A stretch of 64,000 bases of DNA, taken from contig JBBELK010000166.1 in assembly GCA_037783545.1 (NCBI GenBank), positions 62,001-126,000 on the forward strand. Direction: 5' to 3'. Below are positions 1 to 64,000 of this stretch, piece by piece. The stretch is from Henricia sp. BOLD:AAB3569 (lineage: Eukaryota > Echinodermata > Asteroidea > Spinulosida > Echinasteridae). Under the pieces are notes generated by a model. It was not told where the DNA came from and made no database searches. It saw only the letters and a program-made list of their open reading frames with translations. The translations under genes and the position numbers were made by a program. Numbering within the stretch: the stretch's first letter is position 1; each line of letters opens with the position of its first letter.

Positions 1-1370
1 TATCGTTTCAAAAAAATAATGTTTTGTGTTCATTTGGAACCAAAGGACAGCTAAAATTTGATTACGGATTTGTATTTTGTTTTAACATCTAAGTGTTATG
101 GTTATTTTTACTTACTCTTACCTTCCTTAATGATTGTACCTTTTAACTGTATAGAATTTTGTTATAGCGATTTGCATATTTTGTTTTATGTATCCCCTCG
201 ATTGTCTGTTTTTGTAGAAATGAGAAAGAATAAACGGAGCTTTAGAGCTTCATTGTCAAAACTGCATCTTGAATGGATTTGCTCAAAAACCATGCACCAT
301 GTGCACTCATTCTAGGGGACAATTTGGAAAGGTACTGCTTTTTGTACTGTGAAAATCTTGCATGAATTTACAAGTCGGACAACAACAGTTTGATATTCAA
401 CCAATCTAAAGTTACCTTACCTTGGGAATGGATTTCCTGTCAAGTTGATTCAGCAGTAAACCCTTCTCCTGAAAGGCCAATAGTTTGCCTATCTGCGTCA
501 ATCGCGAGAAACTTCTGCTTCAAGTCCATCCAGATTTTTCCACGAATGTGCCATTTCATTCCAAGACATTATGATGGCTTTTTTAATTCATCCCTTGCGT
601 CGCCACTCACATGAACAACACACTTCATAGGCCCTAACTGTAGTTTTTGCTGATTTTTGGAACAACAAAGTCTGCAAAATGAAGCCGCGTTAGTGCAAAA
701 TTTAGCTGATCCACGCACGTGCACAGGTTTGTAAACACAACATGCACAGTGACGTCACAGTGAACATGCAGTGTGCTAAAATCCCGCTTCGTATCCGATT
801 ATGGCTTTGGCACACACATTTGGGTACGTTAATTACATACAAAGACCAAAATTAAGGCAATATTTCGAAAACGCTGAGGGCGCCCTCTGTTGTATTTAAC
901 GCATCATCACATTAAACTGGTTCCCAATCCTATCGCTTATGTGCAATATGTGGACGGGAACCAGTCTAATCATCGCATGAGATTAAATGACTTTTTGGCG
1001 AAGGGCCTCAAAACCTAACCTGTGCGCACTTTTCTGCGTGGGAAAAGTTAGTCTTGCATTTTGTAGCTATCTAGCTGTAGTTTTATGGCAAAGAAAATGT
1101 AATCTGCAGGATGGTATCGCAAAACTGAAAGATCATGGCCTAACATAGCTTTATCCGAGCATACGGATATTTTTTTTCATTCTCGTTGTTCCCGGTGTAA
1201 ATGACCCGCTATCTTCGGTATGTCAACCAAACTCAAGCGTTTTAATTTAGGATTTTGGTTTTCAAATTATACTCAACTAACACAGAAATAATTGTGTTGC
1301 TAACCCCCTTTTAAAATACACGACCGTACAAGGTACATGTACACTGTGTGCAAATATCAGTCTGACCTTT
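1..1370. other. No gene recognised; flank upstream of the TNFR-like gene
   Basis: Only short, unconvincing reading frames are present. A small inverted repeat (ATTAAACTGGTTCCC near 914 and GGGAACCAGTCTAAT near 957) suggests a short hairpin element. One TGACGTCA (CRE-type) palindrome lies at 750-757. Nothing else could be supported. Confidence 0.4.
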
Positions 1371-1371
1371 T

Positions 1372-1388
1372 GCACTATATACAAAAGC
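1372..1388 (+). promoter_or_regulatory. Possible TATA-type core promoter of the TNFR-like gene
   Basis: An AT-rich TATATACAAAA-like stretch lies about 130 bases before the ATG of the signal-peptide exon at 1512. The spacing would allow a 5' UTR of about 100 bases. This rests only on position and sequence resemblance. Confidence 0.2.
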
Positions 1389-1511
1389 ACACCTGTAGGG
1401 CATACCTGAGCCATGCACGTACCCCACGAGCGGTACCAGTCCATGTACCTGACATTATTGCGCAAGAGCAAGTCGCCATTTACTTTTAATGTTGCAATTT
1501 TAAAAGCTAAA

Positions 1512-1598
1512 ATGGAACTCATTTTAAACACAATATTCTGGCTGGTAGTAACCGTCTTGAAAGTCTTTTTTGATGTAACTCATGCAGCAAATGATCCG
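1512..1598 (+). CDS. Exon 1: start codon and signal peptide
   Basis: ATG is followed by a hydrophobic leader (NTIFWLVVTVLKVFF) and a likely cleavage near VTHAA. The exon ends in phase 0 at donor GTAAGA. It encodes 29 residues. Confidence 0.55.
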
Positions 1599-4500
1599 GT
1601 AAGAGGTTCTCTTGGTATAGGCCTACATGTAGTTTGATAGAGTTTTATGAACTTTTTCCAAACTTCAATGAAACGACTGCGAACAGCAGTAAACTAGTAC
1701 GTGTATCAAACATAATCATGCCGGTGAACATAATCGCTGAGCCATCCGTAGCTGCAAGTATATGGATAATACATACGTCGCAGAACGTTGTTAAGACGAG
1801 TCCACGACAGAAAATAGGGCAAAATTCTGCGATAGTCGTGAGACTGTCCTACGATATTTGGGTGTCCTGGGACACATGAAAAATAGCATCGTAGAGGACT
1901 GTCGTGAAATGTTGTCGTGAAATTTTGTTTTCGCTCGTGGCCGTGTCGTAGCATAATCGTACGACTGTTCTACGTAATGCGTAGGATTATCGTACGATTT
2001 TAGGGTATTTTTAGGCCCTAAAAAATCGTACCATAATCGTACGCATGTCGTAGGACAGTCTTACGATTGAGGTACGATTGTCGTACGGTGGTCCGGCGAT
2101 GCTCGTACGGTGGTTGTTTTGTCTTGCGACAATCGCACGACGAAAAAAATATCGTACGACAAAGATAGGACAGTCGTACGTTTTACCTACTATAAAGTGC
2201 CCATTTTTTCCCACGACGGACTCACGACATGATTTTCCTTTGTGACTGCGGCTAAGATTGTACCCTAAGATGCATCTAGCATCGTAAGAGCCCACCCCAA
2301 CATCGTGGCCCAGGAATTTCGCACGATGACAAATATCCTGCGACGTACACTGCAAAAACTGTGGTGTTAAATTAACACCAGTGGTGTTGTCTTCTATAGA
2401 TACCAAGCCTGTAGCCTATACCAACACCAAAAGCAATTCGTGTCAAAGCCCGTCAGTATAGACCGTATCGAATAGCCGCCATTTCGTGGGGCACCTTTTG
2501 TTACTAAAACCGTTCAACTATGGAAGCACAATATGTGCAACCATGCATGTCCTTAAGGAACAAAGAAACTGCCCCACGAAATGGCGGCTATTCGGTAGGG
2601 TCTATAAACTGGCGTACAAAAAAAGTATTTTTATTTTATTGAAAATTAGTTAGGAAATTTTTATGCATTATTGTATACGTGACATATACCGTCCATTTGT
2701 TTTCCCATTATAGACTTTGAAATACTGCGAGGTAGCAGAATTTGATTCCCGGTCGATGTTTTATCTTGGCGACCAGGAGCATTATCTTTGTTTACCAGGA
2801 CAATACTTCAATTACCAGTACAACCCTTTCAAAAGGTGGGCTTTCTTTAGTTGAAGGGCACGTGCATAATCGGTGAGCACGCTGTACGAGTGTTAGTTGC
2901 CGGTGTCCCTCTATAGAGCCTTTGCACGGCGGCCATGACAGGGGACAGTCACATTGTTACCATGTGCCATGCATGAGTAGGTGCTTTGTGGTTCTATTGT
3001 TACATCATTTAAATAAGAAAACCTGCCCCCTGTCATGGCCGCCTGTGCAGAAGCTCTATACGGTCGAACAGGGTTTTGGCTCCAAACCTGGATATATTTC
3101 TGATCTCACGATTGTACCAAAGAAACCCGGGAAGGAAGCTGTCCAAAAAATATAATGGCCAAGTCAATTACCCCAAGACGCAACAGCAATGTCCTAGTTT
3201 CAATAGGATTGCGCAAGGCGGAACCATATTGGCAGTACGGGTCACTACGGCTGAGCTGTCGTGGTCCACTACGGCTCTTGGGGTTCTGCTCGGTTTGTAC
3301 TACGATTTCAATGTCTTCTCAGTTAATCTCTGCAAAGTTTTGCAAGCAAAACTCTGCACCGGTACACGTTGCCGACTGGCTACTGACTAGGATCGACTAT
3401 GTTCTTGACGAAGTCCAATCGTCCACTGACACGCAAAACCATGTTGATGGCCTCGCCTTTTTTTAATTTCCGTCATTTTTCATTTTGAGAAAAGACTCAA
3501 GCAGTTCCTTACTCTCGCAATATACTACAAAGGTGTGACGTCAATTGCCAGGGAAATTGGGTCTGAACAATCGCTGGTAATCTGAAACGTCCTTTGCTGA
3601 AGCACAGGGAAACATATCACTGGTTTTAGTGTTCTTACTTTAAATAGTGGAGTTGTGTTAAAGTTACATTTATCGGCTGAACACTTTGGAACAATTGCGC
3701 AATATTTGCATGTGTGGTGAGACCAATCGCATTCAATGTGGTTAGAACAGGCGTACAGAAGTAACAAGTATGTACATAAAGTTATTTTTGTGTATTTATC
3801 TTCAGTGCTCCCATTGGATGCATGCCCTGCAAAGGAAATTACTCCACGGAGTATAGAAACTGGTGTCCAGTTTGTGACAAGGTGGATACTAACAAATTTG
3901 TAAGTGTTTCAATTATTGAATCTTTATCAGGACTCACTGTAAATGGAAGTATTATACTCTTTCCAGAGCCAATCTCGGTATTGCCTAATAAAAAAATGCT
4001 AATTAAGTTTGAATAACAATTTGTACTAAGACAACGCAAACAAAATACCAAGCAGAAGCTTCTTTCACTTCATCGAAAAGTGGAAAATGTTCAAGCTTTT
4101 ACGCTCAGGCTTTACTTCTTGCGTGGCAGATTTGTTTTCCTGACAAAACTACCTTCCTGTGACTAGAGCCGACGACGATCATTTTGAACTTGTTAGACTA
4201 CATGATTTTCCATAAAGAATGGATCACTTTGCCACAAGTCACTAAATTCCCCTGTGTTTGTTCTTCAGAATGGCGGGTGAAAAATACAGCCACGTGCTAT
4301 TGACCCGTAACATATAGAATTGTGCGCTGTGAGCTGGACTTTGCAGCCATCTACCCTACTATAGTTTGTTAAAAGTCCACGGTTAAATTTTGTATATCAA
4401 AGAGGATATCTAATTGTGATCAGTTTTTTTAATTATCAATTGTTTTTCCGATACCTGTCACTGTCATCATCAAGAGACGATGGTTCAATTAACTAAAGAA

Positions 4501-7500
4501 AACAATTAGTGAAGAAAGTGCACCCAGCCACCTCCCCCCTCCCCCTACCACACCCCCATCCCCCCTCTCCACCCTCCCCCACCCCCCCACCCCCCAACCA
4601 CCCCCCCCCCCCCCTACCACACCCCCCATCCCCCCTCTCCACCCTCCACCCTCCCCCTCCCCCCCCCCCCCCCTGCTCCACCCTCCCCCTTCCCTCCTCC
4701 CCCTGGCCTTACCCTTCGGGCAAATTTCTCGGTGCGCCGCTCTTTATGATGCAAGTAAAATAGTTTTGCTACTTTGTGTGAGGTTAAAATTACATTTTGC
4801 TTTACCTGGACTACATACAGAGCACCATGATTCCGACAACGAATCCACCTACAAATGTTACCAGCTCGGCAACTGGAGGTCTCACAACAGGTAAAGTATG
4901 AACGTTAAGAGAATTAAAATCATTATCAATATATTGCAACAAAACTACACAAAGATATTTCCGTACTCCGACATGCTGGGGATGCTCACCCATCATGTCT
5001 GGGGCATCGTTGTGAGGGCTCATCACTGCATGAGAGGCTGAACGCCATTATCCATTCGTGAGCAGTTGTTAATAGTACGTGCACTGCTATTGGTCAAGCG
5101 ATCAAATCAGCGTGCTGCCATAATAACAGAGCGCGCCTGGCAGTAGTCGGATGCCAAAAGACCGTGTGTCACACGATAATTAAATAAAATTAAATTGATT
5201 GTGCAAAACGGAATGAGCATAGCGAAGACACACACACAAAAACATGTCTAATAAAAAGTTTTAAACATTTGCCTGAGAGTTTTTTATTTTCTCGTGTATC
5301 TGAAAGGGTTGTAGTCGAGTCCACCACAAGTCCACCACAAGTCCATGGGTCTTAATTCGAGTCACAAGCTATTCAAATGAACTCCCAAAAAGGCATTATT
5401 TCGTGTGTGTTCACCCTTTGCTTTTTGTTACTGGACTTGTGCAGGAATTCCCACGATCTTGTTAAATTGTATCGGCTCTAGACTTGTGATATTGTGATAG
5501 GCTCGACAACAATCCTGATTTTTGACTTGCAGAAAACAAAGTTGTAAGCACGACTGCAGTGGAGCATAACCGCCAAGACCGCGAGACCTGCAATAAAACA
5601 GGAGGTTAGTTTTTATTTATCTAAATTTGTAAGCAAGAAAAACTTTCTGAGTTCTGACAACTTGTAAATACCACTTTGGCAGTTTTCTTTATGTCTCCGA
5701 TTTTGCTACTCCGTTCTAAACTCTTTAAAAAATGTTCGGAAACACAAGTTTGACTGACGATTTCTCTCTTGTTGCAAAATCATTTTCCTTGAATCTGGTA
5801 TCATTGGAAAGCCCCGTTATTCTTCTTTACAATGGTGTGTCATTTGTTATGCAATTTGGGGACGTGCAGCACAGCTGAACATGAGGGCGAGAATAAAGTG
5901 AAATGTCACAAAATGCATTGCTATTGTCAAAAGTGTACTGACACATTTCCATCCCCCAAGCAAAAGGGGAGTGCAATGCACGACAATAGCAGTGTGTTTT
6001 TGTGACATTGCACTTTCCACCCACCCCTGTTTTCAGCTGTGCTGTACATCCCCCAATTGCTTAATCATAACAAATGACACATCATTGTAAAGAGGAATAA
6101 CATGGCTTTATATCAAATTCAAGTAATTATATCAGATTTTAGTAACAAGAGAGAAATCGTCAGTCGACCTTGAGTTTCTGAACTTTTTTTTGAGTAGTTT
6201 AGTTTAGGTTTGTAATCAAGTTCTTGTATGTTTCGTTGCAGAGCACGTACTCCTTGTAATATGCTTTGTTTTGGTAATAGCGCTGATTGGCTGCGCTGTC
6301 TACATATGCATCTCGAAGAGGTAGGTCTACATGTATTGAGCATGTTACGTAAAATATATGTGACGATCGCAGGCTACTATTTGAATTGTGTCGTTAACTC
6401 GCAACACTCTAGTGAAAACTTGGTGTTGCGAGTTCGACACCCGGCCGTGGTACCTGTGCTCTAATTGAGCAAGAAACTTGGCATATTTTGCTCCCTCTCA
6501 CGGAGGGATGTCAAGGCGTTGTTCCATAATTGTATTATGTAACGCACCAACAAATACAAGAGCATTATTTCGTGAAGAGTAAGGAGGGTTTAGGTCGAAG
6601 AAACCTAGCCCCACAATGTGCAACATACGTGAACATAAACTCCTCAAAATAGTTCGGAAACTCAAGTTTAATTGACGATTTTCCTTGAATTTGATATTAT
6701 TAGAAAGCCGTGTTTTCTTCTTTACAACGTTTGAGTCATTTTTTCTTTATAATGTTTAAGCCCCCGTGCCCCATATTCAGCACAGCTGAATATAGGGCAC
6801 CGGGGCGATTATAAAGTGAAATGTCACAAACTGCTAAAAAGTGCATTGACACATTCCCATCGCCAAGCAAAAGGGAATGCACTGCATGACAATAGCAGTG
6901 AATTTTGTGACATTTCACTTTCCACCCACCTCCGTATTCAGCTATATGCTGTACACAATAATTTAAAAAAAGAATAACCGGGCTTTCCAAGGATATCAAA
7001 TTCAAGGGAAATGGTTTAGTAACATGAGAGAAATCGTCAGTCATATATGAGATATGCGCAAATGAAATTGGTTAAATTGGTTGAAATTGGTTGAATTGAA
7101 TTAAAATCCACTTCACATTGAAAATACAGGAAACCAAACGATAATAAAAACAGGAGTGAACAACCTCGACAGGATGAACGTGAACAACATGAACTAATGA
7201 GCGACAATCTGTCCGAACGTGACAGGTGAGTATTTTTGTTGTTCCTGAAATTAGAGGTTTATTTTAGTATAACTTAAGGCACATCTAAAATGGCGCATAA
7301 TTACAAAAACAAGAGTATAAAGTTTGAGGGTAAAGCCCTAATATGTCTTCAGTTTATTCTTAAAGTTGTCAGCAGTCTCAGAATAGACCTTTCCGATATT
7401 GCCCAATTATCTTTCCAAAATTACACACGTTATCTTGTCAGACAAGTCCGTGCTCTATTTGTTTTTAGAAGAACAAATCCGAAAATGTGGCAATGGGGCC

Positions 7501-10500
7501 AGTTTTTTGCAACGGATTCAACGAACTTCGGCTTTGGTTTGTCGGCCCGGCAACCGAAGCCGTTATTTGGCTGAACCCGTACGCTGCAGAAACGTGTCTT
7601 TGTTATGATTTCACCGACTGCAAAACGGCACTCGCTTACTAGCGATAGCGCTACTCAGCCGTCGGACTATATAGACTAGTCTGAGAACCAATGCGCCCTA
7701 GAGACAAAACAAATCGTTTAACTTCGTGTTTTCGAGAAAAAAAACATAATTTTTTTTCACTACTAAAATCACGTTTCCTCGCCAAATTTAAACGTTCGGC
7801 ATGAAGAAATAGTGGCAAACAAAATACAACAATGTTCTGAATTTTTTTGAAAACAAAACGTCATGCCCGTTGTTTTTGCAAATGATCGACGTCTCGCAGC
7901 GACTTGGGGAAAATCAAAAGTTCAATTATGAATTAAAATGATTCTCCAGCTACGTAGCCTAAGTTACAACAGATTTTAGAAATACTTTAGCTGCAAAAAT
8001 TGACCAAGCGGTTGCTGTGTTATGTTATGCTTGGTAGAGTTCGTCCATCTCCGTGCGGAATACAAGTCGGTGAATTCACCACTAAAAATTGTGATGTGAA
8101 AAAAAGCTCCCTTGTTATTGCGCTCATAGGACCGTGCACACACTCGACTACGCTGGCAAAGGACAGGCTTTAATTTGTGGGCGACAAACAGCACCCGTAG
8201 CACACGTTTATTATAATACAATTTTAAACAAATACGAACAAGAAGTATCCCCATAAACAGTACACAGTTTCACAAATCTGTCTGTCAAACACAAACTGGG
8301 ACACGATCGAACTTCTTTTATTTTGGTATATTTAGCAGGCATCGCATTTCCATTATTCCCGGTCCACACACGCAAAATTATGTGTGCAATGTCGTGCGGC
8401 GTGCACAGAAACGGTATCGAAATCGGTCGTAAAATTGCACTCTCTGTAACAATGTAAGTCAGTCATTGTACTCGACTAAAACCTCGATAGGCTACTTGTA
8501 CCTCAGATGGTGTACCAATTGTATTTTGTAATTGTGGCAATTTTGAGGTTAAAACTGTTGCTATTGTTGGGCGTGTGTAGATCGGGAATTATAGTCTAGC
8601 TCGGCAGCGGAAAATCCGAGCCGTTCTTTTAAATTGTACGTTGATGTTTCTTCCCAATTTGTAACACACTTGATTCGTATATAACGTATAATTACAAGTG
8701 GCTTTTTTTTTTGGCGGATATGGGACCATGATTTCGCAGGAAGGAAATAACCCCAGCTTTGCGGGCACAACAAGTTGCCAGGCTGGCAGGCTCATTATGT
8801 GGAACTCTGTTGACCACTATAATGCATATGTATAAGCTTAGGTTAGAAGTCACACAGTGTCACATACCAACGTTCGACAAATGTCCCAAGACGATACTGG
8901 AAACTGGTGTGTATGGCGCCCTCTCTTGGCGATTGTCGGTGAATGTTGGTTAGCGCGTTGCGGTCAGTGACAAATATCACGCAGTATCGTCTTGCACCAA
9001 GACTAGCCAAATCGCAGAACTCAGTGAAACTTCCCATCTTTTACCCTTGCAAGGCATAGCAAAAATTGACATGACGGACGATATCAGCAATTTTTACCTT
9101 CAGAATAACGACGAATATAATTGACACACTATGTGAGCTACGAGCAGTTATCGAGGTTTAAGCTGAGGTACAGTGACTTACATAAAATTGTACAAAAAGT
9201 GAAATTTTGAGACCATTTGTTTTCATTATTCGGCGTGCGAGTGCTTACCGGAAAATATCGCAACATATAGTTGATGCCAATGCTTTGTGTATTTCGGATC
9301 AAGTAGGCCTACACGTCGTGATACGAGAAACACACACTGCAGTAAGCATGCAAGCTTACGAGGTGATCGCATTTTTTTGTCAAGCTTGATCGGCTTAAAA
9401 AACGACACAAAGCAAAAAAACCTGCATATGAGGCTTGTTGGAACATTGTTAGCCCCACACAGCAATGTTTAGTGAATTCATGCTATATTTACTTTTTAAA
9501 AACCAACTACAAAACCGAAAACAAATGGTACTCCCGCGTATTCAAATACACACGATCGTAGCACATGGCCGGTTTGGTTGTCTGAGGTGGGCTTAGACTA
9601 GTTGTCTGAGGTGGGCTTAGTTGCGGGAAGTCACCATCATTGGAAGTTCTACTTTTAGCATTATTGCGGAGCGCTAATTACTCGCAGTTGGTCCATACAT
9701 GTACAACTACAGCAACCGTATACAACTGAGAGCACGTACATATAAACGATATGCTAATGGTGTATGCATAACTATGTTGTGATTGGTCATAGATGGTCAC
9801 GCGGGCTGTGCTCTGATTGACAGGTCGGAAAGGTCCATTCTTGGTTGAAGTAGGAGCTTCCACCATAAAGAATCTGTCCCCTCCATGACCGTTTTTTTTT
9901 GGGGGGGGAGGGGGGTTGGGCGGGGGGCGGGGGGGAGGGAGGGGAGGAGGAGACTGCCAGAGAAATACTGTTACAAATTTGCAAATAAGTATTATGATTT
10001 TGCAGGAAATTTATGCTGCTTGTTTGAAAAGTGTAACTTCTCAGGACTCAAAAAAGAAATCGTTGTTACTTATAAAAGAAAAGGCAAACAGACAAATATA
10101 TTGCAAAATTATATTGAATACACTTGTTGGTGTCCAAGTTATGTAAAAACACTTAGTCAAATTTGACTAGAAAACAGTCGAAACATTGTTACCTAGCTTA
10201 CCCTGAAGGCCTAGTTACTGCGATGAATCTGACGACTCCGCCTGGGAGTTGTTTCAACTCAGATATCTATCTGACCTTACGGGAATTCTTGTCATTCTGA
10301 TTAGAAAATCTAGTCAATGATACTGACTAATTTTCAGTTGCACCCAGTTTGACCCTTATTGTCCAGTTATTTTTGACTAAAGTGTTTTGACAACTAAACA
10401 TAGTATGAGAGAAAGAATTAAAATCACTCAATTTATTTTAAATCAATAAAAGTCATACAAGAATTGTGTAAAGTCACATTCGGGACCTCTATTTTTGGAA

Positions 10501-10714
10501 AAGACACACACAACACAGCAAACGCTGCGTGTATAGAATTAAGTCAACTGTACAATATAAGGGAGAAATGCTTATAGGGACAAATATCAATCTTGCAAGT
10601 TACTGTAATCATGCAGATTAGTGCACCGGCCATTTTGAAACTGTAAACATTTGTTTGTGTGTGTTACATGTATACAGGAATAGCAATTTCGCAACTACCG
10701 AAACTACAACGTGA
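1512..10714 (+). CDS. TNF-receptor-like type I membrane protein, multi-exon (join of 7-8 exons)
   Basis: Proposed exons are 1512-1598, 2714-2835, 3806-3899, 4821-4890, 5533-5604, 6242-6320 and 7130-7225, with a possible last exon at 10678-10714. Each internal exon has AG before and GT after it, and the phases (0,2,0,1,1,2,2) join without a stop, giving about 218 residues. The protein has a signal peptide (residues 1-25), a module with six cysteines including GCMPC...GNYS...NWCPVC that resembles one TNFR cysteine-rich domain, a Thr/Ser stalk, a 20-22 residue hydrophobic helix followed by SKRK, and a Glu/Gln/Arg-rich tail without a death domain. A PRQD motif weakly resembles a TRAF-binding PxQE site. 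The ectodomain is much smaller than usual for TNFRSF members. The splice structure is read directly; the family call is inference. Exons between 7225 and 10678 may have been missed. Confidence 0.55.
1770..2352. repeat. Repeat-rich block of TCGTACGA/TCGTACGAC motifs
   Basis: About 20 variants of TCGTACG(A/G)/CGTAGGAC occur within 600 bases in both orientations. ACGTCGCAG near 1776 and its inverse near 2339-2347 may be terminal inverted repeats of one non-coding element. No coding evidence. Confidence 0.5.
2457..2606. mobile_element. Hairpin MITE (CCGTATCGAATAGCCGCCAT family), copy 1
   Basis: The arms TATAGACCGTATCGAATAG and CTATTCGGTAGGGTCTATA, with CCGCCATTTCGTGGGGCA facing TGCCCCACGAAATGGCGG, form a near-perfect hairpin of about 50 bases per arm. 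It lies in intron 1 of the TNFR-like gene. Confidence 0.85.
2714..2835 (+). CDS. Exon 2: first half of the cysteine-rich module
   Basis: The acceptor TTTTCCCATTATAG precedes a 122-base open exon that starts in phase 0 and ends in phase 2 at GTGGGC. It encodes two cysteines, including CLPGQYF, typical of the start of a TNFR repeat. Confidence 0.5.
2912..3060. mobile_element. Hairpin MITE (GGCGGCCATGACAGGGG family), copy 1
   Basis: The arms TATAGAGCCTTTGCACGGCGG and its inverse near 3040-3060, with CCATGACAGGGG facing CCCCCTGTCATGG, form a hairpin. The second copy is at 31588-31736. It lies in intron 2 of the TNFR-like gene. Confidence 0.85.
3806..3899 (+). CDS. Exon 3: second half of the cysteine-rich module
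   Basis: A pyrimidine-rich acceptor (TTATCTTCAG) precedes 94 bases encoding GCMPCKGNYS and NWCPVCDK, with a strong donor GTAAGTG. The CxxC...CxxC spacing is the best evidence for the TNFR-type fold. The phase joins exon 2 exactly. Confidence 0.55.
4521..4704. repeat. Cytosine-rich low-complexity tract in intron 3
   Basis: About 180 bases are almost entirely C with scattered T and A (CCCCCTCCACC-type). The six-frame proline- or glycine-rich ORFs across it are artefacts of composition. Its complement is a strongly G-rich strand that could form G-quadruplexes. Confidence 0.9.
4821..4890 (+). CDS. Exon 4: Thr/Ser-rich stalk
   Basis: The acceptor CTACATACAG and donor GTAAAGT flank 70 bases encoding TTNPPTNVTSS and GGLTT, a likely O-glycosylated stalk with one NVT sequon. 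It begins in phase 0 and ends in phase 1. Confidence 0.5.
5307..5515. mobile_element. MITE with TIR GTTGTAGTCGAGTCCA, copy 1
   Basis: The ends are inverted (GTTGTAGTCGAG on the left, CTCGACAAC on the right), with internal ACAAGTCCA motifs. A second copy with the same internal order lies at 21930-22127. No coding capacity. It sits in intron 4 of the TNFR-like gene. Confidence 0.7.
5533..5604 (+). CDS. Exon 5: membrane-proximal stalk
   Basis: The acceptor TTGACTTGCAG and donor GTTAGT flank 72 bases, phase 1 to phase 1, encoding a polar segment (VVSTTAVEHNRQD...CNKTG) just outside the membrane. It has one NKT sequon and one extra cysteine. Confidence 0.45.
5720..6195. mobile_element. Long-hairpin MITE (GACTGACGATTTC family), copy 1
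   Basis: The left end GTTCGGAAAC...GACTGACGATTTCTC is inverted at the right end, and most of the interior (AAGTGAAATGTCACAAAA...) is also self-complementary, so the element folds back on itself. It is non-coding. It lies directly before the transmembrane exon; a sister copy lies directly after that exon. Confidence 0.75.
6242..6320 (+). CDS. Exon 6: transmembrane helix
   Basis: The acceptor TTTCGTTGCAG and donor GTAGGT flank 79 bases encoding VLLVICFVLVIALIGCAVYI followed by CISKR. This is a textbook single-pass helix with a basic stop-transfer end. The phases (1 in, 2 out) match the neighbouring exons. Confidence 0.6.
6385..6625 (+). mobile_element. Degenerate tRNA-derived SINE
   Basis: It shares with the element at 57983-58290 a B-box-like GGTGTTGCGAGTTCG region, a GAGCAAGAAAC/GAGCAAGGCAC block and a CATT(A/C)TTTCGTGAAGAG block. 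It is diverged and truncated at the 5' end. It lies in intron 6 of the TNFR-like gene. Confidence 0.6.
6640..7045. mobile_element. Long-hairpin MITE (GACTGACGATTTC family), copy 2
   Basis: It has the same ends (AGTTCGGAAACTCAAG... and ...GAGAGAAATCGTCAGTC) and the same self-complementary core as 5720-6195, with small deletions. Non-coding. Confidence 0.75.
7130..7225 (+). CDS. Exon 7: cytoplasmic tail
   Basis: The acceptor GAAAATACAG and donor GTGAGT flank 96 bases in phase with the transmembrane exon. They encode a strongly polar segment (KPNDNKNRSEQPRQDEREQ...). No death domain or ITAM is present. Confidence 0.5.
7226..10677. other. Probable large intron or intergenic DNA without recognised genes
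   Basis: Only short chance ORFs were seen. Low-complexity G-rich DNA occurs at about 9893-9955. A degenerate stretch with several TTAGTCA/TGACTAA motifs lies around 10145-10390; the same motifs recur in the ends of the 39.9-45.0 kb element. Further short exons of the TNFR-like gene cannot be excluded. Confidence 0.4.
10678..10714 (+). CDS. Candidate last exon of the TNFR-like gene
   Basis: Acceptor TACATGTATACAG is followed by a frame that matches exon 7 and reads NSNFATTETTT then TGA at 10712-10714. An AATAAA polyadenylation signal follows at 10987-10992. The exon is short and may be a chance match. Confidence 0.3.
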
Positions 10715-10986
10715 TGTTAAGGATACAGCTAGTTCGCGCTATCAAGAGGAAGTTCAGTCAGCACGTTGTCATTTGTGTACTTTGCTGTACGTGGACATTC
10801 GTTGTGCAATTTTTCTAGATTTATGTTTAATTGTTTTTCTTAAAACTAATGATGTTCTTCTTGTTTTTGTGCAAACACCATTGTATGGTAATAGCAATAC
10901 AGCATTACTGAATATGATACCACAACATATCGATATGTTTAGGCCTATGGTCTTCAAGAAATGAAGCCATGCTTTGTGGATAAACA

Positions 10987-10992
10987 AATAAA
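10987..10992 (+). terminator. Possible polyadenylation signal AATAAA
   Basis: A canonical AATAAA lies about 270 bases after the candidate stop codon at 10712 and just before a MITE at 11012. It is consistent with the end of the TNFR-like transcript. Confidence 0.3.
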
Positions 10993-11011
10993 CGCGTTCA
11001 CCCAACCCACA

Positions 11012-11147
11012 TTAAAGGCACAGGCTCGTTAATTCGCGCGTGAAGCCAAATTCGTGCCACGAAATACGCAGCTCCATGCCTTTGCTATGGAGCTGCGTAT
11101 TTTGTGGCACGAATTTGGCCTCACGCGCGCATTGACGAGCCTCTGCC
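11012..11147. mobile_element. Palindromic MITE with TTAA ends, copy 1 of 4
   Basis: It begins TTAAAGGCACAGGCTCGT and is inverted at the other end, with a hairpin core built on AATTCGTGCCACGAAATACG and GGAGCTGCGTATT. The right end has lost the TTAA. The other copies are at 22414, 32832 and 41490. TTAA target sites suggest piggyBac-type mobilisation, which is inference. Confidence 0.85.
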
Positions 11148-13335
11148 ATTCAATGGTGCCGCTCTTTTGTGCAACATGGACAATAACAGCTTTTATAATA
11201 TTTAATACCAGATTGTTCATACATGTACATGTATTTGTTAAAACTGTACCTTGGATTGGCTGAAAGTTTTCCCGCACATTTAAACAAAACAATTCATTCA
11301 AACGCATAACCATGAGTTAACTTTCGTCTCCCATGTTCGTATTTTTTTCAAACCATTTTGGCGTACATATTTTTTTTCGAAAAGGCTATAATTTTATATC
11401 GTCGTCAGGAGTTGCCAAACGTACGACGAATGAAACATTTGCGTCATTTGGACATTAATTTTTAGATTAATTTATTTGACTTCCTCGCTGATAACTTTGG
11501 ATATTTCTACATTTACATATTTTGCTTTCTACTTTAAAGAAAGTAACTTTGATTAAAATCTTAGTTTCGACTTTGAATGGACAGATGTTAAAATTAGTTG
11601 GCAACTGATCGTTTTTAAAGACTAATGACTAAATCAATTGTAGCATTTGCGCGTTTCACTCGTCTTGGGTGGCCTAAACGGATGTTCATAACCGGATATG
11701 AATTTAAATGAAAACAAAACCTATGTTGAAACAGTACTTGTTTAATGTTTGCTTCTTAAGTATATTGGACACTGTTTGTTATGGAGGGGCGAAGGTTACT
11801 GGATAAAACAATACATTTTGGATACCCTTTACACATTTTGTTTAACAATTCACAGAACATTTTACAAAAAATTAATAAACTTTAAAACAGCATTTTTAAT
11901 GAAACAAGTAAAAAAGTGTGTTCAGAGAATTAAGGATGGATCCTGAGTAACCCTTCGATCTTCATTTTCCGAGGTGCCTTACGTCCAGTATGCAATATTA
12001 TTGTGTACGGTAGTGGGGAAAAGTATTTATACTCTTTATACTGTATACTATAATTTAAGGTAGTTTTTTACTCATGGATTCAGTGTGTGTATTCTGTCAT
12101 TTTTGTTTTACGTCGTATATGTGAGTTCAGTTTGGTTCTTTGATTTATGGGTATTGTTTTACTACTTTGCGTTTGTTCGTTTTGTTCAAATTAAATGTAT
12201 TTAATATTTCTTGTATTACTTATTTTATTCTTACCTTACTGTTAGATAAAAAGTTTATCTTTTATTTTAATTTAAACGTCTTTTAAATGTTTATGTATTA
12301 TCATGTTCTTGTGAGGTTTTTGTATGTTTAAGTTTTACTTTAATAGTGGAGTACATGATTGGTAACTGTTACGAAGGGCGTTATTCCCACTCGTGATTAG
12401 AAGCCCATGTTCATAAAACTGCCACATGTTCAGAAATATCAGCCACACAGAGGCATGTTTATCACTTCAGAAAACTTGAAAGAATCCATTCATGGCTTTT
12501 GTGTCGAGTTAAATGGTAAAAAAGTCTTTTGCAAAATCCTTTTTAATTTTTAGAAAACAACCTTTAGTTGTTAATTTCTCACACAAAATACCATTTTGGA
12601 CAGAAATAAATTCATGTGGTGTTTGGTACCATTGCTATTAACTCTTTCAGTAAGTCTTTTTTTTTTCAACTCATAAAAAAGCAAACAATGTACTAACTCT
12701 ACCTTTAAAACGGACTGTGGAGTCAATTTTTTGACGACTTGTTGTTCAGCAGAAAATGTATTAAACCTATTCAAAGTTGGACCAAGTCTCGTCTCTCCTT
12801 TGATAGCGCTATATGCTGTCACCCTGAGTTGAATCCAATTAAAAGAGCGTATTAACCAGATTTAATTTTTTAGCCTCCCGTTTTTCCCATGGGTATTAAG
12901 ATTTCTATACCATATCATGTGTCATAATTTTCTCGTTACCATTCTAAAATTTCTCACTCTCAATCGTCAAAAATCCACAGAAGTTTAGTAAACTAAGTTA
13001 TCTGGTTACAAAAAGCAGTGCAGTGATTACACCAACCTTTTTGCTTCCACACCCTTTTTGGGGATTGCAAATTTCCTGGTTTTGTTTCCATGGATAGTAA
13101 TTTGGGGAGGTATTTTATATGATTGTTAGATTAAAACGAAATCCATTTTCGGTAAAATCTGGTCACGCTCCTTTAAGTTTGAATTGTACATGCATTACGC
13201 GTAAAATATACATTGTTACAAATTTATGCAGTGAAGGCCGTCTGTACAAGGAAATAAAATTCACTTTATAAAGTATTTTGCTGATGGCACACACACATTG
13301 TTTTTTTTTGCAAACATTAATATCAAAAAGAGAAG
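11148..13335. other. Non-coding interval; AT-rich DNA and one dispersed repeat
   Basis: No supported gene. The interval from about 12840 to 13175 is a dispersed repeat matched at 20618-20940, sharing CCATGGGTATTAAGAT, TCAAAAATCCACAGAAG and TTTTATATGATTGTTAG. Its ends (GAGCGTATTAACCAGATTT and AAATCTGGTCACGCTC) are roughly inverted. Confidence 0.5.
12840..13178. mobile_element. Dispersed MITE-like repeat, copy 1
   Basis: Inverted ends resembling AAAGGAGCGTGACCAGATTT flank a non-coding core that recurs at 20618-20940. The two copies are easily alignable but contain several indels. Confidence 0.6.
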
Positions 13336-14799
13336 ATGGGGAAGGTAAAATTAGTGGTCCTCTTTACACTGTTCTGTGTGTGGCCTTCAATTGACCAAAC
13401 TGGACCACAATTTGTTACTGCACAGCCGACAGTGATGGCTTGGATTGAAACACCTGAAGCCGGCTGTATAGGAGGGCAGTACGGTCCACATGAGGTGTGT
13501 GGATACCAATCTTGAGTAAAGTCATCATGTGGAATGGAGGCTTGGAGTGAAAACCCTACAATGGGACATTTACTCCATAACTCCTAAGCCACGCTTTACG
13601 TACGAGGCAAACTTCACGACAAACCCTACTCATGACGTAATTTAACTCAAGACTTGACAATATTTAATTTGCAAAGAGACGACACAGCTGAATACGTGTT
13701 CAACGTTCACGACACTAACATTACCTCTGGCAATCGGATTGTAGCTTCGCAGTCGGTACAGCTGTCAGTGTTTTACTTTCCAAATGAATCATTCCCCGTC
13801 TGTTTCCCCGATGGACCTGTTACAGTAGATGCTGGTACAGATTACGGGTTACAATGTTTATCTGATGCTGGCAATTCAGCAATCTCCACGGCAGTGTTAC
13901 CAAAGCCTGACAGATCAACAAACTATCAGTACGCGTGGAACATGTCCAACATCGATAACACTGTTAAGTGCTCCTTGAATTTAACACTAGATGCTGTCCA
14001 TGATAATATCACCTTTGAATGTGTCATTTTCTCAGTATTTTGACAGTATGCAGCAATCATGTACAATAGGACAAATCAACGTGGTGCGTCTAAAACCACC
14101 CGTAAAATCACCTTCCAACACAGCAGCTATAGGAGGTGCAAGTGTTAGTGCTGGCGTAGTCGCAATTATCCTAAAACCCACCATGTCGGACCCAGAGACA
14201 GATCCAAGCCCGATCAATGACATCCCTTTCCAGAAGCCCAGTAAACAGTTCTCAGGGGAATGAATACGCACAGACAGGACTCCACGCGCAAGTCCTCACT
14301 AACCCAAGGGAAGTACACTTTGCACAATCATCTGCTATAAATTAAGATATCCATTCCGCAAACTTACCTGAAGAAGCAAGACCAAATACCGATAGTTTAT
14401 CGCCTCATCAGGGACTAGATAATTACGGGTATGACGACACGGATCACTGCACGGAGCTATCCATTGCTAGAGCAAACGCAGCGGTCAGACCGATGTCAGA
14501 TGCCTCCCCACCTGAGCGACCTGCGCTTAAGCCCAAGCCATACAAACCAAACCCTCAGCGCCAGACAAGCTGTGAAGACAACACTCTCACACACAATTAA
14601 TGACAGGGTTGAACATAACCAACAAGAGACTAAGACAACACCACATTATGCCTCGGTATCAGTCCCCACAAGACACAACAGTACATCCCCAACCTCAAGA
14701 TCACACGATATTATCTATGCTGACTTAGATATGCGTTCACAACACTCGGGAGACTATGAAGAACAGTCGCTCTCTACCCCGGTTTATACGCTGTCGTAA
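13336..14799 (+). pseudogene. Decayed two-domain Ig receptor with ITIM-bearing tail
   Basis: It starts with a good signal peptide (MGKVKLVVLFTLFCVWPSI), then meets a stop at 13513-13515. A V-type Ig end (DTAEYVF) and a second domain (PVCFPDGP, matching PVCVPNGP in the downstream paralogues) follow in another frame. A frameshift occurs before CTIGQINVV, the membrane segment is shortened (GGASVSAGVVAIIL), and a third frame encodes the tail ending at 14799. That tail contains IIYADL, a perfect ITIM (I/V/L/SxYxxL/V/I), near SQHSGDYEEQ. At least three frame breaks make it a pseudogene unless introns hide them. It is the most diverged member of the array. Confidence 0.7.
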
Positions 14800-15433
14800 A
14801 GAAATAAACTACACGATTGGAAAACTTTTAAAAAGAAGTACATGTACATTAGAAATTTCAGCCACATGCATGGTTTTTGTGTGTGAATGAATGGTAAAAA
14901 AGGGTGACTGCTGAGTGCCGAAGTGTGCATGTTCTGCCATGGTAACTGGCTCCAAACATAATGGCTGCCATATAAAGCATCATTGCAAAAGCACTGGGAC
15001 ACGATTTTTAGAGTAGAGCCATTGCCTACGCAACTAACAAATGGGTGACGTAATCACTTCAGCAGTCTATTTCGCACGAAAAAAAAAGTTTGTTGTGAAT
15101 ACTAATTTTGTTATCAACTCGAAAAGTAAACTTTTGGGTAACTGCAAATGATGAATTGGGCTTTAAAACAAGATGTGTTTACTTTTTAGTTATATTCACA
15201 TGTACATCGAGTTCATAAAATTATCTAATTTTGTTAACACAATTCCAATAGGCCTATATCGTTATCGGAATATGAGACGTCCAATAATGAGTTATACAAT
15301 TTAAAGTTGCCAGAGCTTTGAGAAACTGTCGGGGCGATTTTGCTTTCCAAACGACATATTCTGTGCCTTCTGATTGGTGCATTGTAAATGAATATTCGTA
15401 TGGCGCCATCAAGGAGTTTCAATTAGGGAAAAA
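14800..15433. other. Intergenic interval without recognised gene
   Basis: No supported gene. Bases 14820-14910 weakly resemble 12410-12520 (AATATCAGCCACA..., CATGG(C/T)TTTTGTGTG), pointing to an old repeat. Confidence 0.4.
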
Positions 15434-15640
15434 TACACTACTCAAAAGAATTAAAGGAACAAGAGAACATAATGTTTTTGTCATGGTCTATATGGGCTAC
15501 CGTTAGAACAAGAGGCATTAAAGTTATGTGAAAATCATTCAGGTGTTGTCAATTGATTCTCAAACAATACTCAACAATGTTGGTAAAATCATGCGTGTCT
15601 TCTAACACGTGGACACGGGGCCGTCCACAGGCGTGTTCTT

Positions 15641-17018
15641 TTATCCTGTATTCAATTCAATTTCAATTTCAATTCAATTCGTTTTATTTCCACACTTTTC
15701 ACAAAATAAATAACCAGTCAGAACATTGCATTCGCTCATTATATAAAAGAAAAGTGAAAGTGCAGAGGAACCCAAAGAAGCCTAGCTTGTTAATTATGGG
15801 TCCCTAATAGGGAACCAAAGTTAATACGTCATAACTATACATCGCTCTATACATGTGACAGTGGCTCCACACCAAACTTATAAAAGTGTTTACTACACAT
15901 ACATACATGTACTATTGAAGGGATAAAGATCCACTTATACCACTGTTGACATTACACTTTGGCTCTCCATACAAATAAATAAGTTGCAATACCTTAATTT
16001 ACTACACAATACAAGAACAAACAAAACTTATGCCTAAAACCAGCATGGGAATCTTGAGATAAGTACCAGTAATACATGTATTATAAATTAATGATAATTA
16101 GAAAGTAAAGTGGATTTATAAGTGCGCTTAAATATTGCAAGGTTTGTACATTTTTTCAATAAATCACTAAGTGAGTTCCATAACTTGGGCCCCTCATATC
16201 TCAAATTTTTATGTGCAAAGGAGGTACGAGTCAACGGAAGATGGAAGTGAAGAGCCTGTCGGGTAGGATAATTATGTACATTAAAATTCCGAATAAACAT
16301 TGAATTGATGGATGAAGGTAATGTTTTTAAAATAGACTGATACATAAGGGACCCAAGCTGATGATAATAAATATCCTTAATTTTCAATGTTTTATGTTGG
16401 TAAAATAATGGATCAGTATGAGAATTAAATTCAGAAAAATTAATTGTACGTAATGCACGTTTCTGTAGACGAAACAACCTATTAATGTTACTGGATGCAG
16501 AATTACCCCAATCAAGTATTCCATAATTTATATACGACACCACTAAGGTATTATATAGGGAAAATAGGATATATGATGGAACAAAATCTCTAATTTTATA
16601 AATCACACCAATATTCCTACTAATAATTGTACATAAATAATCAACATGATTGTTCCAGGTTAACCTAGAATCAATCACTAACCCAAGAAACTTAATACAG
16701 TCCGTTTTATCTATGTTAATATTATTAATTGAAATTTCACCTGGTAATTCACTTATAGAGTTGCTGAATAGCATATATCTAGTTTTGCTTAAATTTAATG
16801 AAAGTTTATTGACCCGAAACCAATTGGAGACAGAAGTAAGTTCACGGTTAACTGTCTCAACTAGGGTATTAATGTTTTTATGAGAAATAAATAAATTTGA
16901 ATCATTGGCAAATAATATAAATGAGAGAATCTCTGATGATTTGATAAAATCGTTAATATAAATTAAAAACAACAAAGGCCCTAAAATGGATCCTTGAGGT
17001 ACACCACAATTTATTGCT
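15641..17018 (-). mobile_element. 5'-truncated LINE (non-LTR retrotransposon), inserted in the Tc1 element
   Basis: The - strand encodes the C-terminal part of a reverse transcriptase of Jockey/CR1 type. Visible motifs are CGVPQGSILGPLLFLIYIND, FANDSNLF at the catalytic box, KFLGLVID, WNNHVDYL and the C-terminal KLWNSLSD block, ending at 16088. The catalytic box reads FAND instead of F/YADD, so a metal-binding Asp is replaced and the copy is probably inactive. The 3' end carries an (AATTG/AATTGA)-type simple-repeat tail near 15640-15680. The first 24 or so residues of the open frame come from antisense Tc1 sequence. Confidence 0.85.
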
Positions 17019-17182
17019 TGGCAGGTCGAGAACATGCTCCAGACTCTGTACAGACACTCAGAGAGGCCTTGGTTGAAGAGTGGGAGAACATTCCTCAAGA
17101 CTCCATAAGACAGTTAACTTTAAGCATGCCTCGACGCTGTCAGGAGTGCATACAAGCACGTGGAGGTCATACCAGTTACTAG
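17018..17182 (+). pseudogene. Tc1-type transposase C-terminal fragment
   Basis: The frame reads EALVEEWENIPQDSI...LSMPRRCQECIQ...GGHTSY followed by TAG, the conserved C-terminal end of Tc1-like DD34E transposases. The catalytic domain is absent from this copy. Confidence 0.8.
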
Positions 17183-17552
17183 ACAATGATTAATTAACGT
17201 TTACTTTGCCAAAACGTGGACAATGTACGGATAGTTATGATAACCTGCCAGATGATTATGTCCATATTTTTGTTCATTCATGTTTTAGTCATGTTAACAG
17301 GCTACCACATCAATAAATTTCGCCATACATTGTTGAGTATTGTTTGAGAATCAATTGACAACACCTGAATGATTTTCACATAACTTTAATGCCTCTTGTT
17401 CTAACGGTAGCCCATATAGACCATGACAAAAACATTATGTTCTCTTGTTCCTTTAATTCTTTTGAGTAGTGTAGAACGAGAATGGGGAGCTTTGGCGGGT
17501 TGTTTGGTGGTTTAGTGGTTAAGCATAGAAAATCAGAAGGACACGAGTAACC

Positions 17553-17690
17553 GATTGATACGGGCATACACATAACGCTTAGCTGGTCCCAAAGTTGCTC
17601 GATAAGATTCAGGTCAGGCGAATTATTTCGCAGGCCAAACCATTCTCTGGGCCCCTTCACGAGCCAAAACTGCATTAGTATGCATGTCAT
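17553..17690 (-). pseudogene. Second Tc1/mariner transposase fragment
   Basis: The - strand reads NNSPDLNLIEQLWDQL, matching the conserved SPDLNPIEHLWDxL motif that carries the catalytic acidic region of Tc1/mariner enzymes. It lies outside the inverted repeats of the neighbouring element and in opposite orientation, so it is an independent, older fragment. Confidence 0.7.
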
Positions 17691-17699
17691 TTGGAAATT

Positions 17700-18575
17700 G
17701 CTGCCGGGGGTTGTATTAATTTCTTTTCGGCACTTTATTTAACTATGAGGGAAAAATGCCGTTTCGGAATTTAATAAACTGCGTTTTACCTTTCTGCTTT
17801 TTGTCGTATTTCCACTAATAATGTGAATTTACAGTGTGGGTTCTGAAGCGAAGACCAGGGTTTGTATAATAAGATCGAATAACAAGGCAAATGACTGGAC
17901 TAATAATGATTTAACATACAAGAGTAAAAGTATGTTCAGTTAACCAGTACAATTAATATTTTTTTTTTTTTAAAGGCAACCGATTGCTTACAATTTTGCG
18001 CACCGACAGATTTTCAAATACATGTACATCTAAATGTACATATACGTCGCAATGTATCACAAAGATCAACAAAACAAACCACCACTCCCGAACGATTTCA
18101 ATCGACGTCATAATAGATTGGTAATATTCATTCACCTAAAAAGAAAACACCATTTCCCCAAGCAAGCTTACACCGGGCACTCGCACTGTGTAACGCCCGG
18201 TACGGATTCAACAAAGGATAAATGACGGATTTGTACAATTTTTTCATCCACAAAATATTCATCTGCGTATACACGACCACGGAGCAAAATGCAAGCATGC
18301 CACAGAATCACTGACCCAAAGACATGAACTCGGCTTTTCGCAATGCATGTGTCCAGCGTATAAAGTACCACAAATGCGAGCGATTTCGAAACCGGAGGTG
18401 TTATTACCTATGAGTAATACAAATCAAGTACATCGGTGTTGGAGGAATCATTCGCATGGGTATATGTCATTTTCTACACCACGCAAATCTAGTCGAAGCG
18501 AAATATCAACCTTATTGAAGCATCACGTTCATACTGAATATCTGTTAAATATTGGAACACATGTCGTGTGGGACC
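17700..18575. other. Upstream interval of the intact Ig receptor
   Basis: No gene recognised. It would contain the promoter and 5' UTR of the gene starting at 18576; no clear TATA element was found. Confidence 0.4.
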
Positions 18576-20063
18576 ATGAATAGAAGGTTGTGTTTGTTGT
18601 ATTTGCTTTTTATCAACGTTTATGCACATTTTATGAAAGGAGTGAGTGGAAAGACTGTCAGCCTCAGTCTGATTTCACCAACAGGAACAGATCCGAGAGA
18701 TGGTAACACAGTGCGACTGCGATGTAGTGCCACGAACCTACAGGTTGGTAACGTTATCGAATGGGCAAGATTCGAAACCAACCCTCAGATACTAGCCAGG
18801 AATGGAATGAGCCTCGACACAAGGTTTTCAATAACAACGGTACTGTCTTCTGTGACGTCAAAGGTGGAAAGTCTTGTATTTACTGCCTCAAAGCTGGACA
18901 GCGGGTTGTACTACTGTCGTGTCAAAGTATCAGCACTAGGCAATAACGAAATCGCGACAGCTAGTTTGCTTATCTCAGTTATTTATTTTCCAGTGGCCAT
19001 GTACCCTGTATGCGTCCCTAATGGTCCTACCAATGTGATGGAGGGAGCCCTTCTGAACATGAGCTGCACTACGGGACATGGACACCCACTAGTACATATA
19101 AACATTACATCCATCGATGGTCAAACGTGGACGGAGTCCGGTTCAAGAACTGAATCAATCCGTTCGTTGGGTCTACGAGTGAACACGAATCATAACGATC
19201 AAAGTGTCGAGTGTAGAATCACCTCAACAGCATTTCCTAACAGGGAAAGCTCATGTACAATCGGTCCTATTACAGTTGTACCCACCAACCCCGGACCACG
19301 CTCAACACAACCTACAAACATACCATCCTCTGAACAAAACATCCACACCACTTTTAAACCGACCACCGACATTTCCATCAATGCCGCAACGGATGTTCTC
19401 AGATCAGATACACCTTTTCAGCCAACCGATGACAATGATGAAATGTCAACAGTCACATCCAGTCTTGAGTCAATGACCAGTCGACCACGTGACCCTGACA
19501 AAGGTCTTCCCATTGCTGTTATCGCAGGAGCGGCTGGAGGAGGAGGTTGCTTGCTCATCATCATCTTAATCATCACAATCTGCATCTGTAGACGCAACCA
19601 CATAGGATCGAAGGAAGCCTCGCCACCAGACCCTAATTCACCTAACCCATCGTCTGCTTACGACCCAGGACTCCAGTCATTTTACGCTACTCCCCATGCC
19701 CCCAACATCAACACAGCCGAGATAAAGGAGAGTAATTACCACGTTATGCAAGACCAGATCGGTAATGATAATGGCAGTGGCGCCTCACAAAGCGTTCGAA
19801 ACACTAAACTACCGCCGATATACGCCTTTCCACAAAAGACGAATTCTGCTAAGAATCGGGACATGCCTAGTCGTCAAACAAATGGCATACGTGAGGCAAG
19901 TGCCGATGCCCATGAGAATTCAGATGGTCAGCACGAAATACCCGCCTATGCTGAAGTAAGACGAAACAGGCATCCAACTCGTGATCGCGAGGAAGAACGC
20001 CCTCTTCCACCCAGTATGATTACCCTTCAGCACTACAATAATACTGCCTTCGACTACGTATAA
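18576..20063 (+). CDS. Intact single-exon two-domain Ig receptor, tyrosine-rich tail (copy 1)
   Basis: 495 residues. I chose the ATG at 18576, not the in-frame one at 18552, because it aligns with the paralogue starting at 23176. Signal peptide 1-25. The V-type Ig domain has C50, W63 and DSGLYYC (C114). A second Ig domain has C164 and C213 plus an extra pair C146/C227. A Thr/Ser/Pro stalk covers about 235-310, and the membrane helix about 312-337. The 155-residue tail has Y388HVM (YxxM, PI3K-type), Y416AFP, Y458AEV (ITIM-like, but Pro at -2), RPLPPS and Y487NNT (YxN, Grb2-type). No intron is needed. The ectodomain is almost the same as copy 2, but the membrane helix and tail are unrelated. 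Likely a signalling surface receptor; ligand unknown. Confidence 0.85.
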   Translation: MNRRLCLLYLLFINVYAHFMKGVSGKTVSLSLISPTGTDPRDGNTVRLRCSATNLQVGNVIEWARFETNPQILARNGMSLDTRFSITTVLSSVTSKVESLVFTASKLDSGLYYCRVKVSALGNNEIATASLLISVIYFPVAMYPVCVPNGPTNVMEGALLNMSCTTGHGHPLVHINITSIDGQTWTESGSRTESIRSLGLRVNTNHNDQSVECRITSTAFPNRESSCTIGPITVVPTNPGPRSTQPTNIPSSEQNIHTTFKPTTDISINAATDVLRSDTPFQPTDDNDEMSTVTSSLESMTSRPRDPDKGLPIAVIAGAAGGGGCLLIIILIITICICRRNHIGSKEASPPDPNSPNPSSAYDPGLQSFYATPHAPNINTAEIKESNYHVMQDQIGNDNGSGASQSVRNTKLPPIYAFPQKTNSAKNRDMPSRQTNGIREASADAHENSDGQHEIPAYAEVRRNRHPTRDREEERPLPPSMITLQHYNNTAFDYV

Positions 20064-20617
20064 TAAGGATTAGTTCTCTAAATGAAAGCTGAACTTTGCA
20101 GTGCATCCTTAAACACACTAACAGTGCAACATTGCTTGTCTTTGTTGTATTTACTCAGCGGAAAACCGTATAAAACCGTTTGGACAGATAATGACAGATG
20201 TATTGTATACTGCAGCCAAAAGCAAGTTGTTCTCATATGCAGTATCTTAGTACAAAGACGTACAATGTCGGATGTTGTTTCATGGTCGTTAATAATGTCC
20301 CCGTCCAAACCAATTTTTGATCCACTAACTTCAGTTACTGACATAAATTTGAACAAAATTCCTTCTCAAGTAGCAATGTGACTTGCGCCGAAATCAACGT
20401 ACAAGTTCAATGTACTTTTATATCCAATTATTTAATCCACATTAACGTTTGCAAATTTTATATTTGAAATCGTATAAGTATCATTTATTATGTATCAAAT
20501 TATTGTATGTATACTTTTAACGGCTTGTAAATATGAATCCGCGGTTTAAAAAAAAGAAAAATAGATGGCAAATTTAATGCGTGATTGAAGTTTAAGCTGC
20601 ATTCAGAAATGATTGAG
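20064..20617. other. 3' flank of Ig receptor copy 1
   Basis: AT-rich non-coding DNA that probably includes the 3' UTR. No convincing AATAAA was found close to the stop codon. Confidence 0.4.
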
Positions 20618-20940
20618 CTTGACCAGATCACATTTGTTGACGCACCCAAAACCCATGGGTATTAAGATTTTATAGTACCATATAATTTGTCATATGTTTC
20701 TCATTACCATTCTGAAAAGATATTTCGCGCCCTCAGTTCGTATAGTTCGAGGGATATCGTCAAAAATCCACAGAAGTTTAGTAAACTAATTCGGTTACAT
20801 AAAATAGTGCAGTGATTTACACCAACCTTTTTGTTTCGACATCTAATTTGCAAATTTCCTGTTTTCTTCCCATGGATATTATTTTGGGATGGTATTTTAT
20901 ATGATTGTTAGGTTAGCGCTCCTTTCAAAGTTATGCTTCT
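20618..20940. mobile_element. Dispersed MITE-like repeat, copy 2
   Basis: It aligns with 12840-13178 over its whole length (GACCAGAT end, CCATGGGTATTAAGAT, ATCCACAGAAGTTTAGTAAA, TTTTATATGATTGTTAG). Non-coding. Confidence 0.6.
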
Positions 20941-20942
20941 GA

Positions 20943-21074
20943 ATAGACCGTATCGAATATCCGCCATCTTTGTTCCTTGAGGACATGCATGGTTGCACAT
21001 TGTGCTTACATTTTTGACCAATTAAAATGTCAATAGTTTCCCTACAAGATGGCAGCTATTCGATACGGTGTATA
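20943..21074. mobile_element. Hairpin MITE (CCGTATCGAATAGCCGCCAT family), copy 2
   Basis: The ends ATAGACCGTATCGAATA and TATTCGATACGGTGTAT are inverted, with the core CCGCCATCTT / AAGATGGC also inverted. The other copy is at 2457-2606. Confidence 0.8.
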
Positions 21075-21929
21075 GCTACAGGCCGAGGCTGGAGTGAACA
21101 CAAGTTCATTATTTTGATTTTAAAAAAAGTGAACACGGGAAATTGTTCGTCAAAATCGGTTTCCTTTTCAGCATTTAGCTTGAGATACATCGCCACCAAT
21201 GATTACTTTGCTGGATAAAATAAACCATTGGTGGTAAGCAGAGCTCATAATTCATTGTGATCCCTCTGCAATAATTTTTTTTCCATTTCTAATAATTTAG
21301 TTTATGTAGCCTACTAACATAATGGAAATGATAATCAGAAATGTTATTAATCATTTCGTGTATCTATGGTTTGGTTATTAAAAAAATCAACTCTGGCTTT
21401 AGATGCTGCCAATTATATGTGTAGCTGACCTTGCATCTCGACAATTCCAGGGTCATTGAGTCAACCCTCTTTCCTGTGTAAAGGTTAATGTAACTTTTCC
21501 CTGGGCATTAAATAGTCGTTTTGACCACAAAAAGCTTAAAGAAAGAAGATCAGGTCAAACTGACCCGGGAAAGTTTACAGTGTAAACACATAAGTGATGT
21601 TGAAAATTCAGTCACGGCTTTTGCCAAAATGATATTGAGTTCAATATTTTATTTTGGACTCTTTATTAAAATAATGTACTCAAAATGTTTTACGACAAAA
21701 TACCATTTAATGGTATTATTGAACTTAAAAAATATTAATTGATTATTCATACTGAATCCTTAATACAACAGTTTACGCAGAACATGTAAATCCTGCTTGC
21801 AAAAAGTGGCAAAAATTATAAAAATCTTTTTCGGTCTTCGTTACCCTTTATAAGTTATTATGTCTTTGGGCAAAGTACGGGCATGGAAATCACTGAAATT
21901 ATAAATATTACTAATTTCTGGGCAACTAT
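21075..21929. other. Intergenic DNA, no gene recognised
   Basis: AT-rich, with short chance ORFs only. Confidence 0.4.
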
Positions 21930-22127
21930 GGTATAGTAGTCGAGTCCATCACAAGTCATCATAAGCCTTCACAAGACCACCACAAGTCCCTGGGTCTTAA
22001 TTCAAGTCACAAGCTATTCAAATTAACTCCAACAAAGGCATTCTTTTGTGCGTGTTCTTTTCACGGACTTGTGATTGTATCGACTCTGGACTTGTGATAG
22101 ACTTGTGATGGACTCGACTACAACCCT
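21930..22127. mobile_element. MITE with TIR GTAGTCGAGTCCA, copy 2
   Basis: The left end TAGTAGTCGAGTCCATCACAAG and right end GATGGACTCGACTACAAC are inverted. The interior (TGGGTCTTAATTCAAGTCA, CAAGCTATTCAAA) matches 5307-5515. Confidence 0.75.
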
Positions 22128-22413
22128 GCAAACTACCATGGAAAATAAAACAACTAAACTTAAGGGCCTTATGATCGGGATACGATATACATGTACACAG
22201 AATTTTACGTGTATCATAAAGCTTCACTAACTAATAAGACAAATCGCGTTTTCTTCATTCCGCTGGGTACATCTTTCACAATAGCATAGCTCTCAAAACG
22301 AAAAAGTATAATTATAGCAAACTGTGCAGAAGTAACTATTTTGACTAGCCGTGTGTGGTCGGTGTATGTTATGCCCACAAAAGTCCACCTATAAACTGCA
22401 CCGAGAAACTGTT

Positions 22414-22542
22414 TTAAAGGCACAGGCTCGTCAGCAATGCGCGCGCGCAAAATTCGTGCCACGAAATACGCAGCTCCATAGCAAAGGCATGGAGCTGACA
22501 CGATTAAAGCGCGCGCGCATTGCTGACGAGCCTTGCCTTTAA
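22414..22542. mobile_element. Palindromic MITE with TTAA ends, copy 2 of 4
   Basis: TTAAAGGCACAGGCTCGTC on the left and GACGAGCCTTGCCTTTAA on the right, with GCGCGCGC arms and the shared ATTCGTGCCACGAAATACG core. The TTAA at both ends marks the target-site duplication. It sits immediately upstream of the truncated Ig copy. Confidence 0.9.
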
Positions 22543-22573
22543 ATTGAATGTCTGGTTGTCACCGAAACAAATA

Positions 22574-22738
22574 ATGAAAACATTTGGATCGTATTTAAGG
22601 GTCGTTCTTTGCTTTGGTGTTGTTTTTATAGACGGAGCGAGCGGACAGACTTCAAGCCTCAATCAAATATCCCCAAAAGGAACAGGTCGGAGAGAGGGTG
22701 ACTCAGTGCAACTGCTGTGTATCGCCTTCAACATACAT
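22574..22738 (+). pseudogene. Truncated 5' fragment of an Ig receptor copy
   Basis: ATG and signal peptide (MKTFGSYLRVVLCFGVVFID) are followed by SGQTSSLNQISPKGTGRREG and the first Ig cysteine (QLLC), aligning with the paralogues at 18576, 23176 and 28633. Homology stops near 22738; the open frame continues with unrelated residues to a stop at 22870. The 5' UTR motif TTGAATGTCTGGTTGTC is shared with copy 2 (23137 region), so this is a duplicated copy that lost everything after the start of domain 1. Confidence 0.75.
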
Positions 22739-23175
22739 CGAGGCTTTTTTAAGCTCACCTATAACCTGCCTCAACATACCGTAGCAAGTTTACTATCTCG
22801 AAAGTTTGCGATCTGGAAATGTATAACAGCAAACTGCGGAGAATATAGTGAACAAACAAAACCCACGTAGACATTATAGGTCAAACATTCTAAAGGGGCG
22901 AACAAACTTTCACGAGGAGAGTTATTTCCAGTTCTAGGATGTAGTCTCTGTGGAATTAAAAGCGCGAGCGTTACATCATGGTTTCCCCATTTTCTATATA
23001 CTGAAGTATTGCACCGTTGATTCCATTCACAACAACACAATGCACGTTCTTTCTGCATTCAAGCTGCCTACCAAGCAATTTATCAGGAAATGCAAACAAA
23101 TCCGAGTCTAGCTGCTTTGACAGACCATTTTCGGCTCAAGTTGAATGTCTGGTTGTCCCAAACACTGTTACGACC

Positions 23176-24384
23176 ATGAATAAATCTTATGGATTGTATC
23201 TGAGGATCCTTCTTTGCCTTGGTCTTGTTAAAATGGAAGGAGTAAGCGGACAGACTATAAGCCTCAGTAAGATGTCACCATCAGGAACAGATCCGCGAGA
23301 GGGCGATACAGTGCGACTGCAATGTAGGGCCACGAATATACAGGCTGGTAACGTTATCGAATGGGCAAGATTCGAAATCAACCGTCAGATACTTGCCAGG
23401 AATGGAATGAGCCTCGACACAAGGTTTTCAACAACAACGGTACTGTCTTATGTGACGTTAAAGGTGGAAAGTCTTGTCTTTACTGCCTCAAATCTGGACA
23501 GCGGGATGTACTACTGCCGTGTCAAAGTATCAGCACTAGGCAATAACGAAATCGCGACAGCTAGTTTGCTTATCTCAGTTATTTATTTTCCAGTGGCCAT
23601 GTACCCTGTATGCGTCCCTAATGGTCCTACCAATGTGATGGAGGGAGCCCTTCTGAACATGAGCTGCACTACGGGGCATGGAAACCCACTAGTACAAATA
23701 AACATTCCATCCATCGACGGTCAACCGTGGATGGACTTCAGTTCAAGATTTGAATCATTACGTTTATTACGACTTCGAGCGAACTCGAATCATAACGGTC
23801 AGAGTGTCAAGTGTAGAATTACCTCCACAGCATTTCCTAACAGAGAAAGCTCATGTACAATCGGTCCTATTGCGGTTGTACCCACCAACCCCGGGCCACG
23901 CTCAACACAACTTACAAGTCTACCATCTTTTCAACAAAACACCTTTAAACCAACCACCTTTGTTTCCACTAATGCCGACACGCAGACACCGGAGCATGTT
24001 CCCAAATCGGACACATATGTTGAGTCAACCGGTGGTATCAGCGACAGAGAAGATACGACACAGATACAACATAATACCCTAGATCTGACCAGCCGGCCGG
24101 CAGCCAGTCAGCTCCCTATATCTGCTCTTGTTGCGGGTGTCGCCGGTGCGTCGAGCGTCCTAACACTTCTAATCGCTGTCATCGTGTATCAATCTTACAA
24201 GAGAGTGACCTGCTTCAAGAAGGAAAGCCCTGAACAACAGACTCCCACTCAACCAACAACCGACTCGTACATGGACCTTCAACCTATGCAGAACGAAGGC
24301 TACACGGGACTCGCCCCACCCCATACATATTGCCAATCACAGAATGAGCTTCCCGAACAGGATTATGAGCAGTCGCAGAGCTGA
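23176..24384 (+). CDS. Single-exon two-domain Ig receptor with intrinsic ITAM (copy 2)
   Basis: 402 residues, starting at the ATG at 23176 (preceded by ACGACC; the upstream in-frame ATG at 23017 adds a non-homologous leader). It has a signal peptide, a V-type Ig domain (C50, IEWARFE, DSGMYYC), a second Ig domain (YPVCVPNGP, LLNMSC, SVKCRIT, SSCTIGP), a Thr/Pro stalk, a membrane helix at about 315-337 (LVAGVAGASSVLTLLIAVIVY) and a 65-residue tail. The tail carries YMDLQPMQNEGYTGL (Y365 and Y376), which fits the ITAM consensus YxxL-x7-YxxL. The last codons and stop (SQS, TGA at 24382) come from the inverted repeat of a 3.4-kb inserted element; the original C-terminus survives beyond it at 27821-27850. 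The ITAM is untouched, so the protein may still signal. Confidence 0.85.
   Translation: MNKSYGLYLRILLCLGLVKMEGVSGQTISLSKMSPSGTDPREGDTVRLQCRATNIQAGNVIEWARFEINRQILARNGMSLDTRFSTTTVLSYVTLKVESLVFTASNLDSGMYYCRVKVSALGNNEIATASLLISVIYFPVAMYPVCVPNGPTNVMEGALLNMSCTTGHGNPLVQINIPSIDGQPWMDFSSRFESLRLLRLRANSNHNGQSVKCRITSTAFPNRESSCTIGPIAVVPTNPGPRSTQLTSLPSFQQNTFKPTTFVSTNADTQTPEHVPKSDTYVESTGGISDREDTTQIQHNTLDLTSRPAASQLPISALVAGVAGASSVLTLLIAVIVYQSYKRVTCFKKESPEQQTPTQPTTDSYMDLQPMQNEGYTGLAPPHTYCQSQNELPEQDYEQSQS
24268..24312 (+). other. ITAM motif in Ig receptor copy 2
   Basis: It encodes YMDLQPMQNEGYTGL: two YxxL units separated by seven residues, with acidic residues at -2 of each tyrosine. It is conserved exactly at 30015-30059. 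Confidence 0.85.
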
Positions 24385-24924
24385 CATACCGGCGAATAGC
24401 AATTTTTCCGATTTTCAGATATTGACATTTTTGGGCCTCTGATAGGTTGCCCTTTCAAATTCTTTTTGCAAAAAACCGGAATTGTTCATATTTTATGAGA
24501 TTGAGAGTCCCCGCCGGCGACGAATCTTGAAGATTAGTACATGAAAAATTTGACAAACTGACGAATATGTATTTTCGCTGGTCACTATTCATTGAAACAG
24601 TTCATTCAAGGTACCAGCTATCATTTATTAGTTGCAGTACGCACGGTTAGCAAGATGCTGGGTAAAAATTGAGTTTTGGGTCAGATTTTTTTTGTGAATA
24701 ATTGTTTATTCCGATTAAGAATTGTGTTGTCTTGTCTATTTGTCTGGCACTGATTTAATTAATCCAGTTTAATCATTTAAAATTGTATATCAAATTTCAT
24801 ACTTTAAAAAAATAAGTTGTTAATGAAATTCACTGTTTAACAAAAAAAAATGAAGGAAAGAAATAATCAGTGTGTCAATATTTTAAACTCCAGCTGTGTT
24901 TTACTGCAAAACAGTTTTGCATAA

Positions 24925-24972
24925 TTAGGTGATCGGGCCAACAGCCCGATCACCTATTACTCTCGTACGATT

Positions 24973-25003
<31 letters not shown>

Positions 25004-27180
25004 CTTTTTCCACTCAAACGTTTCCAGAGCTTTTCTTCAAAACGGTTCAAGCTATCAACTTGAAACTTTGTAGGAACATCAACCCCAATGTGAAGGTGTG
25101 CATACAAGGGTGACGTCATTGTGACGTCATTGGGTATCAAATTACAACCCAAAAATGACTAAAATATGCATGTTTTAAAATGCTTCCGTCTGGAAAACCA
25201 CGTGACCCATGATTTTCGTATTTAGCAGGCTTATAGATAAGATCATGGCCTACGATTTTCTTCGTGTGGGCATTTTCATCTGACCCTTCCTTCTGGGGTC
25301 AATCTGAGGTCAAAGTTCAACGAAAACGAAAATCGCAATTTTTGCACTTATTGAGCAACAATGCCCATCAAACCAAGCTGAATCTTTAAGTAACTAAGTA
25401 CAGGCATAGGTCCTATGGCAGACTTTCACCAGCGTGTATAATATTATGATGGCATCAAGCGTGACGTCATCGTGACGTCATCAAGTATCAAATTACACCC
25501 CCCAAAAAAACAAAATATGCATATTTTAAAATGCTTCCGTCTTGAAAACCACGTGACCCAGGATCTTCGTATTTGGCAGGTTTACAGATGACATTCTGTG
25601 CTACAATTTTCTTTGTGTGGGCATTTTCATCTGACCCTTCCTTCTGGGGTCAATTGGAGGTCAAAGTTCAACGAAACTGAGAATCTCAGTTTTTACACTT
25701 ACCAGCAACAATGCCTATCAAACCAAGCTGAATCGTTAGTAAATTAGATACAGACATAGGCCCTACGGCAGACTTTCACCAGAATGTATAGTATCATGAT
25801 GGCATCAAGTGTGACGTAATCATGACGTCATCAGGTGTCAAATTACAAAAATTCAAAGGTTATTATTTCCAAAATTCATATCTCAAGAACCGTAATAGAT
25901 ACTTGAACAATTCTTTCACAACATGATAAGTCTAAATGAACTGAACAAATCATACGATGTCATGACCCCTGTGTGACGCCTACTTCCGGTCCAAACCGGA
26001 AGTTGTTCGAAAATGTGCATTTTGTAAGCGTTTTGAATGCAAATAGATTCAAAGTGGTAGTGAATTTGACCATATTTCTACGGAACGAAATGTTTCCACA
26101 CATGTAGACTTTTTGACTATACCATTTGTGACGTCATCACATGGACGGTGGTTACGTAATGTGGCGTCAAAATACGCAAATTTGGAGCTGAATTGTTTTA
26201 AAATGCTGTATCTTGAGAACTACAGCAGATATTTGCATGATTCTTTCGCCACATTTAAGAACTTGATGTTTATCAAATTGTTGAACAATTTGTGCACAAC
26301 ATTGTGACGTCATGATATCGTCACAGGTGTCAAATTACACAAATTCAAGAGTTATTATTTTTAAAATTCATATCTCAAGAACCGTAATAGATACTTGAAC
26401 AATTCTTTCACAACATGATAAGTCTAAATGAACTGAACAAATCATACGATGTCATGACCCCTGTGTGACGCCTACTTCCGGTCCAAACCGGAAGAGGTTC
26501 GAAAATGTACACTTGTTTAGCACTTTGAATGCAAATAGAGCCAAAGTGGTAGGGAATTTGACCATAGTTCTACGGAACGAAATGTTTTCACACATGTGGA
26601 CCTTTTGACTATACCATTGGTGACGTCATTACATGGACGGTGGTTACGTAATGTACGTCAAATTACGCAAATTTGGAGCTGAGATGTTTTAAAATGCTGT
26701 ATCTTGAAAACTACAACAGATATTGGTATGATTCCTTCGCCACATTTCAGAACTTGATGTTCAACATATTGTTCAACAATTTGTGCACAAAATTGTGACG
26801 TCATGATGTCGTCACAGGTGTCACATTACAAGATTTCAAAGGTTATTATTTCAACAATTCATATCTCAAAACGGTGCAAGCTATCAACCCCCAGCTATGG
26901 CGGATATGCAGGGAGGAGATATTAGTTACCGGATTGGTGTATACAGCAGCCGATTTCACGAAACTTTACGCAATTGCGCAAGTCCACTTACGCCATAAGC
27001 TATTGCGCAAGTAATGGCGTAAGTGGACTTGCGCAATTGCGTAGAGTTTCGTGAAATCGGCTGCTGAACTTCCATTTTTGCCATTCCATAGGTGATAACA
27101 ACGTCTGAAATTCATCACAAAATGTTCATTTAGCCCGATCACCTGGCGTTTGTAACAACAAACGTCATACCTCTAGTTAT
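24925..27180 (-). mobile_element. Nested non-autonomous element, Helitron-like or foldback (class uncertain)
   Basis: The left edge holds a perfect 12-bp hairpin AGGTGATCGGGC-CAACA-GCCCGATCACCT (24927-24955), and on the - strand the element would end CTAA followed by host T, as in Helitrons. The hairpin, however, abuts the end, which is unusual. GCCCGATCACCT recurs near 27134 in inverse orientation. A poly-T run lies at about 24969-25005. The interior has a block of about 355 bp repeated twice (25098, 25457) and one of about 493 bp repeated twice (25833, 26326), with many TGACGTCA palindromes. Non-coding. Confidence 0.5.
26944..27066. repeat. Near-perfect 53-bp-arm palindrome
   Basis: The arms CAGCAGCCGATTTCACGAAA... 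and ...TTTCGTGAAATCGGCTGCTG enclose a loop of about 17 bases, with TTGCGCAAGTCCACTTACG inverted inside. It is either a small MITE or a cruciform-forming site. The flank at 26889-26943 is shared with 55945-56010. Confidence 0.85.
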
Positions 27181-27803
27181 TGTTGATGTTATTTCCTTGA
27201 ATAAATAATAAGCTTTCAAACTTTTATACATGGTTGTAGGTTTTTATGGGTACAAATGCTATTGATTTAGTACTGTTCAAGAGAAATAAAATGGTCCAAC
27301 AAAACTGGGATTATGAATTTATTAAGTGAATACGTAATCTTTTGTTAGTTGCCTAGGCAATGGCTCTACACTAAAAATCACTTTACCGTGTCCCTGTGCT
27401 GTTCCAATGTGGCCACGCACGTCACACTTCGGCTGTCTATAGCAAATGCGCATTAAACCCCACCGACGAATACCACACAGAGCAGCGCAAGCGCGGTTTT
27501 GTAATCTGACAAACTGACGAATAGCATGCAAAACGGTGACGAAAAATCACCAACGGTGGTTTTTGCAATTTGACAAACTGACGAATAATTTTCACCTCAA
27601 ATTACAACGCAATTCCCAACATCCTTGTCATAAACATGACTTTTATAGATAAAATATCCCCCACTTCAATAGAAACGTACTTCTATAAGGTTATTATCGA
27701 ATTATTACGAGTAAAATAGAACGCCAAATTACCCGTCCAACTTCAAGCACGTTTTTCTCAAAACCGAGTTTTGGCGTATTCGTCAGTATGTCAGCTCTGC
27801 GAC

Positions 27804-28110
27804 GCTGATGAATGCGATGCACCAACAGAGAATATGAGGGCATGAAATAATAAGCTTCGAGTTCTAATTATGTTGCATTTTGTTTACATGTACGTTTCCT
27901 GAAGGAGCTTTTAACCTGTCTGGTTTCAGAGGCTCTCGTAGAAAACTGCACATGTAAACACAAAGTACCTTCATTAGTACTCAGGCATATGGATATATCA
28001 GTGTATATAATCAAATATGTACAAATCACTACATAATGGATGTTGAAGCTGTCACAGTGCACATTATTTGTGCCAATAAAAGTCGGGCGTGTGATTTTCC
28101 GAGGCACATG
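27804..28110 (+). pseudogene. Displaced C-terminus and 3' UTR of Ig receptor copy 2
   Basis: After the inserted element the sequence again aligns with the end of copy 3. ACC AAC AGA GAA TAT GAG (TNREYE) then TAA at 27848 corresponds to TNKEYE...TAA of copy 3, followed by the shared 3' UTR (TTTGTTTACATGTACGTTTCC). An AATAAA at 28075-28080 is conserved with 30376-30381. This segment was cut off from its gene by the 3.4-kb insertion. Confidence 0.75.
28075..28080 (+). terminator. Original polyadenylation signal of Ig copy 2
   Basis: AATAAA in TGTGCCAATAAAAG, at the same place as in the aligned 3' UTR of copy 3 (30376-30381). Confidence 0.6.
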
Positions 28111-28666
28111 TCACTATTACAAAACTATGTACAGTCGAATGGGAAATTCGGGAAAGCTTGTCTTCGAACACAATACTCCATGTGAAAACAACAGTAAGAA
28201 ATATTGTAAACATCGTACATTTTGTAAAATGGTTGCATTAGTTGTGCCAAACGGTTGTTCTGAATTAGCTGCTGTACCGAATATTTATGAGGAAGTCGTT
28301 TTTACGGCTCTAGGCTGCATTAGTTCAATAGCAGCCAAGTTACACAACTCTGCAAAAAAGTGCTCGCCCGTGGGGATCAGGCTTTTATCCAAAGTGTTTT
28401 TCTATTCACGTGTACTATACTGTTGGTTCAATTCAGTACGAAACACGGACTTCTTTTCGACACTGAATTCGGTAACCTGACAATTCAATTTACTTAGCAA
28501 TTTAACTGAAAAGGCGTGTGCTTTGTATAGTCCGTGTTATGCTCATTATAAGAGTCCCTCTCGAGGTAAATGCTTGGGAGACTGATTGACGTTCACGCTT
28601 AATGTCTTATCGTCATAAAGAATAGTAAGACCATGATTACGTCATATGGACTGCGTTTATCGGTTC

Positions 28667-28941
28667 CAGGGGCGGATGCAGGGGGGCGTAGGAGGCGCAC
28701 GCACCTCCCCCCCCCCCCCGCCCCCCTTTTCCAAAAAAAACCAAAACAAAAATGTTTGTGCACACTTTTCCTGCTTAAAGTGGTTAAATATTGCCTCAGA
28801 TCGCACCACAGCATCTAGAATCTATCTAGAAGCCGTCAGTGCTTCGCGCTACGCGCTCGCTATTTCATTGTGATTGTCATCATCATTTCATGCTTACAAA
28901 TTTCACGCTCCCCCCTTTTCAAAATCCTGGATCCGCCCCTG
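28667..28941. mobile_element. 275-bp MITE in the signal-peptide codons of Ig copy 3
   Basis: The terminal inverted repeats CAGGGGCGGATGCAGG and CCTGGATCCGCCCCTG differ at one base. A 5-bp target duplication GGTTC lies at 28662-28666 and 28942-28946. The ends are of the CAGGGGCGGATCCAG type seen in hAT-like MITEs, although hAT elements usually duplicate 8 bp. It has a C-rich run near 28708-28730. Confidence 0.9.
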
Positions 28942-30014
28942 GGTTCTGCTTTACGTTGGTGCTGTTTGTATGGACGGGGTGAACGAACAGACTGTGAGCC
29001 TAAGCCTGATGTCATCAACGGGAACAGATCCGCGAGAGGGTGACTCAGTGCGACTGCGATGTATCGCCTCCAACCCACAGGATGATGGTTACGTTATCGA
29101 ATGGGCAAGATTTGAAACCAACTCTCAGATTCTAGCCAGGAATGGAATGGCACTTGACCAAAGGTTTTCGGTAACAAGATTTTTGCCCTCTGTGACGGTA
29201 AAGGTGGAAAATCTGGTTTTTACTGCTTCTCAGCAGGACACTGGGATTTACTATTGCCGTGTCAAACAATCAGCACTGGACACCAGCGGATTCTTGACAT
29301 TAGCTATAGTTTGCTTCTGTCGGTTCTTTATTTCCCAGCGGTCATGTACCCGTCTGTGTCCCTGATGGTCCTAATGTGCTGGAGGGGGGCCTACTGAACA
29401 TGAGCTGCTCTACGGAGTATGGGAACCCGCCAGTACAGATAAACATTTCACCCTTCGATGGTCAACCGTGGACGGAGTCCAGTTCAAGAACTGAATCAAT
29501 CCGTTCGTTGGGTCTACGAGTGAACACGAATCATAACGGTCAAAGTGTCGAATGTAGAATCACCTCCACAGCATTTCCTAACCGGGAAAGCTCGTGTACA
29601 ATCGGTCCTATTACGGTTGTATCCACCAACCCCGGGCCACGCTCAACACAACCTACAAGCCTACCATCTTCTCAACAAATCACTTTTAAACCAACCACGG
29701 AATACTCCACTAATGCAGAAACACAGACACCGGGGTATGTTCCCAAATCGGACACATCTTTCGAGTCAACCAGTAGCATCAACGACAGAGAAGATACGAC
29801 ACAAATACCACAGAATACTCTAGATCTGACCAGCCGACCGGTAGTCAGTCAGTTCCCTATTGCTGCTCTTGTTGCGGGTGTTGCTGGTGCATCGAGCGTC
29901 CTAACACTTCTAATCGTTGTCATCGTGTATCAATCCTACAAGAGAGTGACCTGCTTAAAGAAGGAAAGCCCTGATGAACAACACTCAACTACCACTCAAC
30001 CAACAACCGACTCG

Positions 30015-30059
30015 TACATGGATCTTCAACCGATGCAGAATGAAGGCTACACGGGACTG
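30015..30059 (+). other. ITAM motif in broken Ig copy 3
   Basis: It encodes the same YMDLQPMQNEGYTGL as copy 2, with synonymous third-base changes. Confidence 0.85.
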
Positions 30060-30375
30060 GCCCCGCCCCATGCATATTGCCAAACACTGGGTGTTCAGAA
30101 TGAGTCACGTGAACAAGATTATGAGCAGGTTAATGCCACCAACAAGGAATACGAGGTCACGGAACAATAAGAGCAGTACTAATGATATTGCAGTTTGTTT
30201 ACATGTACGTTTCCCCATGGAGCTACGACCTGTCTGGTTTCAGAAGATCTCGTAGAAAACTGCACATGTAAAGAAATTACACTGTCATTAGTCTTCAGGC
30301 ATATGGAGACCAGTGTGTAAGATAAAATGTAAAGGAATCAGTACATTGGATAATGAAGCTGTTCACTGCTGTGCC

Positions 30376-30381
30376 AATAAA
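30376..30381 (+). terminator. Polyadenylation signal of Ig copy 3
   Basis: AATAAA about 200 bases after the stop at 30170, within a 3' UTR conserved with 27868-28110. Confidence 0.6.
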
Positions 30382-30599
30382 AGACGGACGGTGACCTGTC
30401 GAGGCACAAATCATTATGCTTAGGAAAATTCCAGGAATACGCAAGAGCTCAACTTTAGGCACACTAGGTAAATCCGCATGTCCCGACAAGTAAGGTTGTT
30501 CAGCCAGCCTGAATTACAAATACGGCAAGAGAAAGTTTTAACCCAACAAATTAAACTTTGCATGCGTGTTTTCCCAGACAACAAAAATTTTAATTTTAC

Positions 30600-31587
30600 G
30601 TCAGTATCTTTTAATACCACAATATAGAATATACAGGCAGCAAGAAAGAAAAACTTTAGACTTTACATAAAAACGAATTTTAAAAAAGATTAAAATATAG
30701 TCTTTGATATTTTTCCCATCCATTTTTTTTCAATCCCGTTACATATTGTTTTTTTCCAATTTTTTAAAAAAAAGTTCCCCCAGTTATCTCAGTCTCCATA
30801 AGCTTTCTAGTTGGTTTGGGACCGAGTTGGTTTATGACCGAGTTGACCTGTGACCGAGTTGACTCGGGATGACTGAGTTGACTTGGACCGAGTTGACCTG
30901 CACCCCATACACAATCGGGATTTTAATTTGTATTGCCACTGGCATTTAAAATGTGTATATAATAAAGTGTCTGGTGTACGCGAGTATTTTGTTCTTATCC
31001 ATATTATGCCCTTTTCTGTCAACTTATCGCTTTGGGCCTGATTACTGCCTAACTGAAAGGCATTTTAGCGGTTTTGTCAATGCAAGCGTGTATTTACAAA
31101 TTTAATGCTATGCAAATTGTTTCAAATAAAATTGACACGAACACTTTAAATGCTTCGGTATATATCCAGCACGGTGTGACAAAGGAACACCCCCCCCCCC
31201 CCTTCCTCCTACCCCACCCTCTCCCCCACCCTCTCCCCCTCCTACCCCACCCTCTCCCCCACCCACCTCCCCCACTTCAACAAACTGTTCCTTTTTAATA
31301 ACGCACAACACCCCCTAAAATCTGAAAGGAATTGCTTTAAAATTCTTTAGATATTTGAGAAACAATAGGGAACAATAAATCGGGGGCATCCTCGTCGCAC
31401 ATCGTGCTGCATATGTATTTCTAAATATTCAACCTACTCTCGCCTATAGGTCATAAAAAAGAGGCTCTATATGCAAATATCATAAAAGCCAACATCACAC
31501 CAACGTACATAGAGACTCGAGTCATTGCTACTGCATGTCCAGCCTCGCTGTTCAGCCAACATGTCGAATTCGTGCAAAAAGCGATCA
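30600..31587. repeat. Segmental duplication, distal 3' part of lectin unit 1
   Basis: Blocks around 31020-31170 and 31515-31570 (CATTTTAGCGGTTTT, GTGTATTTACAAATTTA(A/G)TGC, GCCTCGCTGTTCAGCCAAC) align with 36470-36620 and 36710-36770, the equivalent flank of the second lectin. Within it, 30810-30905 holds tandem GACCGAGTTGACCTG-like repeats and 31188-31275 is C-rich. Confidence 0.6.
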
Positions 31588-31736
31588 ATAGACCCTTTCC
31601 ACGGGCGGCCATGACAGGAGTCAGTCACATTGTCACTGTGTGTCATGCAAGAGTAGGCACGTTATGTATCTATTGTCACATCAATTAAATATGAAAACAT
31701 GCCCCCTGTCGTGGCTGCCGGTGCAAAGGCTTTATA
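31588..31736. mobile_element. Hairpin MITE (GGCGGCCATGACAGG family), copy 2
   Basis: The arms TAGACCCTTTCCACGGGCGGCC and its near-inverse at 31710-31736 match the element at 2912-3060, including the internal GAGTAGG and TATTGT(C/T)ACATCA blocks. It interrupts the lectin-unit duplication. Confidence 0.8.
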
Positions 31737-31864
31737 ATACTCTGGCTTTGTTAGTAGAAATACGTGTCACAGTTCTTTGGCATCCACGTGCTACGTGTCA
31801 AAAAACATGTACTTTGGATCTTGAATAACCTTGTCATTTTTCAACGGATTTAAACCAAAATGTA

Positions 31865-32840
31865 AATGAGACCTGACAAATTTATTAAGTGAGTTTCATC
31901 AGTTTTGTCCAAGAGGGTAAGATTTAAAAGCCATTCGAAAAAAAAATCAATTAAAAAATTCGCCACTTTTGACTCATCCTGAGATATCAGGGAATTTCCA
32001 CTCTGCAAAGCGACGTAACAATACCCTGAGGAAATACACGCAAATCTGTGGAGTGAGCCGGCTGTTGTCTTGAGCCAACTCACACCCGAGTCAATTTGAT
32101 GTAATTTAATCAATTCGGTCATGTTATGCCGAAAAGAAACGATTCCTATATATACTTTCCAGCAATTGTATTGGGTTCCGTTCATTACGACTGTCCCATT
32201 CCTACCAAACTTTCAAACGACGATCTTAATTTACTCCGCAGTTTTTCAAATTAATAACAGGGATGCATGCTGACGAATGTAATGGAACGGATTCCCCAGT
32301 ATGCTTTAAATAGCAGCCAATCGCCGACGCGGACAACGGCCAGCATTACCGAGTACATGTATCACATGCATGCACGGTGTTTACAATCTGCGCGCGTTAC
32401 ATTTGAATGCCTGCAATCATGCTGCAATGCACTGCCCACGCGTCCTGATTGGTCCAGCAGAGGCGACAAGATTTCTGTCGCTTGTCCCACCGCGAAATGG
32501 GGCCTGTTTCAACAGGGCCACTGTACGCAGGAGTTAGGGAGTGCGTTAAAGGGGCACTGTTGCAAGAGGATGCTTTTGACTTGGCCTCGTTCAATGTCAA
32601 TACATCGCTGGAGACGTGGAATGTGTGTGCCGAGCCGAAAGCTTCTGACGAAAGGGATGATCACTCCAAATTTTAATGCAAACCATCTCGACCGTTTTTG
32701 CGCAATTCATCAAGAGGTGCAAAGGGACCTCAAACATAAACAGTTTCCTTGACAATGGCGAATTTTTTTGGTGTGGCTTTTAAATCTCAACCTCTTCGAC
32801 AAAACTGATGAAACTCACTCTATAAAATTTGTTAAAAACG
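31865..32840. mobile_element. Inverted-repeat element of about 0.98 kb in lectin unit 1
   Basis: Bases 31871-31948 and 32757-32837 are inverted copies (GAGTTTCATCAGTTTTGTC facing GACAAAACTGATGAAACTC, plus AAATCTTAC/GGCTTTTAAAT). The interior ORF at 32267-32752 has no recognisable domain. It interrupts the duplicated lectin flank and is absent from unit 2. Confidence 0.6.
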
Positions 32841-32963
32841 CAGGCCCGCGCGAGGCAGAAATTCGTTCCACGAACTTCACAGCTCCATAGAAAGGCACGG
32901 AGCGGTGAATTTCGTGGTACTAATTTGTTCCTCGCGCGCGCATTGACGAGCCTGCGTCTTTAA
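32832..32963. mobile_element. Palindromic MITE with TTAA ends, copy 3 of 4
   Basis: TTAAAAACGCAGGCCCG and GACGAGCCTGCGTCTTTAA are inverted, with a diverged core (AATTCGTTCCACGAA). TTAA occurs at both ends. Confidence 0.8.
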
Positions 32964-33096
32964 CCGTGCACGCCGAAAACTCCCTAGTTTGCGAGCAAAT
33001 AGACCCCGAGCTCAAATCCACAAGCTACAGTTTAGTCCTGAGAGTCAGATTGGCTTCCCTCGTTTGAACTATACATTGTTGGTTTCAGTTCTGCAG

Positions 33097-33102
33097 TTTA
33101 TT
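33097..33102 (-). terminator. Polyadenylation signal of lectin 1
   Basis: AATAAA on the - strand, about 180 bases after the stop codon, conserved at 36999-37004 in the lectin 2 flank. Confidence 0.5.
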
Positions 33103-33282
33103 CAGATCCTTATGGCACCATCTTTAATCTACTGTAGTATGTTGTCTCAAGTCTTTTAGTTCCGTGTACAGTCACTAAGAAAGTTAAATATTGCAAATTT
33201 ATCATTTCGCACACAGACACACTTTCACATTCTACGGTACATTTAATTGATACTACTTCGACGAAGCGATCTTACGTGATTT

Positions 33283-34026
33283 TTAGTTAGCCATCAATAC
33301 AGATCGGAAAAAGAGGCAATCTCGACGCATCCTGGACATGTCCACATCGGCTATGTCCTGACGAATGACGTTGTTCAGCCGGCAAATAATATCTCCTCCA
33401 TCCTGCTTCATCAAACTGAAGGAGCGACATCGGGGCTCGGATCGGCAGCCTTTCCCGCACCACGCCACCACTGTACCTTGTAGCTCCTTAGTGATGTGAC
33501 TGGAGACTGGGCACCGGGAGGCGACGCGACCATCTGAACTGATCTGAACGCAGTGTGCAGGGTTGGCTGTGGCGCTGATTGGTAATTTGCAGATGGCATG
33601 TCTCTTTTCGCTACACTGTATATCATTCCATTTCCCGTTCCAATCTACACGAGCTACTGCGCAGTCAGCTCCATTGTAGTTGTCTGGTTGACCGCTCTCC
33701 CAATTCTCGTAGGCATTTGTCTCATTCTTCAAGTGACATGGCTGCCACTTCCCCTCGATTTCTATATCATTGCAGCCAATCCAGATACTTTTAGTTAGAG
33801 GAATCTGAAGAAACATCTTCCAGATGAAATCTTGCTCTCCAGATGAGACGGGGAGGGCCAGGGTTGCTCCCTTTTCAAAACAGGATTGATTAGCCTCACG
33901 CCAGTTCATCAGTTCCTTTATTGTGTAGTAGCAGGACTCGCCGTACTGCTGCCAGTCTGAGGGGCAGATCGCGGCAAGAGTAGTAACAAACCAAAAGATT
34001 GCAATAAAGAACGGGTAACGAGCCAT
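33283..34026 (-). CDS. Secreted C-type lectin with PAN/apple-like domain (lectin 1)
   Basis: 247 residues in one exon. Signal peptide 1-18 (MARYPFFIAIFWFVTTLA). The C-type lectin domain at about 21-147 has CPSDW, SCYY, WIGCND, EGKW, QPD (113-115), WND (133-135) and HAICK. QPD plus WND is the usual calcium-dependent galactose-type combination, but specificity is inferred. WIGCND and GKWQPC add an extra cysteine pair compared with the common WIGLND. The C-terminal part (159-237; WCGKGCRSEPRCRSFSL, CRLNNV) resembles a PAN/apple domain. No membrane helix is present. First gene of a three-copy tandem array, all on the - strand. Confidence 0.88.
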   Translation of the reverse strand: MARYPFFIAIFWFVTTLAAICPSDWQQYGESCYYTIKELMNWREANQSCFEKGATLALPVSSGEQDFIWKMFLQIPLTKSIWIGCNDIEIEGKWQPCHLKNETNAYENWESGQPDNYNGADCAVARVDWNGKWNDIQCSEKRHAICKLPISATANPAHCVQISSDGRVASRCPVSSHITKELQGTVVAWCGKGCRSEPRCRSFSLMKQDGGDIICRLNNVIRQDIADVDMSRMRRDCLFFRSVLMAN

Positions 34027-34800
34027 TGTTTAACCTGTAAGTTGACAACTAGAACACACGTCCACGTTCCGAATACTCAGGCAACAACTAAAAATGGTTT
34101 GACTTAATACCTTCACTCAAGAAGAAAGATGTAGGCTGTTTGTTCCTTTAATGTTTACTCCACAATCAAATACAGTATGTCATTCAAAACAAACCTTTCT
34201 TTTTTCCAGCCGTTTTCCCGCATAACAATATCTCCTGCAATGTGTGAAATGATATCAGAGTATATTTTCCCCGTAACTTCTTCCTGTCACTATTATGTGT
34301 TTGTTTGACTTGCATCAGACGATCTTTGAAGCAAACTGGAGCTCTGAATGACTTGCAGGCACAGTGATTCGAGAGACTAGGCGTGGCACGTACCCTGCGG
34401 CGGGTATTGCTATCCAATGAAGTGTCGTCTACGTTTTTTAAGCAAGTGTTGTAAATAAGCGTGAGCACAAATTGTCTTCAAGGTTGTCCCGCTAATCTCC
34501 GTGCTCGTCGTTTTCATACGTGTTCAATTTTCTGGTGTCTTAATCTGCCAAGGCGGAATACTTCTCAGTTTAATAACTACACAAAAACGAGCCCGATCTT
34601 ATTGTTGTATACTGGAAATTATCGAATTGCTGAGCAGCGAGTGACGCAAATTGTAACACTCTTATCCTGATGACGCCCTTGGTTACAAAGTAGTTTACAA
34701 GCAGCCAAATGACAACTATCCTTTCCACTGCACGACGTGTGGTAACGTCAGCTACACTGAAACCTTGCATCTGAATATTATGGGCTCGGCGCTAATCTTA
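34027..34800 (-). promoter_or_regulatory. Duplicated upstream region of lectin 1
   Basis: It aligns in blocks with 37921-38650 (upstream of lectin 2) and with 39515-39940 plus 44998-45175 (upstream of lectin 3). Examples are ACTGGAAATTATCGA(A/T)TTG and CGTGTTCAATTTTCTG. Conservation over all three units suggests it includes the promoter; no clear TATA box was seen. Confidence 0.45.
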
Positions 34801-36000
34801 TAACGACTACAATCGATTAAATATTACTGCAGGCCTGCCTCAGTGTATCCTATGCTTAATTATCCAGCGCAGCCGTTTTTCCTTGCCGGCCATTTTTGAG
34901 TGACAACCACCAAAATTAAGAATGACGTATACCGCTTGGAAGTCGCCGCAGTCAAAACACACCAGTGACGAAAGCAATAACTACTGCTGGAAAGTCGGGT
35001 CTCAAGTTAGACAACTTATCGGTAGTTCTGACAGTGACATCTCTCTAAAAAGCCGTCAAGTATTGTTTAATTTCACCAGCAGGCTGGTCTACTCTTGACA
35101 GCCTCTGTCGTTTACTTGGTTCAGTTTTTTTGTCAATAATTACTGTCAACTATGATAGTAATTAAGACGAGCTCCTCCATACGATCGGATATTGTTGTTG
35201 ACTCAACACAGACGTGGCAAGCATTAGGCTAGTGACTCCTAGTAATGAGTGTGCCAGTCCGCTTGTATGGTAATTCGTGCATGGCTTAACCCTGACTAAA
35301 GTTACTGGTGCCGTGCAAACTGATTTAACACTTCTCAAAATCACATTTGCAAGAAATGTCCCTCTGGTGACAAATCGTCAGTTCACTTTGCTCCAGTTTC
35401 CAATGACACACTTGTCTCACGATATATTGACCGTGGCCACTGACTCTTTTGTGTAGTGTCTGTATAGAGTGGGCACCGTGATCTTCACTAAAATCAAGGC
35501 AATTCCAGAGCAGCATTGTTTTCTATACATTTCAGAAACCGCGGTAACTTTCACAATTCCTAGTCGCTACACCCATTACCGTCCCTTATTTTCACTACAA
35601 TGGTAGTTTCTTAAATTTTTCAAATTTCAAGTCCTGAAACCACATTTTCCTTGTGGCAATGCTGCTACATGTAGTAGATCAACATTCAAGTTTTAACGCT
35701 AATGTACAAACCAACAACAATGTTGCTAAAAGTTCATCGAATGCGTACACAAACATGACATTTACATAATGGGGTGGGGGAGGGGGGTGGGGTATAATAT
35801 AAACGCAAACATTTTTGTCTATGATCCTTTAATGATCCTTAAAGTCAAGATTGACAATCTCATGTCTTAAACAGAAATAACATTTCTATATAGTTTTTTA
35901 ATAGTAGATTAAAATATTCTTTATTTTTTTTGTTTTTTTTTAATTAACATTTTCCAATCTCTAGGCTAATTACGGTTTATTCAAACATTTTGTAAAGTTT
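34801..36000. other. Interval between lectin units 1 and 2, no gene recognised
   Basis: Non-coding. Short G-rich run at 35771-35795. From about 35800 on, similarity to the lectin 1 downstream flank begins. Confidence 0.4.
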
Positions 36001-37186
36001 CCCCAGCTACTTTAGTCTCCATGCCTACAATCGGGTTTTCAATTATTATTGCTAATGGTATACATGTTTTTATTGTTTAAATATATATTTATTAATTTGT
36101 GTACGAGGGTATTTTAAAGATATACAGTCCATGGTTCTGAGCAATTTTATTTTTTTTTTTCTCCGAACAAAGTTTTAGGGAATTTCCTTTTTTTAAACGA
36201 AAACAATCATACTTTTTATTTTAGACATCGACACAGACTAGACAGGCCACCGGTCTGGAGGGCGCAAAGTGCGCTGGTCAGACTTTGGCAAGTCTACGCC
36301 TTGAATTATTGGCGGACTGAATTATTGTCTCATTGAAAAGCGAATAACTTTAAATTATCAATTCAAAAACTTTTTATTTTTTGAGGTGCCGCACCCAAAA
36401 TGCACGGACTGTATATCTTTAAAGTATTTTGTTTTCTTGGCCAAATTTGCCTTTTCTGCATGTCAACTTATTTCGCTTGGCGTCTAATTACAAACTAACT
36501 GAAAAGCATTTTAGCGGTTTTACTAGTCAATGCAGGTGTGTATTTACAAATTTAGTGCTATGCAAATTTTTAAAAATAAAATTTACACTAACATTATAAA
36601 TACTTCGAAATACATGTACTCAACATAGTTACTATCGCCCATGGGTCATTAAAAGAGGTTCTATAGGTGCAAACGTGGTGTAACGCCACAACAACCGATA
36701 TAACGATTGAAGTCATTGTTACTGCATGTTCAGCCTCGCTGTTCAGCCAACTTGGCGATTCCGTGAAAAGAGCAAAAAAGATATTCTTGCTTTGCCAGTA
36801 GCAACACCTGTCACAATTATTTAGTATCCCATGCCTGATGTATGTGCTCCGTACCGTTTTACACTTTATCGTCTCAATATCCCTTGATTGTGAGCAAGCC
36901 AGACCCCGAGCTGAAATCCACAAGCTACAGTGAGTCACTAGTCCTGAGTCACTAGCTTCCCTCGTTTTAACTATGCAATGTTGGTCTCAGTTCTACAGTT
37001 TATTCAGATCCTCAAGGCACCATCTTAAATCCACTGTAGTATGTTGTCTTAAGCCTTCAAGTTTTGTTGTACAGTCGCTAAGAAAGTAAAAATTTTGCAG
37101 ATTTATCACTTTGCACACAGACACATTTTCACATTCTACGGAACATTTAATTTATATTACTTTTACGAAGCGATCTTACGTGATTT
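36001..37186. repeat. Segmental duplication, distal 3' part of lectin unit 2
   Basis: It aligns with 30900-31570 and 32990-33282. The immediate flank (ACCCCGAGCTGAAATCCACAAG, CAGTTTATTCAGATCC) is well conserved. It lacks the MITE and the 0.98-kb element found in unit 1, so those arrived after duplication or were lost here. Confidence 0.6.
36999..37004 (-). terminator. Polyadenylation signal of lectin 2
   Basis: AATAAA on the - strand, at the same position relative to the stop codon as in lectin 1. Confidence 0.45.
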
Positions 37187-37920
37187 CTAGTTAGCCACTA
37201 ATACAGATCGGAGAAAGAGGCAATCTCGACGCATCCTGGACACATCCACTTTTGCTATGTCCTGACGAGTGACGTTGTTCAGCCGACAAATACTCTCTCC
37301 TCCTTTCTGCCCCATCAAAGTGAAGGAGCGACATCTGGGCTGGGATCGGCACCCTTTCCCGCACCACGTCACGCTTGTACCTGGTACGTCATCGGAGACT
37401 GGGCACTGGGAGGCGACACGACCATCTGAACTGATCTGGAGGCAGTGTACAGGGTTGGCTGTGGCGCTGACCGGCAACTTACAGATGGCGTGTCTGTTAA
37501 GATGACATCGTCCATCGTTCCATTTCCCGTTCCAACCTATATGAACCAATGCGCAGTCAGCATTATCATATTTACTATCTGGTTCACGGCTCTCCCAGTT
37601 CTCGTAAGTATTTCCATCATTCTTCAGTGGGCATGGTTGCCACTTCCCCTCGACTTCTATATCATTGCAGTCAATCCAGAGACCTGCGGTTGGCGGTATC
37701 TGAAGAAACGTCTGCCAGATGAAATCTTGCTCTTCAGATGAGACAGGGAGGGCCAGGGCAGCTCCCATTTCAAAACAGGCTCGATGAGCGTCATGCCAAT
37801 TCATCATTGCTTCAATGTGTAGTAACAGGACTCGCCGTACCGCTGCCAGTCTGACGGGCAGATAGCGGCCAGAGCAGTAACAAACAAAAAGCTTGCAATG
37901 AGCAACAGACTACGAGGCAT
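37187..37920 (-). pseudogene. Frameshifted C-type lectin/PAN copy (lectin 2)
   Basis: Reading from the ATG at 37920: signal peptide (MPRSLLLIASFLFVTALA), CPSDWQRYGESCYYTLKQ, then TGA. One base is missing compared with lectin 1 at the IKELMNW codons (around 37808-37820). The remaining 206 codons (37807-37187) are open and encode the rest of the lectin domain, with EPD in place of QPD and WND kept, and the PAN-like domain (WCGKGCRSQPRC). The single 1-base deletion in an otherwise intact frame suggests recent loss, or a sequencing error. Confidence 0.8.
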
Positions 37921-38650
37921 TGTTGAACTTTCAAGTTGACAGCCAGAACACACGTCCATGTGCTGAAAGCTCAGACAACAACTAATGGAGTTACTTAATG
38001 CCTTCCCTCAAGAAAGACGTGGTCTGTTCGTTCCTTTTATTTTCTCTCTTCTAACTGTTGTTCCTATAAAATGACGTGTAGGAAAATCGTTGTTCGGATG
38101 GAGGAAGTCAAGCTGCTGTAAGGTATAGATGATATTTTTTTAAACGTTTGTCAGCGTCCATCAGATGATCTTTGAAGCGAACTAGAGCTCCGAACGACCA
38201 AAGGCATGGTGCATCAAGGAACTGTACAACAGTAAGAGGCGTATTCTATGCACCGACTATGACTAGCCATTGAAATGTCTTCACGTTTCCAAGCAGATCT
38301 GCCAGATGGATGTCGATATGTTTCCAAAACGTCGCCCCAATAATTGAATTTCTTTGTATATATCGACTCTTCGTGCGTGTTTAATTTCCTCTTGAAAATG
38401 CCAAAACGGAGAATTGTACAGTTTCCAGCCAACTTCACAATTCAATAACTCCGCCAAAACGACGCGGTTTGCTAGGTATTGGAAATTATTGATTGGCTCG
38501 GCAAAGACGGGCGCTGGGTATCACAATTTCAAACTCTTACGGGTGGTTTGCTGCGTCGAACGTGACGAATTTGTCAAAGTCTCGCTTTTGCTTTATTTCC
38601 AGGGTCGTGATAATAAACAGCAGCGTATAACAGTAAACAAGTAAATGTCT
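37921..38650 (-). promoter_or_regulatory. Duplicated upstream region of lectin 2
   Basis: Equivalent of 34027-34800: CAAGTTGACAGCCAGAACACACG, GATGATCTTTGAAGC and GGAAATTATTGATTGGC are shared. It also holds the likely 3' flank of lectin 3, with AATAAA on the - strand at 38592-38597. Confidence 0.45.
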
Positions 38651-38752
38651 TGAATAATGTTTGTTTAGTACCGCTGCTAAAAGTTCATCGTATTCGTACA
38701 CAAACATGACATTTACATGATATTGCTTTGACGAATCGATCTTTCGCGATTT

Positions 38753-39499
38753 CTAGTTAGCCATCAATACAGATCGGAGAAAGAGGCAATCTCGACGCAT
38801 ACTTAATATGTCCACATCTGCCATGTCCTGACGAGTGACGTCATTTAGCCGACAAATAATCTCTCCTCCATCCTGCTCTATCAAACTGAAGGAGCGACAT
38901 CGGGGCTCGGATCGGCAGCCTTTCCCGCACCACACCACCGTTGTACCTGGTAGCTCCTTGGTGGCTTGACCGGAGAATTGGCACCGGGAGGCGACGCGAC
39001 CATCTGAACTGATTTGAAGGCAGTATGCGGGGCTGGCTGTGGCGCTAATCGGGAATTTACAGATTGCGTGTCTCTCGAAGTGGCACCGACCATCATCCCA
39101 TTTCCCGTTCCAATCTCTCCGAGCCATTGCGCAGTCAGTATTATCGTATGGACTTTCTGGTTGACCGCTCTGCCAGTTTTCGTAGGCATTTGATTCACCC
39201 TTTAAAGGACATGGCTGCCACTTTCCCTCGATTTCTATATCATTGCAGTCAATCCAGAGACCTGCGGTTGGCGGTATCTGAAGAAACATCTGCCAAATGA
39301 AATCTTGCTCTTCAGACGAGACAGGGAGGGCCAGGGTGGCTCCCTTTTCGAAACAGGTTCGATTAGCGTCATGCCAGTTCATCAGTTCCTTTATCGTGTA
39401 GAAGCAGGACTCGCCGTACTGCTGCCAGTCTGGCGAACAGATAGCGGCTAGAGCAGTAACAAACCAAAAGCTTGCAACGAGAAACACATAACGAGCCAT
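38753..39499 (-). CDS. Secreted C-type lectin with PAN/apple-like domain (lectin 3)
   Basis: 248 residues when started at the ATG at 39499, which aligns with lectin 1; an in-frame ATG at 39514 would add MKGST. Signal peptide MARYVFLVASFWFVTALA. In the lectin domain (CSPDW, SCFY, WIDCND, EGKW) the calcium/sugar motifs read QPE (113-115) and WDD (134-136) instead of QPD and WND. Carbohydrate binding may therefore be altered or lost. The PAN-like domain (WCGKGCRSEPRCRSFSL, CRLNDV) is conserved. Single exon, no membrane helix. Confidence 0.87.
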   Translation of the reverse strand: MARYVFLVASFWFVTALAAICSPDWQQYGESCFYTIKELMNWHDANRTCFEKGATLALPVSSEEQDFIWQMFLQIPPTAGLWIDCNDIEIEGKWQPCPLKGESNAYENWQSGQPESPYDNTDCAMARRDWNGKWDDGRCHFERHAICKFPISATASPAYCLQISSDGRVASRCQFSGQATKELPGTTVVWCGKGCRSEPRCRSFSLIEQDGGEIICRLNDVTRQDMADVDILSMRRDCLFLRSVLMAN

Positions 39500-39514
39500 C
39501 GTCGAACCCTTCAT

Positions 39515-39940
39515 GTCTCAGGCAACAACTAATGGAATTGCTTCACTCAAGAACGTAGTTGTAGGATGTTTGTTCATTTTGCTCGGAAGTCTCTACATAT
39601 ATTATTCAAAACGAATGTTTCTCTCTTTTCCAGCTCTTTCCAGAAAAAGAAGACGTGTAGCGAGATCCCCTGCACGACGGAATGATATCAGATAATTCAA
39701 GCTGCTACAGCTTCTTGCTGCTATTTTGAGTTTCTTGACTTGCACCAGATACAGTTCACCAGAGCTCTGAACGGCCAAATTCTAAAGTGTTTGGGTGTGC
39801 AAGTGTACGACAGCGACTGGAGCCGTATTACGCTGCACCGAGTATTCTCATCCAATAGATTCCGAGCAAATTTGTCGATAGACGTCAGTGCTATATTTCG
39901 TAATGGTCGACCAATTGGGCTCGATTGTTTCCATACGCAC
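39515..39940 (-). promoter_or_regulatory. Proximal upstream region of lectin 3
   Basis: It aligns with the upstream regions of lectins 1 and 2, but is cut at 39940 by a 5.1-kb element. The distal part reappears at 44998-45175. Confidence 0.45.
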
Positions 39941-41364
39941 CACTGTAAACATAAGTTAGTCATTTTGACTAATAAAAATTAGTCCAGCATGATGTCTGGA
40001 ATGACTAATTAAAATTAGTCAGGTAAGCCAATGACTAACATTAAATAGTCAAAAGTTAGTCAAATATTGGTCAGTTTTGACTAATATTTGTTAGTCATCT
40101 GACCAAATCCAACTATGTCTGAAATGACTAACTGTTAGTCATGTGACTTTTGCGGTTAGTCATCCAAAATGATGACTAATCACATTAGTCACAAGACTAA
40201 GGCGTTTTCTCTGTAAAAAAACATAAAACAACACAATTTTGCGGACATTTTCAAGTTTTATTTTCCATTGTGCACACACTGACTTTCAAACAGAACATAT
40301 TTACTGAATAATGATATACATATGCACAATTCAACCCTGGTATAACAAGCCTTTTGTGTCATTCTTATTGTAAACAAAACCCAGTTGACAAGTCTATAAT
40401 TATTCAACGGTTATTTTTAACAATTTAAGGCCGAAATAATAGCGAGTTGATTGTCCAAAAAAATTGGCGTAAAATGGGGCCATTGGTAAGTTTTGATTAC
40501 TCAAAATACCGACTGTTTTTTTTTTTCAGTGAAAAAATACTGACCTGCATGGACACTATCCAATAAATAATTTTTTTATAATGAATCCAAGAATAATGTT
40601 AAAAATTATAACGAATAGCGATTTTCTTTTTGGGTGTTTAATTGGGTGGTACATGTACAGGTTTTGCGGCAGCTTGCTGGTTAAAAATTAAAATTCTTAA
40701 TTTCTCCAAAGAGAAATAATTTTAAGGTTACACAATTAAGAGGCAATGCAATTCATGCAAATATTAAACTGACCTTCTTGACAATTTCCAGTTCACTTTA
40801 GTGTCCTGTAATTTTCTGTAACAATGCCAGTGCTTTTCCCTAATTTAAACGAAAGGTTGAAAGGTATACAATCACTGCAGGATTAAGACTGATTCAGTAG
40901 GCAACCTCAGTGGCATTAAGTACGATGCGGAATTCTGTCCACGCCGGAAGGAATGCATCATCGGACCGTCCACCCTGATGCGAGGTGTGCCATCTTCCTG
41001 TGCATGCACCAACGAAGAGAGAGAAAAAAAACATACATGTAGTAAATAATTTGATTAATTTCCAGGGGAAGCAGGACAACTCGCACCTTGGTCAACTCGT
41101 ACGCTCAACTAGAATGTCAAGTCCTACTCTCAATGTACCGTGAGCAAAAATTCAATGCAAGTTTTCTTGTGGGAAGTCTCATTCATGCTTATGATAAAAA
41201 CTGTATCAACTGTACGGTACGAGTTGTCTTAACTAAATGCCCAAAGTACGAGGTGACAGAGGTACGAGTTGTCTCTTTTCCATTTCCAAGGCTGGTGTAC
41301 ATGTTCTGTTAATTATACAGGATGTAACATCAAGCACGTTTTAAAACTAAAAGCCAGAATGATT

Positions 41365-42274
41365 GGGTCATTCCGTGTCAATTCAACACGCTTTTGGACC
41401 TGACCATCACGGATTGAAATGAAATTTTGTGTGCTGATTGGACTCCTTCAGAAACCCCCGAGAACTAAAATTGAATGTAATTCGGTCAATTAAAGACGCA
41501 GGATCGTCGGCAATGCGCGCGTGCCAAATTCGTGCCACGAAATACGCAGCTCCATGCCTTTGCTGTGGAGCTGCGTATTTCGTGGCACGAATTTGGCTCG
41601 CGCGCACTGCTGACGAGCTTGTGCCTTTAATTTGTGTGATACGGGTCAACAAACGTTAGACTAATTAGCATGACCTGCTATGTTTGGGCAGTTGTATCTT
41701 TAAAAGCAATGGACCTATAGATATAAACTTTATACATCATTTTAAAGCTCTTGAAATAGCCTTAATTTTAGCCTTCATTTCATAAATAACATGTATCTGT
41801 AACTGTGTACTATATGTACATGTGCTGTACATGGTATTTACATGTTAGCCAATGTTAAAATTATCATAGCTCAAACTGTAAGAGTGCCCATCCCAAACCT
41901 TTCTGGAAATGTTCCTTACATCTTAAGCTAACAAATAAAAAAACATTAGGCATTTTTGCAAATCAAGGTCAAAGGTTATAATCTTACATATTTGTTTTGT
42001 GGTACGAGATACGAGATGAAATGAAGGCTATTTCAAGAGCTTTAAAATGATGTAAAGTTTATACCGGTCCATTGCTTTTAGAGATATAACTGTACGAACA
42101 TAGCAGGTCATGCTAATTAGTCAAAAGTTCGTTAACCCGTATCAAAACAATTTATTGACCGAATGACAATTTTAGTTTTCGGGGTTTCTCCAGGAGTCCA
42201 ATCAGCACACCAAATTTCATTTTAATCCTTGATGGTCAGGTCCAAAAGCGTGTTGAATTGACACGGAATGACCC
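41365..42274. mobile_element. 0.9-kb foldback element with nested TTAA MITE
   Basis: The left arm starting GGGTCATTCCGTGTCAATTC (through about 41770) is the inverse of the right arm (about 41995 to 42274) over some 270 bases outside the nested MITE at 41490-41630. Shared blocks include TCCAATCAGCACAC and GCATGACCTGCTATGTT. Non-coding. Confidence 0.8.
41490..41630. mobile_element. Palindromic MITE with TTAA ends, copy 4 of 4
   Basis: TTAAAGACGCAGGATCGTC and GACGAGCTTGTGCCTTTAA are inverted. The core CAAATTCGTGCCACGAAAT / CGTGGCACGAATTTG is near-perfect. It sits inside the left arm of the foldback at 41365, whose right arm lacks it, so it is a later insertion. Confidence 0.9.
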
Positions 42275-42430
42275 CATTTCATGTAGTGGCTGGTTGTCAT
42301 TTTGCCTCAAAATTTGAATAACAATAATTACCAGCTGGTTGTGTCCTCTAGTGGTTTTAGATGCCCATGACTGGAAAATAATTAAATTAATAGGGCCTAC
42401 TTACAACATTTTTGAAGCAAAGATTTTATC

Positions 42431-42720
42431 TTGGGTGAATTTTCGATGAAGTTTTTTCTCCGCAGATTTTTTGTATGTATGCTGAACGATGAGGGCGCTA
42501 TACAATCAATGTACATCACAGCTGGTAAGCTAGCACAACTTCAACCAAGAACTGTAACAGAACTTCAACCGACTGTACAGAAATTATCCATTATTCAAAG
42601 GACTCTAGTCGACTACCGGGGTATAGTCGCTTGATTGAAGTTGCGCTATCTTGCTTGCTTGCTCTATGCTGTGACGTATAGTGCCCTCACCGTTCAGCAT
42701 ACTAGAGAAAAATCTCCCAA
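42431..42720. repeat. Inverted repeat pair around 42.4-42.7 kb
   Basis: TATGCTGAACGATGAGGGCGC near 42478 faces GCCCTCACCGTTCAGCATAC near 42690, and CTCCGCAGATTTTTT faces GAAAAATCTCCC. Probably a further small non-autonomous element. Confidence 0.5.
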
Positions 42721-43179
42721 GAAAAAGCTTTGTCGGAAATTCACGTGAGAGAAAAGGTGTTTTAAGTATTCATTTTCAATTATTTTCTAAACATGGACGT
42801 TTAAAACCACTATAGGAGACAACCAGAATGGTGTGCACAAGTAGAACTTACCATGTTGTCTCGGAAAAACAAATTCAGCGATGCCGATGGTGAACAATGA
42901 TGTTATTGCTAGGCCTACTCCCCGATGGCGATGCCCTTCATCCTGAGTGACTAGTGTAGCTCGGTTATGTCGACAGCCCCACGTCTCGTCGAGGTTCCTT
43001 GTCAAAGTCAAACGTCCACGTTCACATTAGCTGGCTGTATGTTAAAGAGTTCACTGAAAAGTTTCATCCCATATCTCATATTAAATCATATTGTTTTCTA
43101 CACAATTACAATTGGTCTGTACGGCTACAAACATGACAAATGAATTACACTGTCTGTGCGGCTTACAATTACAGTCAAC

Positions 43180-44098
43180 TCGACTGTTTGCCAACTCGAC
43201 TCGTACCAACTCGACTGTTTGTTTTGATCTTGTAAGTTGTAACGCGCAATTTTGTGACAAGCAATGATTTATCGGTCAGAAAAAAACCCCTACTTATAAA
43301 TCACGTGTAAGCGAAATGTTTGCACCGCAAATTGGCAGAAAGTTCTTTCTCCATGATTTAAGTTTCCCGTTTCAGCCTGCGAAAAGATTTTGCCACTTTG
43401 CAAACAAATTGACTTGAGCAAAACGAGTTTGAAAGCAGTTTAAGAACGCACGACGGTCGAGTTGGACAACCCTCGAGTTGGACAACCAGTGACAACGGTC
43501 GAGTTGACCTGCACCCGTCTGTGCCGCCAAAAATCGACCAAATACTGGTAGGCCGGGTGCAGGTCAAGTCGACCGTTTGCCAACTCGACTCCTACCAACT
43601 CGACCGTCGTACCAACTCGACCGTTGTACCAACTCGACCGTCGCGCGCTCGACCGAAGGAGTCAACTCGACCGTCGTACCAACTCGACTCCTACCAACTC
43701 GACCGTTGTACGTTTAACTGCAGAAGTCAACTCGTCCGTTGTGTCCCACTAAACTAGTACATCTTGTAGTAGATAGCCGTTTTTATCAATGTTACTTCTT
43801 AATTTATTTTAACATCATTAAATTATTACCACAGTTGAATTCATTTTCTCGTTCTATTTCAAAGTCAAACATGTGCCGGTTATGAGGGAAATAGGTCAAA
43901 CGTGCCAATTTTTGTTATGTTCATAACAAACGGTCGAGTTGGCCAACGGTCAAGTTGGTCAACGGTCGAGTTGACTCGACCGTGAAGTCGAGTTGGTCAA
44001 CGGTCGAGTTGGTACGACGGTCGAGTTGGTACGACGGTCGAGTTGGTACGACGGTCGAGTTGGTAGGAGTCGAGTTGGCAAACGGTCGACTTGACTGT
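43180..44098. repeat. Inverted arrays of a ~17-bp unit (CCAACTCGACCGTCGTA)
   Basis: Units CCAACTCGAC(C/T)G(T/A)(C/T)GTA are repeated in tandem at 43184-43225 and 43557-43745, and in the opposite orientation at 43441-43520 and 43930-44098. The blocks at 43557 and 44098 end in mirror-image sequences (GTCAAGTCGACCGTTTGCC and its inverse). A related short array lies at 30810-30905. Confidence 0.85.
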
Positions 44099-44997
44099 AA
44101 ACCCCTGTATTCCGTTTATTTGCTCAAAACAACCTAGGCTACATGTCCCCGTCCAAAAGCCAAGCTTACACTGTTTTAATCAATCCTCAAACATCTTAAA
44201 TGTTCAGAAATTTACTATGCAGATAAACGGAATACAGGACAATTCTCTTACCTTGCAGTTGTTGACATGTTCAGGATGGGGACGTTCAAAAGCGGATTAC
44301 AGTACGATTCGTGAAGGTAGATTTACAGCAACACACATGCACGCACCCACACATGTACTATTTACGTTCATCATCAACGCACGTTAACAATGCAATGCAA
44401 AATGGCGGCCGCGAACCTTAAAAAGCGCGGTTTTTCACTTCGGTGGTTCCCACTCGTTGCAAACACGAAACGCAAACTACCAGTTGCGCTTATCCAATAG
44501 AAATTCAGTATACGGTAGCGGTGTTTCGTTAGTCAGAGGACTAATCGCATTTAGTCATTGCAAAATCCAAAACCTATCAATTTCAAGTTGTTAAATTACT
44601 GATTTTGATGTCAAACTTGTGTAAACACTCTATTACCACCGGTATTAATTAAAAAAACACTTTAAAGTATCATAAGCATTTTATTTTCAAAATTTTTGCA
44701 TTGAAAATGCTGCATTTTTATTTGTACTGAGAAAGATCATAAGTGTGATTAGTTTGATAACAAAACTCAAGAAAAGAATATTCTAAAGTAAAGATGAACT
44801 TAAAAAAATAACGTTTAGCTCAAAATGAATGACTTACTTTTATTGGTCACAATCATCAGAAATGACTAAGGTACATTAGTCACTGCTGACTAATCATTAG
44901 TCCTGCATCGATTTTATTAGTCATAGAGACCTGACTAATCTAAATTAGTCATTTTGACTAATTTATGAGCACCAATGACTAACTTGTGTTTACAGTG

Positions 44998-45175
44998 TGT
45001 TCAATTTCCTGTTGCCCTGAAACCACCAAGACTAGAGAATTGCAAATCGTTTCCAGCCAACTTCACAATTTAATTACTGTACCACAACGGCCTGTGATCC
45101 TTTTGCTCGCTACTGGAAATTATCGATTTGGTGGGCGGAGAGTGGTACAATGTATCATACTCTCAGGCTTGTTTT
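44998..45175 (-). promoter_or_regulatory. Distal upstream region of lectin 3, displaced by the 5.1-kb element
   Basis: TGTTCAATTTCCTGTTG...CCAGCCAACTTCACAATTTAA...GGAAATTATCGATTTGG matches 34518-34680 and 38372-38540 in units 1 and 2. It identifies the other side of the insertion. Confidence 0.6.
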
Positions 45176-47637
45176 GATGTAGCCTTGTCTAAGGCTGTGA
45201 TTTTGTCTTACCGTCTGATTTTGTCTTCGAGCGAGGAATAATACACGTGGTTTTAACAAGCCTGACTTCGCGCGGACAATATGGCGAATTTTTTTTTAAC
45301 GCCACATAGATGCAGTAATACTTCAGAAAACCATAAAAATCCATGAGCTAACGTTCGAAGTGCAAACCGAGCCTTACCGAGTACAACGTTCTTAACTATG
45401 GAAGAACCCCCAGGAAATAACTGTCAGCACTTCTTGTCAAAGAACTGAGAGACGAACTACGAATGAGACAGCTAGACCAACAAGAAACTAAAACTGAACT
45501 ACAGGAAAGATTGTCTAAAGCAATGGCCGAGAACGGCGAGGACCCAGAATATATTGCGGCGAAACATATACCTGAAGCCCATGAACCTACTACAGAAATG
45601 TTGAGATCAAGAAATCGTTATATGAGCTAAAAGAGCTAATCATGTCACTAAACAATTAATTTAATTTAAGTCGGGATGCCAGCAAGCAAACCCCCACTGA
45701 AAACAGTAGTCTACAATCCCAAGTTGAGTCACTTCAGTTGCCATTGCTATCTTACGGGAAGACATTGCTACTTTAACGAAGACGAATGCGCTTATTGTTA
45801 GGACGACCCCTCTATTGTCTACTGACACAGATGAGAGCTCTGGGAACAATGGCCATCCGGTAACCACAATGACGGCGTTCAAGCTGAACAATGGAAAGTA
45901 AAGCCCACCACACTAGCACCGTCTGAACGCGAGCCAGGTAATCTGATTTGTGATCGATCGTCTTCCCCTATATCTATCTCCAACATGTTTTCTGTCCTTG
46001 ACGATACAACAAACGACCCTTCGGCCGAGGAAATTATTGATCACTATTTTAATGTTATCAATAACATGCATGACAACGACAATCCCCCAACCTTCGCCCA
46101 GCAAATTCATGACTATCGTGAAAATCAAAAGCATCAGTTTACGCAACAAACAGACGTACTACTCGTCGGCGACTCGATAACTAAGAACATTAAAGGTCAT
46201 CGCCTCAGCAAGTCTCATAAGGTCACGAGCGTTTCCTATCCTGGTTTAAAAGTGGGCGACGTCTTACCAAAGGTGACTAGCCCAAACAACAACCCGGTTT
46301 TCAGAGGCGCCGCCCACCCGGCCCAATCGTTTGTCATTCTTCACGTCGGGACGAATAACTTGAGATATGACCCCCGTCACAGTCGTTAGCAAGCTGGTAC
46401 AAGCGGCCGATAAAATAACTGAAACCTCCTCCTCTTCCGTGTCCTTTTCCTCAATCATTCACCTGGGAAATGAGACTATAGCTCAAAGGAATATAATCCA
46501 AACAATTAACAATAATCTACGGGAAACTGTATCGTGGCTGGGGGTTTATATTAAATTATAACATCAGAGACTCACACCTAGCTAATGACGGTATCCACTT
46601 AAATAACCGCGGAACTGCAACATTAGCAGGTAACCTGATCAAATACTTGACGACTCTGACATCGCATCCACCGGTCCATCACAACCCCCAAGTCACAAAC
46701 CATCGTACGTACGCCGATGTTCTCAAGTCACCGCAACCTCGGCAGCCCAAACAACAACCGGGTTTTCAGAGGCGCCGCCCACCCGGCCCAATATGGAGAA
46801 AGAATACCACCGATCGTACCGGTCATGCGATCCGGACTGGGTCCGTACCTCAACTTTGTCAACCATGTGACAAATACCGTGTAAACCGCCATATAAACTC
46901 AAAGCAGCTTAAATGCGTTTCTTTGAATGCACGTAGTGTTTTAAACAAAATAATTTGTTTGCAGACAATAATTGAATTTGAGGATCCTGATGTTATTTGC
47001 ATTACCTCATTTATGCAATGATATCAACTCCACTGAATTTCTCCCTTCTAATTACTTTGCTTTTAGAAAGGACAGAAACAGGCACGGTGGAGGTGTTCTT
47101 ATTGCTTATACAGTAATCCTAAGGGTTTCTGGAACTATGTTAAGACACGTAAAACAGATAACTCGTCAATTAACTGCTTATCTATCAATGGCGATAAAGT
47201 TACCGACTCGGAAATAATGGCCGAAGCTTTCAATAATCAGTTTCCATGTTTAATACTTACGCCGAGTCGAAAGAACGAAATCCTGACCCCATACCCAGTG
47301 TTGATAATATGAGTGATATCAGGTGCACGACATATGAAGTCTGCAAACTTCTCAAAGAAATTGACGCTAACAAAGCTCAGGGTCCTCTCCTAGAATTCTA
47401 AAAGAAGGAGCAGAATACATTGCACCCTTTCTCACTAAGCTCTTTAACGACTCCCTAGAAATGTTCCCGCAGACTGGCGATGTGCACACGTGCTCCCTTT
47501 GTTCAAAAAGGGAAAATTTATTGCAATATACTTATTAAACACTTGCAGATTAACAATATCCTCGATGAAAATCAACATATGTTCAGAGCTCAGCATTCTT
47601 GCGACATACAATTAATTGATGCAATACACGACTGGAG

Positions 47638-48574
47638 CTGGGGTGGATTGCAATATAACCGTCTTTAGTCTGAGACACATCATGTGTCCTAACTGAGTTT
47701 ATAATAATAATAATAATAATAATGATCAGATTTGTATAGCGCACATATCCACCCTGCAGGGTGCTCAAGGCGCTGTTACCATTATTACCGCTGCCATCAG
47801 GGAATCACCAGAACCATTTCGCTTCAACTAGGTGGCTGCTGGTCAGGCGCACATCCCTATCAGCAGTTAGATTGTGGCATTCCCCTTAACAGCTTCCCAT
47901 ATATCGCTTGGGTTGACGAGGCAACTGGGATTAAGTGCCTTGCCCAGGGACACAGACACGTTGGTCGAAGTGGGGCTTGAACCCCCAACCTCTGATTGGG
48001 AGTCCCGCTTCATACCCACTAGACCACACGCGCTCCCTGACATCTTAGCTACGACACATTGAAAAATGCCTTGCAATATCCAAAAGTTAGTACGTCTTAG
48101 CTAAGACATAAAAGCTTGTATGTCTTTACTGTTGTGAGCGGCGTTTCAATCGCATTCGTGCGTTTGCATACCATCGCGCATGTGCACTACATTACTTGCC
48201 GGTTGTTGCTGCCATACGTACGCGTGACAGTGGCGTGAAAAACATCGTGAAAACTTTCAGAATTAACATAGGTCCAGCTTGAATCGTAATTTCCTTTCAG
48301 TGGAAACTGAGTTTAAGAAAGATAAACTATCAAAAAATAAACTTTTGATCCTAGTCACAATGCTCCTTTTGTCTAAATTTAGCAGGAAATTTTTCCAAAG
48401 ACATAACTTAGGACACATATTAGGTGTCTTAAATTGTATGTGTCCTAGGACACAAGTTAGGATACATAAATGTTTATTGCAAGGCAAAATAATCTATGAT
48501 GTCTTAGTGATGTCAGACTTAGGACGTCCTAGGGGTTAGGACGTCCTAACTGTCTTTATTGCAATCCACCCCAG
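47638..48574. mobile_element. 0.94-kb TIR element inserted in the LINE
   Basis: 18-bp inverted repeats CTGGGGTGGATTGCAATA (47638) and TATTGCAATCCACCCCAG (48557-48574) are perfect. The LINE reading frame resumes just beyond (GGTACTTGGACGATGG). The interior has AGGACACA/TGTGTCCTA motifs in both orientations and a SINE at 47700-48038. No transposase. Confidence 0.85.
47700..48038 (-). mobile_element. tRNA-derived SINE with (AAT)n tail
   Basis: On the - strand it starts with a tRNA-like head: A-box TGGTCTAGTGGGTATG and B-box GGTTCAAGCCC. A conserved body (CTGGGCAAGGCACTTAATCC, GATAGGGATGTGCGCC, CTATACAAATCTG) and an (ATT)n tail at 47700-47725 follow. A 5'-less copy lies at 58618-58760. Confidence 0.85.
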
Positions 48575-49975
48575 GTACTTGGACGATGGTTTTAGTGTTG
48601 ATATTATATATTTTAGACTTTGCTAAACCTTCTGACAGAGTTCATCGCGGACTCCTTCGTGAGAAACTTATCATGTATGGTGTAGGTGATACGAATATTA
48701 AGTGGATTATGAATTTCCTAAATGAGAGAGAACAAAGGGTGTCTATCGGTGGTAAGTTTTCGTCATGGTCCAAAGTCAAATCTGGCGTACCACAGGGTAC
48801 CATACTGGGGCCAATTTTATTCCTGTGCTTCACAAACGATATTTCTCACAATATCCGGTCAACAATTCGTTTATATGCAGACGATTGCGTTTTATATCGC
48901 CGTATTGCCACTGACGAAGACACTGACATCCTACAATGTTATCTTAATACACTTAGTAAATGGTCTGAGCAATGGAAATTAAACTTTAACATCGATAAGT
49001 GCAAGGTCATGCACATGTCCAGAAAGTTGCTGCACAGTCAGCACGATTACTACAAAGACGGTAACAGGCTATCAAGTATCAACAGCGAAAAATACCTAGG
49101 AGTCATCATAAACAATAAACTTACACCAAATGCCTCAAAATGCTGGGTCTCGTTAAACGTAATTTTAGAAACTGTTCCGAGTCTGTTCTTAAAAAGTTAT
49201 ATATTTCCCTCATCAGATCACGGTTGGATTATTGCTGCATAGTTTGAGACCCATACAGACTCGCCCACTCGTCTATTATTGAACGTTTACAAAAGTATAG
49301 CGTTATATTTATTTGCAGAAATTGGCAGGCTAGCTATTATACGCTTTAAAACCAACTGGGCTGGGTCAACCTACAAATAAGAAGAAAGTATTTGCGCTTG
49401 GTCATGTGCTTCAAAATTCCTAAAGGAAATATTAATGCGAACTCTCTTAAACAATTTACTCCTGCTGTTAGAATTGGAAGAAATGACCATAGTGAAAAGC
49501 TCAATATTCCATTTGCTAGAACTGACTGCTACAAGTACTCTTACTTCGTCCAAACTGCTAACGAGTGGAACGGCCTGCCTGAGAGCATTGTTCATAGCTC
49601 ATCTCTAAATGTGTTCAAAAAGACCCTTTCTGATTTTGTTAACTGTTTAGTTAGTATATAATTTTGGTTTACGTTTTATCGGTGTGAATTATTTATAATT
49701 GTACATATTCTTGGATGTTTCCTACAATTTATAATTCCTTTAAATTTGTATTGCTTTTGTCTTGTATCCTTTCGCCTTTTGTTGCCTGTGCTTGCTTTCA
49801 TTTTTTCGTTGGGTCCGTGAATTTTATTGTTAATTTGCTTGACTTAATGTTTTAATCCTGTTTTATTTTGGTGTAATATATTTCGTTTGTCTTAGATTAT
49901 CTCCTTTTTTTATGGATTTTATAATAATAACTTTTTATCAGGTTTTTGTGATACTTACTGTTTTAAGTTTTAATT

Positions 49976-50081
49976 GGCTGTTCCGACACGGGCGGGAATA
50001 GCCTTTGTTTTCGTTACGATTTTTTAAATTTTGTGCTGTTCCGACACGGGCGGGAACAGCCTTTGTTTTCGTTACGATTTT
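49976..50081. repeat. Two-copy direct repeat with internal hairpin
   Basis: GCTGTTCCGACACGGGCGGG and GAA(T/C)AGCCTTTGTTTTCGTTACGATTTT occur twice, about 58 bases apart. GCTGTTCC and GGGAACAGC can pair as a hairpin stem. A degenerate relative is at about 51740. Confidence 0.7.
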
Positions 50082-50328
50082 ATTTTTATTTTTATTTATT
50101 TTTCCTTTTTCTTCTTCCACTTTTTCAGACGCTATTTCGGGTACTAGCACATTCATGATTGACTCCAAACTTCACATGGACATTGATCACTATGTGAATT
50201 TGTGCACAGTACTGATGACGTCATGATGACGTCATCACGTGTCACATTAAAGGGGCATGAAGTTAAATAAATTAAATATTCAAAAGATCCGCACATGGCT
50301 TGACCTTTGTCCTCGTTTCCTATTGGTC

Positions 50329-51402
50329 AATATAATAATAATAATAATAATAGCAATCTTATATAGCGCCAAATGCCAGGGCCTCTATACGCTTTACAGT
50401 ATAAACCAACGCGATAACATACATATACATGTACATAGATAAAAACAAATATTAAACGTTAAAACCAAAGAGCATCATCAAGAGCATCAAGTCTGGTAAT
50501 ACTGAACAAAAAGATGCGTCTTAAGCTGGGACTTGAAATTACTGATGGAATGAATTTGACGCATGCTGTTAGGAAGACCATTCCAGAGGTGTGCCGCTGA
50601 AAAAACAAATGATCTATCACCATAGAATTTTGTTGATGAGCGAGCAGGTACCCTCAATTGACAGTCCGATGATGATCTTAGAGACCTAGATGGGGTATAC
50701 AACTGGACAAGGTCAGAAAGATAACCCGGAGCTATGTTATGAATGGCCTTAAAGGTAAGTAAAAGAGTCTTAAATGCTTGACTGGAAGCCAATGGAGCTG
50801 AAAGAGAATTGGTGTCATGTGCTCACGTCGAGAGACACGAAGATCAAGTCGTGCCGCAGCGTTCTGCACCCGCTGAAGTTTAGCAATTTCTTTGTCCGGT
50901 AATCCAAAAAGTAAGGAGTTGCAGCAATCTAACCTCGAGGTAACAAAAGCATGCACTAATCTAGAAGTCGATGTTTGATCAAGATATTGTCGAATCTGTC
51001 CAATCTTTCTTAATGCATGCCAAGCAGCCTTACACAAGTTGTTGATATGATTGGTCATTGTGAGAGATGAATCCATGGAAACTCCAAGGTTGCGAGCATG
51101 TACTGACAATAGTCAAACCTGACAAGGAATGACAGACCGCTTTACTAAAATGTGAACGAAAAAACAGTATCTCGGTCTTCCTATCATTTAGCACAAGCAT
51201 GTTGAATTTACACCAATATCTAATGGCAGATATACATGCTTCCATCCTCTCCACAGCAGTATCACGCTCATGAGGCTTAAATGACAGGTAGAGCTGGGTA
51301 TCATCGGCATACATGATAGATTGAATACCATAAGCGTCAATTATGTCTTGTAAAGGGGCACTGAACAAAATGAAAGCCAGTGGCCCAATGACAGAGCCTA
51401 AA
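50329..51402 (-). mobile_element. 5'-truncated LINE of L2/CR1-like type
   Basis: The - strand shows GSVIGPLAFILFSAPL, MYADDTQLY (catalytic box intact), NLGVSMDSSL, LDCCNSLLFGLP, HWLPVKH, FKAIHNIAPGYLSDL and AAHLWNGLPNSMR in order, over three frames separated by frameshifts. The 3' end is a (TAATAA)n tail at 50331-50352. It lies inside a dispersed repeat unit (GGTCAA on one side, ATTTTGCCTTGC on the other). Confidence 0.85.
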
Positions 51403-53236
51403 ATAAAATTTTGCCTTGCTATTTGAAAGTGATACAAGATATCTGGATGGGGTCAACCATGTTACACTTCAACTAAGGTGGGGTATCCAAAAAAATATGA
51501 CGATGACCTTTGACCTTGCTCACTTCCGGTCGAAACAGGAAGTGGCCCTTAGTGTGAAAATGGTAGGGTATAAATATGGTGCAAGGGTGTTAATGTCAGA
51601 GGCCCTCAAGCTTTCCAAAATATGAGTGATGACGACATCTTATAAGATAGCGCCCTCTAGGGACAAGATGATTAAATAGTTAAATATAACAATACAGGTG
51701 ATAATAGGTCGTCTCGAACACCAGACATGTTCATAAAAAGGAGGGGAACAGCCATGTGTTCGTTGTCAATTAAGAACGAACATGGGTCTAGTTTTTTTTT
51801 TTTCCTTCTTTCACTTACTTCAGACGCTATTTCGGGCACTTGCACATTCATGATTGACTTCAAACTTCACAGGAACATTGGTCACTATGTGAATTTGTGC
51901 ACAGTACTAATGACGTCATGATGACGCCATCACGTGTCAGATTAAAGGGGCATGAAGTTTAATAAATTAATTAAATATTCAAAAATCAATAAATCAACCG
52001 TTTGACCTACGATCTTGATTCCTTCGCCATATACGATGACTAACAAAGGTCTTTAAGATGTGCACACGCCTTGACCTTTTACCTTATTTCCTATTTGTCA
52101 AACAGATTTTGCCTTGCCATTTGAAAGTGGTACAAGATATTTGGACGGGGTCAACTGTGTTACACTTCGACTAGGGTGGGGACGGGTATCCCAAAAATAT
52201 GGCGGTAACCTTTGACCTTGCTCACTTCCGGAAGTGGCCCTTAGTTTGAAAGTGATAGGAGGTATTGAGATGGGATCAATGGTGTTATTATCAGAGGCCC
52301 TTTAAAGGCCCTGTAGATGATAAAACCATTATAAAACCATTATAAATCAAAAGAAAGACATCTACAAACTCATCCAAAGAAATTTCAGCTTTGTCAAATA
52401 TACCACTTTTAAAAAAACCATGAAAATCCATATGCATTTTCCTGGTCTTGGCGGGGTGTTTCAAATATTCGTTCTCAGTTGATCGGGTACTATGTGGCTT
52501 GCGTCATGCACTCTGTGGCGCACATACTGCGTGTGCGCGCGATACATACAAATGCATCGCGTTGGATCGAACACGCACACGGAGTACACAGCGCCCATTC
52601 ATTTTGGACCGCGTAGATGCGAACCAAAAATAAGTAGATCGTTTGCAAACGATCTAAATAATTTCACCTTTACGGCTTATTTTCTGGTAAAATTATATAA
52701 TTTTGAGCGAAAACCTTTCATTGGATAGTTGCTATTAATTAAATCTTTACTTTCAGAACTTTTCCCCTGTAAACTCGTCGATTACTTTTTGGGGTCATTG
52801 CAAATGATCCACTGGGCCTTTAAGCATTCCAAAAATATAAGTGATAACGTCATTGTACGAAATAGCGCCCTCTAGCGACAAGATGATTACGTAATTAAAT
52901 ATTCAAAAATCAATAAGAAATCAACCGTTTGACCTTCGGCATATACGATCACTTACATGTCTTTAAGATGTGCACATGGCTTGACCTTTGACCTCGTCTC
53001 CAATTGGTCTAACAGATTTTACCTTTCCATTTGAAAGTGGTACAAGATATCTGCATGTGGTCAACTGTATTACACTTCGACTAAGGTGGGGTATCCAACA
53101 AATATGGCGATGACATTTGACCTTGCTCACATGTGTCAGATTAAACGGCATGTAAAAAAATTAAATATTCAAAAATTAAATATTTAAAAATCAACAAAAA
53201 TTCTACCGATTGACCTACGATCTTGATTCCTTCGCC

Positions 53237-53495
53237 ATATGGGTCATTCTATAAATTTTGGGTCCAACGTGTGACATGTTTCTGTCCCCGTTACACCTGA
53301 CATACTGCTATTTGCCATACAAGTATCATTAAAAATGCCTTCAAAACATGTTTTTATGAATTGTACTTTAAGTAATCACTCTTTGAAATAGAGAGCATTT
53401 AAAGAATGTCCTGAATTTACAAACTACATTTTACAAGATGTCAGCTGTAACGGGGACAGAAAAATTGGACCTCAAATTTATAAAATGACCCATAT
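53237..53495. mobile_element. Hairpin MITE with ATATGGGTCATT ends
   Basis: ATATGGGTCATTCTATAAAT and ATTTATAAAATGACCCATAT are inverted, as are CTGTCCCCGTTACA and TGTAACGGGGACAG. It splits CCTTCGCCATATACGATC, a sequence found intact at about 52020, leaving ATAT on both sides. A related end appears at 63893 at the edge of the window. Confidence 0.85.
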
Positions 53496-54449
53496 ACGAT
53501 CGCTAACAAAGGTGTTTAAGTTGCGCACATGCCTTGACCTTTGACCTCGTTTCCTATTGGTCAAACGCCTTTTGCCTTTCCATTTGAAAGTGATACAAGA
53601 TATCTGGATGGGATCAACCGTGTTACACTTCGACTAAGGTGGGGTATCCAAAAAATATGACTATGACCTTTAAATTTGACCTTGCTCACTTCCGGTCGAA
53701 TTCGGAAGTGGTTTCTAGTGTGAAAATGGTAGAGGGTATAAATATGGGGTCAAGGGTGTTAATGTCAGAGGCCCTCAAGCTTTCAAAAATATGAGTGATG
53801 ACGTCATCGTATAAAATAGCGCCCTCTAGTGACAAGATGATTAAATAGTTAAAAACTATTTTGAGAGTACTCGTACTCGAACAGTCCGTACTCGTACTCG
53901 GTAAGCGAAGTATTCGGAATCGACCTGTACTCGACTCTCCAAGTACTCGTACTCGAATAGCAGTACTCGACAAAAATAGCGTAGACTGCATGCAAACTGC
54001 TCCCGATTCCTACTGCAGTATCGATTAGAGAATCAATTCTGTACGCCCGTCGATCAGGAAATTGTGACTCAGAGCTAGCCGCGCGCGGCCCATTAACGTA
54101 TGCACATATCCCAGGCGGCGTGGTTTTTTTTTTACACCGCAGCGAGGGGTACACCCCAATTTTTCAACCCGAATAGAGTCTAAGTTTCCAATGACTGACA
54201 CTTCTCGAGTGACAATCTTGGAAATAGTGACGACTCTTACTCTTAGACTGGTTTCCCGGACCTTATTTTCCACATACAAACACGAATCTCATGTTCATTG
54301 CATATGTGGTGCCGGAACTAGTCAAGTATAAACTAAAGATAAGCTGAAGTGCATCTTTAATGAACAAAAACACATTTTGTATACATAAAGTCAATACACG
54401 TGACATGAATTCTGAATGCGTCTTTATAAAAATGTCATTTATCGAGTGC

Positions 54450-54877
54450 AATGCATAGTTCCGACCTGTCAATCAAGCAGAACCCGCCGACCAATCACAA
54501 CATAGCTAGCAGACATCGCTCAATAGCTCAAAGTGCATCGCCTCACAACAACATACAGTTTGTTCAGTGTTGTATGCGGTGATCCGGGTGATTTTTTGTT
54601 TCAAGGCCGGGCGTTTCGCTGTTCAGAGGCACGAAAGCACGTATTTCATGATATGACATCCCTGCATTACTGGCCCTTTACTCAGTGTGTTCTATGATAA
54701 CTGTCGACCCTGAAACATAAATACCTTTGAGCTTTCTCCAATGAATATGTGCTTTCCGTTGAACGTCCGTTGAATTGGTTTGTGCAGTGTATGTGGACAT
54801 TTTGACGATAGCGTGTGAGGCATAGCAACAATATCTAAGGGGGCGGGGTTAACTTGGCAAAATCGGAACTATGCATT
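54450..54877 (+). mobile_element. 430-bp MITE with TIR AATGCATAGTTCCGA, copy 1
   Basis: The ends AATGCATAGTTCCGAC and TCGGAACTATGCATT are inverted. The whole interior aligns in reverse with 59954-60413 (CAATCACAAC, GGCCGGGCGTTTCG, ACTGGCCCTTTACTCAGTGTG, GACGATAGCGTGTGAG). Non-coding. Confidence 0.85.
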
Positions 54878-55437
54878 AAAACAATGTTCATTGCTCTATG
54901 ATTAAAACAACTTCACACTTCATTTGGATTAGAGAAAGTGAATCAAGGAATTGTCGAAGTTGGTTTATTTTGTCCATACACATGACATGAAATAATCAAA
55001 CTGGCAGTGTTTGTGTTTACAATTTACAATGTCAAGAGTCATTTACAAAAACAGATAAGTGCCATTCAAAATGTTGCACATACCTCAAGCTTTTCCGTCT
55101 TGCCTTTCAGAAAATAACCAGCAAAATGTAAAAGAAAGGTATTAAAATTGATAAAATCAAGTCACTTTTACTAATTGATTGCTTTCAATGACGTAGAACA
55201 TCCGGGAATGTGTGGTGGGCAACAGTCACGCGCGTACACGCGCGCGCCAATAGACGCACATGAACACGCGTAAAAAATACTAACCAGCGTATTTCCATTC
55301 GAAGATGCCGCACGCGGGCGTTGTGATACGTTCAAATTATTGAGCATGCACTCGGCTTGTAAAAACGAAAGTGCTTTTAGTTGATCGCGAATTTTAGCCT
55401 GAAGAAATGCGTTTTTATCTTTCTCGATACAACAGCC

Positions 55438-55474
55438 ATGGCGCAACAACATAAAGCAAGGTCAAGCAACAGAG
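55438..55474 (+). CDS. Candidate first coding exon (orphan)
   Basis: GCCATGG gives a strong Kozak context. Twelve codons (MAQQHKARSSNR) are followed by donor GTAAGT after a phase-1 base. No matching downstream exon could be identified, and a MITE starts about 115 bases later. The function is not recognised. Confidence 0.3.
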
Positions 55475-55588
55475 GTAAGTGCAACCAATGCGCTTTTCTT
55501 GCTCTTTTTGCCGGTTATTACTCGGGCCACGTGGGTCATGAAAAATGCCCACCAAAATGGTGGATGGAAGGGGTGACGTCACCGGAAA

Positions 55589-56535
55589 GCAATCAATAGA
55601 CCAGTTGCGTGATAGATTTGCATAAGTCCTGGAGTCACGCCTATATTTACATAAATGCTAGAGTCCCGCCTTCGCGCTATATTGCGCTTGCGTACGAGTA
55701 ACTCAAGCACCGAACTATACACCAATCCGAGCTGCAAAGTCATGGTCCATGTAAGTCCGCCATAGCTGGGGGCCATCCAGTGCCATGAACTGTGGGTTTT
55801 GTGTTGATGATATGCTGTTACATTATGTTGTCACTTCGAACAATTTTGTGCGTTTATTTGCTTGCGAAGCCTGTGTACGCGTACGCGTTGTGCGCTGTTC
55901 GATTTAACAACAAGACAAAGCGCCCAGTCCATGGCAGTGGATGGCCCCCAGCTATGGCGGACTTGCAGGGAAGGAGTCCTTAGCAACCGGATTCGTGTAT
56001 ATCTAGCAAATCGGCCCCGTTTCTAGGGGGTGCACGCTGGCACATGGTAACCGTGCGGTACCTGGAATACCTCGCACATTACTCAATTTATTTTAAAGCT
56101 GGACCATGTTGATTGAACAAGTGGATCAACAATTCAATCCAGTCACATAACCCAAAATCGTTTCTCTACCTTCTTGAATACATCATTGCAGTTTGAAAAC
56201 GTTCCAGCTTTCAAAGTTGACATCAATTTGAAGTCAAAAAACACGTTCTATTTCGTTACTTTGACGAAAATTCTCGATGACTACATGTTTCAACATGTTC
56301 ATGTCAACATGTAATTTCGGATGGTCCAGCTTAAAGTGCATAGAGTAATGTGAGAGGTATTCCAGGTACCGCACACACTTTCTCGCTGATTACTATGGAC
56401 CAGCGTGCACCCCCTGGAAACGGCCGGATTTGCCAGATAGTCAGGTGCTTGACTTACTCGCATGCGAGCGCCATAGCGTGAAGGCTGGACTCTAGAATTT
56501 ATGCACATTTATCACGCAACTGGTATATTGATTGC
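55589..56535. mobile_element. 0.95-kb TIR element (GCAATCAATAGACCAGTTGCG)
   Basis: The left end GCAATCAATAGACCAGTTGCG and the right end (CGCAACTGGTATATTGATTGC) are inverted. Inside, 55741-55787 and 55930-55970 form a further inverted pair (GGGGGCCATCCA, CATAGCTGG), as do about 55995-56085 and 56345-56440 (AATACCTC, GGTGCACGCTGG). The block GCTATGGCGGACTTGCAG is shared with 26893-26910. Confidence 0.75.
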
Positions 56536-56639
56536 GTCAGTGTTGCATTTTGCTGGTTGTTTTCTGAAAAGCAAGACAGAAAAGCTTGAGGTACGTGCAC
56601 AATTTGGAACGGCACTTATCTGGTTTATTTATTTATTTA

Positions 56640-56900
56640 TTTTGTTTGAGTGGTGACGTGTGGATAGCGTGTCGGACTTTTGGTCGAGATGTCCATGGTT
56701 CGAAGCCTGGTCATTGCACCGCGTTGTGTCCTTGGACAAGACACTTCACGTTATCTATCTCCACCCAGGTGAATAAATGGGTACCAGCAAGTACGGTTGG
56801 GGAGACCCAACTAATTGCCGGGGTAGACCTGCGTTGGACTGGCATCCCGTCCAGGGAAGTAGCTATGCTCCTAGTCACTCCATGCCATGGAAACTATACT
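56640..56900 (+). mobile_element. tRNA-derived SINE
   Basis: A-box-like TGGATAGCGTGTCGG, B-box GGTTCGAAGCC, then CTTGGACAAGACACTTCACG and a conserved body (GACTGGCATCCCGTCC, CCTAGTCACTCCATGCCATG). A 5'-less second copy lies at 57455-57600. Confidence 0.75.
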
Positions 56901-57454
56901 CTCCAACAAAAGAAACTGTGCATGGTAAAAATTGCTGTATTTTTTTCAAGAAGGTGGAAAATAAACACCAAATTCACAGACAATATTCTCTGACATTGTT
57001 AGAAAAAGGTTATGCACTCAAAACCTGCTCATGGCATAGTGCAAGACTTAGGCATGCCTGGGTGTTGATTTCACAATAGGGGTCCTACAGGTTGTTATGC
57101 AACAGAATTCCATAAAGTTCAGGTCTCGTTAGCAAGCCGTATAAAAGGACTACCCAAAAGTCAATATTCTCTTTCATGCGCGAGTCATTGGCTCCATGAG
57201 GCGAAGATGCACAGCAGTGATTAATGCACAAGGGGGACACACTCGATGCTGACTTTGTGACTTCAATATTGGCAAGTCAGTTTTCAGAAACCTCTGAGAA
57301 CACGAAGAACACATTTTGTACATTTCAAGTTCGGTTAACCATTTGAAAGATTTCATGGACTTTCATTAACAGTTTATTCCAGCGAGTTATCTGCCATGGC
57401 TGAAAAAAATACAGCAATTTTTATCATGCACAGTTTCTTTTGTTGGAGAGTATA

Positions 57455-57600
57455 TAATGACCTGTTGGGGAAACCCAACAAACAGCTGGGGGTAAACCTG
57501 CGATGGACTGGCATCCCATTAAGGGGGTTATAGTAATGCTCCTAGTCACTCCATGCCATGGAAACCGGGGATGAGCACCGGCCGTATGAGCTCGTAAACG
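57455..57600 (+). mobile_element. Truncated SINE (3' body only)
   Basis: Matches the body of the SINE at 56640-56900 (AACCTGCGATGGACTGGCATCCC, CTCCTAGTCACTCCATGCCATGG), then extends to GAGCTCGTAAACGACTTACC. No A or B box. Confidence 0.7.
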
Positions 57601-57982
57601 ACTTACCTACCGACCTACCTTATCTGTTTTTTTTGCAAATGAAATATTTATATATTTGTTCAAGTCAAGCATTTACTTTTGTATTTAATCTTGCTAATTT
57701 ATTACAATAGTAATTTATATTAAATTGCATTTGTACACATAAATTATATTATCTTCGGAATTTATTATATACAAACATTCATACAGCCTCACGCGTGTGA
57801 TAAATATTTATCAAGTTTATTTTCTCGTACAACAAACTCCATTTAAGTTCTCTATTCATTACGCAGTTCCAAAGGTCATGCAGTGATTTTTACCCAATAA
57901 TAAAACATCCAATGTTTGTCTACTGTCTAGAAATAGTGTTGTGCTATACTTAGTTACCAGAACAGTTGAACTTTGAAAATTT
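57601..57982. other. AT-rich DNA, no gene recognised
   Basis: Low-complexity AT-rich sequence between two SINEs. Confidence 0.4.
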
Positions 57983-58290
57983 GTGGCCGAGTGGTTTGAG
58001 TCACTGGCTCGCAATGCTCGGGTGAAAACTTGGGGTTGCGGGTTCGTTACGCGGCTGAGGTACCTATGCCCTTGAGCAAGGCACCTAAACACACTTGCTC
58101 CTTCCTTCGGAAGGAATGAAAGCCGTTTGCCCAGCGTGTTTAAGATCCTAGAGCATTCTTTCGTGAAGAGCAAGGGTCTCTGGCCGTTTCTAATTCATCG
58201 TCTTCTCCTTATGGGTTTCCTCACGCTTGCGAGCGACAGTGCAATGGGCACTTTTGAGGAATCCTTGGTTTCAGTACCAAAAAATAAGTA
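57983..58290 (+). mobile_element. tRNA-derived SINE with Leu/Ser-type head
   Basis: A-box TGGCCGAGTGG is perfect and B-box-like GGGTTCGTTAC follows. Then come GAGCAAGGCACCTAAACAC and TTTCGTGAAGAGCAAGGG. The head resembles a tRNA-Leu/Ser gene, but the arms do not fold into a full tRNA, and the body is shared with 6385-6625. Confidence 0.7.
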
Positions 58291-58617
58291 ATGATCTTGA
58301 TAATGACTTCAGGCAGTGTATCGTTGAGGTGCGTTTAACCATAAAACTCCAGTACAGTTAATACTAGACAGAATTCCAGTACGACTAGAATACAGTACAT
58401 GGACTGCAATCAAACTGCATGACTGCCACTGTTTGGTGCGAGCAATGGAATAACACTGTCAACTTTAATGAAAAAGATATACATTCTCAAAAACAATACT
58501 GCTATGTCATGGTGTGTGCACCTAGACAATGTCAAAACAACCACACAAAAAAGGAGAGAGTACCATTCTCTCTTTACATGTACAAAGAAATATTCACGCC
58601 ATCATGCGTATAGCAAC

Positions 58618-58765
58618 AATGAGTACTTTGTGGTAGGCGCACATCCCTATCACCAGTTAGATCGTGGCATTCCCCCTAACAGCTTCCCAAATATTGCTTG
58701 GGTTGACGAGGCAATTGGGATTAAGTGTCATGCCCACGGACACAATCTTCTTGATACGGTACAAT
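58618..58765 (-). mobile_element. Truncated SINE, relative of 47700-48038
   Basis: GGCGCACATCCCTATCA, TGTGGCATTCCCC-like and GCTTGGGTTGACGAGGCAA blocks match the SINE body at 47850-47950. The tRNA-like head is missing. Confidence 0.75.
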
Positions 58766-59130
58766 CATAATCCACATTCCATTTGATCTTGAAAACTGAA
58801 CTGATGCAAAGACACTTGAGTTTCCATAGCAACAGACCATGCATCCCTCATACTTTCCTGTTTCCTGACGACCCAGGTCCAACATGTTCCGAACCCGTCT
58901 GTTTCCAAGATGACATGCCTGACAAGAAAAACACCAACAGATGACTTGAACAGTCATTTCATACTGCTTTCTCGATCAGGCCATACACATCAACAAAACT
59001 CATGTACATCATCAGACATACATGTAGGGTACAGTCGCAGTCACCACAAAATGAAAAATACATAGAATGTCACAGTGATGGCAAGCATATGGCAAGCATT
59101 ACAAGTAGTGACAAAATACATGTAATGGTA

Positions 59131-59274
59131 AGTAGTGAAGGAATAATGCTAAGCAGTGAAGGAATAATGCTAAGCAGTGAAGGAATCATGCTAAGCAGTG
59201 AAGGAATCATGCTAAGCAGTGAAGGAATCATGCTAAGCAGTGAAAGAATAATGCTAAGCAGTGAAAGAGTAAAA
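59131..59274. repeat. 21-bp tandem repeat, about 7 copies
   Basis: The unit AGCAGTGAAGGAATMATGCTA repeats from 59131, nearly without change for six copies and decaying in the seventh. Because 21 is a multiple of 3 it stays open in frame (SSEGIML per unit), but nothing else supports coding. Confidence 0.92.
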
Positions 59275-59953
59275 AGCAATGACAATACATGGAAGACGAA
59301 TACAGTATTTCAACCCAACTTCACTGGCGTCAAACAGTTGCTGACAAACGTTTCATTATTGTAGCGCTATCGGTTTGTACGCCACACCTGGACAATAGAA
59401 ACCGTCAGAAGTTGACCAACCACACACACAAAAAGACTCCTCTTTGGAGATGTTTGTAACAATATCCATTTGATATTTGGTATCCTTCGTAAAATGGTCA
59501 CAAAAACATGCAAACGAACATAATTATCAACAGGTCAGCACCCTTTCCCAGGCCACCACCCTCCCCAGACCAGCACCCCTCCACCTCGCTATTTTGCCCG
59601 AGCACGAAATTGTTTTCCCAAAGTCCACTGAAAAGGGTACCTTTGCGCAATTGAATGCACAAGTAACAGCATTTGGTCGCCTATTTGTGAAATGGAATGT
59701 TCACACTATGAAAAAGAATGCCTTTTCGTGGAATTGAATTGGGTTCGAGAATGTCTGTTCAAATTCACACGAAAACGAACGAGTGATCTTCAAAACCGAA
59801 TGACGATTTTTCGAAATTGGCCGGAAAAACCTATATAAGGACACTAGAAAATTACTGGCCCCACCTAACAGAGTCTTCTTCACAGGCAGACTAGTGCGGG
59901 TTTCTGTCTTCATCAAATGGGGGACGTTTAACAATAGGAACAATAGGGTCCGC

Positions 59954-60413
59954 AATGCATAGTTCCGATTTTGCCCAGTTAACCCCGCCCCCTTGGACAT
60001 TGTTGCTATGGCTCACACGCTATCGTCAAAAATGGCGACACACAACGCACAAAGCAATGGGACTTTCAACGGAAAGCACAGATTCATTGAAGAAAACTCA
60101 AAGGTATTCATGTTTCAGGGTCAACATTTATCTTAGAACACACTGAGTAAAGGGCCAGTAATACAGGGATGTCATATCATCATGAAATATAGCTTTCGTA
60201 CCTTTGAACAACGAAACGACCGGCCTTGAAACCAAAAATTCACCCGGATCGTCGCATACAACACTGTACAAATTGTATGGGGCCGGCAGAACATATCGCG
60301 TGATCATGTTGTTGTGAGCGTACAGTGCACTTTGACCTATGTGGATGATATCTGCTAGCTCTGTTGTGATTGGTCGGCGGGTTCGGTTGATTGACAGGTC
60401 GGAACTATGCATT
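59954..60413 (-). mobile_element. 430-460-bp MITE with TIR AATGCATAGTTCCGA, copy 2
   Basis: Inverse orientation copy of 54450-54877. The ends AATGCATAGTTCCGAT and TCGGAACTATGCATT are intact. Confidence 0.85.
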
Positions 60414-60419
60414 GCCAAG

Positions 60420-60518
60420 GGGGTCCACGATTTGGGACCATGTACAAAACAAATTAGAGCAGTCGCCAAAAAAACTAAGTCCAAACAAAGGAGGAACAAT
60501 GGGACATCCGCGGTGGAG
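60420..60518 (+). CDS. Possible exon fragment next to a MITE
   Basis: An open frame reads KGVHDLGPCTKQIRAVAKKT...RRNNGTSAVE and ends at a good donor (GTGAGT at 60519). Its left side directly abuts a MITE (ending at 60413) and lacks a pyrimidine-rich acceptor, so an exon may have been interrupted. No family was recognised. Confidence 0.2.
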
Positions 60519-60519
60519 G

Positions 60520-62424
60520 TGAGTACAAGACTACATGGACATATATAAAAACTATAACTACACCAACTTGATCCTATCAGTTATTACTATGTAAAAATTA
60601 TTGAATAAGAATTTCACCAAGCTACATATACAATCCATTAAGCAAGCAGTATGTTAAACAACAGAAACCTCGGGAGAATTTGAGCAAATCCACAGCAAAC
60701 CTTAGGGTTATTTCACATTCTGGCAAGTGTGCACCTTCGCTTATGATAAAAATCATCTTGCTTGACCAAAACGCAAGAATGAGACAACACATTATTTGTA
60801 TCTTTGGGTTTTGGTGCATTCTTAAAATAAACATCAATTCCCCATGTGCTTAGTCCACTGGCGTACCATGGGGTACTTTTGGAAGATGGAGTGCTTTCAG
60901 AACCTGACACATTTTTGTAATTTACTCACTAGTCAAACAGATCCTGGGAAATCTGGACCTCTAGCCAAGCCCCATTCATTTGTGTACACTGCACAATAGA
61001 AGCTATTAATCATACTACTTCTAGCCCTTAGTTCAAATTCTAGCTCCTTCCATTCCTTACTCAAAATTTCAAACAGTGTGTTTCGTTAATCAAACTGAGC
61101 TGTGCTAAGCAAAGATGCACGCTTACCAGTTCCGATCCACGACCTCCCTGACCCGTGAGTCAACTTACTTGACGTAGTCCTGGGCCTGCTATGGGCCCGG
61201 CATTCCAACTCTACATTCTCTACGGGTGGGAGACTTCTATTCCTTACATCATGACCTGTGCTCTTTTGCACTTTTTTTGGAAAACAAAACACATGCAATC
61301 TGAGCTTTGGTACACAAAACAAGCATGCAGCAAGGGACAGTCTATTACATCCAAACTGTTTGGTATTTCATGCTTCATATATGGACAATGTTAAAGATCT
61401 ACAACCAACTAAGCTGCGTCGATATTTCGATATTATTTGATATCGATTTATTCTGATATCGATATCAGCAATGTAACTTTTGTAATCGTATCGAAATATT
61501 GAACTTTCCGATATTGAAGAAAAAAAAATCAGGGAAAATCAGTATTCTGCAAGCCACAAACGCAAGGCATTACTCACATGCTTGATCTTTCACAAAATTT
61601 ACGATCGGACATGCGGCAAAAATCATGCACAAAATAAAGCACGAGACTGGTTAACTTCGTATGTGTGTAACAATAGAAAAGTTTAAACGTGCAAATGCAG
61701 TTCATCCAAAAACACAATACCGGACTGATAAACTGCATACTATGCCTACGCACAAACTAAACATAATTTACGTACTGCTTGCGCATCTTGTTAGTTGTTA
61801 TTTCAGCCGGTACAAACATGTGGTTTTTTTTTTGCAAAGACGAGTGCGTGTATGCGTGGACCTTTCGTACACATAACAGCTGGTACCGTGACTACGAGTA
61901 CGGCAGCCAATTAAATTAAGAGGCACAGCAAGTGGCCCTAGGATGTTGATTATAATACGGCAGATTTAGCCGATGTGGCTGCCCTGCAGGAGCGCTGAGC
62001 TTAAGCATCTTTGGCCGTCGAAATGTACATTGTAAAATTGCTTTAATTTTCGATATATTGGATTAAATCGATATTTAGATGGCATACATATTAATATCGG
62101 CACAATGCCGATACATGTACATGTATCGGAAAAGCTTACAACCAACGAGGTTTACGAGGTTTCGCCCAAGATATGGGCTAAACCATGCAGAAGCACACAT
62201 ATCTTAGCACATTCAAAACTAATTGTTTGCATGCATCTACTTTTTTTGACCCAAAATTACTACCATAAAACATTTGTTTTTACTAAATCGTGTCATAATG
62301 TGATCCGTTATTGGTTAACAGGCGTGCAATATTTGACTAACAAAAACAAAAAAATCCAAGTTGTACATTTTAACGGGATTTTTAAATGAAACAAAGCATA
62401 ATGAGTAAATCAGGCGGATATTTG
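60520..62424. other. No gene recognised; AT-rich DNA
   Basis: Short chance ORFs only. GATATCGAT(A/T)-type motifs cluster at 61425-61510 and 62050-62125, with CGATACATGTACATGTATCG forming a palindrome at about 62110-62129. This may be an old inverted-repeat element. Confidence 0.4.
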
Positions 62425-62481
62425 TGTGAAAATGAGGGAAATGTTTGATTGTGTGAAAATGAGGGAAATGTTTGATTATGT
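62425..62481. repeat. Two-copy 28-bp direct repeat
   Basis: GTGTGAAAATGAGGGAAATG and TTTGATT(G/A)TG occur twice in direct succession. Confidence 0.8.
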
Positions 62482-62518
62482 GAATGTAATAAGAGGGTCT
62501 GAACTGCTCTGGGTTCAG

Positions 62519-62603
62519 CGTGCAAATTTTAACTCACAAACAACAAAATTGCTTGTGAATTTCTACGATATACAAACAATTCAGCACGATGCTGAGCCAA
62601 AAG
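62519..62603 (+). CDS. Candidate internal exon (orphan)
   Basis: Acceptor CTCTGGGTTCAG and donor GTGAGT flank 85 bases with one open frame (RANFNSQTTKLLVNFYDIQT...HDAEPK), phase 0 to 1. No partner exon and no recognised domain. Confidence 0.25.
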
Positions 62604-64000
62604 GTGAGTAAATCTGTTACAGTAAACTCTCGTTATAACACCTCTTGATGTGAAGCTCTTTCTTATTTAAAAAAGCTCCTTTTTTCAGGCTTACAAAAGT
62701 CTAAAAAATGCAGAACAAAATCCAACTTCCAGAATAACGATATCTGAAAATTGTGCATGTATAGTATACATATGTTCATATGTATGCACGCATGCAGCAC
62801 ATTTTCCCACATTTGCACGCATGCAGTAGAGCCTAAGTCTGTATTCCAACCCATCCGTTACATCAACAAATAAAATACGAGACTACCGGTATCTATCAAA
62901 AGTCTACAGAAGGCGCCACACATGTAGGCCTATATAGAGCATTTCAACAATTTTCTTACGTATGGTGAATCGTGTGTGGACGATTTTACACACGTTCCAC
63001 AGTCCAGGTGCAGAGCGCGGTAAAAATTATTTGAACTTTTTCGTCGAGTTAAGATCTTTGGAAAACGCGGAAATGTGCGGATTTACGAAAGAATTTCACG
63101 CCTGCTTGTTATAGTCCAACGGTGAGGGACGGAAATCAAGATACAAATGCCTTTCCTTAGTCAACAACAAATGAAAACTAAAGTGAACCCGTTTGTTTAC
63201 CTTCTACTGATGTTAATACACACACCCAGTTTATCACATGTTGAAATTGACTTTACGGTTTTATGCGGATGTTGTTTTTATGCGCGAGGGACAGATAATC
63301 AATAAAATTGACAAAAAAAAGAAATTTGTTTACATGCATTTGCAACTAGGCCTATTTCTTGAAAATATGATGGCACAATGTGCCCAGGCAAATTTATTCT
63401 GTTAATTTTTGTAATATGATTGTAAAATATGGACATTTCTTTACAGATCGAGGCATTATTTTGATTAATTTAAGACATTTTGAAATCTTCATCCAGCGTT
63501 TACCAGTTTCGGATCACGCTCTGTACGCACTGGTTATAGCGCTCTCTGGATATAGCCCCCTCTGGATATAGCGCTCATATTAGTTCGATTCGCTACTATA
63601 GAGTTAACCACTAGTCGAACATCATCATAGCAACATACATGCGCACTAATATTCAAGTGCAAACGCCTTTGGTTAGTTAACTGGTTCCGTGCATCAACTC
63701 AACACCTGATGGGTACCAGTGACCAGCGCAACCGTGTGCCCTGTGGGCTGGTTCCAAATGGTCGACCAGACACGACTAACCATCGTTGACAACAGTGCGT
63801 TCGGTTGTAAATAGTCGAACTATAGTTAACTATACATGTAGTTGTGAATCACACTTGCTCCAAGTTGCATGCTTGAGTTAAGATATGGGTCATTCCATGA
63901 AGTACGGTGTACCGTGTCCCCTGTTACATGCTTTTTATGGAGACCTTTTTACCCTATATTTTTGGACTTACGAATTCATTAGTCAATTGTACTTAGAAAT
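62604..64000. other. No gene recognised to the window end
   Basis: Only short ORFs. From about 63890 an ATATGGGTCATTCCATGAAG sequence resembles the end of the hairpin MITE at 53237-53495, suggesting another copy crossing the window edge. Confidence 0.4.

Follow-up and report, generated by a model that had tools for sequence, protein, structure and literature searches.

An Ig receptor cluster

The window, the whole 64,000-nt stretch of Henricia DNA analysed here, holds five copies of an Ig receptor family: two intact, one fragment and two pseudogenes. Copies 1 and 2 are open receptor genes, with uninterrupted ORFs of 495 and 402 codons that each encode a signal peptide, a pair of Ig domains, a stalk, a membrane helix and a tail. 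The receptor genes of the cluster are apparently single-exon. Features are listed by position in the window.

13336..14799, + strand: older family pseudogene, with broken frames, a short hydrophobic stretch and a tail with YASV and IIYADL
18576..20063, + strand: copy 1, Ig receptor ORF of 495 aa, long tail without an ITAM (intact ORF; Pfam near cut-off)
18648..18986, + strand: copy 1 Ig domain 1, residues 25–137, approximate borders (Pfam; C50 and C114)
18918..19075, + strand: putative conversion tract, 158 bp identical to copy 2 (23518–23675) (permutation p)
18987..19271, + strand: copy 1 Ig-like domain 2, residues 138–232, approximate borders (C164 and C213; strands in the copy 2 model)
19141..19197, + strand: putative second conversion tract, 57 bp identical to copy 3 (about 29482–29538) (permutation p)
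19512..19598, + strand: copy 1 membrane helix, residues 313–341 (hydropathy; model helix 323–343)
19599..20060, + strand: copy 1 tail, 154 aa with seven Tyr (motif scan: no ITAM, no strict ITIM)
22574..22744, + strand: 5′ fragment of a further family copy, covering its signal peptide and the beginning of Ig1
23176..24384, + strand: copy 2, Ig receptor ORF of 402 aa with an ITAM tail (intact ORF; Pfam; model)
24115..24195, + strand: copy 2 membrane helix, residues 314–340 as segmented (model helix 322–347)
24268..24312, + strand: copy 2 ITAM YMDLQPMQNEGYTGL, with Y365 and Y376
28633..30170, + strand: copy 3, ITAM-type pseudogene broken by an insertion and frameshifts
28667..28941, no strand: transposon-like 275-bp insertion in the copy 3 signal peptide (terminal inverted repeats, target duplication)
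30015..30059, + strand: copy 3 ITAM, protein-identical to the copy 2 ITAM (four synonymous differences)

Copy 3 is, judged by its reading frame, a pseudogene. The insertion in its signal peptide has terminal inverted repeats matching at 15 of 16 bp and a 5-bp target duplication, and two frameshifting indels follow at about 29300 to 29352. The fragment at 22574–22744 has its 5′ flank in common with copy 2.

Haplotype duplication in the assembly is an unlikely source of the copies, because flanks, signal peptides and tails all differ between them. At 61183, a candidate further Ig copy suggested by weak tblastn similarity (E = 0.016) was rejected, as it contains a stop and has no Ig profile match.

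Ectodomains, helices and their mosaic structure

Both profile and fold place the receptors in the Ig superfamily. Copy 2 just passes the Pfam cut-offs (Ig_3, 30.2 bits against 30; Ig_2, 27.1 against 27) and copy 1 falls just short of them (28.1 and 26.7 bits); the Pfam match is limited to Ig1, with none to Ig domain 2 of copy 1. The copy 1 cysteines probably pair as C50/C114 and C164/C213. The copy 2 model, weak overall (mean pLDDT 43.7), has Ig strands and a helix at residues 322–347, and the single-sequence model of copy 1 is poor (mean pLDDT 36.4). The Foldseek matches listed for the copy 2 model are Ig folds with low TM-scores, mostly antibody chains, and the adhesion protein Rst D1–D2 ranks eighth among the best 50 (TM-score 0.20/0.32). 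When copies 1 and 2 were compared with PDB chains by phmmer, every match was non-significant, including the best, an Fc receptor chain (E = 0.068), and SIRP-alpha (E = 0.84). Searching three tails against PDB sequences likewise gave non-significant matches only, six peptide patterns of copy 2 found no relatives in viral contigs, and neither PADLOC on copy 2 nor Rfam at gathering cut-offs returned a match.

Copies 1 and 2 had been described as nearly identical from the signal peptide to the start of the stalk, with unrelated membrane helices and tails, and each half of this description needs amending. Near-identity holds for the ectodomains (86.7% over 811 columns by blastn, 18633–19431 versus 23233–24034) but not for the signal peptides, in which 8 of 25 residues match and dN in the region is 0.85. 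The tails proper do lack a detectable relation (p = 0.24), but the helices do not: scored against the copy 1 helix, those of copies 3 and 2 reach 46 and 44, the two best of the window’s 81 hydrophobic stretches, copy 1 itself aside, with the next at 34 (shuffling p = 1/3001, the floor). By these scores, the helices of copy 1 and the ITAM-type copies are distantly related, and because of this relation a tail swapped in behind an unrelated helix can be rejected. In the Ig domains, dN/dS between copies 1 and 2 is 0.5–0.8, a range compatible with relaxed constraint, under which these domains may be evolving. Likeness is not detectable between the 80 bp upstream of the two genes (p = 0.19), so they may lack expression in the same cells.

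Permutation tests on the 231 variable sites of copies 1, 2 and 3 reveal a mosaic. First, copies 1 and 2 group together over 29 variable sites in a row (p = 5e-5, the floor), and their 158-bp identical tract spans Ig1 and Ig2. All 147 ungapped columns of this tract agree between copies 1 and 2; constraint alone is ruled out as the cause, because copy 3 matches either copy there at only 80%, a difference of 20%. Second, copies 1 and 3 group over 12 variable sites in a row (p = 5e-5 for the run, the floor; 1e-4 for the scored segment), and their 57-bp identical tract sits in Ig2. Third, on the stalk side copy 2 groups with copy 3 (p = 0.004 for the run; 5e-5 for the scored segment), as it does through stalk, helix and tail. 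Two closely linked genes have near-identical ectodomains, as paired receptors do, and the putative conversion or recombination tracts (p about 1e-4 or less) stand against tails without detectable relation. This pattern suggests that gene conversion keeps the ectodomains alike over different tails.

Tyrosine motifs in the tails

Copy 2 carries a YxxL-x7-YxxL ITAM behind its single membrane helix, within the general pattern Yxx[LI]-x6-8-Yxx[LI] on the cytoplasmic side. The original prediction placed this ITAM inside receptors 2 and 3 alike; the motif does recur in copy 3, but within a broken gene. The usual position of the ITAM acidic residue is −3; in copy 2 it is at −2. Shuffling the copy 2 tail 200,000 times gives the pattern, at spacings of 6–8, in 0.13% of cases. 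The pattern occurs 12 times, copies 2 and 3 included, in the 127,996 residues of the window’s six frames, so the motif alone is not rare.

Across the 15 ITAM codons, all four differences between copies 2 and 3 are synonymous, an outcome with a neutral chance of 0.001 (kappa 1) to 0.003 (kappa 4). Between the same copies, dN/dS is lower in the helix (0.16) and in a 22-codon ITAM block (0.05) than in Ig1 (0.55), Ig2 (0.34) and the stalk (0.66). Helix and ITAM block together differ from Ig1, Ig2 and stalk at Fisher p = 0.007 (rounded counts), and the ITAM block differs from Ig1 alone at p = 0.033 only. An activating half of a pair, with a predicted intrinsic ITAM, is supported. The selection test has four changes as its basis, and copy 3, the partner in it, is now dead.

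The YxxM, YAEV and YxN motifs claimed for copy 1 are present as YHVM (388), YAEV (458) and YNN (487), in a 154-codon tail that is open where 0.1% of shuffled tails are. Shuffled tails contain all three motifs at once in 3.2% of cases, and a strict ITIM, [SIVL]xYxx[LIV], is absent from the tail of this intact gene; an inhibitory role for copy 1 is therefore a guess. The ‘perfect ITIM’ reported from the pseudogene at 13336, IIYADL, is indeed there, and only in that tail, but 22% of shuffles yield it by chance. Depending on the frame read in the older pseudogene, its tail compares with that of copy 1 at p = 0.048 or 0.53 and with that of copy 2 at p = 0.53 or 0.032 (uncorrected; no relation is claimed). 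Among the window’s tails and in the PDB sequence search, we found no relative of the copy 1 tail for a selection comparison.

Readings of the cluster and known systems

We favour, at a probability of roughly 55%, a small tandem cluster in which ITAM-type and long-tailed receptors are ancient paralogues with diverged tails and with ectodomains that gene conversion has repeatedly matched. The conversion mosaic strengthens the shared-ectodomain idea, as does the fact that the ITAM has changed only synonymously. If expressed at the cell surface, the two receptors would recognise identical or overlapping ligands. Copy 2 would cluster and, once a Src-family kinase had phosphorylated both ITAM tyrosines, would itself recruit in cis a Syk-type kinase with tandem SH2 domains, no adaptor being needed. 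Copy 1 would use YHVM, YAEV and YNN to send another kind of phosphotyrosine signal, either modulating or inhibitory. From the original reading as an activating and inhibitory pair, the common ectodomains, different tails and intrinsic ITAM survive, but an inhibitory arm is only putative, since the tail of copy 1 contains no strict ITIM. The system may best be termed paired-receptor-like, its activating half supported and its inhibitory half conjectural.

YxxM and YxN recruit PI3K and Grb2. Their presence in copy 1 beside no strict ITIM would fit two activating, or merely different, receptors that turn one ligand into two outputs that are not opposed. We consider this rather unlikely: YAEV resembles DDYATV and HDYSEV of an amphioxus LRR receptor, sites without a hydrophobic −2 residue, and, in passages of the same source, a triple tyrosine mutant of that receptor lost inhibition (PMC8211107). 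The sister pseudogene tail, with YASV and the chance-prone IIYADL, also points away from it. In an unlikely alternative, the copies would serve adhesion or allorecognition in the manner of Alr or FcoR, using the same motifs on homophilic or self ligands instead of pathogens; passages of PMC12065747 place such motifs on Botryllus FcoR and candidate Hydractinia allorecognition proteins, and Rst is among the structural matches, but Ig folds in general give such a match, and the copy 2 model behind it is weak. Ordinary birth-and-death of tandem Ig genes, with conversion a neutral by-product of closeness and tails in no paired role, agrees with the tally of intact, fragmentary and dead copies and the loosely evolving stalk (dN/dS about 0.66), and the absence of conversion from the tails would follow from their lack of similarity, which would itself stop it there, but this account is improbable given the synonymous-only ITAM core, the open copy 1 tail and the location of the strongest 1–2 and 1–3 tracts in Ig domains.

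Conversion-matched paralogues with different tails have vertebrate counterparts. As described in passages of PMC2832619, CEACAM1/CEACAM3 and other ITIM/ITAM CEACAM pairs are likewise clustered Ig receptors with differing tails and an ITAM or ITAM-like motif inside one partner. Their genes, however, have separate exons with a similarity peak at the N-domain exon, unlike the one uninterrupted ORF of each copy here; the other partner, called inhibitory, has an ITIM/ITSM, where copy 1 has no strict ITIM; and pathogens are known ligands (PMC2832619). Recurrent gene conversion has also matched the ectodomains of Siglec-11 and Siglec-16, which are under relaxed constraint; one partner inhibits and the other activates, and humans often carry nonfunctional alleles of the activating one. 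This pair differs in being vertebrate and in its known sialic-acid ligands, and an intrinsic ITAM goes unmentioned in the abstract (PMC5701461).

The literature matches listed include no ITAM Ig pair from echinoderms, amphioxus or sea urchin, and no pair of invertebrate Ig receptors with a converted ectodomain. It is conceivable, although doubtful, that the cluster is an independently evolved invertebrate paired system, a conversion-matched ITAM receptor and a long-tailed counter-receptor, in which pathogen or self/non-self conflict produced the CEACAM1/CEACAM3 solution outside vertebrates. If so, different or opposed tails behind one recognition face would be a convergent outcome reaching beyond vertebrate leukocytes, and intrinsic-ITAM signalling and conversion-driven ectodomain matching would occur together in an animal without antibodies. 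Pairing would then be easy to test, because the genes are apparently intron-free and lie in a compact cluster.

A paired arrangement was held to be notable in an invertebrate; tail motifs of this kind on invertebrate Ig receptors are already in print for Botryllus, Hydractinia and oyster. Botryllus fester and FcoR are clustered Ig receptors of an invertebrate whose tyrosine-motif tails include ITIM, hemITAM and core motif types, with activating roles suspected for some and inhibitory ones for others (PMC12065747). FcoR differs in combining a V-type Ig domain and a sushi domain with two of the C2 Ig type; the partners in fester and FcoR are distinct proteins from adjacent genes and not shared-ectodomain copies; and the passages of PMC12065747 leave a full ITAM on FcoR unstated. 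Hydractinia Alr is also an Ig gene cluster, of 41 genes (PMC11999971), with ITAM and ITIM attributed to candidate allorecognition genes (PMC12065747); it differs in its allorecognition function and is set beside our copies by description only. Oyster CgIgIT2, another Ig receptor from an invertebrate, resembles copy 2 in having a tail that itself contains an ITAM; it has five Ig domains, passages of PMC11999971 mention no shared-ectodomain partner, and it is expressed in oyster haemolymph (PMC11999971).

Two-Ig-domain receptor genes between 13 and 30 kb

Five copies of a single gene family lie between 13 and 30 kb in the window, all on the plus strand:

13336–14799, plus strand, old pseudogene
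18576–20063, plus strand, copy 1, an ATG-to-stop frame of 495 codons
22574–22744, plus strand, 5′ fragment of the family
23176–24384, plus strand, copy 2, an ATG-to-stop frame of 402 codons
28633–30170, plus strand, copy 3, a dead copy

Copies 1 and 2 are each uninterrupted between start and stop codons and therefore require no intron. Both encode a signal peptide followed by a pair of Ig-like domains, a Ser/Thr/Pro-rich stalk, a single membrane helix and a tail. Such uninterrupted Ig genes with divergent domains suggest that the animal is an invertebrate. Only the first Ig-like domain (Ig1) is matched by Pfam in both, with copy 2 narrowly above and copy 1 narrowly below the Ig_3 and Ig_2 cut-offs. 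AlphaFold yields a generally weak model for copy 2 (mean pLDDT 43.7; 43–79 in ten-residue blocks of Ig1), with Ig strands and a helix at 322–347 visible, and all 50 Foldseek matches listed for it are Ig folds, mainly antibody chains, at low TM-scores. HMMs built for each Ig domain and for the helix and tail, run against the 1274 stop-to-stop frames of at least 30 residues in the window, revealed no sixth clear copy (best matches beyond the five, E 0.26 or worse).

A mosaic ectodomain joined to distinct tails

Similarity between copies 1 and 2 sets in roughly where the signal peptide ends and is gradually lost along the stalk. Identity by successive segment is 80% (start), 94%, 100%, 85% and 84%, then drops to 55% for the outer stalk and to 40% at the helix, and just 8 of 25 signal-peptide residues match; the ectodomain is thus common to both and the ends are distinct, and the original prediction of almost the same protein through the signal peptide fails at that end.

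We examined 871 ungapped columns of copies 1–3 by site permutation (20,000 trials). The 231 variable sites, of which 91 group copy 1 with 2, 73 copy 2 with 3 and 52 copy 1 with 3, with 15 all different, are unevenly mixed along the alignment. A run of 29 consecutive sites joins copies 1 and 2 (18927–19075; run P = 5e-5, the floor; scored segment 5e-5), 12 join copies 1 and 3 (19149–19185; run P = 5e-5, the floor; scored segment 1e-4), and the stalk side joins copies 2 and 3 (run P = 0.004; scored segment 5e-5). Copies 1 and 2 are identical over 158 bp (18918–19075 and 23518–23675), made up of abutting 44- and 114-bp tracts separated solely by an insertion in copy 3. Protein-level selection does not account for this identity, as copy 3 agrees there with copy 1 or copy 2 at just 80%. 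The dN/dS ratios of copies 1 and 2 (Ig1, 0.80; Ig2, 0.50; stalk, 0.65) indicate that the shared ectodomain is not strongly constrained. Gene conversion among old paralogues is the simplest reading of the mosaic.

Helices and tails had both been called unrelated; this holds for the tails of copies 1 and 2, which have no detectable relation (shuffle test, P = 0.24), but is wrong for the helices. Among 81 hydrophobic stretches, the best two matches to the copy 1 helix besides itself are those of copies 3 (46) and 2 (44), the next scoring 34 and the reversed copy 2 helix 23, and a shuffle test supports the relation (P = 1/3001, the floor). This residual kinship is in keeping with gene conversion between old paralogues.

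The ITAM and the dead third copy

Copy 3 is non-functional today, a point that the original prediction does not mention: its signal peptide holds a 275-bp insertion (28667–28941; terminal inverted repeats 15/16, target duplication 5 bp), and two frameshifting indels lie somewhere between about 29300 and 29352. With the insertion flanks rejoined, the signal peptide is similar to that of copy 2. The insert is possibly a non-autonomous DNA transposon. The alignment of copies 2 and 3 (23176–24384 and 28633–30170) starts at roughly the signal peptide and ends close to the stop codon; their flanks show no significant likeness over 80 bp upstream (P = 0.18) or 400 bp downstream (P = 1.0), which retroposition or flank decay could explain. 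A 5′ flank is common to copy 2 and the 5′ fragment (P = 0.001). Between copies 2 and 3, 24925–27172 is rich in repeats; it contains internal duplications at spacings of about 350 and 491 bp and, judged by eye without a count, many GTGACGTCAT-like units.

As predicted, copies 2 and 3 carry an ITAM within the receptor itself, YMDLQPMQNEGYTGL, downstream of the membrane helix. The pattern YxxL/I-x6-8-YxxL/I arises in 0.13% of 200,000 shuffles of the 62-residue copy 2 tail, and occurs 12 times among the 127,996 residues of all six frames of the whole window, 2 of the 12 being those of copies 2 and 3; the motif by itself is therefore not rare, and its weight lies in its position and conservation. 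All four differences between copies 2 and 3 in the 15 ITAM codons are synonymous (chance if neutral, 0.001 at kappa 1 to 0.003 at kappa 4). Their dN/dS is 0.55 in Ig1, 0.34 in Ig2, 0.66 in the stalk, 0.16 in the helix, 0.39 in the tail and 0.05 in a 22-codon ITAM block (5 synonymous changes, 1 nonsynonymous). Fisher tests on rounded counts, which are small throughout these constraint comparisons, separate the ITAM block from Ig1 (P = 0.033) and helix plus ITAM block from Ig1, Ig2 and stalk (P = 0.007). As copy 3 is now dead, such selection preceded its death.

The copy 1 tail and known receptors

YxxM motifs recruit PI3K and YxN motifs Grb2. The 154-residue copy 1 tail has seven tyrosines and includes the expected YxxM, YxN and YAEV motifs (YHVM, YNN and YAEV); a motif scan of it found neither an ITAM nor a strict ITIM ([SIVL]xYxx[LIV]). 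YxxM, YxN and Yxx[LIV] occur jointly in 3.2% of shuffles of this tail, and its open frame is informative, a shuffled version staying open in 0.1%. The 'perfect ITIM' of the old pseudogene, IIYADL, is indeed strict, but a strict ITIM arises in 22% of shuffled tails of the same make-up. YAEV lacks a hydrophobic residue at −2, as do DDYATV and HDYSEV of an amphioxus LRR receptor, in which, as reported in PMC8211107, joint change of its three tail tyrosines abolished inhibition of T-cell signalling. Given the missing strict ITIM, the 22% chance and the amphioxus precedent, inhibition by copy 1 is possible only.

The original prediction is borne out at its core, and this core, a converted ectodomain above distinct tails with a constrained ITAM, has more support than the prediction itself could draw on, although several details fell. 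As far as sequence can tell, copies 1 and 2 would work as a paired receptor does, the steps beyond arrival of the protein at the cell surface being ones that we infer. Paired activating and inhibitory receptors call for a strict ITIM in the intact partner; copy 1 has none, and copies 1 and 2 are therefore not to be classed as members. Oyster CgIgIT2 combines an ITAM with five Ig domains (PMC11999971). Among the matches listed from the open-licence literature, no invertebrate has two receptors that differ in their tails while sharing a converted ectodomain, which is weak evidence of absence.

Other elements lie near the receptor genes. A 147-bp perfect inverted repeat (15434–15580 and 17327–17473, spacing 1746 bp) encloses a reverse-transcriptase ORF (16091–17113, minus strand). 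Adjoining the Ig cluster on the opposite strand is a tandem array of three C-type lectin ORFs, each uninterrupted (Lectin_C, E about 1e-15):

33283–34026, minus strand, C-type lectin ORF
37190–37909, minus strand, C-type lectin ORF
38756–39517, minus strand, C-type lectin ORF

Two of the three have a weak, below-cut-off PAN_1 match in the C-terminal part.
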